From positions 124,001-188,000 of the forward strand of contig NZ_FOZS01000004.1 of assembly GCF_900116205.1 (NCBI RefSeq): a DNA stretch of 64,000 bases, given 5' to 3'. A program made the translations under genes and the position numbers. Below are positions 1 to 64,000 of this stretch, piece after piece. This DNA is from Halostagnicola kamekurae (GTDB taxonomy: Archaea > Halobacteriota > Halobacteria > Halobacteriales > Natrialbaceae). The notes under the pieces were generated by a model, which made no database searches, was not told the origin of the DNA, and saw only the letters and a list, made by a program, of their open reading frames with translations. The stretch's first letter is position 1. The number at the start of each line of letters is the position of its first letter.

Positions 1-547
1 CTGTCGCGAGCGTGTCCGCCTCGTCCAGAACGACGGCTCGAGTGCGTCCCCCATCGACGATAGTCATGAGCGCTCGAGTCGCGTGTTCGGCGTCGACGTC
101 GGTGAACACGCCTTCGGAGATGCCGTGATCGATCACCGTTCGAAGCATGTATCGGACGTACTCGTCGTTCTGTTGGAACCGGTCGGCAAACGGCTCGTTG
201 TACGGTGTCTGTCCCCGCATCTCGAGCACTGCGATCAACAGGTCGTGATGGTCCTCCGGTGCGACGAGGAGTTGGTCGAGCAGAAGGTCCAATCGCCGTT
301 CGGGGTCCGTCGTCTCCACCTGGTGTATCGTCTCGACGAACCGATCGAGGATATAGTCCAGAAACGCGACGAGCAAGTCGTCTTTCGTGTCGTAGTGGTA
401 GTGAATGGCGGCGGTCGATTTCCCGTATTCCTCGGCAATGCGCTTGATCGTCAGATCGGCGTATCCGCTTTCTCGAAGCGCGCGATAGGTCGCACGCATG
501 ATCTCTACGTCGGGATCCGAGGAAGTTCGTTCCGGAAAGTCGCCCAT
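1..547 (-). CDS. TetR/AcrR family regulator, 3' end outside window
   Basis: Reading the minus strand from the ATG at 547 gives 182 codons without a stop to the window edge, so the C-terminus is missing. The N-terminal 60 residues form a TetR helix-turn-helix (IKRIAEEYGKSTAAIHYHYD) followed by the helical ligand-binding domain. It is clearly paralogous to the divergent TetR gene at 721 (shared IHYHYD.KD.L.VAFLD). No target gene is visible on its own side. Likely a repressor of efflux or of itself; the ligand is unknown. Family assignment is secure, function is inference. Confidence 0.9.
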   Translation of the reverse strand, partial: MGDFPERTSSDPDVEIMRATYRALRESGYADLTIKRIAEEYGKSTAAIHYHYDTKDDLLVAFLDYILDRFVETIHQVETTDPERRLDLLLDQLLVAPEDHHDLLIAVLEMRGQTPYNEPFADRFQQNDEYVRYMLRTVIDHGISEGVFTDVDAEHATRALMTIVDGGRTRAVVLDEADTLAT

Positions 548-687
548 TGGTGCTGTGTGCGTCCTCGACCAGATAACCGTTTTGACTGAATCGTCAGGAT
601 TCGGACTGCTCTATTACGCGCTTTGCCGCCATTTTAAGTCGATATAACGCGGAACTCTCACGCGAACCGAACTCCCGAAGACTTTTG

Positions 688-705
688 ACTGACTGGTTAG
701 TAAGT
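688..705. promoter_or_regulatory. Candidate TetR operator
   Basis: ACTGACTGGTTAGTAAGT is an interrupted dyad (ACT-n-ACT-n4-AGT-n-AGT) ending 15 nt upstream of the TetR start at 721. Position and symmetry fit autorepression of the TetR-MATE operon. The string TTTTGACTGA occurs at 683-692 and again at 580-589, on the side of the other TetR gene, so both regulators may recognise related sites. Confidence 0.5.
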
Positions 706-720
706 TCTGTATCTCCCGTT

Positions 721-1320
721 ATGGCGGACGAACCAGCCACCGAGATCCTGAAGGCAACGTATCAGGTTCTCTGCGAGCGCGGATATACAGATCTCACGCT
801 CCAGGATATCGCTGCGGAAGCAGACACGAGCAAGTCGTCTATTCATTACCACTACGACTCCAAAGACCAGTTGTTCGTCGCCTTTCTCGATGAACTGTAC
901 GACCGGTTCACGAGCCGGGTACGTTCGCTCGACAGCGACACGCCACGGGAACGGCTCGACGCGTTGTTGCAGTCACTCCTCGTGACTGATGCTGATCCAT
1001 CACTGCGGGAGTTTCGGACTGCGATGCTCGAGATCAAGGCACAGGCCCCGTACAAGCCAGCTCTTCAGGAACGCCTGACGGAATTCGACGAGTACCTGTT
1101 CGAACGACTCCGAGCGATACTCGAGGCTGGCCGAAGCACTGGCGACTTTGACGACACGGTCGAGCCGGCTCGGGACGCAGAGTTCCTTACAACGACGATA
1201 ACCGGCGCACACACGCGCCACGTGGCCATCGACCACGCTTCTGACCGAATTTACACGACGATGAGAACATACATCCAGAGACACCTGCTCACCGATGAGC
1301 ACACGGAGGCTGCACAGTAA
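721..1320 (+). CDS. TetR/AcrR family regulator of the downstream MATE exporter
   Basis: A 199-residue TetR protein: helix-turn-helix at about residues 25-45 (LQDIAAEADTSKSSIHYHYD) and an all-helical C-terminal effector domain. I chose the ATG at 721; an in-frame TTG at 685 would put the start inside the dyad at 688-705. Its TAA stop overlaps the ATG of the MATE gene by one base (TAATG), so the two are translated together and the regulator most likely controls that exporter. A TATA-like TTTTAAGT lies near 632. Ligand unknown. Confidence 0.92.
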   Translation: MADEPATEILKATYQVLCERGYTDLTLQDIAAEADTSKSSIHYHYDSKDQLFVAFLDELYDRFTSRVRSLDSDTPRERLDALLQSLLVTDADPSLREFRTAMLEIKAQAPYKPALQERLTEFDEYLFERLRAILEAGRSTGDFDDTVEPARDAEFLTTTITGAHTRHVAIDHASDRIYTTMRTYIQRHLLTDEHTEAAQ

Positions 1321-2804
1321 TGGGACTCATAAACCGGATTAGTTCACTCTTCAAGGGTCCCGAGGACGTCGATCTGACGTCGGGCGGTATCGGGAAGCCG
1401 TTGTTCTTCCTCGCAATGCCGATCGTCGTCACGAACCTCTTTCAGACAGCGTACAATCTCGCGGATACGTTCTGGCTCGGCCAGTACAACACCGACGCGC
1501 TGGCCGCGATCAGCTTCGCGTTCCCGCTCGTGTTCCTTCTCATCTCGCTCGGGATGGGAATCGCCGTCGCCGGTAGCATCCTCGTCGCCCAGTACACCGG
1601 TGCAGATCAGAAACGTGAGGCAGAGTACGCCGCCTCGCAGTCCGTAACTTTCGCCGCGATCGCCTCGATCGTCCTCGGCGTGATCGGGTACTTCGGCGTC
1701 GATACGTTTCTCAGCTTGATGGGCGCATCGACCGACGTCCTGCCGTTGGCGACAGACTACATGGAAGTCATCTCGCTCGGCTTGCTGTTCATGTTCGGCT
1801 TCGCCATCTTCATCTCCCTCATGCGAGGGTCCGGGGACACGATCACTCCGATGCTCGTCATGTTCGGCTCGGTCGTGCTCAACATCGTCCTCGATCCGTT
1901 CCTGATATTTGGCTGGACGATCGTCGAGAACGCTCCGCTCGTCGGCACGATTTCGTTCCCCGAACTCGGTATTCAGGGCGCGGCCATCGCGACCGTGTTC
2001 TCGCGGGCACTCGCCTTGTTAGTCGGTCTGATGATCATGTTCCGAGGCAATCATGGTATCCAGATTAACCTCCGAGATATGCTGCCGGATCTCGCGTATC
2101 TCCGTCGACTCTTCCGCATCGGCCTGCCGGCATCCATCGAAGGCACCGGCAGAGCGCTGTCGATGAACCTCCTGTTGGTCATCGTCGCGATGTTTCCGGA
2201 CACGGTCGTTGCCGCCTACGGCATCGGGACCCGTGTCTTCTCGGTCGTCTTCCTACCCGCGATCGCTGTCGCCCGCGGCGTCGAAACGATGACGGGTCAG
2301 AACATGGGGGCCGGAAAACCAGATCGCGCCGCACAGGCGACGGGGCTGGCGGCGAAATTCCTCTTCGGCGTCCTCACGGTCGCTGGAATCGTCGTCTTCC
2401 TGTTCCCAGAACCCATCGTCTCGGTGTTCGTCGGTGCCGATCAGGAAAACGCCGCACGAGTCATCTCCATCGGAGCGGAGTTCCTCCGGTACGTCGCGCT
2501 GTCGTTCGGCTTCATCGGTATTATGCGGGCGTATACGGGAAGCTTTCGCGGAGCCGGGAAGACCCTCACCGCCGCCGCCATCTCCGTCCTGATGCTCGGC
2601 GTCGTTCGCTTCCCGATCGCCTGGTTCGCGACGGGATCGCTGGGCGAGACCGGTATCTGGCTCGCGTTCGCACTGTCGAACGTCATCGGAGCGGGTGTCG
2701 CCTACGCGTGGTACCAACGTGGCACGTGGCGAGAAGGAGATCTGACCGAGTCCAAAGTCGACCTCGAGGAACCGCAGACCACCGTGACAGGCGACGACGA
2801 CTGA
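1320..2804 (+). CDS. MATE family multidrug/cation antiporter
   Basis: A 494-residue polytopic membrane protein with two MatE repeats and about 12 membrane spans, starting with the family-typical region PLFFLAMPIVVTNLFQTAYN and containing the DTFWLGQYNTDALAA segment. MATE proteins export cationic drugs or metabolites in exchange for Na+ or H+. The start overlaps the stop of the TetR gene, giving a self-regulated efflux operon. The acidic C-terminal tail (about 25 residues) is cytoplasmic. Substrate cannot be told from sequence. Confidence 0.95.
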   Translation: MGLINRISSLFKGPEDVDLTSGGIGKPLFFLAMPIVVTNLFQTAYNLADTFWLGQYNTDALAAISFAFPLVFLLISLGMGIAVAGSILVAQYTGADQKREAEYAASQSVTFAAIASIVLGVIGYFGVDTFLSLMGASTDVLPLATDYMEVISLGLLFMFGFAIFISLMRGSGDTITPMLVMFGSVVLNIVLDPFLIFGWTIVENAPLVGTISFPELGIQGAAIATVFSRALALLVGLMIMFRGNHGIQINLRDMLPDLAYLRRLFRIGLPASIEGTGRALSMNLLLVIVAMFPDTVVAAYGIGTRVFSVVFLPAIAVARGVETMTGQNMGAGKPDRAAQATGLAAKFLFGVLTVAGIVVFLFPEPIVSVFVGADQENAARVISIGAEFLRYVALSFGFIGIMRAYTGSFRGAGKTLTAAAISVLMLGVVRFPIAWFATGSLGETGIWLAFALSNVIGAGVAYAWYQRGTWREGDLTESKVDLEEPQTTVTGDDD

Positions 2805-3206
2805 GCCAGCACTCGTGCTCCTCACGGCTCGAGCGAGCGTCGCGTTCGGGACGGCGTTGGCGCGCTCGAGCGTGACATCCTCCCGCGATACAGCGCGAGG
2901 TTTTCTCCTCGCTCCCCGTAATTCCGCTCGTTCCCTGCGGAGGGGCTTTGCGCCCACGTTTCCAGCTACAAATGCCCCGTTTCCCCGCACACGAAGGCAC
3001 CGTTAATTTATCGATTCGTGGTAAGCTTACACCCGCTCGTCGATCTCACACGGTAACGACCGATCCCAGGAGCGGAAAACCGCAGTCGTTGCCGCGGTGA
3101 CGGTCGACGAACGACCGATCATGACAGTTCGACTCAGATTCCCGAAACGGAACCGCCAGTTGCAGCCGTGGGTGTCTTCGGGAGACACGCTGGAGGCTGG
3201 TGACTG
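2805..3206. other. Intergenic stretch with a possible IS200/IS605-type end relic
   Basis: No credible gene. Positions 2871-2911 carry TGACATCCTCCCGCG, an imperfect stem (CGCG 2884-2887 with CGCG 2894-2897, CCT with AGG outside) and TTTTCTCCTCG. From memory this resembles the right-end structure of haloarchaeal IS200/IS605/IS1341 elements. No transposase ORF remains. A GGAGG at 3192-3196 belongs to the next gene. Confidence 0.35.
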
Positions 3207-4430
3207 GTGAGTCTCGAAGAACAGCCGAGTGAACGCCGAAAGCAGGCCAAAGAGGGCTACGAATACGTAAAAAACGAGGTCATCTCGAGGGAGAAACGAT
3301 CGATTCTCTCGGACTACCGAGCTGACGACTTCGATAGCCTGCTGCTCATCGCGTCGGCTCCGAGAGGCGGGAGTAGTCTCCTTTTCGATATTCTTCGACA
3401 CCACGAAAGAACGTGTAGCCTCGACGGCGAACACGACCGGTGGTACGCGCTGAACGGCTGTAGCTACCCGAGGTTCGAATCCGATGCCGTTCCGGCTGAC
3501 TTCGAGTCGTTCGATAGGGACACACTCCTGACCGATCTTCTCGCCGAAGTCGGCGCGACCGAACGATCCGGCGACCGAACGCATCGCGTGGACAACACGC
3601 TCGTCCGGCTTCCCCTGCAATTCCCCGATCGAGAGCTGCCCTACGAGCAGATACGCGAAAAACTGCTCGAGGGGGCGGCGCTTCGTCCGATACTCGAGGA
3701 GCTGGGAATCTCGCCGCTGCAGTACGACGACTACGCAGAGCGAGATGCGAAGCGTCCGTTCGAAACGGAGACGATCGAGGACCGACCGTTCGTCTCCTCC
3801 CACGGACACAAGCGCGGTCTCGCGGCCGACGACTTCGAGCGGACGCTCGTCCTGAAAGCGAGCGCCGACGCGTACCGGCTTCCGTGGATCCGGGAGCAGC
3901 TGTTTCCGGAGACGGACATCAAACTCGTTCACCTCACGCGGAACCCGGCGGCGTCGATCAACGGCCTCTACGACGGGTGGCGGTTGAACAGGGGGTTCCA
4001 GACGCACGACGTGGGCGATATCGATCTCGAGGGATACGATGGCTCGCTGTGGTGCTATGATCTCCCACCGGATTGGGTTCGCGAGGGGGACCTCATCGAC
4101 ACCTGCCTGCTGCAGTGGACCCGGGCGCACCGCCACGTGCTCGCCGCTCGCGACGCGTTCGAGGACGTTCTTCGGGTCCGGTTCGAGGACGTTCTCACCG
4201 ATACCGCATCCGTCATCACGGAAATCACAGAATTCGCGAATCTCGGCGAGTCGGCGCTTCTTTCCGAGAACGTCGAAAGTCCCAACAAGGTGATGACGAC
4301 CAAGGAGCCGAGACGCGCTCGCTGGCGAGACAGGGAGGATCTCATCGAGGGCACGCTCGAGCGAGCCGACGAGACGTATACCGAGGTGGTCGAGGAACTG
4401 GGATACACGGAGGAGTCCGAATGGATCTGA
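3207..4430 (+). CDS. Sulfotransferase family protein
   Basis: A 407-residue cytosolic protein with a PAPS 5'-phosphosulfate-binding loop at residues 51-57 (APRGGSS after a hydrophobic strand) and a 3'-phosphate-type motif HLTRNPAASING further on, the hallmarks of the sulfotransferase fold. It would move sulfate from PAPS to a hydroxyl on a lipid, glycan or small molecule. The GTG start at 3207 follows GGAGG by 10 nt. The next genes make activated sulfate, so this is a dedicated sulfation operon. Acceptor unknown; sulfated glycolipids or surface glycans are plausible in haloarchaea. Confidence 0.85.
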   Translation: MSLEEQPSERRKQAKEGYEYVKNEVISREKRSILSDYRADDFDSLLLIASAPRGGSSLLFDILRHHERTCSLDGEHDRWYALNGCSYPRFESDAVPADFESFDRDTLLTDLLAEVGATERSGDRTHRVDNTLVRLPLQFPDRELPYEQIREKLLEGAALRPILEELGISPLQYDDYAERDAKRPFETETIEDRPFVSSHGHKRGLAADDFERTLVLKASADAYRLPWIREQLFPETDIKLVHLTRNPAASINGLYDGWRLNRGFQTHDVGDIDLEGYDGSLWCYDLPPDWVREGDLIDTCLLQWTRAHRHVLAARDAFEDVLRVRFEDVLTDTASVITEITEFANLGESALLSENVESPNKVMTTKEPRRARWRDREDLIEGTLERADETYTEVVEELGYTEESEWI

Positions 4431-4621
4431 GACGGATCTCGAGTAACGAGACCGATGACGGTAGAGTCCGTGCCATGATACGCGAAATAACTGCCACGCA
4501 CAGCGATGCACTGATCGTGAGACCGAAACTGATCGAGACGTTCACCGACGAAATCACCGCTACGGGTGAGACCTGGAACGAAGCAGACGCGGTCGCTCGC
4601 CTAACGGGGGGAATCGAATAA
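4421..4621 (+). CDS. Small conserved-position protein in the sulfation operon
   Basis: A 66-residue acidic ORF beginning at ATG 4421 after AGGAG (4411-4415). It overlaps the sulfotransferase end by 10 nt and its TAA overlaps the next start (TAATG at 4619-4623). Both overlaps indicate translational coupling, which is the main reason to call it real. I do not recognise the family; no signal peptide, membrane segment or metal motif is visible. It could be an accessory subunit of the sulfotransferase or of the APS kinase fusion. Confidence 0.7.
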   Translation: MDLRRISSNETDDGRVRAMIREITATHSDALIVRPKLIETFTDEITATGETWNEADAVARLTGGIE

Positions 4622-5472
4622 TGCCCGGCGAGACCGTATGGCTTTTCGGACTGCCGTGTTCCGGAAAGACGACGCTCGCCGAGGGATTGATCGGTCCGAA
4701 TACGGTCCACCTGGACGGCGATTATCTCCGGAACACCCTCAACTCCGATCTCGGGTTTTCGAAGGAAGACCGAACCGAGAACCTCAGACGCGCTGCCGGT
4801 ATCGCACAAGCCCTGAACGAACAGGGGTTCGACGTCGTCGCATCGTTCATCACTCCGTATCGCTCTCAGCGGGAACTGATCGACGAGAAACTCGAGGACG
4901 TCTCGTTCGTCTACGTCAACGCGCCCGTCGAAGTGTGCGAAGACCGCGACGTAAAGGGAATGTACGAGCGGGCCCGGAACGGAGAGATCGACGGTTTCAC
5001 CGGCGTCGATGCGCCGTTCGAGGAACCGGAGGAAGTCGAACTCGAGGTCCGGACGGCAACGCGCTCGAAGGAGGCGGGTATCGAGACGATTAACAGGGAA
5101 CTGGCGCTCAAGTTCGACCCGAGTCACATTTTCATCGGTCGGTGGCAGCCGCTCCACGACGGCCACCGGACGATCATCGACTCGGCCGCCGATAACGGAA
5201 AGGACGTCATCATCGCCATCCGGGATACCGAACTCAGCGAAGAAAACCCGTTCACCGCGAAGGAACGGCGAGAGCTGATCGAGGACGTCTACGCGGACCA
5301 TCCGAACGTCGAGACGATGATCATTCCGGACGTCGACACCGTCGCTATCGGGCGGAACGTCGGATACTCGGTCGTCTCGGTCCCCGAGGAGGTCGCACAG
5401 ATCAGCGGGACCGATACGCGCAACCGATACGGGAAGCGTGAACTCCTGGCCGGACGGCACCTGGAGGACTGA
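4621..5472 (+). CDS. APS kinase fused to NMNAT-like nucleotidyltransferase
   Basis: 283 residues in two domains. Residues 1-160 are an adenylylsulfate kinase: Walker A GLPCSGKTT, then HLDGDYLR and LGFSKEDRTENLRR, as in CysC, making PAPS from APS. Residues about 165-283 are a nucleotidyltransferase with GRWQPLHDGH (HxGH) and ISGTDTR, resembling archaeal NMN adenylyltransferase (NadM) rather than classical ATP sulfurylase. The start overlaps the preceding stop. With the sulfotransferase two genes upstream, the second domain may provide APS from ATP and sulfate or may activate another group; that role is inference. Confidence 0.88.
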   Translation: MPGETVWLFGLPCSGKTTLAEGLIGPNTVHLDGDYLRNTLNSDLGFSKEDRTENLRRAAGIAQALNEQGFDVVASFITPYRSQRELIDEKLEDVSFVYVNAPVEVCEDRDVKGMYERARNGEIDGFTGVDAPFEEPEEVELEVRTATRSKEAGIETINRELALKFDPSHIFIGRWQPLHDGHRTIIDSAADNGKDVIIAIRDTELSEENPFTAKERRELIEDVYADHPNVETMIIPDVDTVAIGRNVGYSVVSVPEEVAQISGTDTRNRYGKRELLAGRHLED

Positions 5473-5497
5473 GCGATTCTCCAATGACATCTCGACC

Positions 5498-6250
5498 ATG
5501 ACGGAGACGGGGCTACTGTTCGATCGGGCCGAATTGCAGGACGCGATCGAAACTGGAGAACTGCTCGCGTGGAAAGAAGAGCGATACGTCGAGTTCAGAG
5601 ACACGATGCGGAGCACTCGCTACCCGTGTCACTTCGCGGTGAACGCCGAGCGCGAGGATACCGCCCGGTACCTCTTCGTGGGAGCCGTTCGCGATCGCGA
5701 TGCGCTCCTCAAAGCGAGAGAGGGGTTGCGGCAGTATCTCGAGCAGTATCGGTCGATAGCCGAACGAACGACCCTGGTGATGTTTTTCGAACCGCCGGCG
5801 GAGGACCAGGGCGAACGGACCTACCGCGATCAGTTCTGGCGGGTTCTCGAATTCCTGAACGAGCGAGATCCCGAACCGTGGCCCGGCGACGTTCCCGCTG
5901 ATCCGGACGACCCGGAATGGGAATTCTGCTTTGCCGGAGAATCCATGTTCATCGTCGGTCGGGCTCCGTTCTATACGGAACGACGGAGTCGGTATACGAG
6001 ATCCGGACTGGAAATAACGATTCAGCCCCGAAGAATACTCGAGGACGTCAGTGGAGAGACGGCAGAGGGCCAACGTGCACGCTCTGTAATCAGGGCTCGG
6101 CTCGAGGACTACGACGACAATGCGCCTCATCCCGACATCGGAGATTACGGTGACTCAAGTACTCGAGAGTGGAAACAGTATCTCCTTCCCACATCGAACG
6201 AGGAGAGTTTGGACGAATTCCCCTTCGAAATAGAGACGACAAAGCTGTAG
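5498..6250 (+). CDS. YqcI/YcgG family protein, possible heme-dependent oxygenase
   Basis: 250 residues. Family features seen: CHFAVNAE near the N-terminus, LVMFFEPP, PWPGDVP, WEFCFAGESMFIVGRAPFY, IQPRRIL and DYGDSSTREWKQYLLP. Members of this family (GntA, AglA) are heme-dependent hydroxylases of amino acids such as arginine, including N-hydroxylation. The ATG at 5498 is preferred over the GTG at 5438, which lies inside the previous gene; the gap to that gene is 25 nt, so it probably belongs to the sulfation operon. Substrate unknown. A link to the siderophore locus 5 kb away is speculative. Confidence 0.75.
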   Translation: MTETGLLFDRAELQDAIETGELLAWKEERYVEFRDTMRSTRYPCHFAVNAEREDTARYLFVGAVRDRDALLKAREGLRQYLEQYRSIAERTTLVMFFEPPAEDQGERTYRDQFWRVLEFLNERDPEPWPGDVPADPDDPEWEFCFAGESMFIVGRAPFYTERRSRYTRSGLEITIQPRRILEDVSGETAEGQRARSVIRARLEDYDDNAPHPDIGDYGDSSTREWKQYLLPTSNEESLDEFPFEIETTKL

Positions 6251-6295
6251 CGTTTTTCACTCCGTGCGAGAATTCTCGAACGACAATCGAGTCTG

Positions 6296-6595
6296 TCATT
6301 CCGACTCCACTTCGTCCAAGAACTGGCGCAGTTCCTGCAGATAGGTCTGAAACGTTGAGACACCGCTTTGAGTGATTCGGTAGCGGGTTTCGAAGCCGCT
6401 CTGGGTCCACGCTTGACGGGTTTCGATATACCCCGCATCTTCGAGGCTCTCCGCGTGAGAGGCGAGGTTGCCATCAGTCAAATCCAACAAATCACGGATT
6501 CGCGTGTACGAAACATCACGATTCCTATATAGGAGCCCCATAATCTGAAGCCGGGTCGGTTGATGGATGAGTGTGAGATCTGGCGGAAGATCCAT
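6296..6595 (-). CDS. Winged-helix transcriptional regulator
   Basis: 99 residues forming one winged helix of the MarR/ArsR-like single-domain type common in haloarchaea: QPTRLQIMGLLYRN, YTRIRDLLDLTDGNLASHAE (recognition helix region), then the wing with RYRITQSG. It starts 3 nt after the stop of the membrane-protein gene at 6599, so the two form an operon. Such pairs often have the regulator control the membrane partner. Effector unknown. Confidence 0.85.
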   Translation of the reverse strand: MDLPPDLTLIHQPTRLQIMGLLYRNRDVSYTRIRDLLDLTDGNLASHAESLEDAGYIETRQAWTQSGFETRYRITQSGVSTFQTYLQELRQFLDEVESE

Positions 6596-6598
6596 GTT

Positions 6599-7231
6599 TC
6601 ACCCTCGAGTCGAAATCGCCCATCCGGTAATAAAGTACGCTGTTCCCTGGAGGAATCCGGTCGTAAAACCCGCGCCGACGGGTGTGAGACCGACGGTAGA
6701 AAGAGCGATGTTCCCGAGAACGATCACAGTACCGGCTACGACCAACGGGATCAGTATCCATTTTGCTCGGTACATGTAGGAGAAAATCGCCCCGAGAAAG
6801 ACTGTGAAAACCCCGCCCGAAATTCCCATCGCGATGAAGACGTTTCCGTTGGAGCCGAGAACAATCGAGACAACGACTGCAATCAGGAAGAACATAAGCG
6901 TAAATCCGACACCCAGTAACCAGTTATAGCCGGTTCGAGTGGTTTCTCCGAGGGAGATTGAATGCGTGGTCCAGATCGCTGACGTGACAGCGACAGCCGC
7001 TCCGATCCAGGGCAGCCACAGAACCGAAAGCACGAATGAGCCATACTCGTATCCAGTGAGCCACGGATCGGCCGCCGCATAGGAAATCGGGATCGCTGTG
7101 ATAGCGAACGCAAACACCATGAGGGTAAGACCGAACGTCCGGGCAGTCAGGCGTTCGTCGTACCCTTCAATTTCTGTGAGAGCCTGTACGGCTTCAATTG
7201 GTGGCAAGTCGTCAGTCGTATCTTCCGTCAT
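6599..7231 (-). CDS. Multi-spanning membrane protein of unknown function
   Basis: 210 residues with a short acidic cytoplasmic N-terminus (MTEDTTDD...) and about six hydrophobic segments; no enzymatic motif seen. I chose ATG 7231, which is preceded by GAGG, rather than the in-frame start at 7366. It is followed directly by a winged-helix gene. The arrangement resembles haloarchaeal two-gene stress or transport cassettes whose function is unassigned. No closer call is supported. Confidence 0.8.
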   Translation of the reverse strand: MTEDTTDDLPPIEAVQALTEIEGYDERLTARTFGLTLMVFAFAITAIPISYAAADPWLTGYEYGSFVLSVLWLPWIGAAVAVTSAIWTTHSISLGETTRTGYNWLLGVGFTLMFFLIAVVVSIVLGSNGNVFIAMGISGGVFTVFLGAIFSYMYRAKWILIPLVVAGTVIVLGNIALSTVGLTPVGAGFTTGFLQGTAYFITGWAISTRG

Positions 7232-7594
7232 TAGTTCCTCTTTGACGGTATGTAGATATATCAGGTTCGGCTCTTTGTCCCACAAAGGACCGTAAACGCC
7301 CTCAACCCCTCCAAATCTGATCAGCAGAGATGATTTTCTATCGTATATTCGATAGAACAGCAGCAAGTGAACAGTGAGGTCCGCGAGGGACCCCCTGAAA
7401 AGCCGTTTGACATCCCCCAGTACTGAAGGTCGGACTTTCCCTGCAATTTCCCGTAATTGTAGCCGAGACGATCACTTCCCAATCTGAGTCCGATCTAGTC
7501 GGGTGCGCAGTATCTGGCGGGAGATCGCTGCATACACCACTTTCCTGACGTAGCGGCACAGAGCGCAATCTCTCAACTGGGTACCAATCGAGAT

Positions 7595-8728
7595 TTAGAC
7601 GCGGTCGGATCCGACCACGGGAATCCTGTTTCGCACCCGATGAACGATCGAGATCGGAATCCGACGGGGTGAGGTGTCGCCGACCACAGAAATCACGAGA
7701 CAGATGAGAAACGCGCCGAAGAACGTCGCGGGAGTAAAGACGAGGTGCCACAGAACCGTCTCTCCGAGCGGCGTTCCGCCAAGCGAGAGTTCGTCGCGCA
7801 GTTGCACGAGGACGAACAGGACTGCCGGGTGAACGACGTAAATCCCGACGGCGTACTTCCGACCCCAGGCCGGTAACACGGTCCCACTCCCGAGACGGGG
7901 GGTCGCGAGGAGCAAACAAAACAGCGAAACCGTCACTAAAATCGTTCCGATCGTGTAACTCGGCGCGTAAACCCCCTCAGCGAACGTCTCTCCTTGCAGG
8001 ACGTATCCCAGTAGATACCGCTCTACGACGTGGAAAACGCCGAAGAAGACCGTTGCACCGAGATAAACCACCCGTCGATCGGGCGACGGTCGCCAGTCGC
8101 TCGCGGCGATGACGTACCCCAACGCGGTGTAGAAAAAGCCGAAGAACAACGGATCTCTCGTCTCGAGCGCTATCCCACCGAACCCGGCGTACCCCTGACC
8201 CAGTAGTCCGACGACGTGGATCCCGAGTGCGACCGGTATCAGGTAGGTCGTCTTCTCGAGTTTGACGAAGAGGTAAATGAAGACGTACGAGTACGCCAGT
8301 GCCGGCAGGAACCACAGGATTTCGGAGACGGCGGTTCCGTAGTACAGGAGTTCGACGGGTGCGACGTACTCCATCCCTTTGTCGACGACGGCGGCGAGGA
8401 CGTCCCGATTTGCCATCGCGGCTTCGCGGCCCATATTCAAGAGGAATACCAAGGCCGCGAAGGAGAGTCCGAACACGTAGATCGAACCGATCGAAATCAA
8501 TCGTTCGCGGAGATACTCGGTCGGATCACTCGCGGCGGTTTTCCTGGCGAAGAAGTACCCGGCGGCGACGAAAAAGAACGGCACGGCAAAGCGCGCGGTC
8601 GACTCGAGTACGAAATTGACCCCGTTTGCGGTCGCGCCCAGGCCCTCGAACGGATCCGTGTGGATGATGATCACGAACACCATCGCGAGGATTCGAACCG
8701 TATCGATGCTGTCGATTCGCCCCGCCAT
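7595..8728 (-). CDS. Acyltransferase family 3 membrane protein
   Basis: 377 residues, about ten membrane spans, with the family opening IDTVRILAMVFVIIIHTDPF (the His after the first span is the conserved catalytic one) and VPFFFVAAGYFF. Acyltransferase-3 proteins O-acetylate or acylate surface sugars and lipids. ATG 8728 is preceded by GAGGG; the 88-codon in-frame upstream extension is low-complexity and lacks membrane character, so I excluded it. Monocistronic. Could modify cell-surface glycans alongside the nearby sulfation operon, but this is only proximity. Confidence 0.85.
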   Translation of the reverse strand: MAGRIDSIDTVRILAMVFVIIIHTDPFEGLGATANGVNFVLESTARFAVPFFFVAAGYFFARKTAASDPTEYLRERLISIGSIYVFGLSFAALVFLLNMGREAAMANRDVLAAVVDKGMEYVAPVELLYYGTAVSEILWFLPALAYSYVFIYLFVKLEKTTYLIPVALGIHVVGLLGQGYAGFGGIALETRDPLFFGFFYTALGYVIAASDWRPSPDRRVVYLGATVFFGVFHVVERYLLGYVLQGETFAEGVYAPSYTIGTILVTVSLFCLLLATPRLGSGTVLPAWGRKYAVGIYVVHPAVLFVLVQLRDELSLGGTPLGETVLWHLVFTPATFFGAFLICLVISVVGDTSPRRIPISIVHRVRNRIPVVGSDRV

Positions 8729-9492
8729 TAGATCCCTCGCGTCACAGTTGGTCGCGAAACGGCCGCCTCGAGCGGTCCGGAGGCAGTTCCGAGCAGTCCG
8801 GTCACCGTTCCGACCGGTCCGATCATCGTTCCACGGAGTCCATCCGTCACGATCGATGACCGTCGGGAAGCGGCGATCCTCGAGCGGCGACGACCGGTCG
8901 CGACTCCGAGACACGGACTCGAACGGCCGCCCGGAAGAGCAGAGGTAGATAGGTAGCGCTTCCAGCATATCGCGATCGGTAGAGATCGACACGGACTGAT
9001 AGCGAGCATACTGCTTCGAACGGTTGGCCAGCGGCCGAATAAGCGCCGTTCACCGTTCAGACGCTATCGGTCGGTTTAGCCGAATTAACCGTAATTAACG
9101 ACTATTGGATCGGATGAACGTTCGTCTAACGTGATATTCTGCGGCGTCACGTTTTCGCGGCGTCACCGTTTCGTAGCGTTACTGGGGCCCGTCTCGAGGG
9201 TCTTCTCACCAGCACGACCGCTCGTCACATTCTCGTAACTGCTCAGGAAGTCGGAACCGTACTTTCGGGGAGTGACGGTCGAACTCGTACTGCATCCATC
9301 CGGTCGCATACCGCCCAGCAGTATGCTTCCGAACGTACCAGGGCTGGTCGACCGTTCGCGACGTTATCCGGCGGATGCAACTCGCTCTACGCGGACTGTC
9401 TTTCAGTCCGTCTCACCCTCCAGCCGTAACTAAACGCGACCCCGTCACAGCCCGAAAAAATAGATTCGATGCCAGTTTCCGAACGCCGAGCG
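8729..9492. other. Intergenic, no gene recognised
   Basis: 764 bp between the acyltransferase start and the SnoaL-like gene end. The first 260 bp is GC-rich and repetitive (CGGTCCG-like units). Near 9082-9100 there is a direct repeat ATTAAC...ATTAAC in an AT-rich patch that may belong to the acyltransferase promoter region. I see nothing else. Confidence 0.5.
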
Positions 9493-9882
9493 CTACGCGT
9501 CGCCGACTTCGATCACGTACGACGTCATCGTGCGAATCGCGGCGTTCGATCCGGTGCTCGTGAACTCGTAGACGTCACAGAACGCGTACGCCGACCCGTC
9601 TTCCATCGTCACCGTTCCGTCGACCGCACCGGTCGCGCCGTGGGTGATGACGCGATCGACGGTCAACTCCGCGACGTCGTTATCTTTCATCTCCTCGAGC
9701 GCGCTGGCGACGTCGCCCCTCCCGTGGCGTTTCCGCTCGCCGACGCTGGTCCACTCGACGTCCTCGCTCACGGTCTCGAGGATGAACTCCTCGTCACCCT
9801 CCGCGAAGGCGACGTTGAAGTCTCTGAGCAGGGCCTTCTTCGGCGAGTTCCCGCAGTCTTCGGGCACCGTAATCGTCGTCAT
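9493..9882 (-). CDS. SnoaL/NTF2-like small protein
   Basis: 129 residues with the cone-shaped NTF2-like fold signature: LLRDFNVAFAEGDEEFILE at the N-terminus, a central GERKRHGRGDVASALE, and a C-terminal set of beta strands (VYEFTSTGSNAAIRTMTSYV). The ATG at 9882 overlaps the stop of the VOC gene (ATGA), so it is co-translated with it. Proteins of this kind bind or isomerise small molecules, or serve as polyketide cyclase-like enzymes; no specific reaction can be assigned. Confidence 0.8.
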   Translation of the reverse strand: MTTITVPEDCGNSPKKALLRDFNVAFAEGDEEFILETVSEDVEWTSVGERKRHGRGDVASALEEMKDNDVAELTVDRVITHGATGAVDGTVTMEDGSAYAFCDVYEFTSTGSNAAIRTMTSYVIEVGDA

Positions 9883-10805
9883 ACGTCGGCCTCCTCGCCG
9901 GTGGTGCCGGCGTGGACGTTCCGCAGTTCCTCGAGGTCGAGCTTTCGCATCCGGAGCATCGCCTCCGTGACTCGAGTGGCTCGGGCGGTGTCCTCGTCTC
10001 GAAGCAGCTCGGTGAGGCCGGCCGGAACGACCTGCCAGGAGACGCCGTACTTGTCTGTGAGCCAGCCGCACTGGCCTTCGGCTCCGCCGTCCGCCGTGAG
10101 GGCGTCCCAGTAGTAGTCGACCTCCTCCTGATCCGTGCAGTCGACGGCGAAGGAGATCGCCTCGTTGAACGCGGAGTCGTGGGCCCGCGTGCTATCCATC
10201 GCCGCGAAGCGCTGGCCGGCGAGGGTAAACTCCGCGAACGTGACGGTTCCTTCCTCGTCCGGCTCCTGGTCCGCACCGTAGCGGGCGATTTCGTTAATCT
10301 CAGCGTCGTCGAACGCCGAGGTGTAGAACGCCATCGCCGCTTCCGCCTGCCCGCATCGCTCGCCGGCGAACAGCAGCGACGGGACGAGTTTGCGTTCGGG
10401 GACATCCGGGGCATGTATCAGTTGCCACGAGACGCCGAACTCGTCGGTTACCCAGCCGTACCGATCGCTGAACGGGTACGAACCGAGGCTCATTAGCGTC
10501 TCTCCGTCCGCCGCAAGTTCCGTCCACAGTTCGTCCACCGCCTCGGCCGTCGGACAGTTGACGATGAACGATATCGACGGGTTGAACTCGAACTCCGGAC
10601 CGCCGTTGAGCGCGACGAACGATCTCCCCTCGAGTTCGAACTCGATCGTCATCACGCTGCCTTCGGGTCGTCCGCTGGCCGCCGCCGAGGCTTCGTCGTA
10701 CCGACCGACGCTTCCGGTCGAGGCGTCCTCGAAGATGGTCGTGTATCTGTCCACCGCGTCCGCCGCGTCGTCGTCGAACCACAGGGTCGGCGTGATTTTC
10801 TGCAT
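9879..10805 (-). CDS. Double-domain PhnB-like VOC superfamily protein
   Basis: 308 residues made of two tandem PhnB/3-demethylubiquinone-methyltransferase-type VOC domains. The first starts MQKITPTLWFDDDAADAVD and ends at about residue 135 (GVSWQLIHAPDV); the second mirrors it (KLVPSLLFAG ... KYGVSWQVVPAGL). A further 40-residue helical tail follows. The internal repeat is obvious by eye. Members of this group are bleomycin-resistance/glyoxalase relatives of unknown substrate. It lies 98 nt downstream of a MarR gene and overlaps the SnoaL-like gene by 4 nt. Confidence 0.85.
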   Translation of the reverse strand: MQKITPTLWFDDDAADAVDRYTTIFEDASTGSVGRYDEASAAASGRPEGSVMTIEFELEGRSFVALNGGPEFEFNPSISFIVNCPTAEAVDELWTELAADGETLMSLGSYPFSDRYGWVTDEFGVSWQLIHAPDVPERKLVPSLLFAGERCGQAEAAMAFYTSAFDDAEINEIARYGADQEPDEEGTVTFAEFTLAGQRFAAMDSTRAHDSAFNEAISFAVDCTDQEEVDYYWDALTADGGAEGQCGWLTDKYGVSWQVVPAGLTELLRDEDTARATRVTEAMLRMRKLDLEELRNVHAGTTGEEADV

Positions 10806-10902
10806 TGGCTACCTCTCACCGGTCTTCGTCGAGGCGTTCGGTCGCGTTCCCGGTCGGGGTAGCCGCGTAATCGGTGTCATTGTCGTCTCTCCGTTCGTGG
10901 CG

Positions 10903-11283
10903 TCACTCCGCCTCCAGCTGCGTTTCCTCGTCGATCTCGTCCTGTACCGCCTTCCAGGCGGGGTAAGCGCGCTCGATTTTCTCGCGACCGGCCCGGGTCA
11001 GCGTCAGGCGACGGACCCTGGCGTCGGCCGACTCGGCGTCTGCGATCCACCCCTCGGCTTCCATCCGATTCGCGCTCCGGGTGAGCGTCGTCCGCTCCAG
11101 GCCGAGCCGGTCGGCGAGTTCCCCAAGCGGGGTCGGTCCCGTAAGCGCCAGCGCAGCGAGGACGGAGAACTGTGTCGACTGGAGTCCGTGGGGGCGAAGC
11201 CTCTCGTCGTAGCGGCGTGTTATCGCTCGAGCCCGGCGGCGAGCGGCGAGACAGTTGCAGTTTCTGGTGGCGGAGAGATCCAC
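10903..11283 (-). CDS. MarR family regulator
   Basis: 126 residues from the GTG at 11283. Winged-helix MarR features: RRARAITRRYDERLRPHGLQ, FSVLAALALTGPTPLGELAD, LERTTLTRSANRMEAEGWI, and the wing DARVRRLTLTRAG. A longer start (GTG 11313) is possible but lies inside a perfect palindrome that looks like its operator, so I prefer 11283. The downstream VOC and SnoaL genes are the likely regulon. MarR proteins usually respond to phenolics or oxidants; the ligand here is unknown. Confidence 0.88.
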   Translation of the reverse strand: MDLSATRNCNCLAARRRARAITRRYDERLRPHGLQSTQFSVLAALALTGPTPLGELADRLGLERTTLTRSANRMEAEGWIADAESADARVRRLTLTRAGREKIERAYPAWKAVQDEIDEETQLEAE

Positions 11284-11298
11284 GAGAGCCCTACGATA

Positions 11299-11316
11299 TA
11301 CGTGTACATACACGTA
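11299..11316. promoter_or_regulatory. Perfect 8-2-8 palindrome, candidate MarR operator
   Basis: TACGTGTACATACACGTA is a perfect inverted repeat with a 2-nt centre, placed 15 nt upstream of the preferred MarR start. Length and symmetry are typical of MarR-dimer sites, so it probably mediates autoregulation of the MarR-VOC-SnoaL unit. Confidence 0.65.
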
Positions 11317-11478
11317 CTGCTGGCGGTTTCAGTTGTGGTCGATCCCGGCACAGACCGACGAAAATACCGCCGATTTGATCTTCTCGTGGCGTCGCCGCCC
11401 ACCGCTGGCTCGCGTTCGAAGGGTTCCGGGCTACCTGCATCCGCTCGAGCGAGACGGAACGTGAGTCGCGCGAATCAG

Positions 11479-13281
11479 TCACAGCCGCGTGACCAGTGGA
11501 TTCTCGATGTCGATGTAGACGGATTCCGCCTCAAGCGGTGCCGCTAGTTCATCGCGGTCCTCGAAGCGGGTCCGGAGGTTCCCCTTGCAGGGAACGCGGC
11601 GGTCGTCGAGCAGCTTGCTGATCAGCGCCGATTCGGACGGTTCGTACGCTTCGAGGCCGACCAGTGATTCGCGGAGCACATCTAGAAGGGCCGTTTCGTC
11701 GGCGAGACCGGCAATGCCGAGGGCGTTGATCACTCCAAATGCGTTGTTGAGAACGACGTAGTATCGGACACAGTCGTCGGCGGTCGTGTCCGGACAGACG
11801 GTCTCAATTTGGTCGGTGACGCCGGGACACACCGCGTCGACGGTTTCACGGCGCGATTCCGGGACGTAAAACCCTTCGTTGTCGCGGTAGAACCCCTCGA
11901 CCGGCCAGCCGTCCTCGTCGAGTCGGACGAGCGTGTTCTGCTGGTGGGCTTCGAATCCGAGCCCGAGTTCGAAGTAGGTCCACAGTACGGGCTCGACGGT
12001 GACGGCCAGATACTCGCGGAACCACTCGCGGGCGACGGCACTCGTGGGCCGTCCCGACCGGTCCGCGAGGGCACGGATGAGGCGAGCGATACGCGATGGG
12101 CCGTCGATACCGTCCTGACAGAGCGCGACGACCGGGGAAACGTCGTTCGCGTCGTCTCCGCGAAACGGATTTTCTCTGAGCACAGTCTCGAATCCAGACT
12201 CCGGACCGGCGCCGATGTCGACTGTCAGTGCAGCCGGATCACGGACGACCGCGAATCGCGGGAACGACTCGTCGATTCGATCGGCGAGACCGGCCTCGAG
12301 GAGTCGCGTCACGGCGACGCCGAGCTCGAGTTCCGACACCTTACTGGTCCGCTCCGCGTTCGTTATCTCGACAGCGAGTGATGTCTTCACCATGAACGGC
12401 AACTCGGACGTCCAGAGCGTCCGAACTGACGATGTGGGGTACACCGTCGGCCCGAACGTTCCGAGGTCGGTGATCGACCCGCGTTCGAGCGCCCGCTGGA
12501 CGTGTGGCTGTGCGGAGAGCCACTCCGCTTGCCACGGATGGACCGGAATGACCGCCCGGTCCGATGCGAGCGCTCTCTCAGCCTCGGACGGGAGGGTCGC
12601 TTCGGCTGCTTTGAGCGCGTCAGCGATCCACTCCGTCGGTCCCGCGTTACGGGCGGACCAGCCGGTGATAAGATGCGGGTCGCTCGCGAAGTATCGGAGT
12701 TGAAACGCACCGCGGAGTTCCGGCGCGTACGTCGAGAGGTCGTGGTCGACTATCCCCTCGAGGCTCTTGGGAGCCGGGTGGAAGTGGTGGCCGTAGACGA
12801 GAGACTGCTCGGCGTCGCGGAACGTCGTTTCCGGACCGTACAGACGATCGAAGTCGTTACGTTCGTCGACGAGACGTTCGATCTTTCGCCGCGAGGCGAG
12901 CACGCGCCGGAGTAGATCCGTTCCGGCTGTCGAGTCGGCGGCCTCGGTCGACAGAACCAGTTCCCGCCTCGCAAGCGCTGCGAGCGAGGCGGCGTCGATC
13001 GGCTGCAACTCCCGGTCGTCGGAGCGCGCATAGACCGGCTTGTCGAACAGGTGCCGTCCCGTCGCCGACTCGTAGCGCAGCGGTGCGACGACCTCGACAC
13101 CGTGGTGCTTCAAGGGAGCGTGTGCGACCGTGCCCTCGACGCCGACTCCTGGCAGTGAAGTCTCCGCTTCGACGACCGATGCGGTGTCCGTCTCCCGGAG
13201 GTAGCAGTTAAGGAACGCGTGCAGTGTCGCGGACTCGGCGTGTTCGGATGGTGTCTCGCAGCCGGCGCCAACACCCGTCAT
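11479..13281 (-). CDS. IucA/IucC family NIS siderophore synthetase 1
   Basis: 600 residues, full length for the family. Visible motifs: GHHFHPAPKSLEG near residue 165 (ATP/phosphate binding region), AVIPVHPWQ, SVRTLW, LPFMVKTSLAVEITNAERT and the C-terminal FELGLGFEAHQQNTLVR. The enzyme adenylates a carboxylate, usually citrate or 2-oxoglutarate, and joins it to an amine. The ATG at 13281 overlaps the stop of the decarboxylase gene (ATGA), making it the third gene of a dat-ddc-iuc operon driven from the iron box at 16299. Likely acts on 1,3-diaminopropane made by its partners. Confidence 0.92.
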   Translation of the reverse strand: MTGVGAGCETPSEHAESATLHAFLNCYLRETDTASVVEAETSLPGVGVEGTVAHAPLKHHGVEVVAPLRYESATGRHLFDKPVYARSDDRELQPIDAASLAALARRELVLSTEAADSTAGTDLLRRVLASRRKIERLVDERNDFDRLYGPETTFRDAEQSLVYGHHFHPAPKSLEGIVDHDLSTYAPELRGAFQLRYFASDPHLITGWSARNAGPTEWIADALKAAEATLPSEAERALASDRAVIPVHPWQAEWLSAQPHVQRALERGSITDLGTFGPTVYPTSSVRTLWTSELPFMVKTSLAVEITNAERTSKVSELELGVAVTRLLEAGLADRIDESFPRFAVVRDPAALTVDIGAGPESGFETVLRENPFRGDDANDVSPVVALCQDGIDGPSRIARLIRALADRSGRPTSAVAREWFREYLAVTVEPVLWTYFELGLGFEAHQQNTLVRLDEDGWPVEGFYRDNEGFYVPESRRETVDAVCPGVTDQIETVCPDTTADDCVRYYVVLNNAFGVINALGIAGLADETALLDVLRESLVGLEAYEPSESALISKLLDDRRVPCKGNLRTRFEDRDELAAPLEAESVYIDIENPLVTRL

Positions 13282-14891
13282 CGGTGCACCTCTTCGAATT
13301 GCCCGCGGACGGCGTCGGTGTCGCGCCCGCCGCTGATGTCGCGTGCGTTCGACTGCGCCGCAGCCCGGGCAGCGTGGCCTTTCAGGGCGAGCAGGACCTC
13401 CCGGATGTCGTCGACGGTCGTCTGGGGGTTCATCAACGTGACCTTGAGATACGCACGGCCATCGACTTCGGTGCGAGCGACGACGCCGTCGCCGGACGTG
13501 AAGAGTCGATCGCGGGCGCGACGATTGACGCGGTCGACCCACTTGGGGGACGAGGAATCATTCTGCTGTGGCACGTACCGGAACGTGACGACGTTGATCG
13601 TCGGAGCACACGCGAGTTCCATCGCCGGATCAGATCGGACCATCGCCGCGGTCCGATCCGCGAGGTGGATCGTTCGGTCGATGAGCGAAGCCATTCCTTC
13701 CCGGCCGAGCGTCCGAAACGCGACGTACGGTTTGAGCGCGTCGAACCGGCGCGTCGTCTGGACCGACTTCGAGACGAGGTTCGGGACGCTATCCGTCTCC
13801 GGATTGAGATAGGCGGCGTTGCGACTCAGGAGATCGTACTCACTCTTGTCGGCCAACAGGAAGGCTCCGCAGGCAATCGGCTGGAAGAGTAGCTTGTGGA
13901 AGTCGACGGCCAGCGAGTCGGCGCGTTCGATCCCATCGAGCGTCCCGACGTGGCGCTCGCTCACCGCGAGCGCACCGCCGAGCGCGGCGTCGACGTGGTA
14001 CCAGAGGCCGTAGTCCTCGGCGAGATCCGCGAGCGTGTCGAGCGGATCGACGCTCCCGAAGTCGGTCGTCCCGGCCGTGCCCACGAGGGCAAACGGTCGT
14101 TCGCCGGCCCGTTTCAGCCGATCCAGCGTTTCTGCTAACTCGTCAGGGTCGATCCGGTGTCGGTCATCCGTCGGCACCGCAACGACGGCGTCCTCTCCGA
14201 GACCGATCTGGGCGGCCGCCTGCGCGACGGTGAAGTGTGCGTCCGCGGAGGTCAGTACCCGCATCGATTCGGCTTCGGGTGGGAGTCCCCGGCCCGCTGC
14301 CGAACGGTCGAACTCGTCGCGTACGTACCGCTCGCGGGCGACAAGCAGTCCCTGAAAGTTCGACTGGGTACCACCGGTGGTGACGACGCCATCGGCATCG
14401 GCTCCGAGATCGAACAGTGACGCGAGGTCGCCGATCAGCCGTTCTTCTATGACAGTCCCAGCAGGCGACTGGTCGAACGAATCGAGCGATTGGTTGAGTG
14501 CAGAGAGCAACGCCTCAGCAGCCAATCCCGGGATCATCGGTGGACAGTGGAGGTGGGCGATACAGGAGTCGTCGCTCGGGAACACCGACTTCGCGAGCAC
14601 GTCCGTCGTGATGTCATCGAGCACCTCCTCGAGATCATTCCCGGTTTCGGGCAAGGTATCACGGTCGAGCGTCTCGCGGAGGGCGGCGTACGTCGTGCCA
14701 GCGTACGGTTCGTCAGTGTCACCGACCGTCGAGAGTACCGCCTCGCGACAGCCATCCATCGCGGCGGCGTAGGCGTCGTTGCCCGTCGGTGTCCCGAGGA
14801 ATGACCGCTCAGCTAGCGCCAGCACATCGGAGCGGGCGGCTGCGTCCGTGGAGGTGTCGTCCTCAGGCCCACCTAGTTCGTACGAACTCAC
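13278..14891 (-). CDS. ddc: PLP-dependent L-2,4-diaminobutyrate decarboxylase
   Basis: 537 residues, group II amino-acid decarboxylase fold. Seen: VTTGGTQSNFQGLLVAR, TSADAHFTVAQAAAQIG, LVGTAGTTDFGSVDPL, YHVDAALGGAL and the PLP lysine in VDFHKLLFQP at about residue 333. In siderophore loci this enzyme (RhbB/Bdb type) turns L-2,4-diaminobutyrate into 1,3-diaminopropane. It overlaps its upstream and downstream neighbours by 4 nt each. Substrate specificity is inferred from the adjacent aminotransferase; a serine-type decarboxylase as in achromobactin loci is an alternative. Confidence 0.9.
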   Translation of the reverse strand: MSSYELGGPEDDTSTDAAARSDVLALAERSFLGTPTGNDAYAAAMDGCREAVLSTVGDTDEPYAGTTYAALRETLDRDTLPETGNDLEEVLDDITTDVLAKSVFPSDDSCIAHLHCPPMIPGLAAEALLSALNQSLDSFDQSPAGTVIEERLIGDLASLFDLGADADGVVTTGGTQSNFQGLLVARERYVRDEFDRSAAGRGLPPEAESMRVLTSADAHFTVAQAAAQIGLGEDAVVAVPTDDRHRIDPDELAETLDRLKRAGERPFALVGTAGTTDFGSVDPLDTLADLAEDYGLWYHVDAALGGALAVSERHVGTLDGIERADSLAVDFHKLLFQPIACGAFLLADKSEYDLLSRNAAYLNPETDSVPNLVSKSVQTTRRFDALKPYVAFRTLGREGMASLIDRTIHLADRTAAMVRSDPAMELACAPTINVVTFRYVPQQNDSSSPKWVDRVNRRARDRLFTSGDGVVARTEVDGRAYLKVTLMNPQTTVDDIREVLLALKGHAARAAAQSNARDISGGRDTDAVRGQFEEVHR

Positions 14892-16288
14892 GTTGCCCCT
14901 CCCGAGCGGTCAGTGACCGCGGCTTCGACGGCTTCGCGGAAGCGGGTTCCGACCTCGTCGACCTGGTCGTGGCTGATGGTCAGCGGTGGAAGGAACCGGG
15001 CGACTGCGGAGTCGCGGCCGCCGGTCTCGATGACGAGTCGACGCTCGAAACACGCCGCTTGGACGGCCGATGCGAGGTTGCCGTCGGGCTGTGGCCTTTC
15101 GTCGTCGGGTGCGTTCGGCTCGACAAACTCGACGCCGAGCATCAAACCGCGCCCGCGAACGTCTCCGACGACGTCGAACTCCGATGTGAGCTCGTGCAGA
15201 TGCGATCGCAGTCGCGTACCAACCTCGGCGGCGTGCTTGTCGAGGTCGTTCTCGAGTACGTGTTCGATAGTCACGCGGCCCGCAGCCATCGCCAGCTGAT
15301 GGCCCCTGAATGTGCCGGCGTGTGCACCCGGTTCCCACTCGTCTAATGATTCGTCATACACCACGACAGCGAGCGGCAGGCCACCGCCGATCGCCTTCGA
15401 ACAGGTGAGGACGTCCGGGATGATGTCCGCGTGCTCGAACGCCCAGGTCTCGCCGGTTCGGCCCATCCCAGTTTGGATTTCGTCGACGATCAGCGGGACA
15501 TCGTGCTCGGACGTGATTCGACGTAACTCCCGAACCCACTCGTCGGGCGCCGGATTCACGCCGCCCTCGCCTTGCACCAGTTCGACGATGGTCCCAGCGG
15601 GGTCGGTGACGCCGCTCGCCGGGTCTGTGACGACGCGTTCGACGAACTGGCTCACTGGCTCGTGGTCCCCATCGTCGAGGCCGAACGGGTGGCGGTACAG
15701 GTCCGGATACGGGAGGTGATGGACGTTGGAGGGCAGTCCGTGAACTGGTTCTTTCGCCCCAGTGTCGCCCATCAAACTGAGAGCGCCGGCGGTCATGCCG
15801 TGATAGCCGCCCTGAAATCCGAGGACGCTTCGGTTACCCGTGGCGGTCTTGACGAGCTTGAGCGCCGCCTCGACCGCGTCGGTGCCCGCGGGTGAACAGA
15901 ACTGGACCTTGGCGGTGTCGGTGAACTCGTCCGGGAGGCTGTCGAACAGCGCGTCCACGAAGGCCTCCTTCTCCGGTGTCGTAATGTCGAGTGTGTGCAG
16001 TGGGCGATCTTCGGCGAGCAACCGCTCTACCTCTCGGATTACTTTCGGATGGTTGTGTCCGAGGACGAGCGTCCCTGCTCCGGCGAGACAATCGATGTAT
16101 CGCTCGCCGTCTGCGTCAATGAGTTCGATACCCCGTGCCCGTTCGACGGCGAACGGCAGTGAGCGCGGATACGTCCGAGCGCACGATTCGCGTTCTGTCT
16201 GGCTCCGCCTGAGTCGCTCGTTCGAGTGGTCGTACCTCGATGGTATATTCGATGAATCACGTCGATGGTTGGATTTATCAGTTTGCAT
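14888..16288 (-). CDS. dat: Diaminobutyrate--2-oxoglutarate aminotransferase
   Basis: 466 residues, class III aminotransferase. Motifs: YIDCLAGAGTLVLGHNHP, FCSPAGTDAVEAALK, GGYHGMTAGALSLMG, VDEIQTGMGRTG (Asp269) and the PLP lysine Lys298 in TCSKAIGGGLPLAV. It makes L-2,4-diaminobutyrate from aspartate semialdehyde and glutamate, the first committed step toward 1,3-diaminopropane. First gene of the operon: the ATG at 16288 follows GGAG and lies 11 nt from an 18-bp perfect iron box that sits between a TATA-like TTTTTAAATT and the start. Iron repression is therefore expected. Confidence 0.93.
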   Translation of the reverse strand: MQTDKSNHRRDSSNIPSRYDHSNERLRRSQTERESCARTYPRSLPFAVERARGIELIDADGERYIDCLAGAGTLVLGHNHPKVIREVERLLAEDRPLHTLDITTPEKEAFVDALFDSLPDEFTDTAKVQFCSPAGTDAVEAALKLVKTATGNRSVLGFQGGYHGMTAGALSLMGDTGAKEPVHGLPSNVHHLPYPDLYRHPFGLDDGDHEPVSQFVERVVTDPASGVTDPAGTIVELVQGEGGVNPAPDEWVRELRRITSEHDVPLIVDEIQTGMGRTGETWAFEHADIIPDVLTCSKAIGGGLPLAVVVYDESLDEWEPGAHAGTFRGHQLAMAAGRVTIEHVLENDLDKHAAEVGTRLRSHLHELTSEFDVVGDVRGRGLMLGVEFVEPNAPDDERPQPDGNLASAVQAACFERRLVIETGGRDSAVARFLPPLTISHDQVDEVGTRFREAVEAAVTDRSGGAT

Positions 16289-16296
16289 CGCTCCAA

Positions 16297-16314
16297 TTTT
16301 AGGCTAGCCTAAAA
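16297..16314. promoter_or_regulatory. Iron box A (DtxR type), dat-ddc-iuc operon
   Basis: TTTTAGGCTAGCCTAAAA, a perfect 18-bp palindrome with core TTAGGCTAGCCTAA at 16299-16312. It resembles DtxR/IdeR boxes and is the best of eight such sites in this locus. It covers the TATA-to-start interval, so a bound repressor would block initiation. Confidence 0.85.
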
Positions 16315-16393
16315 ATTTAAAAATCTACTGGTTCGGGCAAACCCGTTTCGTCAGAATGAGGTCTCGTCTGCCCCCTTGACGTCTCGGATCCGA

Positions 16394-17734
16394 TCAGTAG
16401 ACTCGCCGGAGTCGGTCCCGTTGCCACGAATTAGCACTTCTGGTGAACGACTCCCAGTGACTCCGTTTGACGCCCAGATACGTCTCGAACAGCTCCGATC
16501 CGAGCACGTCGCGCATGGTTTCGTTCGCTGCCAGCGCGTCGAGCGCTTGGCCGAGCGTTCGTGGGAGTCGGTCGATGTCTCGCCTTGTGCGCTCGGACGC
16601 GGAGAGGCTCCCCGGGTCGACACCGAGCTGTTCGGGCGGCTCGAGTTCGCGCTGGATGCCGTCGAGCCCCGCTGCGAGAAGCCCCGTGAGGGCGAGGTAT
16701 GGATTCGCGGTGTTGTCCGCGGCGCGAAATTCCAGTCGTGTCGATCCCTCGGAATCGTCGGGGTCTGGCGCGGGGATCCGAACGAGCGCCTCACGGTTCT
16801 CTTGGCCCCAGCAGACGAACGCCGCCGCGCCGATCTGTGGCCGCAGTCGGGCGTAGGAGTTGGCAGTCGGTGCCGCGAGTGCACAGAGGGCCGGCGCGTT
16901 GTCCAGGACGCCGGCGACGAACTGACGTCCGATCCGACTCAAACCCTCCCGGGCCGGGTTATAGAGGACGTTGCCGTCATCCCACAACGAGATATGAATA
17001 TGACAGCCGTTCGTCGAGTTGTCGAACGGTTTCGGGACGAACGTCGAGTGGTAGTCGTGCAATCGGGCGACGCTTTCGACAGTTTCCCTGAGGAGGACGT
17101 GTTCGTCGGCAGCACGAATGCTCGGCCGGTGACCCGTGACCACCTCGTGTTTCCCGGCAGCGTACTCCGGATAGTACTTTTTCACCGGGATGTCCTGTGT
17201 CGCGAGTGCGTCGACGATGCCCAGGATCGTTTCGTGCGTTTCGCGTGTGCTCGCCGTTGCGTACGCGCCCCGTTCGTCGACTCGTCGAGTCTCTCCGTCC
17301 TCGAGCCGTTCGAACAGGTGAAACTCGCTCTCGAAGGCGATCACCGGGGAGAGTCCTTTGTGCTCGAGATCGCGTTTGACCGACCGAAGCGACGACCTGG
17401 GGTCGACCGTCCAGGGGTCGCCATCGAGCGTCTCGATGTCACACAGCATCGCTCCGGTTCGGTCAGCGTATGGCAGCGCACGGAACGTGGACGGGTCCGG
17501 CCGAAGCCTGACCTCGCCTGCGGCGTCGAAGCGGCCGTCCTTGTCCCGACGCCCCAATGCGTTGTAAGTTTGTACCAGTTCGGAAACTGGCACGCCGGAC
17601 GAGACGGCGGCGTCGACCGTAGATGCCTCGACGGCGTGCGTTCGAACCGCGCCGCTTTGGGTGACAAATAGGAGCCGGACGAGGTCGACGCTGGCATCCA
17701 TCCACTCATCACCGGTAGAGTTCGTGTCTGTCAT
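16394..17734 (-). CDS. Glutamine-synthetase-like ligase of the siderophore locus
   Basis: 446 residues with a complete GS active site: Glu135/Glu137 in ESEFHLF, Glu190 and Glu197 around AAGKHEVV, His245 in NGCHIHIS, Arg296 in SYARL, Arg319 in VRIPAP and RLEFRAADNTANPYLALTG. N-terminal GEVRLRPD is as in PuuA/GlnA3-type gamma-glutamylpolyamine synthetases. Such enzymes activate the gamma-carboxyl of glutamate with ATP and attach an amine. It has its own iron box and points away from iucC. Inference: it may attach glutamate (or another carboxylate) to 1,3-diaminopropane or DABA during siderophore assembly; simple glutamine supply is the dull alternative. Confidence 0.85.
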   Translation of the reverse strand: MTDTNSTGDEWMDASVDLVRLLFVTQSGAVRTHAVEASTVDAAVSSGVPVSELVQTYNALGRRDKDGRFDAAGEVRLRPDPSTFRALPYADRTGAMLCDIETLDGDPWTVDPRSSLRSVKRDLEHKGLSPVIAFESEFHLFERLEDGETRRVDERGAYATASTRETHETILGIVDALATQDIPVKKYYPEYAAGKHEVVTGHRPSIRAADEHVLLRETVESVARLHDYHSTFVPKPFDNSTNGCHIHISLWDDGNVLYNPAREGLSRIGRQFVAGVLDNAPALCALAAPTANSYARLRPQIGAAAFVCWGQENREALVRIPAPDPDDSEGSTRLEFRAADNTANPYLALTGLLAAGLDGIQRELEPPEQLGVDPGSLSASERTRRDIDRLPRTLGQALDALAANETMRDVLGSELFETYLGVKRSHWESFTRSANSWQRDRLRRVY

Positions 17735-17757
17735 TCGTGATCTCGTACCAGCAGGTA

Positions 17758-17775
17758 TTTTAGGTCAGCCTAAAA
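17758..17775. promoter_or_regulatory. Iron box B, GS-like gene
   Basis: TTTTAGGTCAGCCTAAAA; core TTAGGTCAGCCTAA at 17760-17773, 26 nt upstream of the GS-like start at 17734. Arms are perfect, only the central bases break symmetry. It gives the ligase its own iron-controlled promoter, divergent from iucC. Confidence 0.8.
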
Positions 17776-17861
17776 AACTTCCCATGAGTGTCGTCTCCTC
17801 GCTGCACTTTTCGCAACTGAGGACGCGTTCGACCTCTATCTCGGTTATCACGTACCAAAAA

Positions 17862-17869
17862 TTTATAAT
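17862..17869 (+). promoter_or_regulatory. TATA box of the iucC transcript
   Basis: TTTATAAT about 27 nt upstream of the ATG at 17892 and directly before iron box C. The spacing predicts a transcript beginning at or next to that ATG, i.e. a leaderless mRNA opening with the 26-codon leader ORF. Confidence 0.6.
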
Positions 17870-17871
17870 TC

Positions 17872-17887
17872 TTTAGGCTAGCCTAAA
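17872..17887. promoter_or_regulatory. Iron box C, leader ORF-iucC
   Basis: TTTAGGCTAGCCTAAA, a perfect 16-bp palindrome with core 17873-17886, ending 6 nt before the ATG at 17892. Same core as box A and same 6-nt offset as boxes E and G. Confidence 0.85.
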
Positions 17888-17891
17888 AATC

Positions 17892-17972
17892 ATGCAACTG
17901 CGTTTTACGCACACAAACTGCGTTGAATCGTCCGGCTTCCACCCAGTGACCGAGTTCCGGAGGGCTGCGTGA
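17892..17972 (+). CDS. 26-codon leader ORF before iucC
   Basis: An ORF from ATG 17892 (MQLRFTHTNC...) to TGA 17970-17972, whose stop overlaps the iucC start (TGATG). Its ATG stands 6 nt from iron box C and about 27 nt from the TATA box, exactly where a leaderless start is expected. It ends inside the iucC ribosome binding site context (GGAGG at 17959-17963). It may only couple ribosomes to iucC, or may act as a regulatory leader peptide. No homologue is known to me. Confidence 0.5.
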   Translation: MQLRFTHTNCVESSGFHPVTEFRRAA

Positions 17973-19819
17973 TGGATAACATAGAACGCATCGAGGCAGT
18001 GTTCAGGGAGGACGTGTGGGAACGCGTCAACCGAAACCTGTTACAGAAGGTCATCGCGGAGTTCATGTACGAGGACGTGCTTACCCCGAAGCCCGTGGCG
18101 ACCGTCTCGGCCGACGATGCCGAACCGGGCGAGTTCTGGAAACGGTACCACCTCACTCTGACAGATGGCGTCGAGTATCGATTTGAGATTCAGGAACGAC
18201 CGCTAGACAGCTATCGGGTTCGTCCGGGGACCATCCGGCGACGCGACGGCGATAACGCGTGGCAACCCGCTACCGACCCAATCCAATTCTTGCTTGATGC
18301 GCGCACGTATATCGGCATCGAGCCGACGACGACGGCCCACCTCGTCCGCGAGTTCGACAACACGCTCGTCGCTGACGCGCATATCGAGGCTGGGAAAACC
18401 GACCGGACGGATGTTTCGATCCTCGACTTGCCGTATGCCGAGGTAGAGGGAGAGATGGAGGGACATCCCTGGTATACGTACAATAAGGGTCGGATCGGGT
18501 TCGATTACGACGACTACCTGAAATACGCGCCCGAGTCGACGACACCACAGCGCCTGTCGTGGATCGCGGTCAGTCGCGAACGCGGAACGTTCACCGCCGT
18601 CGACGGACTCGATCACGCGGCTCTCCTAGCAGACGAGTTGGGCGACCGCTACGACGCGTTTCGAAGGAAGCTAGACGAGACGGGACTCGACCCGGCGGAC
18701 TACCTATATCTCCCCGTCCACGACTGGCAGTGGAACGACAGCATCGTCCAACTATTCGCCGAGGACATCGCCACCGACGCAATCGTCCCGCTCGGGGAAG
18801 GGCCCGACGAGTATCTCCCACAGCAGTCGATACGAACGTTCTCGAACGTCACCAATCCCGAGAAGCGACACGTGAAACTGCCGATCAAAGTGCTCAATAC
18901 GAACGTCTATCGTGGAATTCTAGGAGAGCAAGCTGAGGCGGCGCCGGCGGTGACCGAGTTCATCAAGTCGACGCGTGACGGCGACAGGTTCCTCCGCGAA
19001 GAGTGCGAATTACTCCTGCCCGGCGAGGTTGCCAGCGTCAACTACGACCATCCAAAATTTTCGCAATTTGACGAAGCACCGTACCAGTACCACGAGCTAC
19101 TCGGGTGTGTCTGGCGCGAGAGCGTCAATTCGATGCTGACCGAAGACGAGCGGCCGCTCACGCTCGCCGCACTCCTCCACGAAGACTTCGACGGGACGCC
19201 GGTCGCCGCGAAACTCGCCGACCGCGCCGGTCTCGAACTGGAGCGCTGGATCGACGAGTTTCTCGAAACGCTGCTCCACCCGTTGCTCCACTACCTCTAC
19301 AAGTACGGACTCGTGTTCATGCCACACGGGACGAACGTCGTGTTAGTCCACGAGAGCGGCGTCCCGACCCGAATCGCGGTCAAGGACTTCGTGGACGAGG
19401 TCGCCATCACCGACCGCGACTTCCCGGAACTAGAGGAGGTGCTTCCCCATCACTTGCGGGACGATGACCGATACAAACACCACATCCTTCACCGGGTTCG
19501 ACCTGATTCGTTGTGTCACCGCATCGTCGGTACGCTATTCGTCGGCGTGTTCCGCTACGTCGCCGACCTGCTTGCATGCCACCGCGGTTACCCGGAGACG
19601 AAGTTATGGCAGCAAGTCGACGACGCTATCGACGCCTACCACACCCGATTCCCCGAACTCGAGTCCCGGTTCGACCTGATCGACCTGCAGCGACCACGGT
19701 TCAAAAAGTACTGTCTCAACCGCAATCGGATGGTGAGACATGGCTACGAGGATGCGACCACCCGCCCCGACGTAGCGACCCACGGCACCCTCTCGAACCC
19801 CCTCTCCGATCTGCCCTGA
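17972..19819 (+). CDS. iucC: IucC-like NIS siderophore synthetase 2
   Basis: 615 residues. It differs from the other two synthetases in having EGHPWYTYNKGRIGF near residue 163 and PVHDWQWNDSIV, FSNVTNPEKRHVKLPIKVLNTNVYRGI and YKYGLVFMPHGTNVVLV, features of the IucC/RhbF/AlcC (type C) branch that condenses an amine with a citrate monoamide. ATG 17972 follows GGAGG by 8 nt; a GTG at 17969 is possible. Probably finishes the siderophore by the second amide bond. The downstream gap to the binding protein holds two iron boxes, so that gene has its own promoter. Confidence 0.92.
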   Translation: MDNIERIEAVFREDVWERVNRNLLQKVIAEFMYEDVLTPKPVATVSADDAEPGEFWKRYHLTLTDGVEYRFEIQERPLDSYRVRPGTIRRRDGDNAWQPATDPIQFLLDARTYIGIEPTTTAHLVREFDNTLVADAHIEAGKTDRTDVSILDLPYAEVEGEMEGHPWYTYNKGRIGFDYDDYLKYAPESTTPQRLSWIAVSRERGTFTAVDGLDHAALLADELGDRYDAFRRKLDETGLDPADYLYLPVHDWQWNDSIVQLFAEDIATDAIVPLGEGPDEYLPQQSIRTFSNVTNPEKRHVKLPIKVLNTNVYRGILGEQAEAAPAVTEFIKSTRDGDRFLREECELLLPGEVASVNYDHPKFSQFDEAPYQYHELLGCVWRESVNSMLTEDERPLTLAALLHEDFDGTPVAAKLADRAGLELERWIDEFLETLLHPLLHYLYKYGLVFMPHGTNVVLVHESGVPTRIAVKDFVDEVAITDRDFPELEEVLPHHLRDDDRYKHHILHRVRPDSLCHRIVGTLFVGVFRYVADLLACHRGYPETKLWQQVDDAIDAYHTRFPELESRFDLIDLQRPRFKKYCLNRNRMVRHGYEDATTRPDVATHGTLSNPLSDLP

Positions 19820-19851
19820 AAGAGTTGAAACCTATGTTTGGCACTGCACTT

Positions 19852-19865
19852 TTTGGCCAGCCTAA
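19852..19865. promoter_or_regulatory. Iron box D, distal site of the binding-protein operon
   Basis: TTTGGCCAGCCTAA, one mismatch in the left arm relative to the locus consensus. It lies 35 bp (centre to centre) upstream of box E, making a tandem pair. Confidence 0.6.
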
Positions 19866-19886
19866 AATAAAAAGAACTAAATTGTA

Positions 19887-19900
19887 TTAGGCCAGCCTAA
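19887..19900. promoter_or_regulatory. Iron box E, proximal site of the binding-protein operon
   Basis: TTAGGCCAGCCTAA, perfect arms, ending 6 nt before the ATG at 19906. The string CCTAAAAATCATGC is shared with box C and its leader ORF. Confidence 0.8.
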
Positions 19901-19905
19901 AAATC

Positions 19906-21084
19906 ATGCTCGACGACAGTCGACTGACACGGAGACAGGTGTTCACAGGAACGACGACCGCGTTTTGTGCTTCACTCGCGGGGTGTGCGTCGGGTTTTGG
20001 ACTCGACGGAACGTCAGACTCGACGGATGGGTCGACTAACAGCCACGAGGCCTGCATCGAACCCGCCGGTTGCGTTACCTTCGAAGAAATCCCGGAGACG
20101 TACATCGTCAATAACGGAGAGTGGGCGGACATGGCGTTCGCGCTCGGCCAGCGGGACGGCTTCGTGACCTCGGCGTACATGATTCCCGGATTTCTCTTCG
20201 AGCCCTTCGGCCTCGACGTACCGCCGCTTTCGGAGACTGAGTCGCTGTCGCAAACGGACTGGGACAAAGAGATGTTCTTCGAACTCGATCCGGACGTCAT
20301 CCTGATGGATCCAAACTACATGCACAAGACGGGCTGGGATGACGCATGGGACGAATCCGATACCGAGGATATCAAGGAGCTTGTTGCCCCCTTCTTCGGA
20401 AACAACATACTTCGTCGTCGCGAATGGCACGACTACAAGCTGTACTCGCTGTATGGAGCGCTCGAGCGGCTCGCGGACCTGTTCGATGAGCGCGAGCGCT
20501 ACGAAGCTCTCGCCGACGTTCACGACTCCATGCAAGACGAGATTCAATCCCGGCTCCCGCCAACTGAGGAGCGTCCGGAAATTGGGCTGATCAACAGCGC
20601 GTCCAGCCCGAGGGAGGGGACGTTCTATCCGATGCGGACGCAGGTCGAAGGCGTCGAGTTGAAGCCGTACCGCGATCTCGATGTCGGTAGCGCCTTCTCG
20701 GAAAAACACGTACAGGGCGGGACTATCGGCTACGAGCAACTCCTCGAGGTCGATCCCGAGATACTCGTCGCCCACTGGGGAATCGGCATGACAGGCGACC
20801 AGAACACGTTCTCTCCGGAGGCGTTCCGTGAGAAGTATGTGCGGCCGCTCGAGGAGGACCCCGTCGGAAGCCAACTCACCGCCGTTCGAGAAGGCAACGT
20901 GTACCCGGGTGCGTTCGGTTCGCAAGGACCGCTGGTGAATCTCCTCCAAACCGAACTGGTCGCACAGCAGATGTATCCCGACGAGTTCGGTGCGTTCGAA
21001 CTCGAACGATTCCCCGAGATCCCCTCGGAAAAGCAGCTGTTTGACCGACAGCACGTAAGAGACATCGTCGCCGGCCGCATCTAA
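19906..21084 (+). CDS. Fe(III)-siderophore ABC transporter substrate-binding lipoprotein
   Basis: 392 residues. Tat signal with lipobox: TRRQVFTGTTTAFCASLAGC, lipidated Cys27, so anchored outside the membrane. A Thr/Ser-rich linker leads to a two-lobed periplasmic-binding-protein domain (FhuD/BtuF type) with ELDPDVILMD, GGTIGYEQLLEVDPEILV and VREGNVYPGAF. It would capture the ferric siderophore for the FecCD permease at 25467. The ATG is 6 nt from iron box E, implying a leaderless iron-repressed transcript. Followed by a 55-codon ORF and the ABC exporter in the same direction. Confidence 0.9.
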   Translation: MLDDSRLTRRQVFTGTTTAFCASLAGCASGFGLDGTSDSTDGSTNSHEACIEPAGCVTFEEIPETYIVNNGEWADMAFALGQRDGFVTSAYMIPGFLFEPFGLDVPPLSETESLSQTDWDKEMFFELDPDVILMDPNYMHKTGWDDAWDESDTEDIKELVAPFFGNNILRRREWHDYKLYSLYGALERLADLFDERERYEALADVHDSMQDEIQSRLPPTEERPEIGLINSASSPREGTFYPMRTQVEGVELKPYRDLDVGSAFSEKHVQGGTIGYEQLLEVDPEILVAHWGIGMTGDQNTFSPEAFREKYVRPLEEDPVGSQLTAVREGNVYPGAFGSQGPLVNLLQTELVAQQMYPDEFGAFELERFPEIPSEKQLFDRQHVRDIVAGRI

Positions 21085-21089
21085 CCACG

Positions 21090-21257
21090 ATGGATACAGA
21101 GCCACACGGGAACCGGGCGGAGCTTGCGAGCGGGCCCGAAATTGCTAGCCAGACGGGAGAGCTATCGCGGCGCATCGACGAGAACAGCCAGGCGAGCGGC
21201 CGAAGTGGCAGGTCGAGCCTCAGTTCGCGACAGCAGACCGATGGATCGATAGTATGA
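21090..21257 (+). CDS. 55-codon ORF coupling binding protein and ABC exporter
   Basis: ATG 21090 (MDTEPHGNRAELA...) begins 5 nt after the binding-protein stop; its TGA overlaps the exporter start (ATGA at 21254-21257). The product is very polar, rich in Ser, Gly, Arg and Gln, without a hydrophobic segment or known motif. The tight spacing argues for translation as part of the operon, but the odd composition leaves open that it is only a ribosome bridge. Confidence 0.45.
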   Translation: MDTEPHGNRAELASGPEIASQTGELSRRIDENSQASGRSGRSSLSSRQQTDGSIV

Positions 21258-23167
21258 GCACATCGGACGAGGACCGCAACGAGCGGGTATTCGAGACCTG
21301 CCAGAAGCGCGTCACCAGTCCTCTGCTTCGGCTGTTCCGCAAGTATGGGAGACCGGAGGCTGGCTGGTTGGTGGTGGGCTTGCTCGCTAGTTTGGGTGCC
21401 CACAGCGCGACGCTCGTGACACCGCTCGTCTTGGGAACGACGATCGACGCCGTCTTCACGGGGACGAGCGCTTATCGGCTACCCCTGGTACCAGTCGCGT
21501 GGCTGCCTTCGGAGCCGACGGGTCAATTTTGGCTGTCCGCCGGACTCGTCGCAGCATCGCTCCTGATGACGGCGGTGTTGACGTGGCTCCGGGGCGTCGC
21601 GATGAACGTCTTCGCCTACAAGATGCTATACGAGATACGGACAGACGCGTACGAGCGGCTCCAACGTCTCGATATGTCGTTTTTCGACAACACTCAGACC
21701 GGGGAGATAATGTCCGTCCTCGACAACGACGCGTCGAATCTCGAAACGTTCCTCGACAACGGCTTGAGTCAAAGTACCCGCATCTTTGCCGTCGTCATCG
21801 GTATCTCGGCCGTGCTCTTTCACACCAACGCGCAACTTGCGATGATCACGCTCCTCGCCGTGCCCTTACTGCTTGCGTTCACTTGGTGGTTCATGCGAGT
21901 CGTTGAGCCTCGTTACGCGACGCTCCGCTCGGTGATCGGAAACCTCAACACGCAGATCGAAAACGGCATCAGCGGGATCCAATTGGTCAAAACAGCGAAT
22001 ACCGAACTACACGAGAACGAAAAAATGCAAGCGGTGTCACGCGACGTGTTCGAGGCTCGAGTCGCCGTCTCGAAGCTGGCGTTTATCTACCGTCCAGGGA
22101 TGAAACTACTGACTGGGACGGCATTGCTCACGACGTTCATCGTCGGTGGCATCTGGGTCTTCGCTGGCCCACCGTTCGTGTTTTCCGGAGAGCTGAGCGT
22201 CGGCGATTTCGTCGTCTTCGTCCTGTTGACACAACAGCTAACCGCACCGCTCTCGCAGCTCTCGAACATCGTCGACTGGTACGAGAACGCGCGCGCCTCG
22301 GGAAAGCGGATCTGTGGGCTGTTCGATGTTCCGATTCGGGTCCGTGATTCCCCGGATGCAACCGTCCTCGACGCCGTCGATGGGCGGATCGACTACGAGG
22401 ATGTCCGGTTCGCTTACCCTGGTGGAGAGCAGGTCCTCGACGGGATCGACTTCACCGCTGAGACCGGTGAGACGGTCGCGCTGGTCGGACCGACCGGAGC
22501 CGGGAAGTCGACGGTCGCGAAGCTACTCGTGCGATTGCACGACGTCAACGGGGGGACCATCCGGATCGACGGACAAGACGTGGAAGGCGTCGATCTCGCT
22601 AGTCTCCGGTCGGCGGTCGGCTACGTTAGTCAGGGGACGGTGCTGTTCGATGGAACGATCGCCGAGAACATCCAATACGGCCGGTTCGACGCGACAGACA
22701 GGGAGATCCGCGACGCTGCGCGGGCCGCTCAGGCCCACGAGTTCGTCGAGCGACTCTCGGCTGGCTACGAAACGCAGGTGGGAGAGCGCGGCGTGAAACT
22801 CTCAGGCGGCCAGCGCCAGCGGATCGCACTCGCTCGAGTCATTCTTCAGGATCCGGCAATTGTCGTGCTCGATGAGGCGACTGCGAGAGTCGATACCGAG
22901 ACCGAAGCTCTCATCCAAAAATCGTTGGATCGTCTCACGGCAAACCGTACGACGATCGCGATCGCCCACCGACTATCGACCATCAAGGACGCGGACAAAA
23001 TTCTCGTCCTCGACGACGGTCAGATCGTCGAGCGAGGCACCCACCAGTCGCTTCTGACTGAGGACGGCCTCTACGCGAACCTCTGGGGGGTACAGGCGGG
23101 AGAGATCGAAGCGTTACCTGATGAGTTCTTCGAGCGGGCCGCCGAGTCGTGGATCACTCACGAGTGA
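21254..23167 (+). CDS. ABC exporter, fused membrane and ATPase domains
   Basis: 637 residues. Residues about 35-340 carry six membrane spans with exporter loops (YEIRTDAYERLQRLDMSFFDN, TGEIMSVLDNDASNLE). The ATPase follows with Walker A GPTGAGKST near 412, Q-loop, LSGGQRQRIALARV signature, Walker B IVVLDEATA and the IAHRLSTIKDAD switch. MsbA-like half-transporter, working as a homodimer. In a siderophore locus it is the likely exporter of the finished desferri-siderophore. It is co-transcribed with the binding protein from boxes D/E. Drug or lipid export is a less likely alternative. Confidence 0.9.
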   Translation: MSTSDEDRNERVFETCQKRVTSPLLRLFRKYGRPEAGWLVVGLLASLGAHSATLVTPLVLGTTIDAVFTGTSAYRLPLVPVAWLPSEPTGQFWLSAGLVAASLLMTAVLTWLRGVAMNVFAYKMLYEIRTDAYERLQRLDMSFFDNTQTGEIMSVLDNDASNLETFLDNGLSQSTRIFAVVIGISAVLFHTNAQLAMITLLAVPLLLAFTWWFMRVVEPRYATLRSVIGNLNTQIENGISGIQLVKTANTELHENEKMQAVSRDVFEARVAVSKLAFIYRPGMKLLTGTALLTTFIVGGIWVFAGPPFVFSGELSVGDFVVFVLLTQQLTAPLSQLSNIVDWYENARASGKRICGLFDVPIRVRDSPDATVLDAVDGRIDYEDVRFAYPGGEQVLDGIDFTAETGETVALVGPTGAGKSTVAKLLVRLHDVNGGTIRIDGQDVEGVDLASLRSAVGYVSQGTVLFDGTIAENIQYGRFDATDREIRDAARAAQAHEFVERLSAGYETQVGERGVKLSGGQRQRIALARVILQDPAIVVLDEATARVDTETEALIQKSLDRLTANRTTIAIAHRLSTIKDADKILVLDDGQIVERGTHQSLLTEDGLYANLWGVQAGEIEALPDEFFERAAESWITHE

Positions 23168-23229
23168 CGAACGAACGCCGCCCTGTGAGGAATCCGCTCT
23201 CTGGGCTCTGAATGGACCCGAACCTATTT

Positions 23230-23243
23230 TTAGGCTGGCCTAA
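23230..23243. promoter_or_regulatory. Iron box F, third synthetase
   Basis: TTAGGCTGGCCTAA with perfect arms, embedded in CCTATTTTTAGG, a TATA-like run centred about 27 nt before the ATG at 23255. Operator and core promoter therefore overlap. Confidence 0.8.
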
Positions 23244-23254
23244 AATAAAGGGCA

Positions 23255-25321
23255 ATGACGAGACGCCTGGTACACGACGGGAGAGAGGAGTCGGCGCCGC
23301 TTACCCACGCAGCGTTGACGGTCTGCGAGCGGCGAGTGTTGCCCGCGGCGGCGTACTACGCCGACCGGCACAATCTATCGATGCCTGCTGACGAAGCGTA
23401 TCGGCGTGAACTGGTACCGGCGCGGCGCTCGATATTGGATCGGTTGCTCGGCGGACTGGCTCGCGACGTACCCCGAGGAATTTCGGACCCGATGACGGTC
23501 GACGCCAGCGAAGGGTTGGCAGAGCAAGTCGACGCCCTCTCGGGTGTTCCGGAACTGTGTGCGATGCCCGAACAGCTTCCCAATCCCGGTGATGCCGACC
23601 AACTGCTCCTGATCCGGTTCCCGAGCGCGGCGGCGACGGTCGTCACACCTCTCTGTTCGATCCGAGGGTTCGACCGATTCGAGTTCGGCCGCTGGGCCGT
23701 GACGTGTCGCTCGGACGGAGTCGAACCTATCGGATCCCCTGAATCACTCGTCTCGCTTCTGTACGGATCGGACGCCATCCCGACGGCAGACGACGCGGAT
23801 CGGTTCCGATCGGAAATTGGGGAGAGCGTTGCGAACCTCGCGTTAGCACGACTTGGTCGGCGGGTGCTGTGGGACGATTTCGACGTACCGCCGACGCCGA
23901 CGGCGGAAGAGACGCGTTCGGCAGCCGACTCGATGGCGTTCTTCGATCGGTTGGTATCGGGCGGCCACCCGATCCATCCTGGTGCGAAACTCCGACAAGG
24001 TATGTCGGCGACTGAAGCGCTGTCGCTCACTCCCGAGTTCGTCGATTCGATCCAGCTCCGTTTTGTCGCCATCGACGAGGCGTGGACACTCTCGGTGGCC
24101 GACAGCGGACCCTCGCTGACCGAGCGGCTTTACGAGTTGTTTCCCGGACTCGCGGACGCAACTGCAGCCGCGGTGCCGCCCGATCGTGATCCCGATAGCT
24201 ACGCCGTCGTTCCCGTCCACCCATGGCAGTTCAGGCACGTCGTCCCCGACCGCTACGCGGTCGCCCGGCGAGACGATCGCGTCGTTCCGGTCCCGTCGTA
24301 CACGCGGTCGGTCTCGCCGTTACTCTCACTGCGGACGGTCGTCCCTGACCCGGCCGAGAGCGCGATCGCGACGCCTCCTCATCTCAAGCTCGCGATCGGC
24401 ATCCAGACGACGAACGCAGTCCGAACCCTCTCGCCGAGCGTCGTCGCCGACGGGCCACAATTGAGTCAGTTTCTCCAGCGAACCTGTGAGGGGGCTTCGT
24501 TTGAACGCTTCGGTATCCGTCCGGAGTCCGCGACAACGTGTTACTACCCGCCGGACGGCTCCCGCTATCAGGGAACGAGATACGACGACGTTCGACACCT
24601 CGGAGCGCTCCTCAGACAGAGTCCAAACCGTCACCCGGTCGTCGATGATGGCGAGCGAGTGATGACCGCCGCGAGCCTTCTCTCGTGTCCGCCACCGGGC
24701 GATCGATCGGTGCTCTCGGCACTCCTGGATGCGTACGGTGACAGTGAGGGGACCGCGAGCAGGGCCGAGACCGTCGACGGCTTTCTCTCGGCTTACCTCG
24801 ACGCGGTCGTTCCAGGACCGCTGACGCTTTTCGTGAAACACGGTATCGCCTTGGAGGCCCACCTTCAGAACACGGGTATCGTGTTCGACGACGGCCGGCC
24901 AGTGGGCGCGCTCGTCGGTGATTTCGGCGACATTAGATTGCTCGAGCAACGCCTCGAGGACGCCTCGATCGACCTCTATCCAGGGTCGGATGTCTGTACC
25001 CAGGACCCAGACGAAGCGCGCGAGAAACTCTGGTACGCACTGTTCCAGAATCATCTCGGGGAGCTGGTTGGCCGACTAGCCGCGACCGAGCCCGTATCCG
25101 GACCCGACTGCTGGTCTCTCGTCAGAGGACGATGCGAGCGCGTGTTCGATCGACTCGCAACCGATGGGGCGATACCCGACGACTGGATCGCGGCTGACCG
25201 CGACTCGCTTTTCGCGTCGCGTCTCGCTCACAAGCCGCTGACCGCCATGCGGCTTCGGGACGTAGACGAGTGGCCCCGAACGACGGTGGCGAATCCACTA
25301 GCTGACTCGGACGAGCGGTGA
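23255..25321 (+). CDS. IucA/IucC family NIS siderophore synthetase 3
   Basis: 688 residues, longer than the family norm of about 580-620, with an extended N-terminus. Motifs: GGHPIHPGAKLRQGMS near residue 237, AVVPVHPWQFRHV, SPLLSLRTVV, LKLAIGIQTTNAVRT and VKHGIALEAHLQNTGIV. The C-terminus has LWYALFQNHLGELV. It is closer in motifs to synthetase 1 than to the IucC-like one. It provides a third carboxylate-amine condensation. Monocistronic under iron box F; leaderless start at 23255. Its exact substrates cannot be read from sequence. Confidence 0.92.
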   Translation: MTRRLVHDGREESAPLTHAALTVCERRVLPAAAYYADRHNLSMPADEAYRRELVPARRSILDRLLGGLARDVPRGISDPMTVDASEGLAEQVDALSGVPELCAMPEQLPNPGDADQLLLIRFPSAAATVVTPLCSIRGFDRFEFGRWAVTCRSDGVEPIGSPESLVSLLYGSDAIPTADDADRFRSEIGESVANLALARLGRRVLWDDFDVPPTPTAEETRSAADSMAFFDRLVSGGHPIHPGAKLRQGMSATEALSLTPEFVDSIQLRFVAIDEAWTLSVADSGPSLTERLYELFPGLADATAAAVPPDRDPDSYAVVPVHPWQFRHVVPDRYAVARRDDRVVPVPSYTRSVSPLLSLRTVVPDPAESAIATPPHLKLAIGIQTTNAVRTLSPSVVADGPQLSQFLQRTCEGASFERFGIRPESATTCYYPPDGSRYQGTRYDDVRHLGALLRQSPNRHPVVDDGERVMTAASLLSCPPPGDRSVLSALLDAYGDSEGTASRAETVDGFLSAYLDAVVPGPLTLFVKHGIALEAHLQNTGIVFDDGRPVGALVGDFGDIRLLEQRLEDASIDLYPGSDVCTQDPDEAREKLWYALFQNHLGELVGRLAATEPVSGPDCWSLVRGRCERVFDRLATDGAIPDDWIAADRDSLFASRLAHKPLTAMRLRDVDEWPRTTVANPLADSDER

Positions 25322-25466
25322 TTTCAGCAAGTAACCTTTCCGGGTTGTCGTCACGGTGACCGGTTATCCGGCGGATTTACCGACCAACAGTTGTCGATAA
25401 TCGAATCATTTGTCTCATCTGGACCGCTGCCGTTCGTCCGTGCGTCGGTCCTCACGTCCTGCGATG

Positions 25467-26582
25467 TTAGATCTCACCCATCTGATCTTGCTTGCGCATT
25501 AGGTAGAGAAAGTACGGTCCGCCGAGGAGTCCCGTCACGACGCCGACTGGGACCTGGATGGGGCTCAACGCGAGCCGTGCCCCAACATCGGCGGCAACCA
25601 TCAGTGCTGGCCCGGCGAACAAACAGCCGATTATAAGCTTCTTGTAGTCGCTTCCCACGATATTTCGGACCATGTGTGGAACGATGAGGCCGACGAAGCC
25701 GACGATGCCCGCGACGGCGATGCTCGCGGCGGCCGCAAGTACTGCGACGCCGGAGAGGGCGAATCGAACCTTCTCGACGCTCATACCAAGGGAGCTTGCA
25801 GTCTGCTCACCGAGTAGCAAGACGTTCAGTTGGCGGGCGCTGATGAACGCGAGTAGCATCGCCATGGCGCTCCACGGCAGCGCCATCCGGACCTGCTCCC
25901 AGTCGGTACCCGTCAGCGAGCCGGTGGTCCACGCGATCGCAGACTGCACGACGCCGATGTCGTCAGCGAAGAAGAACAGCGCCGTCTGAAACGATCCGAA
26001 GATATTGGCGACGATAACGCCCGCAAGGACGAGTCGAACTGGCGAGGTACCGTTCTTCCATGCGATGGCGTAGACGATCAGGAACGCGATCGCGCCGCCC
26101 ATGGAGGCGATGATCGGTAGGAATGCGGCCAGTCCCGAGAAGACGACGAGCGTCAGCAGGATCATCAGCCCCGCACCGGAGGAGACGCCGAGGATGAACG
26201 GACTGGCGAGTTCATTCCGGGTGACGGCCTGAAAAATCGCTCCCGAGACGGCGAGGTTCATTCCGACGATAATGCCGACCAATACCCGTGGAAGTCGGAG
26301 CGTCCAGACGATGAGACTCTCAGGACTCATCTCTGGAACCTCGGCTCCGAGTAGGAACGCCTCCCAGGCTTGGACGTTAAAGATGACTTCGGGGTCGAAT
26401 ACAGCCTGCCAAGCCTCGATGGTGGTCATCGAGAACGAACCGAACGTAACTTGAACGAGCCCACCGAGGACGACTACGACGAGACTCCCGAGACAGAGAC
26501 TGATGAGCGAGCCGTCGAAGGCACTCAGCCATTCGTCGCGCCAGCCGCTCGAATCGGAGTTGGACGCGGTTTCGGTTACCAT
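25467..26582 (-). CDS. FecCD-type Fe(III)-siderophore ABC permease
   Basis: 371 residues, about ten membrane spans, with an N-terminal acidic extension. Family features: WTLRLPRVLVGIIVGMNLAVSGAIFQAVTRNELASP, GVSSGAG, LVLAGVIVANIF, ISARQLNVLLLGEQTASSLG, GIVGFVGLIVPHMVRNIVG and a C-terminal GVVTGLLGGPYFLYLM. Works with the binding protein at 19906; no cognate ATPase is in this window, so an FhuC/BtuD-type subunit must be elsewhere. ATG 26582 has GGTGA 8 nt upstream. It is preceded by an 86-codon ORF and a tandem pair of iron boxes. Confidence 0.92.
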   Translation of the reverse strand: MVTETASNSDSSGWRDEWLSAFDGSLISLCLGSLVVVVLGGLVQVTFGSFSMTTIEAWQAVFDPEVIFNVQAWEAFLLGAEVPEMSPESLIVWTLRLPRVLVGIIVGMNLAVSGAIFQAVTRNELASPFILGVSSGAGLMILLTLVVFSGLAAFLPIIASMGGAIAFLIVYAIAWKNGTSPVRLVLAGVIVANIFGSFQTALFFFADDIGVVQSAIAWTTGSLTGTDWEQVRMALPWSAMAMLLAFISARQLNVLLLGEQTASSLGMSVEKVRFALSGVAVLAAAASIAVAGIVGFVGLIVPHMVRNIVGSDYKKLIIGCLFAGPALMVAADVGARLALSPIQVPVGVVTGLLGGPYFLYLMRKQDQMGEI

Positions 26583-26590
26583 CTACTCGG

Positions 26591-26851
26591 TCACCACTCC
26601 AACGAACTGTTTGCGGATCCGTTCGGGGTCACTGGGTACGAGGAAACGCCGCCGTATCCGCTCTCTTTCATCCCTGATATGGGAACTTTGGGTATTCCTG
26701 TAATGGCACTTGGACTTGCTCGTACTCGATGTTGCTCCGAGGTCAGATTGTCTGAATAGGTATCGCGGAGTCCATCGCGGACGCCCGGTCTCTTTTCCTT
26801 TCCGTAGTTACACCGTGTCAGTGTTTTGTATTTAGGAGGATCGCCTACCAT
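26591..26851 (-). CDS. 86-codon ORF between iron boxes and FecCD permease
   Basis: Starts at ATG 26851, 6 nt from iron box G, the same offset as the binding-protein gene and the iucC leader ORF. It ends 8 nt before the permease start. The product (MVGDPPKYKTLTRCNYGKEK...) is not acidic like its neighbours and has no recognised domain. The promoter geometry suggests it is the first translated ORF of the permease transcript; whether the peptide has a function is unknown. Confidence 0.4.
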   Translation of the reverse strand: MVGDPPKYKTLTRCNYGKEKRPGVRDGLRDTYSDNLTSEQHRVRASPSAITGIPKVPISGMKESGYGGVSSYPVTPNGSANSSLEW

Positions 26852-26856
26852 GTGGT

Positions 26857-26870
26857 TTTGGCTGGCCTAA
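26857..26870. promoter_or_regulatory. Iron box G, proximal site of the permease transcript
   Basis: TTTGGCTGGCCTAA (one arm mismatch), 6 nt upstream of ATG 26851. Confidence 0.65.
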
Positions 26871-26892
26871 ACCAACAAATCAGTTTCGAAGT

Positions 26893-26906
26893 TTAGGCGT
26901 GCCAAA
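26893..26906. promoter_or_regulatory. Iron box H, distal site of the permease transcript
   Basis: TTAGGCGTGCCAAA, the most degenerate of the eight. It lies 36 bp (centre to centre) from box G, mirroring the D/E pair in front of the binding protein. Confidence 0.5.
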
Positions 26907-27132
26907 ACTCCAGTGAAAGAACCTCAGTGCGAACGTATCGACAGACACAGTCAGTAAGCGTGCGGTCTCGCAGTGGAACACCCCTGAAGCTTGCCGATTT
27001 CATGGTCGATACCGTTGTGCGCTTGTCAGACCGATAACCACGAGAATGCTAGTGAGAGGAGAGCTAACGTGGGGAGAGATGAATTCCACGCCACCTACTG
27101 TTCGTAGTACTGCTTCGGTGCGAAAACCACCG

Positions 27133-28176
27133 TTAGGGCGTCGGCTCGAGGGCAGTCTGTCCTGAAACCTCGAGCGTCTCAAGGGACGCTTCCGCGTCGA
27201 GGGCGGCCATACTCCCGGTGCCGGCCGCGGTGATCGCCTGCTGGTACTCCGGATCGGCGACGTCGCCCGCGGCGAAGACGCCCTCGACCGCCGTCTCGGT
27301 CGTTCCGCGACCGGCGTCGTCTGTCCGCGTGGCGAGGTAGCCGCTCTCGTCGCGTTCGACGGCGGTCCGCTCGAGAAACTCGGTGTTCGGTGTGTGGCCG
27401 ACCGCGTAGAACACGCCGCCGATATCGACGGTCTTTCGATTGACGTCACCGCCGGACTCGAGCTTCTCGCTGGGATAGCCGTCGGGATGGGAGACGAGCG
27501 TCGCCCCGGTCACCCCCTCCTCGCGCGAGCCGTGGAGTGCCTCGAGTTCGGTGTTCCAGTGGAACTCGATGGCATCGTGTTCGCGCGCCCGGTCGGCCAT
27601 GATCTCGGAGGCGCGTAGCTCCTCGCGGCGGTGAACGATCGTCACGCTGTCGGCGAACTTCGCGAGGAAGAGCGCCTCCTCCATCGCCGAATCGCCGCCG
27701 CCGATTACGAGGACGTCGTCGCCGCGGTGGAACGCGCCGTCGCAGGTCGCACACGTCGAGAGCCCGTAGCCCATCAGCTCGTCCTCGTTCTCGGCGCCGA
27801 CCCAGCGAGCGCTCGCGCCGCTCGCGACGATCAGCGCGCGCGTTCGCAGCCGATCGCCGTTCGAGAGTGCGAGTTCGAACGGCCGTTCCTCGAGCGTCGC
27901 GTTCTCGACGGTTCCGTGGGCGAACTCGGCGCCGAACCGTTCGGCCTGTTCCGTGCCGTTCTGGATCAGCTCCATTCCGCCGACTCCCTCGGGGAAGCCG
28001 AGGTAGTTTTCGACGTCGGTCGTCAGCGTGAGCTGGCCGCCCGGTTCGGGCCCCTCGAGCACCAGCGGCTCGAGGTCGGCTCGAGCGGCGTAGACGGCCG
28101 CGGAGAGGCCGGCGACGCCGGAGCCGACGATCACGATGTCCCGAACGTCTGCGAGTGGGTCCGGTCCGTCGTTCAT
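27133..28176 (-). CDS. trxB: Thioredoxin-disulfide reductase
   Basis: 347 residues. FAD-binding GSGVAGLSAAVYAAR at about residue 20, redox-active CATC in GLSTCATCDGAF, NAD(P)H-binding GGGDSAMEEALFLAK, and C-terminal GVFAAGDVADPEYQQAITAAGTG. It reduces thioredoxin with NAD(P)H. ATG 28176 overlaps the stop of the thioredoxin gene by 4 nt, so it forms an operon with its substrate. A further C-terminal tail of about 25 residues is present. Assignment is secure. Confidence 0.95.
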   Translation of the reverse strand: MNDGPDPLADVRDIVIVGSGVAGLSAAVYAARADLEPLVLEGPEPGGQLTLTTDVENYLGFPEGVGGMELIQNGTEQAERFGAEFAHGTVENATLEERPFELALSNGDRLRTRALIVASGASARWVGAENEDELMGYGLSTCATCDGAFHRGDDVLVIGGGDSAMEEALFLAKFADSVTIVHRREELRASEIMADRAREHDAIEFHWNTELEALHGSREEGVTGATLVSHPDGYPSEKLESGGDVNRKTVDIGGVFYAVGHTPNTEFLERTAVERDESGYLATRTDDAGRGTTETAVEGVFAAGDVADPEYQQAITAAGTGSMAALDAEASLETLEVSGQTALEPTP

Positions 28177-28532
28177 TCGGTGTATCCCTCGATCAGGGTT
28201 CGGAGTTGGTCTTCCGCCAGCGCGCCGGACTGCTGTTCGACCTGCTCGCCGCCGTCGAAGAGGGCGAGCGTCGGCACGCCGCGAACGCCGAACGAGGCCG
28301 CGAGCTGCTGGTGTTCGTCGACGTCGACCTTGGCGATTACGGCGTCGGTCGTCTCCGCCAGCCGCTCGAGGACGGGATTCAACATCTGACAGGGGCCACA
28401 CCAGTCGGCGTAGAAGTCCACGAGGACGACCTCGTTCGCCGTCGTGACCTCCTCGAGGTGGCTCTTCCCGTCGATGTAGACCGGCTCGTCGGGCGATCGA
28501 GCTGAAACGTCGTCGCGTACGTCGGTTGTCAT
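28173..28532 (-). CDS. trxA: Thioredoxin
   Basis: 119 residues, one thioredoxin domain with active site WCGPC (VDFYADWCGPCQMLNPV), the conserved cis-Pro in GVRGVPTLALF and C-terminal SGALAEDQL. ATG 28532 has a G-rich run upstream; a GTG at 28535 is an equal possibility. TATA-like CTTTAAAC lies about 33 nt upstream. Cytosolic disulfide reductant, directly coupled to trxB. Confidence 0.94.
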   Translation of the reverse strand: MTTDVRDDVSARSPDEPVYIDGKSHLEEVTTANEVVLVDFYADWCGPCQMLNPVLERLAETTDAVIAKVDVDEHQQLAASFGVRGVPTLALFDGGEQVEQQSGALAEDQLRTLIEGYTE

Positions 28533-28731
28533 CACCCCCTTCTACGGTTCGACACTGTTTAAAGCTTTGTGTGAATTGTGCAATACACCCATTGGGTTAT
28601 CTATGGTGTACCACTCAATCGACACTCCGTGTCGGACGACCACCTGGCCGTCTGTGCACGAACGACGCGCTCGAGTACAAGCAACCAGATAAAACCGCAA
28701 TCCAGCACGCCGTTCTGAGCGTCGCTTCCGG

Positions 28732-29412
28732 CTACTCGGCGGCAGTCGACCGCTCCGAGATGGGCAGTTCGAAGCGCGCGAAGTATCCCGCTCGCGTCCC
28801 GACGCGCGTTTCGAAGGTCAGCCCTCGCCGTTCGAGGCGTCGACGAAGCCGCTCGAATCCGACGAAGTGCGGGTCGGGGAGCGATTCGCCGACGACGAGG
28901 CGACCGCCGGGTTTCACCACTCGCTCGAGTTCGTCGAGCGCACGCTCCTGATCCGGGATCTCGCCGAGGACGAGCACCAGGTACGCGGCGTCGAACTCGT
29001 CGGTCTCGTACGGAAGCGACCGTCCGTCGGCGCGTATTGGCTCGACGTTCGACTGCCCTTCCCGTCGCATCCGCGTTCTGAGGTGCGCTACCATCTCGGA
29101 TTGTACGTCCGCGGCGTGTACCGTTCCCGACGGTTCGATCGCCCGCGCGACTGTGCCCGTGTAGTACCCCGTTCCCGGACCGACTTCGAGCACGCGCTCA
29201 TCGGGTCGGGGATCGAGCACGTCGCGCAGCCTCGAGCGCGTGATGACCGGTCGCGGGAGGTCGATCGCGTGGCGCTGAGCGTACGGACACGGTGACGGAT
29301 TCGATCGCCACCGGAGGGCGTATGCGAGTCCGGCGAGCGCAGCGAGTCCGAGCAACGCGATGCTGACCCTTGATTTGCGACGAAAGCGCATTGGAACCCT
29401 GTCGTGGCGCAT
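28732..29412 (-). CDS. Membrane-anchored class I SAM methyltransferase
   Basis: 226 residues. An N-terminal membrane helix (VSIALLGLAALAGLAYAL) precedes a Rossmann methyltransferase: motif I VLEVGPGTGYYTG, HAADVQ, FDAAYLVLVLGEIP and VVKPGGRLVVGE. This is the UbiE/COQ5-like group. An alternative ATG at 29391 removes 7 residues and would leave the anchor intact. Single gene; substrate unknown, possibly a membrane lipid or quinone. Confidence 0.85.
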   Translation of the reverse strand: MRHDRVPMRFRRKSRVSIALLGLAALAGLAYALRWRSNPSPCPYAQRHAIDLPRPVITRSRLRDVLDPRPDERVLEVGPGTGYYTGTVARAIEPSGTVHAADVQSEMVAHLRTRMRREGQSNVEPIRADGRSLPYETDEFDAAYLVLVLGEIPDQERALDELERVVKPGGRLVVGESLPDPHFVGFERLRRRLERRGLTFETRVGTRAGYFARFELPISERSTAAE

Positions 29413-29549
29413 GGACTACAGTCTTTCTCGAATCCGCGCAGGGCATCGGACCGCCGGTTAGAGTATACGCGCGTGCAGAACAGACGCGTTTTCCCTGTTT
29501 CGGGCCCGGTACCGGGGTCACAGTCCGAATACGTGCAATCACGCCAAAA

Positions 29550-29616
29550 CAATAGGGAAAATAGCTACAATAGGTAACAGAGGTACCTATCCATTTCCCT
29601 GTGCTTGTTCCTATTG
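29550..29616. repeat. Nested inverted repeats upstream of the methyltransferase and dsrE relic
   Basis: ATAGGTA-n7-TACCTAT (29570-29590) is a perfect pair; outside it GGGAAAAT pairs with ATTTCCC and CAATAGG with CCTATTG. Together they make a large imperfect dyad centred near 29580 in an otherwise empty AT-richer stretch. It may be a regulatory structure for either neighbour. Confidence 0.4.
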
Positions 29617-29748
29617 ATTCGAGATCGTGGCGTCTCTCTGGTACCGCTGTCGGCTTCGTCGCGCGCTCGAGGGGACGACGACGAACGCTGTCGAACGGCA
29701 CGTCGAAAGGCGACAGCATTATGTGGTATTGGGGTAGTAGTACAATAT

Positions 29749-30096
29749 ATGCCCGAGTCAGCAGACGATGTCGAAACGATCGGAATCGTACTCGAAACCA
29801 GCGATCCCGAACGCGCGTGGAACGCCTTTCGCTTCGGAATAACCGCGGTAGAGAGCGGAAAAGACGTCTCCGTTTTCCTCCTCGGTGACGGCGTCGAAGC
29901 CGAGTAGATAACCGACGATCAGTTCGACGTCCGCGATCGGATGGAGGCGTTCGCCGACGCCGGCGGCGAGTTACTGGCCTGCGGAACCTGTCTCGAAATC
30001 CGGGGGAGCGACGAAAGCGAAGTCTGTCCGATCTCGACGATGCACGATCTCCTCGAGGTCGTCACGACCGCCGATCGAGTGCTCACGATCGGGTAA
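29749..30096 (+). pseudogene. DsrE family gene interrupted by an in-frame TAG
   Basis: From ATG 29749 the frame reads 52 codons (IGIVLETSDPERAWNAFRFG ... LLGDGVEAE), meets TAG at 29905-29907, then continues in the same frame to TAA 30096 with ITDDQFDVRDRMEAF, LLACGTCLEIR and a C-terminal segment ending ADRVLTIG. Without the TAG it would be a normal 115-residue DsrE-like sulfur-relay protein including its GTC cysteine. A GAG-to-TAG change is the simplest explanation. Either a fresh pseudogene or a read-through/sequencing case. Confidence 0.8.
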
Positions 30097-30387
30097 CTCG
30101 GTCGGCGTTCGGGCGGGGCTTTAGGAACGGTGTCGACTGCGTTTCGATCTTCTGGCCGAAAGACTCGTTGCCAAAACCGGTCGACGGCGGATTGGAATCC
30201 ATTGTAGTCGATACCTGCAACCTGATCGCTGGCGAGTCTGAGAACTGAGATAGCGAGGTGAAATCTGTCCGCTCCACTTCTCGAAGTCCGTCTCCCTCTT
30301 CGGAGTGTCAGTCATCCTTCGGGCATACGCTCCCCGCTTTCTCACCCGAACAGCCTTTGATATATTTGGGGTAGCCGCGTTACAACC
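30097..30387. other. Intergenic, no gene recognised
   Basis: Short open frames exist on the minus strand (30083-30345) but none has a credible start, promoter or family. They might be a decayed gene end. Nothing else is seen until the dyad at 30388. Confidence 0.4.
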
Positions 30388-30404
30388 TTACAATCGAAAT
30401 GTAA
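30388..30404. promoter_or_regulatory. Candidate operator of the Lrp-TRASH regulator
   Basis: TTACAATCGAAATGTAA, an inverted repeat (TTACA-n7-TGTAA) 41 nt upstream of the ATG at 30445. Lrp/AsnC proteins bind such dyads, so autoregulation is likely. Confidence 0.45.
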
Positions 30405-30444
30405 TTGCCGTAGAGATTTAGTGATACGAAGCCGTTGTTCTCCC

Positions 30445-31044
30445 ATGACCGATCTGGACGAAACCGACCTCGAGATTCTCCAATTACTGCTGTCGAACGC
30501 TCGCCGGCCGTACAGCGACATCGCGGCGGCCGTCGGGCTCTCGGCTCCGGCCGTGTCGGATCGGATCGACCGATTGCAGGAGACGGGCGTCATCGATCGG
30601 TTCACGCTCGACATCGATCGCTCGCAACTCCGCGGCGGGATTTCGGTCCTGATTACGCTCGAGCTCGCACAGGCTGGCCCGAACGTCGCGTCGACCAGAG
30701 CGATCCTCTTGGAGGAGGGAGAGGTGGAACACGTGTTCACGACGGCCGAAGCCGACCTGATCGTCTCGGCGAGAGTCCCGGACAACGACATCGCGAGCTG
30801 GCTTTTCGACACCCTCGACGAGGGAACGATCGACGACTTCGAAGTGACGCTTCTCTCCGGGGTCGACTGGTCACCCGATCTGGGCGGCACGGAGTTCGCT
30901 CTCTCCTGTGCGCAGTGCGGGAATACGGTCGACGACGAGGGAACGGCGACCCGGATCGACGGCGAGTTGTACCAGTTTTGTTGTCCGTCCTGTGAGGCCC
31001 GTTTCGCGGAAAAGTACGATCAGATTCAACAGGGGGCCGACTGA
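30445..31044 (+). CDS. Lrp/AsnC regulator with C-terminal TRASH metal domain
   Basis: 199 residues. N-terminal AsnC-type helix-turn-helix (LDETDLEILQLLLSNARRPYSDIAAAVGLSAPAVSDRIDRL in outline), a central RAM-like segment, then a TRASH zinc/copper finger at about 158-196 with Cys pairs in LSCAQCGNTV and FCCPSCEARF. ATG 30445 is preferred over the GTG at 30421. It precedes the copper ATPase by 104 nt. Halobacterium has a TRASH-Lrp regulator (VNG1179C) that controls copper efflux, so this is probably its counterpart, sensing Cu(I) and switching on copA. Confidence 0.88.
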   Translation: MTDLDETDLEILQLLLSNARRPYSDIAAAVGLSAPAVSDRIDRLQETGVIDRFTLDIDRSQLRGGISVLITLELAQAGPNVASTRAILLEEGEVEHVFTTAEADLIVSARVPDNDIASWLFDTLDEGTIDDFEVTLLSGVDWSPDLGGTEFALSCAQCGNTVDDEGTATRIDGELYQFCCPSCEARFAEKYDQIQQGAD

Positions 31045-31124
31045 GCGGGTGCAGTTCCGACTCGCTTTGGATTCGAAACTAAAGCGCCGCGAATACTGAA
31101 CTTCTGAAAGGGAAAGCCGGTTGA

Positions 31125-31139
31125 ATACGGGACCCGTAT
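31125..31139. promoter_or_regulatory. Perfect palindrome in the copA promoter
   Basis: ATACGGGACCCGTAT, a perfect 7-1-7 palindrome ending 9 nt before the copA ATG. It is a good candidate binding site for the adjacent TRASH regulator or for another copper sensor. Confidence 0.55.
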
Positions 31140-31148
31140 GTACAGATA

Positions 31149-33809
31149 ATGAGCCAGCGAAAAAGCCGGATCAACATTCAGGGGATGAGTTGCGCGAACT
31201 GTTCGCAAACCATCTCCGAAGCCGTCGGCTCGCTCGACGGCGTCTCGGAGGCGAACATCAACTTCGCCACCGACGAGGGGTCGGTCACGTACGACCCCGA
31301 GACGGTCTCGATCGGCGAGATATTCGACGCGATCGAGGACGCCGGCTACACGCCGGTGACCGACTCGGTCACGATCGGAATCACGGACATGTCGTGTGCG
31401 AACTGCTCGGAGACGGTCCAGGGCGCACTCAAGCAGACGCCGGGGGTCGTCGACGCCGACGTCAACTTCGCGACCGACGAGGCCCAGGTCACGTACAATC
31501 CGGCCGAGGCCAGCCCGAGCGACTTCTACGACGCGATCGAAGACGCTGGCTACTCGCCCGTCCGGGAGGACGGGGATGCCGAGGACGGTGACTCAGGTGG
31601 CGACGCTCGAGAAACCGCCCGGCAAGAAGAGATCCGTCGGCAACTCCGATTGACGCTTTTCGGCGCGGTACTATCCCTGCCCCTGCTGGTGTTCATGGCC
31701 GATCACCTGTTCGACCTCGGACTCGTCGGAGACGAACTCTTCGGCCTTCCGTCCGGCTGGGTCATGTTCGCGCTGGCGACGCCGGTGCAGGTGGTACTCG
31801 GGAAGCCGTTCTACGAGAACTCCTACAAGGCGCTCGTCAAGAACGGCCGCGCCAACATGGACGTGCTAATCGCGCTCGGTTCGACCACTGCGTACGTCTA
31901 CTCCGTGGCGGTCCTGCTCGGCGCGATCGCCGGCGAACTGTACTTCGACACGGCGGCGTTCATCCTCGTGTTCATCACGCTCGGCAACTACCTCGAGGCC
32001 CGCTCGAAGGGTCAGGCCGGCGAGGCGCTCCGGAAACTCCTCGAGATGGAGGCGGACACCGCCACGGTCGTCGACGAAGACGGGAACGAGCGAGAGATTC
32101 CGATCGAAGACATCGAAGTCGGCGATCGGATGAAAGTGCGCCCCGGCGAACAGATCCCGACCGACGGCGTCGTCGTCGACGGGCAGTCGGCGGTCGACGA
32201 GTCGATGGTAACCGGCGAGTCCGTCCCCGTCGAGAAGGGCGAGGGCGACGAGGTGGTCGGGTCGACCATCAATGAGAACGGCGTTCTCCTCGTCGAGGCC
32301 ACGAAGGTCGGCTCGGACACGGCGCTCCAGCAGATCGTCCAAACGGTCAAGGAGGCCCAGTCCCGCCAGCCCGACATTCAGAACCTCGCCGACCGCATCT
32401 CGGCGTACTTCGTCCCCGCGGTCATCGCGAACGCCCTGCTGTGGGGCGTCGTCTGGTTCCTGTTTCCCGAGACTCTCGCGGGCTTCGTCGACGCGCTCCC
32501 GCTGTGGGGGCTCGTCGCGGGCGGCCCCGCCGTCGCCGGCGGCGGCGTCTCGGTGTTCGAGTTCGCTGTTGTCGTCTTCGCGTCGGCCGTGCTGATCGCC
32601 TGCCCCTGCGCGCTCGGACTCGCGACCCCGGCCGCGACGATGGTCGGAACGACTCTCGGCGCGCAAAACGGCGTCCTGTTCAAGGGCGGCGACGTCCTCG
32701 AGCGGGCGAAGGACGTCGACACGGTCGTCTTCGACAAGACCGGGACGCTCACGAAAGGCGAGATGGAGCTAACCGACGTCGAGGTCTTCGACGGTGGGGC
32801 TGACGCGCACCAAACGGACGGGGCCGGCGATCGCGGAGAGCCGGCTCCCGACGGCGGACAACTAAGCGAACGCGAGCGACTCGACGAGGACGACGTGCTC
32901 CGGCTCGCGGCCAGCGCCGAGAGCGGGAGCGAACACCCGCTCGCCCGCGCCATCGTCGACGGAGCGGAAGATCGCGGCGTCGACGTGACCGATCCCGACG
33001 AGTTCGAGAACGTCCCCGGCCACGGCGTCAAAGCGACCGTGAACGGCGACGCGGTGCTGGTCGGCAACCGGAAGCTCCTCCGGGACAACGGGATCGACCC
33101 CGCGCCCGCCGAGGAGACGATGGAACGCCTCGAGAGCGAGGGGAAGACGGCGATGCTGGTGGCCCGCGTGCCGGCTGGCGCGGACGAGGGTGAACTCGTG
33201 GGCGTGGTCGCCGACGCCGACACCGTCAAGGAGAGCGCGAAAGACGCCGTGAGCCAGCTTCGCAAGCGCGGCGTCGACGTGATGATGATCACCGGCGACA
33301 ACGAGCGGACGGCCCACGCGGTCGCCGAGCAGGTCGGCATTGACCCCGAGAACGTCCGCGCCCAGGTCCTGCCCGAGGACAAGTCCGACGCCGTGGAAGC
33401 CATTCAGGACAGCGGCGAGGGGCCCGACGGCGGTCGGAAAGCGATGATGGTGGGAGACGGCGTCAACGACGCACCCGCACTCGCGGTGGCCTCCGTCGGG
33501 ACGGCCATCGGGTCGGGCACCGACGTCGCCATCGAGGCCGCGGACGTCACTCTGATGCGTGACGACCCGGTCGACGTCGTGAAGGCGATCCGCATCTCCG
33601 AGGCGACGCTCGCGAAGATCAAGCAGAACCTCGTGTGGGCGCTGGGGTACAACACGGCGATGATCCCGCTGGCGAGTCTCGGCCTGCTCCAGCCGGTCCT
33701 CGCCGCCGGCGCGATGGCGCTCTCGAGCGTGTCGGTGCTCTCGAACAGCCTGCTCTTCCGGCGGTACACCCCCGATCACGACTACGAGTTGTTCGGTCGC
33801 CTCCGCTGA
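31149..33809 (+). CDS. copA: Copper-exporting P1B-type ATPase
   Basis: 886 residues. Two N-terminal heavy-metal domains with GMSCANC (about residue 13) and DMSCANC (about 80), an acidic linker, eight membrane spans, the transport motif CPC near residue 484 ([16 protein letters not shown]), phosphorylation site [10 protein letters not shown] near 529, HP motif SEHPLARAI, and [11 protein letters not shown]. An acidic loop of about 40 residues between the P- and N-domain parts is a halophilic insertion. It pumps Cu(I) (possibly Ag(I)) out of the cell. Stands directly downstream of the Lrp-TRASH regulator. Confidence 0.95.
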
Positions 33810-34123
33810 GCTATCTGCGAGTCGTTCTGTCGCCTTCGCTGAGCTTTATTCCATCTGCCAGAGCCGCTCGTCGATCGCCGTCACGGCTCCCACTGCGACG
33901 CGAATTACTTACGGGTCGTCCGGAAACGTTCCTACGAGTTGTTCGTCGTTGATCGGGCTGTGATGCTCGAACGCTGTCTTCTATTTCGGTTCACCGCTCT
34001 CGTGGGCGGAAATCCCATCGTGAGAAACCGTCGCTTCGGAACTCGGCGGTTCCAGTTCGCACGAACGAGCCGGGCCACCGATAAACAATTCTTATGCACG
34101 CCGAGTCGGTTTCCTGAGACAGG
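33810..34123. other. Intergenic, no gene recognised
   Basis: Gap between copA and the NSS transporter. An AT-rich TTCTTATGC near 34090 may be the promoter element of the latter. Nothing else seen. Confidence 0.45.
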
Positions 34124-35551
34124 ATGGTACGTGAGACCTGGGCGAGTCGCGCCGGATTCATCTTGGCCGCGGTCGGAAGCGCGGTGGGACTGGGGAACAT
34201 CTGGCGGTTCCCCTGGATGACCGCGGAGAACGGCGGGAGCGCCTTTCTGCTGTTGTACCTACTCATCGTCCTCGTCGTCGGCGTCCCGGGATTGCTGGCC
34301 GCGTTCGTGATCGGACGCCAGTCGAACCTGAACCCCGTCGGGGCGTTCAAATCGCTCGGCGGCTCCCGCTTCTGGACGGCGTTGGGCGCGCTCTGTGTCG
34401 TCACCTCGATCATGCTGATGTCGTTCTACAGCGTCGTCGGTGGGTGGATCCTTCGGTACTTCCTCGAGAGCGCGACGGGCGCGTATTTCGCGGCTCCCGA
34501 AGCCCATTTCGCGGCGATCAGCTACGGCGCCGAAGCGTTCGGCTACCAACTCGCCGTCCTCGCGGCAACGTCGCTGATCGTCGCCGCGGGGATCAGACGC
34601 GGCATCGAGGCGACGACGAAGGTAATGATACCCGGCGTCGTCGTGTTGCTCGTCGGACTCGCGATCTGGGCGGCCCGACAACCCGGCGCCGTACAGGGAT
34701 ACGAGTTCTACCTCGGATTCGACGGCGCCTACCTCGCGGAGAACTTCCTCTCGGTGCTGGGAGCGGCCGCCGGTCAGGCGCTTTTCACCCTCTCGATCGG
34801 CAGCGGGACGATGATAACTTACGCCTCCTACGTCGACGACGACCGATCGCTGCCCCTCGACGCCTCGGTCATCGCGGTGTTTAACCTCGGTATCGGCATC
34901 CTGGCCGGATTCGTGGTGTTCCCGCTGCTGTTTTCGTTCGCGCCGGGACCGACCGGGGGCGGCCCGGGCGCCCTGTTCGTCGGGATCGCCGGCGCGTTCG
35001 CGAGCCTGCCCGGCGGGCGACTCCTCGGTGCGGTCTTCTTCTTCGTCGTTCTCCTCGCTGCCCTGACGAGCCTGATCAGTATGCTCGAGATTCCGGTTTC
35101 GCTGCTGGTCGACGAGTTCGATATCGAGCGGTCGCGGGCGACCCGAGGACTCTTCGCGCTGGTCGCCGTTACCGGCGGCGTGAACGCGTTCAGCCCCGCG
35201 GTGTTTACGCTGTTCGCGAACCACCTCGTCGATCTCCTCCTGGTACTCGGCCTGACCGGGTTCATGGTGTACACGGCCTGGGTCCTCGGTCCGGCCGCGA
35301 TCGAGGAGTACCTCGAAGGGGCGGGGCGGCTCTCGCGCCCGCTTGCGATCCCGTGGCGATACGCGATCGGGACTCTCTTCCCGGCGTTTCTCCTCTTTAC
35401 GTTCTACGCCGACGTCGCGTCTCTGGTCGGGTTCTCTGCGGGAACGGAACTGTTGTTGGTCGCGGCGCTGCTGACGGTGGTGGCGCTCGTCTTCGTGGCT
35501 CGCCGTTCCGTCTCCAAAAACCCACCGCAGCCGCGAGAGAGTGCGGACTGA
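34124..35551 (+). CDS. Na+-dependent transporter, NSS/SNF family
   Basis: 475 residues, about 12 spans. N-terminal sodium/substrate site region WASRAGFILAAVGSAVGLGNIWRFPW is the family hallmark; FFVVLLAALTSLISMLE corresponds to the TM8 Na2 region. Bacterial and archaeal relatives import amino acids with Na+ (LeuT, MhsT). Substrate not predictable. Monocistronic; ends in a short charged tail. Convergent with the GH97 gene. Confidence 0.92.
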   Translation: MVRETWASRAGFILAAVGSAVGLGNIWRFPWMTAENGGSAFLLLYLLIVLVVGVPGLLAAFVIGRQSNLNPVGAFKSLGGSRFWTALGALCVVTSIMLMSFYSVVGGWILRYFLESATGAYFAAPEAHFAAISYGAEAFGYQLAVLAATSLIVAAGIRRGIEATTKVMIPGVVVLLVGLAIWAARQPGAVQGYEFYLGFDGAYLAENFLSVLGAAAGQALFTLSIGSGTMITYASYVDDDRSLPLDASVIAVFNLGIGILAGFVVFPLLFSFAPGPTGGGPGALFVGIAGAFASLPGGRLLGAVFFFVVLLAALTSLISMLEIPVSLLVDEFDIERSRATRGLFALVAVTGGVNAFSPAVFTLFANHLVDLLLVLGLTGFMVYTAWVLGPAAIEEYLEGAGRLSRPLAIPWRYAIGTLFPAFLLFTFYADVASLVGFSAGTELLLVAALLTVVALVFVARRSVSKNPPQPRESAD

Positions 35552-35793
35552 CCGGGGAACACAGTTCGAATCAACCCCTTCCGCTGTCGTTCGGAAGCCG
35601 TTTTGCGTCTCCCGTGACTGAGCGACGCTCCGATTCACGATTTTTGGAACGCTTCGTGTTCGCTCGAGGAGAAGGCTCGAGACACCGTTCGAATCGTACA
35701 GCCGCTCGTGTTCGTCTATTGGGTCTGTCCCGGAGCGGTGGTCGTTCTAGGAGTTCCGCTCTCCCTCCTCAACTCGGGAAAAACTGGCTCAGG

Positions 35794-38700
35794 CTATCCC
35801 TGATCGAGGGACGTGAACGGCACCGTCGCCAGTTCCTCAGCCGTGTACTCGAGCGCCGTCTCCTGGGAGACGTCGGTGGGTGTCGTGACGTCGATTAGCA
35901 GCGGTGCGTTTTCGACGGCACCGGCTTTCGCACCGCCGAACCGGTGACCGCTGGCGGTCTCCTCCACCGGGCGGAAGGCGCTGTACTCCGCCGAACCGAC
36001 GCCGGCGACGATCTCCAGGTCTGCGGGGTCGGTTCCGCCGAAGGCGTCGCGGTCGATAGTCAGCGTGACCGTGTCGGCCTCGAAGTCGACGGTGGTCTCG
36101 GGCGCGATGGTGCTTCCGTCGTCGTCTGTCAGCGTCGACCCGCCGGCATCGACGGCAGCCATGGACCACCCGCCGGCGTGGAGGCGGTAGTGCCAGGGTC
36201 GCTCGAAGGAGACGTTCGCGCCGAGATCGTCGAGGCTTTCGGTCGCGCCGCCGCTCGCGCTTGGATCGCGAACCCACAGGGAGAACAAGTGCGGCGAGAA
36301 GCGACCGCCCCACACGTCGTAGAGGTTCTCCACCTCGAGCTCGAACTGGACAAGACTCGGCGTTTGTGCTGCGGAGACCGATCGGAGGTCGAACGCGCCC
36401 GGCCGATACGCGTCGGCGGTGGGATACGTGTACGTTCCGGGACCGTGATCGTCGCCCTCGGGGTCCTCGAGCGTGGCGATGGTCTCCGGCGGCGTGACCG
36501 TTACCGTCTTCGCGGCCATCGTCTCGCCGTCGCTCGTCTCCACTTCGACGTCGTAGGTTCCGGACCGATCGATGCTGTAGGAGAACTCGTACGTCTCGTC
36601 GCTCGAGTTCGGCGGGAAGCGGGCGTTCACCGTGCGGACCGTCTCTCCGTCGACGACCAGTTCGACGGTTCGCCCGCCGATGTAGTCGCTCCGGTTCGAC
36701 CCCGTCGCTTCGACGAACGGCTCTCGCACGAACGCCTCGTCCGCGATGTCGACGCTGAGTTCCTGTGTGGGTCGCTCGTAGACCGGTAACTCAGAGACTT
36801 CCTCCCACGAGGCCGGGTACAGTCGGACGGCGGTCCCGCCCGACTCTACCATCGATGCCAGAAGCGTCGTGTCGGCGTCGACTATCGCCCTGTCGATGCG
36901 AACCGGCTTGAGGGTGTCGTCGAAGCTCGCCTCGATGCCGTCCGAGTAGATCTCTGCGACGTACTTCCCTTTGGTGTGTCCCCGTCCGCGGCCGTTTCCG
37001 TTGTGCTCGTGACGGCCGTTGCCCTTGCTCGGTCCCTTCCCGTTGCCCTTTTTATGGCCCTTGCGCTCGCCCGGCGCTTCGTCGAGGAAGTCGAGCAACA
37101 CGTCGATAGCGCGGCCGTTCTCGTCGGTCATCGCGCCGACGTACCATTCGTCGTCTTTCTTCCGGGCCGTGACCATGTACTCGCCGATGGCCGACTCGAG
37201 GACGCGCGTGTCGTCCCAGCCGGCGGCCGGAACGTCTTCGATGAACTGGAACTCGTCGACGGTGGGTCCCCGAATCGGCGCGGTTTCCGGTTCGGGCATC
37301 GGGTCGCCGGCGTCCGTGAGCGCGACGGAATCGAGGTTGAACCCGCCGGTGTCGCCCTCGGTCAGCGCCACGCCGACAGTTTCGGCGTCCTCGTCTACGG
37401 TGACGGCCGTCGAGACCGCGTCCCAGACGTCCCAGTAGTCGGTGGGTGGGAACGTGACCGTCGCCGCGGGCGCTCCATCGACCGTGACGGTGGCCGTCCG
37501 AGGTTCGTCGGCCGGAACTGCGTTGTCTTCGCCGTCGCTGGCGTACCGCAGGTGGAGGTCGTACTCGCCGGCGTTGACGCCCTCGAGTGTCCACGAGACC
37601 GTCGAACCGGCGTCGACGCTGTTGGGGTCGAACTCGACGTACTGCTCGCCCTGTGCGTTGGCCCAGCTGGCGGCCGTCGCGACCCCCTCGAGCGCGGCCC
37701 ACTCCGCCTGTGCGACGTCGCCGACGCCGAGCGTCGCCGGCTGGTCGGCGAGGTAAGAGCTCGGCAGGTCGGCGGCCATCTGTAGCCCGCTGAAGTACGT
37801 CGGGTACATCGCGAGCTGTTTGGCCCGCGTCGTCTCGATGCCGCCCGAGCCCGAGTCCATGTCGAAGATCCCCGGCGTGTACTCGACGGGACCGCCGAGC
37901 ATCCGGGTGAACGGGAACGTGACGTGATGTGCGGGCGGGACGTGGCCGAAGGAGTCGTACTCCTGACCGTACACGCCCTCGCTGGTCATCAGGTTCGGGT
38001 AGGTTCGGCGGCGACCGGTCGGGTGGACCGGCTCGTGGACGTCGAGCATCTGCCGGTTCGCCGCCGCCGTCCGCGCGACGAGGTGGTGGTGGTTGACCAG
38101 CACCTGGTTGTGGTGGTTGTGACCCTCCCCGCCCAGGTTCCCGTCATCGTTGACGTAGCCGTTCTTGATCGAGCGGATACCCAGGTCGTCGTACAGGTCG
38201 AACGCGTCGTCGATCTGGGACTCGTAGTTCTGGAACCCTCCCGCCGTCTCGTTGTGCATCGTCATCTGGGTCGGCGGATCGAGGCTCGGCCCGTAGTCGG
38301 TCACTTCCCGGAGGTCGAAGTCCGGATAGGGTTCGGTGTAGTCGAAGGCGTCACCGCCGCCGTCGGGGTAACTCGACCAGCCCTGGTTCCACCCTTCGAC
38401 GAGCACGCTCGGGATGTCGTGCTCGCTGGCGAAGTCCATGTACTGTTTGACGCGTCCGGTTTGAGCGCCGTGATTGCCCGACTGCATCCCCGTAAACTCC
38501 CAGTCCGCGCGGCCGGTGATCATCAGCCACCAGACGCCGATGAACTTCTGGGGCTCGATCCAGTCGACGCCCTGCGGGAACTCGTCGGGGTCGTAGTCCT
38601 CGTTGAGGTTGACGATGAGATTCGACTCGATGAGATCGCCCGGTCGCTCGCCCAGTTGGATCGTCCGCCAGGGTGTTCGGTGCGGCGCCGACGCCGACAC

Positions 38701-39516
38701 CTTCGACCCATCGGGCAGGGGCGCTAGCGAAGACTCGAAGGTCGCCGCTCCGTCTCGAGCGGGTTCGACGGCCATCGCCCCGTAGTCGACGAGATCCGCC
38801 TCGTGAACGCTCAGGTAGAGACCGTCGTCGGTTCGCATCGTGATCGGGGTGTGCGCGCCGCCGAAGTCGCTCTGACCGCCGATCTCGCTCAGAGGCGTCT
38901 CGTTGTACGTGTACTCGTAGCTGTTGAAGTCGTTTGGGATCCACCAGGACGTATAGTCGTCTCCAAAGGCGAACTCGGTCCGCTCGGATGCGACGACGAA
39001 ATCCCCGAAGCCTCCCGCTTCCGGAAAGACGTAGCGGAACCCGACGCCGTCATCGAACACGCGCAACTCCAGGGTCAGTGCGCGACCGTCGGCCTCCTCG
39101 GCCAGGCCGAGGCGCAGTTCTTCGTAGTGCTCTCGGATCTCGTCGTACTGGTCCCAGACCGGCGACCACGTCTCGTCGACCGTCGATCGCTCGCTGCCGG
39201 TGACGGTGATGTCGTCGTCGAAATCGGCCTGTCCCTGGAACTCGAAGCCCAGTCCGGAATCGTCGATGACCGTAGTCCCGTCGTAAGCGACGCTGTAGGT
39301 CGGTGCTCCGTCCGCGACGTCGACCGTCGCCTCGACGGTGCCATCGGGCGAGGTAACCGTCTGTCTGGACGCGTCGTCACCGTCCGTTACCTGTGCGGCG
39401 ACTCTTTCCGGAACGGATACCGAGAAGGCTGCCGCCGCCATCATCGATGTGATTCCGCCGACGAACCCTCGTCGATCCACGGCTATCGGTAAATCGTGTT
39501 TGTCTTTCTCAGACAT
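35794..39516 (-). CDS. Secreted multidomain GH97 alpha-glucosidase-like enzyme
   Basis: 1240 residues. Tat signal (DRRGFVGGITSMMAAAAFSV), GH97 N-terminal beta-sandwich, then the catalytic barrel with SVLVEGWNQGW, RSIKNGYV, DVHEPVHPTGRRRTYPNL and SEGVYGQEYD. The Glu residues and lack of an Asp nucleophile match the inverting SusB-like subgroup. A CBM6/35-like domain (YVEFDPN ... YDLHLRYASDG) is inserted after the barrel. The GH97 C-terminal sheet is interrupted by a basic Gly/Lys/Asn/His-rich loop (about 36960-37080). A glucodextranase-C-like domain (DPEGDDHGPGTYTYPT) ends the protein. ATG 39516 has GGAGA upstream. Probably degrades alpha-glucans outside the cell. Confidence 0.88.
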   Translation of the reverse strand: MSEKDKHDLPIAVDRRGFVGGITSMMAAAAFSVSVPERVAAQVTDGDDASRQTVTSPDGTVEATVDVADGAPTYSVAYDGTTVIDDSGLGFEFQGQADFDDDITVTGSERSTVDETWSPVWDQYDEIREHYEELRLGLAEEADGRALTLELRVFDDGVGFRYVFPEAGGFGDFVVASERTEFAFGDDYTSWWIPNDFNSYEYTYNETPLSEIGGQSDFGGAHTPITMRTDDGLYLSVHEADLVDYGAMAVEPARDGAATFESSLAPLPDGSKVSASAPHRTPWRTIQLGERPGDLIESNLIVNLNEDYDPDEFPQGVDWIEPQKFIGVWWLMITGRADWEFTGMQSGNHGAQTGRVKQYMDFASEHDIPSVLVEGWNQGWSSYPDGGGDAFDYTEPYPDFDLREVTDYGPSLDPPTQMTMHNETAGGFQNYESQIDDAFDLYDDLGIRSIKNGYVNDDGNLGGEGHNHHNQVLVNHHHLVARTAAANRQMLDVHEPVHPTGRRRTYPNLMTSEGVYGQEYDSFGHVPPAHHVTFPFTRMLGGPVEYTPGIFDMDSGSGGIETTRAKQLAMYPTYFSGLQMAADLPSSYLADQPATLGVGDVAQAEWAALEGVATAASWANAQGEQYVEFDPNSVDAGSTVSWTLEGVNAGEYDLHLRYASDGEDNAVPADEPRTATVTVDGAPAATVTFPPTDYWDVWDAVSTAVTVDEDAETVGVALTEGDTGGFNLDSVALTDAGDPMPEPETAPIRGPTVDEFQFIEDVPAAGWDDTRVLESAIGEYMVTARKKDDEWYVGAMTDENGRAIDVLLDFLDEAPGERKGHKKGNGKGPSKGNGRHEHNGNGRGRGHTKGKYVAEIYSDGIEASFDDTLKPVRIDRAIVDADTTLLASMVESGGTAVRLYPASWEEVSELPVYERPTQELSVDIADEAFVREPFVEATGSNRSDYIGGRTVELVVDGETVRTVNARFPPNSSDETYEFSYSIDRSGTYDVEVETSDGETMAAKTVTVTPPETIATLEDPEGDDHGPGTYTYPTADAYRPGAFDLRSVSAAQTPSLVQFELEVENLYDVWGGRFSPHLFSLWVRDPSASGGATESLDDLGANVSFERPWHYRLHAGGWSMAAVDAGGSTLTDDDGSTIAPETTVDFEADTVTLTIDRDAFGGTDPADLEIVAGVGSAEYSAFRPVEETASGHRFGGAKAGAVENAPLLIDVTTPTDVSQETALEYTAEELATVPFTSLDQG

Positions 39517-39910
39517 CGTCTCTCCGGATGCTACACGCAATCATAAATTTAACTATTATTGTAGTATATCTAATGCGTGACTGTCGGCTGAACAGATAAT
39601 TCGTCGCCGTCTCGTCCGTCCCGCCTCGAGCAATACCACGATTTCGGGATCTCCAACGGTCGTAGCAACGCACAACCGTCCGAGCTAGTCCGAGCGCTCG
39701 ATCGATCGGCCACCTCCGAGTAATCGAAACGGGCGGTGCGATTTTTCGGGTGTGAAACAATTCTCAAGCCGCTCTCTCGGTCCAGTTGACGAGGCGGCTC
39801 GGTCCTGCTCGAGACAGTTGTCCGAGATCCGAGCCGAAGACGAGAAACGAATCGATATCGTCACGTGGCACCTATTGCGTGCCGTCAGGGACGACGGATC
39901 TGTGGCGGTC
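39517..39910. other. Intergenic, no gene recognised
   Basis: AT-rich around 39540-39580 (TATTATTGTAGTATATCTAATG), probably the GH97 promoter; the rest holds no credible ORF. Confidence 0.45.
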
Positions 39911-40876
39911 TCAGGCGTCGCCTGCCGGACACTGTTCGATGACTTCGTCGTCGGAGTCGTTCGCCGTCTCGTCGGACGAGCCGTCGGAGCCAGCACCCGT
40001 CGTCTCATCGGACGAGTCATCGGCGTCGCCCGCTGTCTCGTCAGACGAACCGTCCGCTGTTTCATCAGACGAATCCTCGGGCGTCGTCTCGGCTTCGAAC
40101 AGTCCCTCTTCAACAAGATCCGTGACTAACCGCGTGTGCCACTGAACGCGCGTCTCGAGGGCAGGACCGCGCGAGAGGGTTTCGATGAGGAACGACTGGG
40201 CGTCCAGGTCTCGTGCGGCCTTGTGGACGAGCAATCCGCTCGGTTCGGTTTCCGGCCCGGCGAAGGTATCAGTCGTGAACTCGAGCGCCGGTTCATCGAC
40301 GAGGTTTTGGCTCACGGTGTCGGCAGCCTGGTCGGCATCGGTCGCGGTCTCGGCACCGTCCGAGTGGAAAATCGCCTGTCCGACGCCGTCGACGGGGCCG
40401 CCGGCGTAGATGCCGATCGACTCGTGGAGGTCGATAACGATGTCGGGATCGTGGTTTTCGAGGACGTTCCATATCGCTCGAGCGACGTCGGTCGTCGGCT
40501 CTTGGCCTTGGGGGAACTGACGGTTCAGATCGATACCGTCGTCGCCGCTTCGCGTCCCGAGCTCGACGGCCTCGGCGTTCGCTCGGGGGATCGTGACGAG
40601 CGTGCCAGCGTCGATATCCCACTCAGCGATAGCGCTCGCTGCTTCGTACCCTCCGACCTCGTTGCCGTGCATTCCGCCGACGACCACTACGGTCGGCCCG
40701 TCGGCACTTGCAGTCGTCCGATACACCGTCGTTTCGTGATCGGTGCCTTCGAGAATTTGATACGATTCCCTCGAGCTGTCGCTTTCGGATCCGTCGTTTG
40801 CACCAGCGACGCCAATGAGTGCGAAACTGGCTGTGGCTGTCAACAATGATCGTCGAGATGTCTGCAATGATCCCAT
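39911..40876 (-). CDS. Secreted aspartoacylase/AstE-like zinc hydrolase
   Basis: 321 residues. Tat signal SRRSLLTATASFALIGVAGA, then a succinylglutamate desuccinylase/aspartoacylase (M14-like) domain: zinc ligands in GGMHGNEVGG, GIDLNRQFPQG, and the third histidine in VIDLHES. The last 60 residues are a low-complexity linker of at least five SSDETA/SSDETT units ending in a Cys, suggesting a cell-surface stalk or spacer. It would hydrolyse an amide or peptide outside the cell. No operon partner. Confidence 0.82.
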   Translation of the reverse strand: MGSLQTSRRSLLTATASFALIGVAGANDGSESDSSRESYQILEGTDHETTVYRTTASADGPTVVVVGGMHGNEVGGYEAASAIAEWDIDAGTLVTIPRANAEAVELGTRSGDDGIDLNRQFPQGQEPTTDVARAIWNVLENHDPDIVIDLHESIGIYAGGPVDGVGQAIFHSDGAETATDADQAADTVSQNLVDEPALEFTTDTFAGPETEPSGLLVHKAARDLDAQSFLIETLSRGPALETRVQWHTRLVTDLVEEGLFEAETTPEDSSDETADGSSDETAGDADDSSDETTGAGSDGSSDETANDSDDEVIEQCPAGDA

Positions 40877-41405
40877 GTGAGCGATACCTCGGAGACAGAG
40901 ACTTTTTATTATAGTTCTGCTAGCCCGCTGTATCCATCTGACCGGCGAATGCGATCGCTATCTCCCGGTAATCAGGCATAGACGCTCTAGAACGAGACCG
41001 TTGCAGTTTCGGATCACAGTTCCGTTATTTGAAAGTGTCATTACACTATATTTTTGGAGTGAAAGAGCGCAGAAACCACAGCTAACTCGATTATAAATAT
41101 AACCGGGAGAGGACAAGAAAAGCGGTAGACAGCGGATCCAGAACGCACGGATAATCACCCTCGCAGATTCGGACCGACCGCAGTAGCGATATGAAGACGG
41201 CGTTGACTCGAGACGAAGTGGCTCGAAACGGCACCCGTCGTATACCCCATTCCAAGACGGCCGCCGCCGACTGAAATCACTCGCTGGGCTCGCTGTGTCA
41301 ACGCGTGCCGCGAACCGCCGTACTGTGCTCGGGGGGTGACGGCGTGGTACTGCAGCCGATACCGACGATTCGATGGACATCCGCTCAGACAGCAATTCAA
41401 CACCC
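40877..41405. other. Intergenic, no gene recognised
   Basis: 529 bp between divergent genes. TTTTTATTATAG near 40901 is the likely TATA region of the hydrolase. Short ORFs here do not resemble anything. Confidence 0.45.
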
Positions 41406-42188
41406 ATGAAATTCGAAACGACGACTCGAGAAACGCGATGGACCGTACTCACCGCAGTAATGATCGTATCGATGCTCGCTCTGTCGACAGTCGCCGCGGG
41501 TGCAGCAACCGCGGCCGTTCAGGACGGCGACGAAAACGCCACTGCCGACCTCGAGTTGACGGTCGATGCACCGGACTCGGTCGAGACGAGCGAATCGGCG
41601 ACGATCGACGTCACCGTGGCCGCAGCAGGCGACGAGCAGGTCACGACCGATGTCGTCTTCGAGATCGATGGTGAGGAGATACGAGAGGAAGTGACCGCCA
41701 GTGCCGACGAGGATGGGTCTGTCACGATCACCGTCGAAGGGGTTGCCCTCTCTGAGGGTGACAATCAGTGGACGGTCACCGCCGGTGACGAGGAACAGTC
41801 GGGAACGCTCGCCGTAACCGATAGCGCGGACGATAGCGAGACCGACGACGAGTCAACTGACGAGAGCGGCGCTTCAGGGAACGAGACCACTGGTGACGAT
41901 ACCGCTGATAACGGCACCGAGACCGGTGACGAGGGTACTACCGACAACGAAAGCAACGCATCGGAGAACGAATCCGCTGCGAACGAGACCGCCGACAACG
42001 AGAGTCCCAGCGGCGACACTGCCGACAACGAAACTGCCGGTGACGACACCGAAGGCGAAAACAACGCCTCGGGCACCGACGGCGACACCGACTCCCAGAA
42101 CGACGACTCCGCTCCCGGATTCGGCGTCGTTGGGACGCTCGCTGCCGTGCTCGTCGGAGGGTTGCTGTTCGCCCGTCGACGTAGCTGA
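41406..42188 (+). CDS. PGF-CTERM surface protein
   Basis: 260 residues. N-terminal signal helix (TVLTAVMIVSMLALSTVAAG), one Ig-like beta domain (about 45-140), a long stalk rich in Asp, Asn, Thr, Ser and Glu, and a C-terminal PGFGVVGTLAAVLVGG helix ending ARRRS, the archaeosortase A recognition tail. It is thus cut and lipid-anchored by ArtA, with a probably N- and O-glycosylated stalk. Exported surface protein; ligand unknown. I chose ATG 41406, just before the signal sequence. Confidence 0.9.
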   Translation: MKFETTTRETRWTVLTAVMIVSMLALSTVAAGAATAAVQDGDENATADLELTVDAPDSVETSESATIDVTVAAAGDEQVTTDVVFEIDGEEIREEVTASADEDGSVTITVEGVALSEGDNQWTVTAGDEEQSGTLAVTDSADDSETDDESTDESGASGNETTGDDTADNGTETGDEGTTDNESNASENESAANETADNESPSGDTADNETAGDDTEGENNASGTDGDTDSQNDDSAPGFGVVGTLAAVLVGGLLFARRRS

Positions 42189-42233
42189 GCACTCGGCGGC
42201 CGATTCCGACCGTAGACAGCCGTTGTCTTCGGA

Positions 42234-42500
42234 GTGCAGTTAGCTGGATCTCTGCGCACGACCGCCGATGACCGAATCCTCGAGATCTTCCGCGAACGCG
42301 GTAATCTGACCCCCGCGCCGGTCGAGGAGTTCGGTGGCCCCTCCAGTAGCCACGCGAGCCGTAGCTGCAAGAAATTCGCTCGCCACGGGCTACTCGAGCA
42401 GATTGTTACCGGCCTCTACACGATTACTGATGAAGGGAAGGCGTATCTCGACGATGAGTTCGATGCGAGTGAACTCGACCCGCTCGAGGATTCCAAATAA
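42234..42500 (+). CDS. Small winged-helix regulator (phage-repressor-like)
   Basis: 88 residues from GTG 42234: LRTTADDRILEIFRERGNLTP, RSCKKFARHGLLEQIVTGLYTITDEGKAYLDDE. This is the common haloarchaeal PhiH1-repressor-like winged helix in which the wing is GLYxITDEGxAYL. The middle segment (VEEFGGPSSSHASRSC) looks degenerate relative to typical members, so activity is not certain. Target unknown; possibly the neighbouring surface-protein gene. Confidence 0.7.
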   Translation: MQLAGSLRTTADDRILEIFRERGNLTPAPVEEFGGPSSSHASRSCKKFARHGLLEQIVTGLYTITDEGKAYLDDEFDASELDPLEDSK

Positions 42501-42597
42501 GCTCTTTGTTTGAGGAACGTACTCAGGAGGCAATTACCCTGTTAGTGAACACAGACTCTATATCTCGTACTGTTTTTTGATGATTTGATTGGCACTC

Positions 42598-42615
42598 CAT
42601 TTGAAAAATCAAATG
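42598..42615. terminator. Inverted repeat between convergent genes
   Basis: CATTTGA-AAAA-TCAAATG, a perfect 7-bp stem with an A4/T4 loop, 26 nt past the small membrane ORF stop. A T6 run at 42572-42577 lies on the plus strand just before it, after the winged-helix gene. Either may end transcription. Confidence 0.35.
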
Positions 42616-42641
42616 TACCGACACTACTCGCCCTCTACAAG

Positions 42642-42761
42642 TTACGTAAGGGTCTGAATGAGAGATTCGGCCCATTCTTCAGGACCACCCACGAAAAAGA
42701 GTAGTAGTACTAAGAGGATTATAAGCACGAATGCGATTATTCCAATGATCCTGAAAGCCAT
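42642..42761 (-). CDS. 39-residue single-span membrane protein
   Basis: ATG 42761 to TAA 42642. The product is MAFRIIGIIAFV..., one 22-residue hydrophobic helix, then GGPEEWAESLIQTLT. A TATA element (TTTATAC, 42785-42791) sits 27 nt upstream, the spacing of a leaderless haloarchaeal transcript, and AT-rich coding of a clean membrane helix is unlikely by chance. Function unknown; such miniproteins often modulate membrane complexes. Confidence 0.65.
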   Translation of the reverse strand: MAFRIIGIIAFVLIILLVLLLFFVGGPEEWAESLIQTLT

Positions 42762-43097
42762 GTGAGATCGTACATACTAATCCGGTATAAAGCCTGCACC
42801 CGGCAACCACCATTTCATGTGCTTCAACTCGAGATATGCGTGCGGAAGCAGGGTGAGGGCGTTGTAATTTTTTGGCGCTGTCCCCTTGGGGACACATTAC
42901 AGTCCTAGGCTCAATTTTTGCAGCACTGTTGAGAATCGCGAGAGATCACGGAAGGACGTGACTTCGTTCACCAAGTGTATCACTCTGGTAGTCACTATCT
43001 CGAGTCGTAACCCACACTTCAAGATACCACCTCGCAGAAATCAGGACTCAATGAGTTGCACACCGTGGTTCGAGAGCCGAGGCGTTTGACGACGACA
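42762..43097. other. Intergenic with a 7-bp hairpin
   Basis: TGTCCCC-TT-GGGGACA at 42879-42894 is a near-perfect palindrome bracketed by GTAAT (42864) and ATTAC (42896). No gene is recognised. It might be a transcription or recombination signal. Confidence 0.4.
42785..42791 (-). promoter_or_regulatory. TATA box of the 39-residue membrane protein
   Basis: TTTATAC on the minus strand, centred 27 nt upstream of ATG 42761, consistent with a leaderless mRNA. Confidence 0.55.
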
Positions 43098-43547
43098 TTA
43101 CCCGAGAATATCGCAATCGGAGTCAGATTCGTCCGTACTCTTCGCGTTAGTATGCCAGGGTTCGTATTCCCCATCGGTTGTGATGGTCGGGCCAAACGCG
43201 AAACACCCCCAATTCTCGTCGGTGTACCGATCCGTGTGTGTCTCTCCGTTATCGACGGTCACCTCGGCCTCGAGAGCGCCGCTGGCGTCGCCCCAGGTGC
43301 CATCGACGTTTTCCTCCGTCCAGGTGCGCCCTTCCGCTCGGGGGAGTTCGTGACTCGAGTTGTGGACCTGCGTTTCGTTGCGGATCAGCGTCGCCTCCAG
43401 GTGGTGTGGTTCGTCGTGGAAATTACGAACAACGATTCCGGAAAACGGAGCGCGTGGTTCGGGTTCCTTTCTCCCGAGACAGCCGGCCGGAACCCCTGCC
43501 ACGGCACAGATCGTCCCGATGGCCTGACGCCGAGATAGTTCAATCAT
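43098..43547 (-). CDS. Small Tat lipoprotein, unknown function
   Basis: 149 residues. SRRQAIGTICAVAGVPAGC is a Tat signal with lipobox and lipid-modified Cys. The mature part has a predicted small beta domain (GIVVRNFHDEPHHLEATLIRNE), typical of haloarchaeal secreted lipoproteins of unknown role. Contains two further Cys that could form a disulfide. Monocistronic. Confidence 0.8.
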   Translation of the reverse strand: MIELSRRQAIGTICAVAGVPAGCLGRKEPEPRAPFSGIVVRNFHDEPHHLEATLIRNETQVHNSSHELPRAEGRTWTEENVDGTWGDASGALEAEVTVDNGETHTDRYTDENWGCFAFGPTITTDGEYEPWHTNAKSTDESDSDCDILG

Positions 43548-43683
43548 ATTGGATTCTTGTCAATTGTCTAATTAGTACTTACGAAAATGTCGGTAGTGGT
43601 CCCTACCTCAGATCGAATGCTGAGCGTCGCCGCTGCAGTTACCGACCGACGAAGTATTTGGGAATCGGGCGGTTTATCGGAGA

Positions 43684-44136
43684 CTACTCATCCGCCGTCT
43701 TCCAGAAGCAACGCTGTCGCTCTTCGATCTCCGACAGGACCCTCGAGAGAACGTCCCGCCAGTCTGCTGGGTGCGAGGTGTCGTCACCGGGTGTCGGTGC
43801 GTCGGGCCCCGGATGGACGTGGTCACGAGTATTGTGATCGGACGGGTGTCTGTCCCATCGGTGATCGAACTCGCCCGCTTCGTGTTCCTCGTGATAGTGT
43901 AGCGAGAAATCTCTGTTCTCGAACCAGACGACGTCGAGACGAGCAGTACGAACTCGCTCAGGGTAGAATCGCTGGTCGTACACGCAAACTAACCGCTCTG
44001 GAGCGAACGTCGGCCGATCCTCGATTCGTTCGAAACGGTCCGCAGCGGCGAGTCGCTCTCGAATAACGCCGAGCCGGTCGAAGTCGACTGGAGCGCCGCC
44101 AAATGAGTCGGACGCGTTCTCGTCGACGCCGGTCAT
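43684..44136 (-). CDS. TumE/DUF6516-like putative toxin
   Basis: 150 residues, with a central LHYHEEHEAGEFDHRWDRHPSD segment and HVHPG that resemble TumE (DUF6516) toxins: strands followed by a His/Asp-rich tract. The start overlaps the preceding regulator gene by 4 nt (ATGA). The unit order, with antitoxin-like DNA-binding protein first, and the tight coupling fit a type II toxin-antitoxin pair. Family call is from motif memory, so moderate. Confidence 0.6.
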   Translation of the reverse strand: MTGVDENASDSFGGAPVDFDRLGVIRERLAAADRFERIEDRPTFAPERLVCVYDQRFYPERVRTARLDVVWFENRDFSLHYHEEHEAGEFDHRWDRHPSDHNTRDHVHPGPDAPTPGDDTSHPADWRDVLSRVLSEIEERQRCFWKTADE

Positions 44137-44705
44137 ACCGCCGAGTGTAGATCAGCGACGTTACCGGACTCGGTCGTGAGCGCTCGCTCGAGAAGCGCCA
44201 CGCGACGACGAGCCGTTTGCCACGCGGTGAGACGCTCCCAGACGGCCTCGATAGATTGGTCGGTTCCCTCGGCGTAGCGTGCAATCGAGATGTCGGCTGG
44301 TACTGCAGTATCGAACTCCTCCGCCAATGTCTCCGCACGCTCCGATTCCGTCCGTAGCAGGTCCAGAAGTTCCTCGGTGGCGTACTCGTTCCGAAGCGTC
44401 TGGACGCGCCGCCAGTTCAGGTACTCCTGGTTCCGTTCGTAGGTAGCCGGCGATTCCGTGACTTGTCTCACGATCCCCATCCGTTCGAACCAGTTTAAGT
44501 ACTCGCGCGCGGCGTCGACACCGTGACCCGCGAGATCGGCCACGTCGTTCGCAGTCGCCGGACTGTCGAGTGCGAGGACCGCATCGAAAAAGTCGTCCCG
44601 CGCTCGATCGCCGCGGACGAGGTCTTCTGGAGCGGGTACCGAGTCGAAGTCGGGCGCTTCGAAGTGCTCGTCGTCGGCCTGTAACTCGTCGCGCGGTTCT
44701 TTCAT
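44133..44705 (-). CDS. Winged-helix regulator, probable antitoxin partner
   Basis: 190 residues, acidic N-terminus, then a helix-turn-helix region (ATANDVADLAGHGVDAAREY, LNWFERMGIVRQV) and a long helical C-terminus. ATG 44705 lies about 27 nt after a TATA-like GATTTATT, giving a leaderless mRNA; the upstream in-frame extension to 44900 is not credible. Overlaps the TumE-like gene. Probably autoregulates the pair and neutralises the toxin. Confidence 0.68.
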   Translation of the reverse strand: MKEPRDELQADDEHFEAPDFDSVPAPEDLVRGDRARDDFFDAVLALDSPATANDVADLAGHGVDAAREYLNWFERMGIVRQVTESPATYERNQEYLNWRRVQTLRNEYATEELLDLLRTESERAETLAEEFDTAVPADISIARYAEGTDQSIEAVWERLTAWQTARRRVALLERALTTESGNVADLHSAV

Positions 44706-45005
44706 ACGAACCCCATCGGGGTGAGACGGAATAAATCTTTTTGGCACGGAATAACCCGCTCGAGTCGGTGACGTTCGAAGACAAAGAGGGGTTCTATGGG
44801 AGACAGCCCAGTTCGGGACTTCGCCAGCGCCTTCGGTTCTCGAGCGATTGATTCGGCCGGTCGCGAGTACGCTGGTGTCGATTCGACTCCACTGCCCCAC
44901 TACCCTTTTTCGATCAGCTTTCGTGTGTGAGTCCTCGCCGGTGATTACTGCGATCCGCGATCGGATCGGGGCGGTAAACGCCTCGAGAACCGTCTGAGAT
45001 AGCGG
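44706..45005. other. Intergenic, no gene recognised
   Basis: Holds the TATA element of the regulator at about 44730; the remainder shows nothing. Confidence 0.4.
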
Positions 45006-46748
45006 TCAGTCGTCCGCGCTCTCAGGACTCTCCCGGATGTCGGTCACGACCTCGGATCGGGATCTGTCGATGGCAACGTCCTCGTCCGTGATCTCCTGGA
45101 CGCGCTCGGCGAACTCCTCGGACTGAAGCACTTCGTACTCCTGTTGGAGCCCCCGATACACCGTATAACACATCACGACGAGGACGAGCGCGAACGGGAA
45201 CCCGGTCGCGATCGCCGCCGTCTGGAGGGCGTTGAGACCGCCGCCGTAGAGCAACAGGGCGGCGACGACGCCTTCGGTGATCGCCCAGAAGATGCGCTGG
45301 ATCTTCGGCGCGTCGCGTTTCCCGCCGGAGGTCAAGTGGTCGATGACCAGCGAGCCGGAGTCCGAGGACGTGACGAAGAACGTGGCCACGAGCAGGATGG
45401 CCACCAATCCAGAGACCGCGCCGAACGGAAACTGCTCGAGCAGGGCGAACATTGCCGTCGTCTGGCCGGCTTGCTCGTAGGCTGTGAGCACCGCGCCGCC
45501 GCCCTCGAGCGAGTTGAACAGCGCGCTCCCGCCGAAGGCGGCGAGCCAGACCGTCGAGAACAGCGACGGGAGGACGAGGACGCCGACGACGAACTCCCGG
45601 ATGGTCCGTCCCTTCGAGATGCGCGCGATGAACGTGCCGACGAACGGCGACCAAGCGATCCACCACGCCCAGTAGAACACCGTCCAGCCGTCGACCGTTG
45701 ACGATCCGTCGCTGAGCGCGCCGGTGAAAAATGCCAGCGACGGGAGGTTACTGAAGTACGATCCGAGTCCCTGCACCCACGCCCCGAAGATAAAGACGGT
45801 CGGCCCGACGAGGACGACGAATCCGAACAGCGCGAACATCAGGTAGACGTTCAGCGTGCTCAGGCGCTTGACGCCGCCTTCCAGACCGGCCGCGACGGAG
45901 GTCGTCGCGATGGCGGTGATGACGGCGATGAGCAGTATCTGTGGAACGGTTCCAGTCGGGACGCTTGCGACGCCTAAGATATCACCCAGGACGTACGAGA
46001 GGCCGGTGTTGATCTGTTTGACGCCGAGGCCGAGCGACGTCGCGAGGCCGAACAGCGTCGCGAACACGGTTACAAGGTCGATGAGGTGGCCCGGCCAGCC
46101 GTAGATCCGGTCGCCGAGCAGCGGCCAGAATATCGACCGGAACGTCAGGGGGAGCCCGCGGTTGAACGAGAAGAACGCCAGACCGAGCCCGACCAGACCG
46201 TAGATCCCCCACGGGTGAATCCCCCAGTGGAAGAACGTCTGTGTCAGGGCGGCAACGCCCGCCATCCCGGTCCCCGCTTCGGCGTCGAAGAACCCGGGGA
46301 CGTCGGAGTAGTAGACTAGCGGCTCGGAGACGCTGTAGAACATCAGCCCGATACCCATCCCCGCGCTGAACAGCATCGCCATCCACGCGAAGTCGCCGAA
46401 CTCCTTCTCGGCTTCCACGCCGCCGATCCGGATCTTCCCGTACTTGCTGAACGCGAAAAACAGGAGGACGGCGATGAAGAAGTTCACCGAGAGCAGGTAG
46501 AACCAGCCGAAGTTCCCCTCGAAGAAGCTCCGAACGCCCGCGTACACTGTGGCAGCCTGTTCGCCGAGGAGGACGGTGGCGGCGACGAATGTGGCGACCA
46601 GGAAGAGCGAAATCGGAAAGACGACTGGGTGGACGTCGAATCCCCACTTCTGGACGTTGCCGTCGCCGGGATCGTGTTCGGAATCCGGATGGAACAGATC
46701 CATCTGGAGCCCCTCCGTGAGCCCGCCGGAGTCGTCACTGTCGCCCAT
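45006..46748 (-). CDS. BCCT family betaine/carnitine/choline transporter
   Basis: 580 residues, 12 spans. Signature: GMGIGLMFYSVSEPLVYY, FFHWGIHPWGIYGLVGL, FYWAWWIAWSPFVGTFIARISKGRTIREF and TSSDSGSLVIDHL. BCCT carriers import glycine betaine or related osmolytes with Na+ (or H+), a standard salt-stress function. The acidic C-terminal tail of about 50 residues could sense osmolarity, as in BetP. Divergent from nadE. Confidence 0.95.
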   Translation of the reverse strand: MGDSDDSGGLTEGLQMDLFHPDSEHDPGDGNVQKWGFDVHPVVFPISLFLVATFVAATVLLGEQAATVYAGVRSFFEGNFGWFYLLSVNFFIAVLLFFAFSKYGKIRIGGVEAEKEFGDFAWMAMLFSAGMGIGLMFYSVSEPLVYYSDVPGFFDAEAGTGMAGVAALTQTFFHWGIHPWGIYGLVGLGLAFFSFNRGLPLTFRSIFWPLLGDRIYGWPGHLIDLVTVFATLFGLATSLGLGVKQINTGLSYVLGDILGVASVPTGTVPQILLIAVITAIATTSVAAGLEGGVKRLSTLNVYLMFALFGFVVLVGPTVFIFGAWVQGLGSYFSNLPSLAFFTGALSDGSSTVDGWTVFYWAWWIAWSPFVGTFIARISKGRTIREFVVGVLVLPSLFSTVWLAAFGGSALFNSLEGGGAVLTAYEQAGQTTAMFALLEQFPFGAVSGLVAILLVATFFVTSSDSGSLVIDHLTSGGKRDAPKIQRIFWAITEGVVAALLLYGGGLNALQTAAIATGFPFALVLVVMCYTVYRGLQQEYEVLQSEEFAERVQEITDEDVAIDRSRSEVVTDIRESPESADD

Positions 46749-47154
46749 TCGTCACCACCTCTGGTGCCGGCTCGGGCCGTCGTTCAGTCTGACTCGAGTC
46801 GGTTCGCTCCGCTCGTAAGGCATGATCGATCTGATACTGAGTGACATTCGTGCTTGGATCTGTGTTCGATCAGTCGAGTACGCGATACGCCTGCCACGTC
46901 GCTGCTATCGTATTGTCCGTCACAGTACCGTCTGTTCAAGTTCGTTCGTTCGACGCTTGATTCTGTCACCCGCCCGCGCTCGGGCGGGATAAGCGATACA
47001 GGCGTGTTCTCGGGAGCGAGTTCGCGTCTACTCTTGTCACCTTCTCCTGCCTCGCACACTTGAATGTGTTGCATGATGACTGTCAGTATTGTTCGATGAG
47101 TACACCGTGTCTTCGAACCGCTTTTCCGTCTCTAGGTGTGACGGTTGGAGCATC
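46749..47154. other. Intergenic between BCCT and nadE
   Basis: About 400 bp with the GC hairpin at 46969-46988 and no gene. An in-frame TTG at 47089 exists for nadE but was not used. Confidence 0.45.
46969..46988. repeat. GC-only 8-bp hairpin between divergent genes
   Basis: CCCGCCCG-CGCT-CGGGCGGG, a perfect 8-bp stem with 4-nt loop in the region upstream of both the BCCT and nadE genes, where a terminator is not expected. It may be a relic end of a mobile element or a structured 5' leader. Confidence 0.45.
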
Positions 47155-48006
47155 GTGACGAACCTCTACGAGCAAACCCAATCCGAGATCGAACCGCTCG
47201 ACCTCCGATTCTCCGAGCGCGAACTCGAGGCGCGCGTCGACCACCTCACCGATTTCGTCGTCGACGAAGTCAACGCAGCCGATGTCGACGGCGCACTCAT
47301 CGCGCTTTCGGGCGGCATCGACAGCACGACGACCGCCAACCTCGCGGTCGAAGCCCTCGGTGCCGACGCGGTCCACGGGCTCCTCCTCCCGAAGGAGGTC
47401 AACGAGGACGCGAACATGAGCGACGCCGAACGGGTCGCCCGCGAACTCGACATCAGCTACGACGTCCTCGAAGTCGATGGCATCGTCGACGAGATCCTCG
47501 ACACGTACGACGCCGATCCCGAAGACGACTCCGAGGGCAGCTGGGAAGGACGATACATCGGGAACACGAGCGCTCGAGTCCGAATGCTGTTGAACTACCT
47601 CGTTGCGGGCTACGAGAACAAACTCGTTCTCGGAACGGGCAACCGCGCCGAACTCGCCACCGGATACGTGACGAAGTACGGCGACGGCGGCGTCGATTGT
47701 AACCCGCTCGGGAACCTCTACAAACAGCAGGTTCGACAGCTCGCCGCCCACCTCGGCGTCGACGAATCGCTCGTCCAGAAGACGCCGACCGGCGGCATGG
47801 TCGACTACGATACCGACGAGGAGGAATTCGGCGTCGACTACGACACGTTAGACGCCGTTCTCGCGCTCCACGTCGACGGCGGCGTCCCCGCCGCGGCGAC
47901 GGCTCGCCTCACGGACACCTCTATCGACGAAGTCGAGCACATCGTCGAGATGCACGAGCAGAGCGACCATAAGCGGACGCCACCATCGACGCCGGAACCG
48001 CTGTAA
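47155..48006 (+). CDS. nadE: NH3-dependent NAD+ synthetase
   Basis: 283 residues. PP-loop ALSGGIDSTTTANLAVEALGAD, DCNPLGNLYKQQVRQLAAHLG and GTGNRAELATGYVTKYGDGG, all canonical. Converts deamido-NAD+ with ATP and ammonia to NAD+; no glutaminase domain, so the ammonia-dependent form. I chose GTG 47155, which has GGAG at 47147-47150; upstream codons do not resemble the family. Final step of NAD synthesis. Confidence 0.94.
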   Translation: MTNLYEQTQSEIEPLDLRFSERELEARVDHLTDFVVDEVNAADVDGALIALSGGIDSTTTANLAVEALGADAVHGLLLPKEVNEDANMSDAERVARELDISYDVLEVDGIVDEILDTYDADPEDDSEGSWEGRYIGNTSARVRMLLNYLVAGYENKLVLGTGNRAELATGYVTKYGDGGVDCNPLGNLYKQQVRQLAAHLGVDESLVQKTPTGGMVDYDTDEEEFGVDYDTLDAVLALHVDGGVPAAATARLTDTSIDEVEHIVEMHEQSDHKRTPPSTPEPL

Positions 48007-49691
48007 CTAGATCTGGGATTCTGACCCCAATCGGTCATACCCTGCTTGTCTCGAGACGGCCACACCCGCTCTCGGACCCGCAACTCGAGTGTAACCGAAC
48101 ACGGTTCGAATCGAGAGTTGAATGTGGAAAGTTAACATGTAGTATGCCATATCATGGCTCTCAGTGTGTCGGTGACAGAGCTTCGAAGCCGCGTGACTAC
48201 CGCTCTGAACTGGCGGATAGAAATATACTATAACTGATCACTATCCGATCACCTAGATATGATAGTGCATAATTCAGTTCGATAATGTCTCGTCCGTCTC
48301 GAGCTGTGAGACCACGACAGCGGACTCCGGCACATCTCGGGTAGGGAGTCGATCAAAAACAGCGCTTTCCATGATACGTTTGTCCACGGGGTGGGCGAGA
48401 CACAGTCAGAGAAAGCCGTTTTGGCGTTGATACAGACGATTATAGGAATTTTTATCGCTCTCCCGATATCGTGTACTGCTAGAACGGCGGCCGATACGCG
48501 CGGGAGAACCGGTTTTTTCGAGTGCAACACCAGCTGGTTCAGCGGCCGCACCCGAGACGGGACAAACTTCGAGCCCGCACTCGTCGACTGCTTCTTGTCT
48601 GTTCGACCTCTTAATTCTCGGAATATATAACTATATTTGGAATAGAGAAGTAGTACAGATAACATGGGTTCTTTGTACTTCAACGAACGATCGAGGCCCG
48701 GTTACCAACCGTGGTCCAGTCGATGACACTAGCCTGTAATCGCTCGGACCGCACTCCCCATCTACGTTTTAGCTATCCACGCTGTGATCGATGTGTGCGC
48801 TTTTGGAGCAACTCATCCGGAACTCACGCTACAGCCTTGCCCATTTTAACAACCATGGGGAAGGAAACACTTAAGTCGTGTCGTACTCATTTAATGTTCG
48901 TTGGCAAGCGCCAACAGTAGCAATCTGGTCATCCTCCCAAACCTGACCGGTAGCTACCGAACATGACACGAACCGGCGCGTGTCGATCGCGCCGGAATTT
49001 GCGTTCTGCGCGACTGTTCTGCGGCTTCGAATACCAGTGTCGTCACAGTAGTCGAGTCGCTCTCATCGAACGATCAACCGCCGCTCGAACGCATCCGGGT
49101 GGATGGCGGAGACTCACGACGGCGTTCGACGACGAACTCGGACTGTGCGAAGAGGATTCGTAGTCGGAACGGAGAGTGGCGACAGATTCGACCTATCAAA
49201 GATTTCCATAGTAACCCGCTTTGGTAGTATCGCCGATGACCAAAGCTACAGAACCACAGTGGCCGACAGAATATCGACCGGCACGGTAGCTCACGACGGA
49301 TTACGTCTGGAAACATGGGTAGCGATTGATCAGTCCGAACTGATAACTCGAGCGACTCGAACAGACAGTAATTAAAACACGACCGATGGGTACTACCCGA
49401 CAGATCGCATTGTGGCTGTGCAGTATCCGCGTTTCTAGCGCCGGAAAACGTTGGGAGATACTACTAATCGTGCCCTCCACGATCGGTTTGGAATTTCCGA
49501 ATAGTAGCCTTTGAAAACAAGACTGTTTAGTTAATACTGGCTCGACTCGTTCGAACTAAATCAACTATTTACGCTCATATGAACGTAATTACACTGTAGT
49601 GGGATTCGTTTTTAGCGAATGTCAGAAGGTGGCCTGGACACGAAGTCTGGTTTCGATACCGATCCTGCCTAAAAAGCGATGGTGACTACAC
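48007..49691. other. Gene-poor stretch
   Basis: Almost 1.7 kb, AT-richer than the surroundings, with short ORFs only (for example 48391-48630 and 49103-49375) that lack promoters or family motifs. A perfect hairpin CCGGCGCG-n7-CGCGCCGG occupies 48973-48995. Probably decayed DNA, consistent with the relics that follow. Confidence 0.45.
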
Positions 49692-50025
49692 ACTCGAGCG
49701 ATCGTCTACAGCGAGGAGAACGGATTCGATCACAACGCCGGACGACGGAATCGAGGAGGCAACCGTCGAAGACGACAAGCAAGACGTACCCTCGCTGACG
49801 GCCAACGAAATCATCGATCTGACCGACCTGGCGAAGTACATCGAAAAGTACTACCACGAACCGAAGGGCATCGAGTGGGCGGTCGCAGAACATAACGGCG
49901 ATAACCAAATATTCATCTTACAAAGTCGGCCGAAGAGGGCGTGGAAACAGGAAGACGGACATCAGAGCGCCGACAGCGAACGCGACACGAACGATGCGGC
50001 GAATCAGGTCCTCGATAATCTGTAA
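49692..50025 (+). pseudogene. ppsA: Phosphoenolpyruvate synthase fragment
   Basis: TRAIVYSEENGFDH (49692-49733) matches the PpsA ATP-grasp-like region RAI.YR..NGFDH; then, one frame over and after an internal deletion, VPSLTANEIIDLTDLAKY, EKYYHEPKGIEWAV and QIFILQSRPKRAW match the end of the same domain. Start, about 110 middle residues and the entire C-terminal half are missing. A dead remnant of a PEP synthase/PEP-utilising enzyme. Confidence 0.7.
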
Positions 50026-50743
50026 TCGGTTCCGTTTGGTCCCTCTCTCGTCGGAGACCGTCGATATGGACGATCACCAGCGGTGATCGAAGGGGAATCC
50101 GAGCTCGTCCACCCCAGCGGCCCGAGAGACCCTATCAAATTGTAGTTCGTGAACCGAGGTGAATCATTGGTACCAATGATGGAACTCGTAGACAGCATAT
50201 AGCCAAACTCATAATATTAATACACAATATCTATTCTATATGTGTTTGATATCCTATATTATATATCTACTGGAAAAAGCGGATAGAAAAATCGGTCAAC
50301 AATCGAGTGGCGACAAGACGTTCGAATCCTCTATGACCGATTGGACGGTGATTCAAACCGACTGTCCGCGATGTTCGGTGTCCGTGCTGTCAGTCCCTCG
50401 AGTAACGCCTTCCGAAAGCGAGGGAGATGTCGCCGTGTCGCTTTTCTCGCCGATAGGACACGTGATTTCGAGCAGTACCGCTCGAGTGACCTCCTCGATT
50501 CTATCACATTTCCTTTGCAGCCGAAAAGAGCTATTAGAGGTATATTTTAAGTGATATACTTATAAATTAGTAATTTATATTATGTTGTATTTCAGTAGCG
50601 TTCGTCGAAACGGAGGCCAACTCCTCCGCATGGAACCAGTCGCCTTGCACACTGCTCCGGTATCCCCAATACGACGAGGGTGACCCGTTCGTTCGGAGAT
50701 GGGGATCCGCGTGAACCCACGAGGCCGAAGGCCTCACCACGAA
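50026..50743. other. Intergenic, no gene recognised
   Basis: Contains an 18-bp perfect palindrome at 50163-50180, a very AT-rich block (50200-50280) and a 104-codon ORF (50240-50554) of unknown status. GAGGCC-GAA-GGCCTC at 50721-50735, 9 nt beyond the VOC gene stop, may be its terminator. Confidence 0.4.
50163..50180. repeat. 18-bp perfect palindrome
   Basis: ATCATTGGTACCAATGAT, perfectly self-complementary. It lies 60 nt upstream of an AT-rich block and an uncharacterised 104-codon ORF at 50240, so it may be an operator for an unrecognised transcript. Confidence 0.4.
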
Positions 50744-51598
50744 TTACGCCGAATCGACTCGAATGCGAATCTCGATTTCGTCGGGGTCGTGAACCACGAG
50801 ATCGCCATCCGTCTCGGTCACCGGTATTCCACGTTCTTCTAATCGCGATCGAACGGCGGTGAGCGCCTCCCGCTCCGGAATTATCACCTCGAACCACGAC
50901 AGCCCGCGGCCATCGACGGGCGCCGTTCGTTGTTGCCAGGTGTTCGCGCCGATGTGGTGGTGATATCCCCCTGCAGACACGAAGGCAGCGGCGGGGACGG
51001 TCGTTTGTACGTCGAATTCCAGCGTCTCCACGTAGAAGTCTCTAAAGGCGTCGAGCGACGTGACCTCGAGATGGATGTGACCGATATCCGTCCCAGGAGG
51101 TGTCCGGGCGGCACCTGTGCCAGCGGCTTCGATAGTATCGAGAGCGAGCGGTTCGGTGCCGATCCGAACGCTGTCGTCGTCGCTGCGAGGCCACTCCTCG
51201 CGCGGGAGGTCGCGATAGATCTCGATCCCGTTCCCCTCCGGGTCGGTCAGGTACAGCGCTTCGCTGACCCAGTGATCGGATGCGCCGGTGAGCCGGGAGT
51301 TCTCCCGGATCCGGGCCAGCGCGTCGCCGAGTGCCGCCCGCGAGGGAACTCTGAAGGCCGTGTGGTAGAGTCCGGCGCCCGATCGCCGGCGCTCGGCCGC
51401 GTCTGGGTCCGCTTCCAAGACGAGCAGCGGTGTGTCCGCGACGCCGAGAACCGAACGTGTCTCAGATTCGTCGAGCACGCCGAGGCCGACTACGGTTCGA
51501 TAGAACTCGGTCACCTCGTCGCGGTCGTTGACGCGCAACGCCGTTCGTCCGATACGCGTCTCCTGGGGGAGTGTCTCCGAATTCGGTGAGTCCTTCAT
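50744..51598 (-). CDS. Two-domain VOC protein, catechol-2,3-dioxygenase-like
   Basis: 284 residues with two glyoxalase-fold halves: TRIGRTALRVNDRDEVTEFYRTVVGLGV, LYHTAFRVPSR, ALYLTDPEGNGIEIYRD, then HIHLEVTSLDAFRDFYVETLEFDV, GYHHHIGANTW and DPDEIEIRIRV. This is the CatE/YfiE type. Conserved metal ligands His (LYHTAF, IHLEV) and Glu (GIEIY, EIEI) are present. Likely ring-cleaving dioxygenase or glyoxalase; substrate unknown. Single gene in a gene-poor stretch. Confidence 0.88.
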   Translation of the reverse strand: MKDSPNSETLPQETRIGRTALRVNDRDEVTEFYRTVVGLGVLDESETRSVLGVADTPLLVLEADPDAAERRRSGAGLYHTAFRVPSRAALGDALARIRENSRLTGASDHWVSEALYLTDPEGNGIEIYRDLPREEWPRSDDDSVRIGTEPLALDTIEAAGTGAARTPPGTDIGHIHLEVTSLDAFRDFYVETLEFDVQTTVPAAAFVSAGGYHHHIGANTWQQRTAPVDGRGLSWFEVIIPEREALTAVRSRLEERGIPVTETDGDLVVHDPDEIEIRIRVDSA

Positions 51599-54374
<2,776 letters not shown>

Positions 54375-54494
54375 CGAGCCGACAACTATACCCGCCTTCT
54401 GATGTCGCAGTTTCTGTTCGATGACTTCGATGGGTCGTCTTCTCGACGGCGCTGGAACGAGACGGAAACGCTCGGAAGCGACACTCTGAACTAG

Positions 54495-55514
54495 TTAGTT
54501 AGCAACGTCGGTCTCTTCGAGCCGGGTCCAGTTATCCAGGCCGACTCGGAGGGTGGCTTTGAGCGCGCCGAGGACGACGGGGCCGAAGAAAAGCCCCATG
54601 ACCCCGAACGCGTAGGCCCCACCCAGGATACCGAGGAGGATGACGGCGGGATTGAGGTTCGCGTACCTCTCGACGGCAAACGGGCGGAGATAGTCGTCGG
54701 TAACCCCGACGACGATAACGCTGTAGACGAACAGCCCGACGGCGAGCAGCGGTTCGTTGGTGAGGAACAGATACACTACCGCCCCGCCCCAGATCGGAAT
54801 CGCGCCGACGAGCGGAACCATAGCGAAAACGATCATAACCGCGGTCCAGAACGCCGCATTCGGGACGCCGGTTGCAGCGAGCCCGATTCCGGCGACGGTC
54901 CCCTGGACGACGGCGACGAAGACGTGCCCGAAGAGAACGCCCCACATCACGTCGTCGATTTCGCTACGAAGGTCGCGCTGGATGTCCATCGGAAGCGGAA
55001 CCGTTCGGTGAAACCACTCGAGCAGTTCGGTGCCGTCTTTGAGGAGATAGTAGACGAGAAAGACCGCCAGTGCGATCCCGATGAGGTGAAATGTGATCGC
55101 ACCCACCGTTTCGGTCGACCGTTCTATCACCGTCGTTCCGATTCTCTGTCCGAGGCCGACGAGTTCGGAAGCGATATCGATTTCCTGACCGGTAACGTTC
55201 TCGAGTCGGGATTCGATCAGTTCGATCTCCAGCGCGTCAGCGTCGAGATCCTCACGGATTCGCTCGACGTTATCGGCAACAGTCATGAGAACGACGACGA
55301 ACGGCGTGAGGAATCCCGCAACTGCCAGGACGACGAGGGAGATCGCGGCTACCATCGGCGAAACGTACGCTTCGAGGCGGATCTGTACCGGATAGAGGAC
55401 GAACGCGAGGAGGACGGCACCGAGAACGTATTGGAGAAACGGCTGAATCAGTAATCCCGACAGCACGAGGAGGGACGTGATGAGAGCGAGGAGAAAACCC
55501 TTGCTGATGTTCAT
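54495..55514 (-). CDS. AI-2E family membrane transporter
   Basis: 339 residues, about seven to eight spans. Family features: FLQYVLGAVLLAFVLYPV, LVYYLLKDGTELLEWFHRTVP, VAVVQGTVAGIGLAATGVPNAAFW, PIWGGAVVYLFL and ILGGAYAFGVMGLFFGPVVLG. Members export small solutes or act as Na+/H+ antiporters; the name does not prove quorum signalling here. ATG 55514 is 27-30 nt after TTTTTATTAG (leaderless). Confidence 0.9.
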   Translation of the reverse strand: MNISKGFLLALITSLLVLSGLLIQPFLQYVLGAVLLAFVLYPVQIRLEAYVSPMVAAISLVVLAVAGFLTPFVVVLMTVADNVERIREDLDADALEIELIESRLENVTGQEIDIASELVGLGQRIGTTVIERSTETVGAITFHLIGIALAVFLVYYLLKDGTELLEWFHRTVPLPMDIQRDLRSEIDDVMWGVLFGHVFVAVVQGTVAGIGLAATGVPNAAFWTAVMIVFAMVPLVGAIPIWGGAVVYLFLTNEPLLAVGLFVYSVIVVGVTDDYLRPFAVERYANLNPAVILLGILGGAYAFGVMGLFFGPVVLGALKATLRVGLDNWTRLEETDVAN

Positions 55515-55776
55515 GCGTGACAATCAGGTAACCACTAATAAAAAGATTGACTCCGGTGATGGGCGGTGTTCAGATGCGGATGGATAGTGAGGCAGTACGT
55601 ATTCGACGTATTCTGTGCCAGAAAACACACGCCTCAATAGCAGTATTAGTCGTAGTATCGAACAGATCAACTGAGAATAAATTTCGTGAGAAGCGACCCC
55701 GTGATCGCTGATGAAGCTCGCTAACCAGTTGCATCTTCCTGTATTACCATCTTTATATACTATTTCTATTATTGGT
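55515..55776. other. Intergenic/IS relic flank
   Basis: AT-rich, without ORFs of note; may be the 5' remainder of the IS6 relic. Confidence 0.35.
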
Positions 55777-56250
55777 ATGTTTGATGTAGAACGAGTACGA
55801 TCCGCCATTCACGACCGGGTTGACAATCCGACCCACAGCCCGACGCCGGTCTAAGTCCGAATCACATTGGAGTTGCTGAAACTGCGATTCGACTCGATGA
55901 CGAGCTATACTGGCAACACGCTACTGCCGATTCCGAAACAAACGAATCACTTCATCCGATGTTCGAACTACTCGAACATACGTTATTTCGCTCGTTTTTC
56001 GCGGAGTTCCGCGAAAAACACGACATCGACGATGCTGCGTTTCTCGTTGATACCACGGTACCGCCGAAAGACCTGTCAACGGCACGGGCCCCGATCCCAG
56101 TATGAACGCCGCGGGCCCCGGAATACTGTCAAACATATATTTATTAGAACATAACGACAAACTTCTTTGTTTTCAAATGCTTCAGCAATGCCAACGCAGA
56201 AACTGCGATTGGCTCACCTCGTTCGTCTTCGCGCGGAATCAGCTTGTCCG
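55777..56250 (+). pseudogene. Degenerate IS6-type haloarchaeal transposase
   Basis: Pieces in three frames align in order with IS6-family transposases: FDVERVRSAIHDRVDN, then VAETAIRLDDELYW, HPMFELLEHTLFRSFF, EFREKHDIDDAAFLVD, then another frame YERRGPRNTVKHIF, then CFSNANAETA and WLTSFVFARNQLV. The first catalytic Asp (AVDETV in active copies) is Ala and the final Glu (NAVERVF) is Lys, with several frameshifts and stops. The element is dead. Terminal repeats were not identified. Confidence 0.75.
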
Positions 56251-56494
56251 AACACGACCGGCGTCACAGCAGACACCGTGACAAGTTGCTTCTCGTCGGT
56301 GTGTCGTTCGGGTGCCACGGCATCGAGTCTGTACGTCGCTTTCGTATTGATTGCACGAGAGACCGATCTCCCGAAGTGAGTATTGTATACCGGTTATCGA
56401 CGTGAAGATGGCTGAATCTGACCTTCGAACGGAAGCGACGTCCGAACATCACGAACGACTTCGCCGCGAGCCGATCGTCGTGATCTCCGCGCAA

Positions 56495-57169
56495 CTATTC
56501 GGTAGATGGTAGTTGGACTGTCAGCCCGAACGTTTCGATCGTTTCGAGCGTGCCTGACTGGTGCGAATCGAGTTCGATACCGACACAGATAGCCTCGCGG
56601 GGCCCGAGCCGTATCGGTTCAGCATCCAGGAGATCCCATCCGCTCTCGTTCCGCAAGGGAATCGTGTACGGAAACCGAATCGCATCGGTCTGTCCCATTC
56701 TCGCGCCCTCGGTCCCCGCCGAGTCAGTATAGAGGTTCAGCAGTATCTCGACCGTCGCTCCGTCTGTCGTGGGATCCCCGACCCCGCCGAGATTTGCGAT
56801 GACGAACGCTGCCCGTTCGGTACGGAGTCGGCCGCGACTATCCAGCCCGCCGATGCGGGTCACCGAATCGTCGTTGAGAGAATCGACACTGATAGTCTCG
56901 AGCAGGCCGTTGTCGTCTCCTTCGACTACGTTCGACTCGACGACGCCGATATCGTTGTTCTCGAGATCGCCGAGCCGATGAGCGGGGTTATCGGGATCGA
57001 CGATGGTGCGGACGCTGACCTGGTCGGACATCTGCCGACCGACAGTGGATGTTCGAACCCAGTTGCCGGTCTCTTGTTCGTTCACACTCGTGAACGCGCC
57101 GCTAGCTAGCAAACCACTGCTGCCGAAGAGAAGTGTCGACAGGCCAAGGAAAAAATTGCGGCGCTTCAT
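56495..57169 (-). CDS. Secreted protein with SipW-class leader, putative fibre subunit 2
   Basis: 224 residues. N-terminus KRRNFFLGLSTLLFGSSGLLASGAFTSV is the archaeal SipW-type leader ending in GAFTS. The mature protein is an all-beta domain with acidic loops (IRFPYTIPLRNESGWDLLD, REAICVGIELDSHQSGTLETIETFGLTVQLP), DUF1102/TasA-like in general character. Follows the 179-residue protein by 17 nt in the same direction, so the two are co-transcribed. It may be a matrix or pilus subunit cut by the signal peptidase at 58552; function inferred. Confidence 0.75.
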   Translation of the reverse strand: MKRRNFFLGLSTLLFGSSGLLASGAFTSVNEQETGNWVRTSTVGRQMSDQVSVRTIVDPDNPAHRLGDLENNDIGVVESNVVEGDDNGLLETISVDSLNDDSVTRIGGLDSRGRLRTERAAFVIANLGGVGDPTTDGATVEILLNLYTDSAGTEGARMGQTDAIRFPYTIPLRNESGWDLLDAEPIRLGPREAICVGIELDSHQSGTLETIETFGLTVQLPSTE

Positions 57170-57186
57170 GGGGCTTTTCGGGTCGT

Positions 57187-57726
57187 TTAGTCCTCTGAGT
57201 TCGCGTGGACCGTGATACTGTAAACCTCGTCGTCGTCAGGCTCCTCGTACCCACCGTCACCAGTGTCGACTTTCAGACCGACATCGAGATCTGACTCACC
57301 GACTTCGACGGTGGCCGCGTTCTCCTGGTCCAATGGGGCGTCATCGTCTGTTCCCTGGTAAAAAGTAACACCAGCGATGTCATGTGAAAAGTGCACTGAC
57401 ACGTCCTCAGTTCCGTTATTTCCGATCGTGAAGAGAGCATCGAACGTCGTGGTCGCGTTCTCGTTGAGTCCAGCGCTTTCGGTATCGTCGCCGGCTCCGA
57501 TCGAAATCTGCACGACCTGGGCTTCGTCTTCCTCACCGCTCATCTCTACGTACTGGCTATCCTCGGGAACAGTGAACTCGAGGAGCGCCTGACTATCGTC
57601 GGCGACTTCGACGTCGAAATCACGTTCTGCTTGGACCGTGTCAAACGCACCCGAGGCACCGATCAGTCCGACTCCACCTGCGAGCGTTCCAAGTCCAAAT
57701 AGCGTTTTACGGCGGGTAACTCTCAT
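57187..57726 (-). CDS. Secreted protein with SipW-class leader, putative fibre subunit 1
   Basis: 179 residues: RRKTLFGLGTLAGGVGLIGASGAFDTV leader, then AERDFDVEVADDSQALLEF, the start typical of haloarchaeal DUF1102/TasA-like proteins, and beta-strands to the end. ATG 57726 was chosen because the upstream 15 codons to 57771 are not leader-like. Heads a two-gene unit with the 224-residue protein; the 250-bp gap behind it probably holds a separate promoter. Confidence 0.8.
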   Translation of the reverse strand: MRVTRRKTLFGLGTLAGGVGLIGASGAFDTVQAERDFDVEVADDSQALLEFTVPEDSQYVEMSGEEDEAQVVQISIGAGDDTESAGLNENATTTFDALFTIGNNGTEDVSVHFSHDIAGVTFYQGTDDDAPLDQENAATVEVGESDLDVGLKVDTGDGGYEEPDDDEVYSITVHANSED

Positions 57727-57980
57727 ATGACGAATGAGAGATGTCCGTGCGAGCACTTTAATCACTTTCATTGTAAATGTTCGCGGGCGCTGCCTGAAGC
57801 GCCGCAGGTGCAGGCTGAACGGCTATCTGGCTGGGCCTGTACCGTATCGAAGACCAATCAAACACGGCATTTGCGCTTGACACTGGTACAACTGTAATCA
57901 GTATGACTGCAGCAACACCATTCCTCGAACGAACTGCGCCAAACCTGTTATTTGGAGCGGGGTTTTGACTGTCGTCTGTC

Positions 57981-58550
57981 TTACTCCCCGTCGTCGAGCT
58001 CGAGCGACCGATCCGAGTGACCGAACTGTACTTGCTTCGAAGTTCGATGCTGAATCAGCGACGAGCAGATGAATACGAGAAGTATACCACCGATCAGAGC
58101 GGGGTATGAAACCTGCTCTGGAAGGACGCCAACCGACTTTAGCAGTACCAGCCCGCTGCTAATTACCGATATACCGAGATAATAGATGCTCCACGAGATA
58201 TCGGAGTCAGCTATCAATTCGATGTGGAGATCGAGGTTTCGCGCTTTCTCCGTGGCGTCGATGGATTTGTCGTCGATCTCGAGCAATCCCGCTCGCTCGA
58301 GTTTTGGAAGGTGATGTTGACTGAGCGATGTGTAAACGCGTTTCCGTTCCGTCTGTGTGACCGCCGAGAGCGGCTTGTCGTATTCCCAGGCGGCAACCTG
58401 CGAAGCGAGATCCGAAATGGAAACCTTCCCCTCCGATTGTAAACAGATTTGGAGGGCATACCGTCCTCGGTGGCTTCCGAGAGCGTCGAACAGAACGTTC
58501 TGTCGTTCGTAACTCGGCGTTTCTTCTTTGTCGTGTTTCTGCTGACTCAT
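57981..58550 (-). CDS. Winged-helix protein with two membrane spans
   Basis: 189 residues. N-terminal DUF7344-like winged helix (NVLFDALGSHRGRYALQICLQS, KRVYTSLSQHHLPKLERAGLLEID), then two membrane helices (WSIYYLGISVISSGLVLL and YPALIGGILLVFICSSLI) and a cytoplasmic tail. It starts 1 nt after the signal peptidase stop, so it is in the same operon. Membrane-tethered DNA-binding proteins of this kind may sense surface state and control the module. Confidence 0.8.
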   Translation of the reverse strand: MSQQKHDKEETPSYERQNVLFDALGSHRGRYALQICLQSEGKVSISDLASQVAAWEYDKPLSAVTQTERKRVYTSLSQHHLPKLERAGLLEIDDKSIDATEKARNLDLHIELIADSDISWSIYYLGISVISSGLVLLKSVGVLPEQVSYPALIGGILLVFICSSLIQHRTSKQVQFGHSDRSLELDDGE

Positions 58551-58551
58551 G

Positions 58552-60108
58552 CTAGTGATCACCGCCGATTTCGTCGTCCGAAACCGTTTCGTGGTTTCTG
58601 GCGTTCGCCCGCCGATCACGATTTATCTGATCCACTCGAAGTACCGGTGGCGCGTGTTCCCCAAGCACCCGTTGACATTCGACTCGCGTGTAGTGATCCT
58701 CGGACGAACGCTCGAGAAACGTCCGAAGGAGTCCGCTCGTCCAGGTCTCCCCGTCCAACCCGACCTCGCTCGGAGCTGTCTCGAGAACTCCATCGAGCCA
58801 TTCATATCGGCGAATTGAGGGCTGATCGAGGGTAGACTCGACCGGCGGAGTTGACTCGTCCCGTACTGGTGGTGGCGCTGTGACGGTCGGAGTCGGCTCC
58901 TCGCGTTCCCATCTGGGACTCGGAACCGTCCGTTTCGATCGACTACGCACGGTCCACGGGAGTCGCCGTTTGAACTGCTGTCGTATCGAGAGCCCACGGG
59001 ACCGGGAACGGAGACGGAGCCGTCCCGTTCCGATCGCTAGCATTCCGGTGATCGACACGACGAGAGCGACCGGGAGATTTATCGCCACCAGTGCAACGAC
59101 CGGGTGGACACCGTGGAGTGTCGCGATCAGGGACGGTGGGAGCAAGACGACGTACCGACTTTCTTTGACGTACCGATAGTGCGTTCCAGTTTCCGCAGGA
59201 GCGTCCATCGTAACCGAAACGTTCGCCGTCGACTGTCTCGAGACGTACTGCTCCGGCTGAGAGATATGAACGCCGTCCCCTGCCGGTTCTAAGATTGCGA
59301 ACACTGGGATCTGTCCGCCGTTTTCGATCGAGTATGTCACGTCGTCGGACGTTCCTGCTTCGATTATCTGTTCGTCGGTGTCGTCCGGGTTCGCAGAGCT
59401 AACGATCTCGTACTGATACACCCCTGATGGCAACAACATCGACAGGTTGAGTGGCACGATGACGACCAGTATCACGACGAGAACGACGAGAGTCCCGTCT
59501 CGAGTTATTTTCCGCTGTGAACGCGCTCCCCGATGGTCGGTCGCTGTGGTTCCAACTGACGTGAGAACCAAAAAGAGTAGACTCACACCCAACAGACCGG
59601 TCACGAACGTCTGGTTTCCGGGGGATTCGAGTCCAACCGTCGAAAATAGCCTGTTTTGAAGTGTCTCAGTCGCTCCTGAAACCATCTCTTTCGCGGTCCC
59701 TAACTCGGGTATCGTAACGAGTTCACCGCCGATCGTGAGCCCGACAGATTTGATTTGCCCCTCCTGAACTGGAGGCTCGTCGCTTTCTTGATCAGTGAAG
59801 GGATTCGCATCCCCTTTCGTGATATATCCCTCCTCGGTGATATCGTCGACGCGGTGGGTCGTCAGGCCACCCCCGTCACCGAGTTCTTCGGCCTCGAACA
59901 GGATTACGTCGCCCTCCTCGATTTCACCGGCGAACTGGGACGGGACCGCAACGTAGCCGTCCCCCGGTTCTAACGTCGGTTCCATACTTCCCGTTTCGAC
60001 GAATACGAGCATCGGTTGCCCCAACAACTGCCCGAGAAGTAACAGTGCGATGAGAACGAGGAGCAAGAGAAACAGGCCAGACTGAACCCGCCGCTGTATC
60101 GAACTCAT
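58552..60108 (-). CDS. SipW-like signal peptidase I with long C-terminal extension
   Basis: 518 residues. Archaeal/ER-type signal peptidase: Ser41 in ETGSMEPTL, His85 in TTHRVDD and Asp100 in ITKGDANPF (Ser-His-Asp set). The catalytic domain is outside the membrane after one anchor. Residues about 165-370 add three or four more spans and an extracytoplasmic beta domain (SSANPDDTDEQIIEAG...); the last 150 residues are a basic, Pro-rich then acidic cytoplasmic tail. Normal enzymes are under 250 residues. Neighbours are SipW-leader proteins, which are its likely substrates. Confidence 0.87.
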   Translation of the reverse strand: MSSIQRRVQSGLFLLLLVLIALLLLGQLLGQPMLVFVETGSMEPTLEPGDGYVAVPSQFAGEIEEGDVILFEAEELGDGGGLTTHRVDDITEEGYITKGDANPFTDQESDEPPVQEGQIKSVGLTIGGELVTIPELGTAKEMVSGATETLQNRLFSTVGLESPGNQTFVTGLLGVSLLFLVLTSVGTTATDHRGARSQRKITRDGTLVVLVVILVVIVPLNLSMLLPSGVYQYEIVSSANPDDTDEQIIEAGTSDDVTYSIENGGQIPVFAILEPAGDGVHISQPEQYVSRQSTANVSVTMDAPAETGTHYRYVKESRYVVLLPPSLIATLHGVHPVVALVAINLPVALVVSITGMLAIGTGRLRLRSRSRGLSIRQQFKRRLPWTVRSRSKRTVPSPRWEREEPTPTVTAPPPVRDESTPPVESTLDQPSIRRYEWLDGVLETAPSEVGLDGETWTSGLLRTFLERSSEDHYTRVECQRVLGEHAPPVLRVDQINRDRRANARNHETVSDDEIGGDH

Positions 60109-60192
60109 GTGTGGTGTCGACTCCCTCCAGTGGGACGAGATCGAATCTGGCGAGCGTCGTCCGTCGGCGTGTTCCCCTCGAACCGGAACCGA

Positions 60193-61326
60193 TTAGAACT
60201 CATACTGTTCGAACTCGTCGATGGTCTCGTCGGCGTAGTTGAGCAGCCAATCTCGAGCGGGTGAACCCGGATGGACGTAGATGTAGCTGTACTCTTCGTC
60301 GAGGACCGTGCTGACACCGAGTTGCTGATCTTCGATCACTCGTTTGTTCGTATCGATAGCGACGTCGATCAATCCCGTGAGATTGTCGACGAGTATCGTC
60401 GATTCGTACTCACGTTCGGATGGGAACGTTCCCGTCGTGATCCACTCGTCGAACCGCTCGCGATCGCGTTCGAACTCCAACTGTTCTCGTTCCGCGTCAG
60501 TGATCTCGAGTGCGCCCGTGTTGCGTGCGACGAAAAGCCCAATGAGACCGACCAAACTGGTAGCAAATACCACGACCGATCCAACCGATTGGAGCGGTGA
60601 CGGCGGGACTTGGGTTCTGACCCGCTCGGTCGTCGGGTGCGTTTCGTCGATACCGCCGACTTCGGTGACGCTGAACGTCGAAGGACCGATATCGAGCGGG
60701 AGAGCGCTCTCGTACGAATGGTTCACTCGCTGGCCGTCGACTTCCCCCGTGAGTTCACTCGTCGAGAGGACGCGAACATTCACCGACCCATCGCTCGCGC
60801 CGAGTTCGTTTTCGATCTCGACAATGCGTTCTCGAATCGGTTCGATATCCACCTGGAACTCCACGGCGTGGGTATCCTGAGGCGACATCGAAGTCGTTCG
60901 CTCCGTTTCCAGTGTCTCGGTCGTCTCCCAATACACCGCTTGGTCGTTCTCTCCCTGACTCTGAATTCGAAGCGAGATCTCCGTGGTGACGGTGAGATTG
61001 CCGCTATCTGCGGTATAGTTATACGAATACACGCCAGCCAGCCCGGAGGAGACGTTCGAATAATACAGCGGCCGGTTCTCGAGTCGCTGGCCGGCCTCCC
61101 AAACGCTCGTGTTTTGCGTTATAACCGTGCTGTGATCGTATGTCGTCGTTTCTTCCCACTGGTTGACGGTTCGCTGGTCCGTCTCGTACGCGGGTGTGAC
61201 GTTGATCTGATACGCCCAGATACCAGAGAGGGTAGTCAGGATGAGTACCAGGACGATTACGGGGATAAACCACTCCGTCAAACCGGCGCGAACTCGCGGA
61301 GAGAGATCATCCGTATTCATCGTCAT
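60193..61326 (-). CDS. DUF5305 membrane protein
   Basis: 377 residues. One N-terminal span (PVIVLVLILTTLSGIWAYQI), a large extracytoplasmic beta domain (VTPAYETDQRTVNQWEETT ... LPLDIGPSTFSVTEVGG), a second span near 250-270, and a cytoplasmic C-terminal region rich in Glu and Arg. DUF5305 proteins occur beside SipW-like peptidases in haloarchaea. ATG 61326 or 61320 are equal choices. First gene of the module; probably an assembly or anchoring partner. Confidence 0.8.
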   Translation of the reverse strand: MTMNTDDLSPRVRAGLTEWFIPVIVLVLILTTLSGIWAYQINVTPAYETDQRTVNQWEETTTYDHSTVITQNTSVWEAGQRLENRPLYYSNVSSGLAGVYSYNYTADSGNLTVTTEISLRIQSQGENDQAVYWETTETLETERTTSMSPQDTHAVEFQVDIEPIRERIVEIENELGASDGSVNVRVLSTSELTGEVDGQRVNHSYESALPLDIGPSTFSVTEVGGIDETHPTTERVRTQVPPSPLQSVGSVVVFATSLVGLIGLFVARNTGALEITDAEREQLEFERDRERFDEWITTGTFPSEREYESTILVDNLTGLIDVAIDTNKRVIEDQQLGVSTVLDEEYSYIYVHPGSPARDWLLNYADETIDEFEQYEF

Positions 61327-61466
61327 CGAAGGTTACTCCGCTCTCGGTGTGATGGGCGTAACCAGTAATGTATACTACCACGGTTCGTTTATATATGTTC
61401 TCAAATACAGTCTGAGTGACAGCCAATTACAGACATGGGATGGCGCCACGAGAGATGTCATTTCGA

Positions 61467-62873
61467 TTACGGCGTATCGGTGTCAGTTGAATCGGCATCG
61501 AAAACGGTTGGCAACGATATTGTAAACAGCGTCTCGTCTTGGCTCGACTGGATCGAGAGGTTTCCACCCGATTGGTCTACAATCCAGTGAACGATCCACA
61601 ACCCGACTCCGTCCCCATGATTGAGTGGTGTTTCTTCACCCTCGACGATCGCTGAGAACTCCGCCTGTGGGAACTGGTTTCCGCCAGCTTTGAGTTCGAG
61701 TGATATTGACGGGTCGGAGTCAGATCGCGGGCTCTCTGCTGTGAGTGTGATCGAATCACTGTATTCGACCACCGTCTGTAGCAGGGTTCGAACGGCAAAC
61801 TCGAGGTCCTCGTTCGCCCGGACCCACAAGTCTGGGCCAACACGCATCGAAATCGAACTCTCAGGGTTCTCTCGTCGTACATCCTCAACGACGCGACTGA
61901 CAGTCCGGGAGAGGGGAATCGGATAGATGGGATCGGACTCGTGATTCAGCGACGTCTGAAGCTGATTCACAGAATCGGCGATAGTCAGGAGGTTCTGTGC
62001 GGTCGTCCGTATCTGATCGGCCCGGTCGGCCAGTTCTTCTGTCTCGAGTGACTCCTTGAGAGTGGTGCTTTGGCCGAGAATGAGGGTTAAATCGTTTCGG
62101 ATGTTATGACGCATGACACGACTCAGTACGTCGAGGCGCTGTTGACGTCGATGGGTCTCATCGTACGCCGCAGAGAGGTCTGTGAGGGTCTGTAACATCC
62201 GTTCGAATTTGGCTTCTGGTTTCTCTGCCTTGAGAAGGGGTTCCGGTCCGGTATAGTATGAATTTGGGCGGAGTTTTCCACGGTAGACGATATCCGAGTA
62301 CGCATGAACGATATCGATCAAATCGCTGGCATCGAATTTCGTCATATCGTACTGGGCGAGTGCAACGCACGGAAGATCCGCAGCGGAGTCATTAAAACGC
62401 GATATCGCTTTCAAGAGTTCGCGGATCGAGCGATTCGACGTGTGAATCCAACTCATCTCAGCGGTGATCAAGAGTCCATCGAACCCACGGTTTAGACTTT
62501 CCTCGACCATCTCGAAGACGAAATCGAGGATCCCATCGCAGTCCAGCGATGACTTTCTCCCTTTCTCGGTAAGCGTTTCGACGACGAATTGCTCATCGGG
62601 GATCGATTCGTGATCGACGCCGAATCGAGCGAGTGCCGAACGGAGTTCGTCGCTCGAACTTTCGGATGCTAAATACAAACAGCGTTGGTTTCGCTCGAGT
62701 CCGGATTTGACGAACGGCATCGCGGCAGCCAGTCGTTGTTCACGGTTATCGAACAACACCGCGAGATTAGCAGTATCGAATGCGGTCACGACGTTAGAGC
62801 TCTGACAAACCCGATCGAAATCTACAGAGTGGGCGTTAGATGCCGCAAAGAGGTGATTTTCTGTTGTATCCAT
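61467..62873 (-). CDS. MEDS-domain sensor histidine kinase
   Basis: 468 residues. MEDS sensory domain at about 1-200 (LAVLFDNREQRLAAAMPFVKSGL, ITAEMSW), a coiled linker, HisKA with phospho-acceptor His256 in SRVMRHNIRNDLTLILGQ, and HATPase with EFAVRTLLQTVVEYS, GDGVGLWIVHWIV and the G-box. Cytosolic redox or C1-compound sensing is proposed for MEDS kinases, with no ligand evident here. ATG 62873 was preferred over 62906. Divergent from the receiver protein at 63083. Confidence 0.9.
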   Translation of the reverse strand: MDTTENHLFAASNAHSVDFDRVCQSSNVVTAFDTANLAVLFDNREQRLAAAMPFVKSGLERNQRCLYLASESSSDELRSALARFGVDHESIPDEQFVVETLTEKGRKSSLDCDGILDFVFEMVEESLNRGFDGLLITAEMSWIHTSNRSIRELLKAISRFNDSAADLPCVALAQYDMTKFDASDLIDIVHAYSDIVYRGKLRPNSYYTGPEPLLKAEKPEAKFERMLQTLTDLSAAYDETHRRQQRLDVLSRVMRHNIRNDLTLILGQSTTLKESLETEELADRADQIRTTAQNLLTIADSVNQLQTSLNHESDPIYPIPLSRTVSRVVEDVRRENPESSISMRVGPDLWVRANEDLEFAVRTLLQTVVEYSDSITLTAESPRSDSDPSISLELKAGGNQFPQAEFSAIVEGEETPLNHGDGVGLWIVHWIVDQSGGNLSIQSSQDETLFTISLPTVFDADSTDTDTP

Positions 62874-63082
62874 ATACGGTCCCAAATGACATTGGCTGTC
62901 TCTCAATTTCTAACTTTGTCATATGTATCTTTGGATACTCCGACAAGTGCTTGTCAATGACTCCGACTCGTGAAAGAATCGCTGAACCGACTGCCCTTAT
63001 TACTATGTGATGGTAACATAACCCAAGGCCACACGAGATATGAGGGTTCAAGTGGGTTACCGCTGTAATGTAAACAGGATCT

Positions 63083-64000
63083 ATGTCACGTCAAACTCGA
63101 GTCTTGGCCGTCGCCAATGATCGGTCATCGTTACGACACTGGACCGAGGTACTCGAGGAGTACGAGGACATAGAAGTTCGATCGGCACAGGGGGTTTCCG
63201 AGGGTCTTTCGGTAATAACAGAGGCGGATATCGACTGTGTGCTGGTCGATCTATCGACGCCACAGTTGAATCTCGAGTTCATTCGGACGGTCGCTGACCG
63301 CAATCCGGAGCCACGATTATTACTCGTTACCGAGGACGAAGCAGACAAGACGATTAACAACGCGATCGAAGCCGGTGCAACTGATTACGTTCCGAAAGCA
63401 ACTGCGAACTCGTCAGACGGAAGATTCTCCCAGATACTACATGAATCGACTGAACCCGATCAAGCCGAATCGAACACGAGTTCGCGCACATCAACACGGA
63501 TCGACGTGGTTGCACCGAGCGAGTCGGAAACTGATGCCGAGTCCGATTTACCGTCCGACTCGGCCTCGCAGGATGAGCAATCGGGATCGCCACCACTCGA
63601 ATACACCCCGCAAGCGGGGACGAGTACGCTGGTCCAATCGAAATCGAACGTCGAAACCCAGTTTTCGTGTTCGAGCGTGGCCGAGACAAACGGCCCAAAG
63701 CGAAGTGTCGTGATCCGGTATACACAACTCGGGGAACAGGAGCTGTCGCGGATCGTCACCCAATGTGAGCAGACCACACTGATAGCTATTGGGTACTCGC
63801 AGTCAGTTCCCGACCACATCGAAGACGAACTCGAGGTGATCGAGATTACCAGTCCGACGGACCTCACTCGACTCGGAATCGTAACGACTGGCATCGTTCA
63901 AAACTGGGAGACGGACCGGGCGGAAACGGTGCTTTGTTTCGACGGGGTAAACGTTTTGCTTCGGTATAAATCGGTCAGGCAGGTGTTTCAGTTCTTGCAC
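63083..64000 (+). CDS. Receiver-domain protein with DUF7504-like C-terminus (cut by window)
   Basis: ATG 63083 runs open to the window edge (306 codons). Residues 1-110 are a response-regulator receiver: phospho-acceptor Asp56 in VLVDLSTP and Lys in YVPKA; a Ser/Glu-rich linker (110-200) leads to a RecA/DUF7504-like domain (VIRYTQLGEQELSRIV, CFDGVNVLLRYKSVRQVF). Likely partner of the divergent histidine kinase; output unknown. The 3' end is missing. Confidence 0.85.
   Translation, partial: MSRQTRVLAVANDRSSLRHWTEVLEEYEDIEVRSAQGVSEGLSVITEADIDCVLVDLSTPQLNLEFIRTVADRNPEPRLLLVTEDEADKTINNAIEAGATDYVPKATANSSDGRFSQILHESTEPDQAESNTSSRTSTRIDVVAPSESETDAESDLPSDSASQDEQSGSPPLEYTPQAGTSTLVQSKSNVETQFSCSSVAETNGPKRSVVIRYTQLGEQELSRIVTQCEQTTLIAIGYSQSVPDHIEDELEVIEITSPTDLTRLGIVTTGIVQNWETDRAETVLCFDGVNVLLRYKSVRQVFQFLH

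Follow-up and report, generated by a model that had tools for sequence, protein, structure and literature searches.

An iron-boxed ligase of the glutamine synthetase superfamily, probably forming gamma-glutamyl amides, accompanies one branch of NIS siderophore synthetases in haloarchaea

The gene at positions 16394 to 17734 of the stretch of Halostagnicola kamekurae DNA analysed here (64,000 nucleotides, called the window) probably encodes an ATP-dependent gamma-glutamyl-amine ligase of the glutamine synthetase (GS) superfamily that has lost the use of ammonia, belongs to an iron/siderophore regulon and glutamylates the diamine of the pathway around it; we give this joint reading a probability of about 0.8. 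Operator, gene linkage, co-occurrence and co-divergence all connect the GS-fold ligase with one particular branch of NIS synthetases, and the recurrence of the ligase across related species suggests an unrecognised step in siderophore making or recycling. To our knowledge the chemistry of archaeal siderophores is nearly unexplored, and the role of the ligase is open to testing in tractable haloarchaea. The GGputSyn (gamma-glutamylputrescine synthetase) ligase family and NIS clusters are known already; the iron operator, the clade-specific association with NIS genes and the pairing of the ligase with NIS1 were not found in the literature searched and appear to be new. No earlier report that places a GS-like gene among NIS genes was found there either, though the comparison of DtxR regulons by Leyn and Rodionov may list the gene.

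The ligase and its neighbours in the window, with clade and type as defined below, are:

11479 to 13287, minus strand: NIS3, an NIS synthetase in the IucA position (PF04183, 193 bits; PF06276, 115 bits; presumed start at 13287)
13278 to 14891, minus strand: DDC, a PLP decarboxylase, probably L-2,4-diaminobutyrate decarboxylase, overlapping DAT (NF052646, 417 bits, under the cut-off of 900)
14888 to 16288, minus strand: DAT, diaminobutyrate--2-oxoglutarate transaminase (TIGR00709, 488.5 bits, cut-off 401.6)
16299 to 16312: iron box TTAGGCTAGCCTAA, upstream of DAT
16394 to 17734, minus strand: probable GS-superfamily gamma-glutamyl-amine ligase (GGputSyn, clade S, type A), 446 residues, from the open reading frame, NF045547, residues and tree
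17760 to 17773, plus strand: iron box TTAGGTCAGCCTAA, ligase promoter, -39 to -26 from the ligase start
17873 to 17886: iron box TTAGGCTAGCCTAA, divergent promoter region of NIS1
17969 to 19819, plus strand: NIS1, an NIS synthetase of type C in the iucC position (PF04183, 251 bits; closest solved structure DesD)
19887 to 19900: iron box TTAGGCCAGCCTAA, before the substrate-binding protein gene
19906 to 21084, plus strand: predicted lipoprotein substrate-binding protein of the ferric-siderophore type (Peripla_BP_2 in a relative; conserved position)
21254 to 23167, plus strand: candidate siderophore exporter of the ABC type, fused membrane/ATPase, MsbA-like
23230 to 23243: iron box TTAGGCTGGCCTAA, before NIS2
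23255 to 25321, plus strand: NIS2, the third NIS synthetase, weakly FslA-like (PF04183, 181.5 bits; FslA model, 142.8 bits, under its cut-off)
25467 to 26582, minus strand: FecCD-type permease

The sequence-only reading had placed the ligase gene between the diaminobutyrate genes and iucC, and this position is confirmed. A single open reading frame on the minus strand spans the gene, flanked by DAT and DDC (16288-13278, minus strand) and by the IucA/IucC-family gene NIS1 (17969-19819, plus strand), which scores 347 bits against DesD. DAT, DDC and NIS3 are all encoded on the minus strand, from 16288 down to 11479, and the predicted product of DDC is 1,3-diaminopropane. About 14 kb from the ligase, at 1320-2804, the window also holds a MATE exporter gene whose product is 47% identical to the MATE protein encoded beside the ligase of Haloferax mucosum.

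The ligase passes the curated cut-off of the GGputSyn model NF045547 (712.5 bits over 434 residues, cut-off 650), fails that of the GlnA equivalog model (263.7 bits, cut-off 429) and matches Gln-synt_C (PF00120, 317 bits) and Gln-synt_N_2 in Pfam. Its AlphaFold2 model (pLDDT 79, pTM 0.85) has the GS fold, with archaeal GS as the best Foldseek matches (TM about 0.86). Residues were mapped against the second GS-family protein of the same genome (C1:624 kb), in which the canonical residues are present. A full GS active site had been proposed for the ligase, and the mapping corrects this proposal: of 16 catalytic residues mapped, ten are retained (the two metal Glu, E212, E220, H269, R321, R339, R344, E357 and R359), the ammonia-site and flap residues are replaced (D50 by S51, S53 by L53, Y179 by A157 and E327 by G302), and N264/G265 of the acid loop are changed to S240/T241. 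Judged by its sequence, the protein is probably a gamma-glutamyl-amide ligase and not a maker of glutamine.

To place the ligase among its relatives, 292 haloarchaeal genomes were scored with the GGputSyn model. A protein above 600 bits was found in 28 of them, with a clean gap down to 385 bits. In the tree a clade S (28 rows, support 100/96) stands apart from a sister group that includes proteins of Haladaptatus, Haloplanus and Halopenitus, and clade S splits into type A, to which the window ligase belongs, and type B. The signature of clade S is Thr241, present in 28 of 28 where other proteins have Gly, together with a deletion of one residue in the acid loop and Arg337 where others have Lys. 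It occurs in 19 of the 292 genomes, representing five families and ten genera, and NIS (IucA/IucC) genes are present in all 19, versus 57 of the 273 others (Fisher p 1.2e-12, kinship ignored). Genomes with the sister clade only have NIS genes in none of nine cases. Linkage with NIS genes, which the sequence-only reading had made the test of its own idea, is conserved: 16 of the 19 genomes have a clade S gene no more than 10 kb from NIS genes. The expected co-occurrence with three-synthetase clusters stands only in the wider form of co-occurrence with NIS genes; the ligase is also found in two-synthetase clusters, both hydroxamate and non-hydroxamate. NIS1 and the ligase are transcribed divergently, on either side of two boxes, in the window and in loci L034-L038, L054, L055, L060/L070, L061, L068, L069 and L071. 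At L068 (Haloarcula pellucida) a DAT gene remnant lies behind the ligase-MFS pair at 12540-12805, an intact DAT being present in L146; the remnant implies that the cluster once extended past this pair.

The proposal that the ligase has an iron operator of its own was also upheld. The exact box TTAGGNNNNCCTAA occurs in the window at 16299, 17760, 17873, 19887 and 23230, and three more sites have one mismatch; eight boxes with at most one mismatch were thus observed versus 0.26 expected from shuffles. The ligase box, flanked by T and A runs, lies 26-39 nt before the start, and an exact box is found in the same place, between -51 and -14, in 15 of 15 type-A genes compared. From the motif, the regulator would be of the DtxR/SirR type. 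Leaderless transcripts are common in haloarchaea; if the ligase transcript is leaderless, the box covers the expected TATA position and a bound repressor would block transcription. Among the tree rows of type A, the box is directly upstream in 17 of 18, with L056 at the base of the type. Most type-B ligase genes follow a gene for a binding protein or an IucB-like acetyltransferase in a boxed operon, and the one in L044 has a box directly in front of it. In L043 and L074 no exact box precedes the ligase gene; L074 (Halocatena pleomorpha) has lost its exact boxes. No box was found at nine sister-clade loci of about 20 kb each or in 890 kb of bacterial loci, and none of 56 bacterial loci had NIS genes or boxes nearby.

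The biochemistry of one relative bears directly on the activity. Recombinant GlnA-2 of Haloferax mediterranei (HFX_1688, E6P09_11460) displays glutamate-putrescine ligase activity and no GS activity; it has lost D50 and E327, has Ala in place of Y179 and carries Cys375, and its deletion slows growth on putrescine, the substrate tested being putrescine and not diaminopropane (PMC8394153). The ligase of H. mucosum (L042/L072) is 59% identical to the window ligase, has a Cys at aligned position 375 and an iron box at -36, and its neighbours (a MATE gene, a binding protein gene and a second ligase gene) reproduce the GlnA-2 gene order. By Cys375 and gene order it looks like the ortholog of GlnA-2, and through this counterpart we infer that GlnA-2 falls in the same clade as the window ligase. 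The earlier suggestion of a GS-like ligase for gamma-glutamyl amides was likely right in kind, in view of the NF045547 score, the residues and the activity of GlnA-2 (PMC8394153). GlnA-2 resembles the window ligase in its residue losses and, as seen in the H. mucosum counterpart, in the iron box and in the order glnA2, binding protein, glnA3; it differs in having been described under nitrogen and polyamine catabolism, without a link to iron, and in lying outside any NIS cluster. RNA-seq of H. mediterranei under denitrification showed decreases in log2 of 4.05 for glnA2, 4.25 for the neighbouring binding protein and 5.37 for glnA3 (17- to 41-fold), together with decreases of 6 to 7 for the siderophore operon and an increase of a SirR-type repressor; what the decrease of glnA2 and glnA3 meant was unclear to its authors (PMC11218638). 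Control of both genes by an iron box would account for their drop alongside the siderophore operon, and we suggest that GlnA-2, so far assigned to nitrogen metabolism, is a member of the iron regulon. Glutamylation of diamines by a GS fold, a chemistry presumably common to the window ligase, is also carried out by E. coli PuuA and by the gamma-glutamylpolyamine synthetases GlnA2 and GlnA3 of Streptomyces; these differ in their nitrogen- or polyamine-related contexts, and we know of no siderophore linkage for them.

The ligase is paired with one kind of NIS1. When genomes are ranked by score to the window NIS1, the ligase is in the cluster of each of the first ten, which score 864 bits or more, and is missing from the next, at 772 bits. 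A group of 15 in the NIS1 tree (SH-aLRT 92, not starred) consists solely of copies with a ligase in their own cluster. Halegenticoccus (L071) and H. pleomorpha (L074) each have two NIS1 copies, of which the ligase-side copy is inside this group and the copy from a full schizokinen-type operon is outside. In Halocatena marina and Haloarcula pellucida, an NIS1-ligase-MFS unit is separate from a DAT-DDC-NIS3-IucB-IucD locus that has no NIS1 of its own. These NIS1-ligase-MFS loci were considered as self-contained pathways and rejected as such, the remaining schizokinen-type genes being elsewhere in those genomes.

IucB and IucD were not found beside the NIS genes of the window, so the cluster does not qualify as schizokinen-type. 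The same genome does have an IucB-IucD-type pair on another contig, at about 503 kb on C1 (L145 = G000:C1:494000-513500, 8459-10413), between glycosyltransferase and asparagine-synthase-like genes and downstream of two imperfect near-boxes, TTTGGTTGGCCTAA and TGAGGATGGCCTAA, 29 nt apart. This pair may be a split hydroxamate unit or part of an N-hydroxylated glycan or peptide pathway, and by way of it the product of the window cluster may be a hydroxamate after all. The iron-regulated schizokinen cluster of Haloferax volcanii, six genes (HVO_B0041-B0046), is like that of the window in DAT, DDC, two NIS synthetases and iron regulation, and differs in that IucB and IucD are inside it and a GS-like gene was not reported there (PMC7407949). 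In our profile search no H. volcanii protein was over the GGputSyn cut-off.

Elsewhere the ligase is found both in hydroxamate-type clusters with IucB and IucD (L034, L036, L044, L049, L053, L056, L067 and L069) and in clusters that lack these two genes. Genomes with NIS genes and DDC have it in four of four cases when IucD is lacking (G105, G168, G184 and G171) versus 12 of 55 when IucD is present, a weak contrast in that three of the four belong to one genus (p 0.004, kinship ignored). Its absence from the other 43 of the 55 indicates that the ligase is not required for schizokinen-type clusters as such. Three Haloarcula-group genomes (G083, G084 and G114, with loci L051, L054 and L055, the last from Haloarcula amylolytica) keep DAT, NIS1 and the boxed ligase, and DDC and IucD were found nowhere in them. 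Since DAT is present and DDC absent, the amine in these clusters is likely diaminobutyrate and not diaminopropane.

For the product of the ligase, the use that we favour, tentatively and at somewhat less than even odds, is that of a siderophore building block. When iron is scarce, a DtxR-family repressor would come off the box over the ligase promoter, and the ligase would couple glutamate, through its gamma-carboxyl, to a small diamine that the siderophore pathway provides, presumably 1,3-diaminopropane made by DAT and DDC, or diaminobutyrate where a cluster lacks DDC. NIS1 would then join the free amine of the gamma-glutamyl-diamine to citrate or a citrate monoamide, and the siderophore would gain an amino-acid head group, replacing the hydroxamate or beside it; a parallel would be the 2-oxoglutaryl amide in staphyloferrin B and achromobactin. 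Those two siderophores are made with three NIS synthetases from diamine units and contain a gamma-linked amide of a five-carbon diacid, which is 2-oxoglutarate, added by an NIS enzyme. The window cluster is like theirs in its three NIS synthetases and its diamine; the GS-like ligase is in the window cluster only, and we know of none in those pathways.

Use as a building block is preferred because one NIS1 branch is paired with the ligase, because all IucD-less diamine clusters have it, because it is kept without DDC and because a PuuD-type gamma-glutamyl hydrolase (PF07722) is missing from the window genome and from 26 of the 28 genomes. The amidase, MOSC and aldolase genes around type-B ligases speak against it, since they look more like breakdown, as do the absence of the ligase from most schizokinen-type genomes and the growth on putrescine through GlnA-2 (PMC8394153). 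It is possible, and a shade more doubtful than the building block itself, that a dedicated NIS branch builds the gamma-glutamyl-diamine into an archaeal siderophore by a hybrid GS/NIS route, in which enzymes with a GS fold would serve as amide synthetases for siderophores. Whether the product is a building block or a means of amine disposal, its formation would, if true, be a new step in NIS siderophore metabolism, of which we found no description.

The strongest rival reading, on balance unlikely, is the disposal or recycling of amines. Surplus diaminopropane or diaminobutyrate, or diamine freed from imported ferric siderophore, would be tagged as a harmless gamma-glutamyl amide for catabolism or for export through the adjacent MFS or MATE protein, and the ligase would be regulated by iron because the amine is made when iron is scarce. 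The accessory nature of the ligase (missing in 43 of the 55 genomes above), the support of putrescine growth by GlnA-2 (PMC8394153) and the exporter gene adjoining the ligase in many loci all agree with this, and so do the genes around type-B ligases, several with boxes, which encode an amidase, a MOSC protein, a second acetyltransferase of the IucB type and aldolases of the HpcH/HpaI or RraA type. This gene set plausibly serves to dismantle an acetyl-hydroxamate citrate siderophore. However, the three Haloarcula genomes keep the ligase without DDC, and hence without that route to diaminopropane, the ligase is paired with one NIS1 subgroup, and the PuuD-type hydrolase is mostly missing. The module of amidase, box, IucB2 and type-B ligase was seen at L045, L046, L058, L063 and L079, and MOSC with HpcH/HpaI at L043, L045, L046 and L063.

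Plain putrescine catabolism of the E. coli Puu type, with siderophore genes nearby by chance, would agree with the NCBIfam name and with the published role of H. mediterranei GlnA-2 (PMC8394153). We consider it improbable given NIS genes in every clade S genome and iron boxes in every type-A gene compared; furthermore, no Puu-type genes were recognised adjoining the ligase, the PuuD family is absent from 26 of 28 genomes, and the sister clade, which has neither boxes nor NIS genes, is a better match for such a role.

There is also a slim chance that the acid is not glutamate but citrate, 2-oxoglutarate or an aldol product, the ligase itself being the amide-forming siderophore synthetase. The clade-specific change of the acid loop, which binds the substrate acid in GS, would fit this, as would the recurrent RraA or HpcH/HpaI aldolase neighbours and a boxed H. 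mucosum locus that has two ligases, an aldolase, an exporter and a binding protein and no NIS gene within 20 kb. Against it, GlnA-2 of the same clade was reported to be active as a glutamate-putrescine ligase (PMC8394153). That H. mucosum locus (L042, 4655-12149) contains six iron-boxed genes, for an RraA-like aldolase, a NodB/PuuE-like deacetylase, a MATE exporter, two GS-like ligases and a binding protein; the set recurs in L049 and L053 and is embedded in an NIS cluster in G143 and G207. As an SbnG-like supply of citrate, the HpcH/HpaI neighbours are a loose match, with 58 bits to structure entries 4tv5/4tv6, which we take to be SbnG, versus 99 bits to another family member.

Finally, GS proper (EC 6.3.1.2), supplying nitrogen or glutamine to the pathway, shares the fold and provides the best structural matches, yet we reject it as very improbable because Asp50, Ser53, Tyr179 and Glu327 of the ammonia site and flap are all replaced and the GlnA score is too low (264 versus 429), and the genome has in its second GS-family gene one with the canonical residues.
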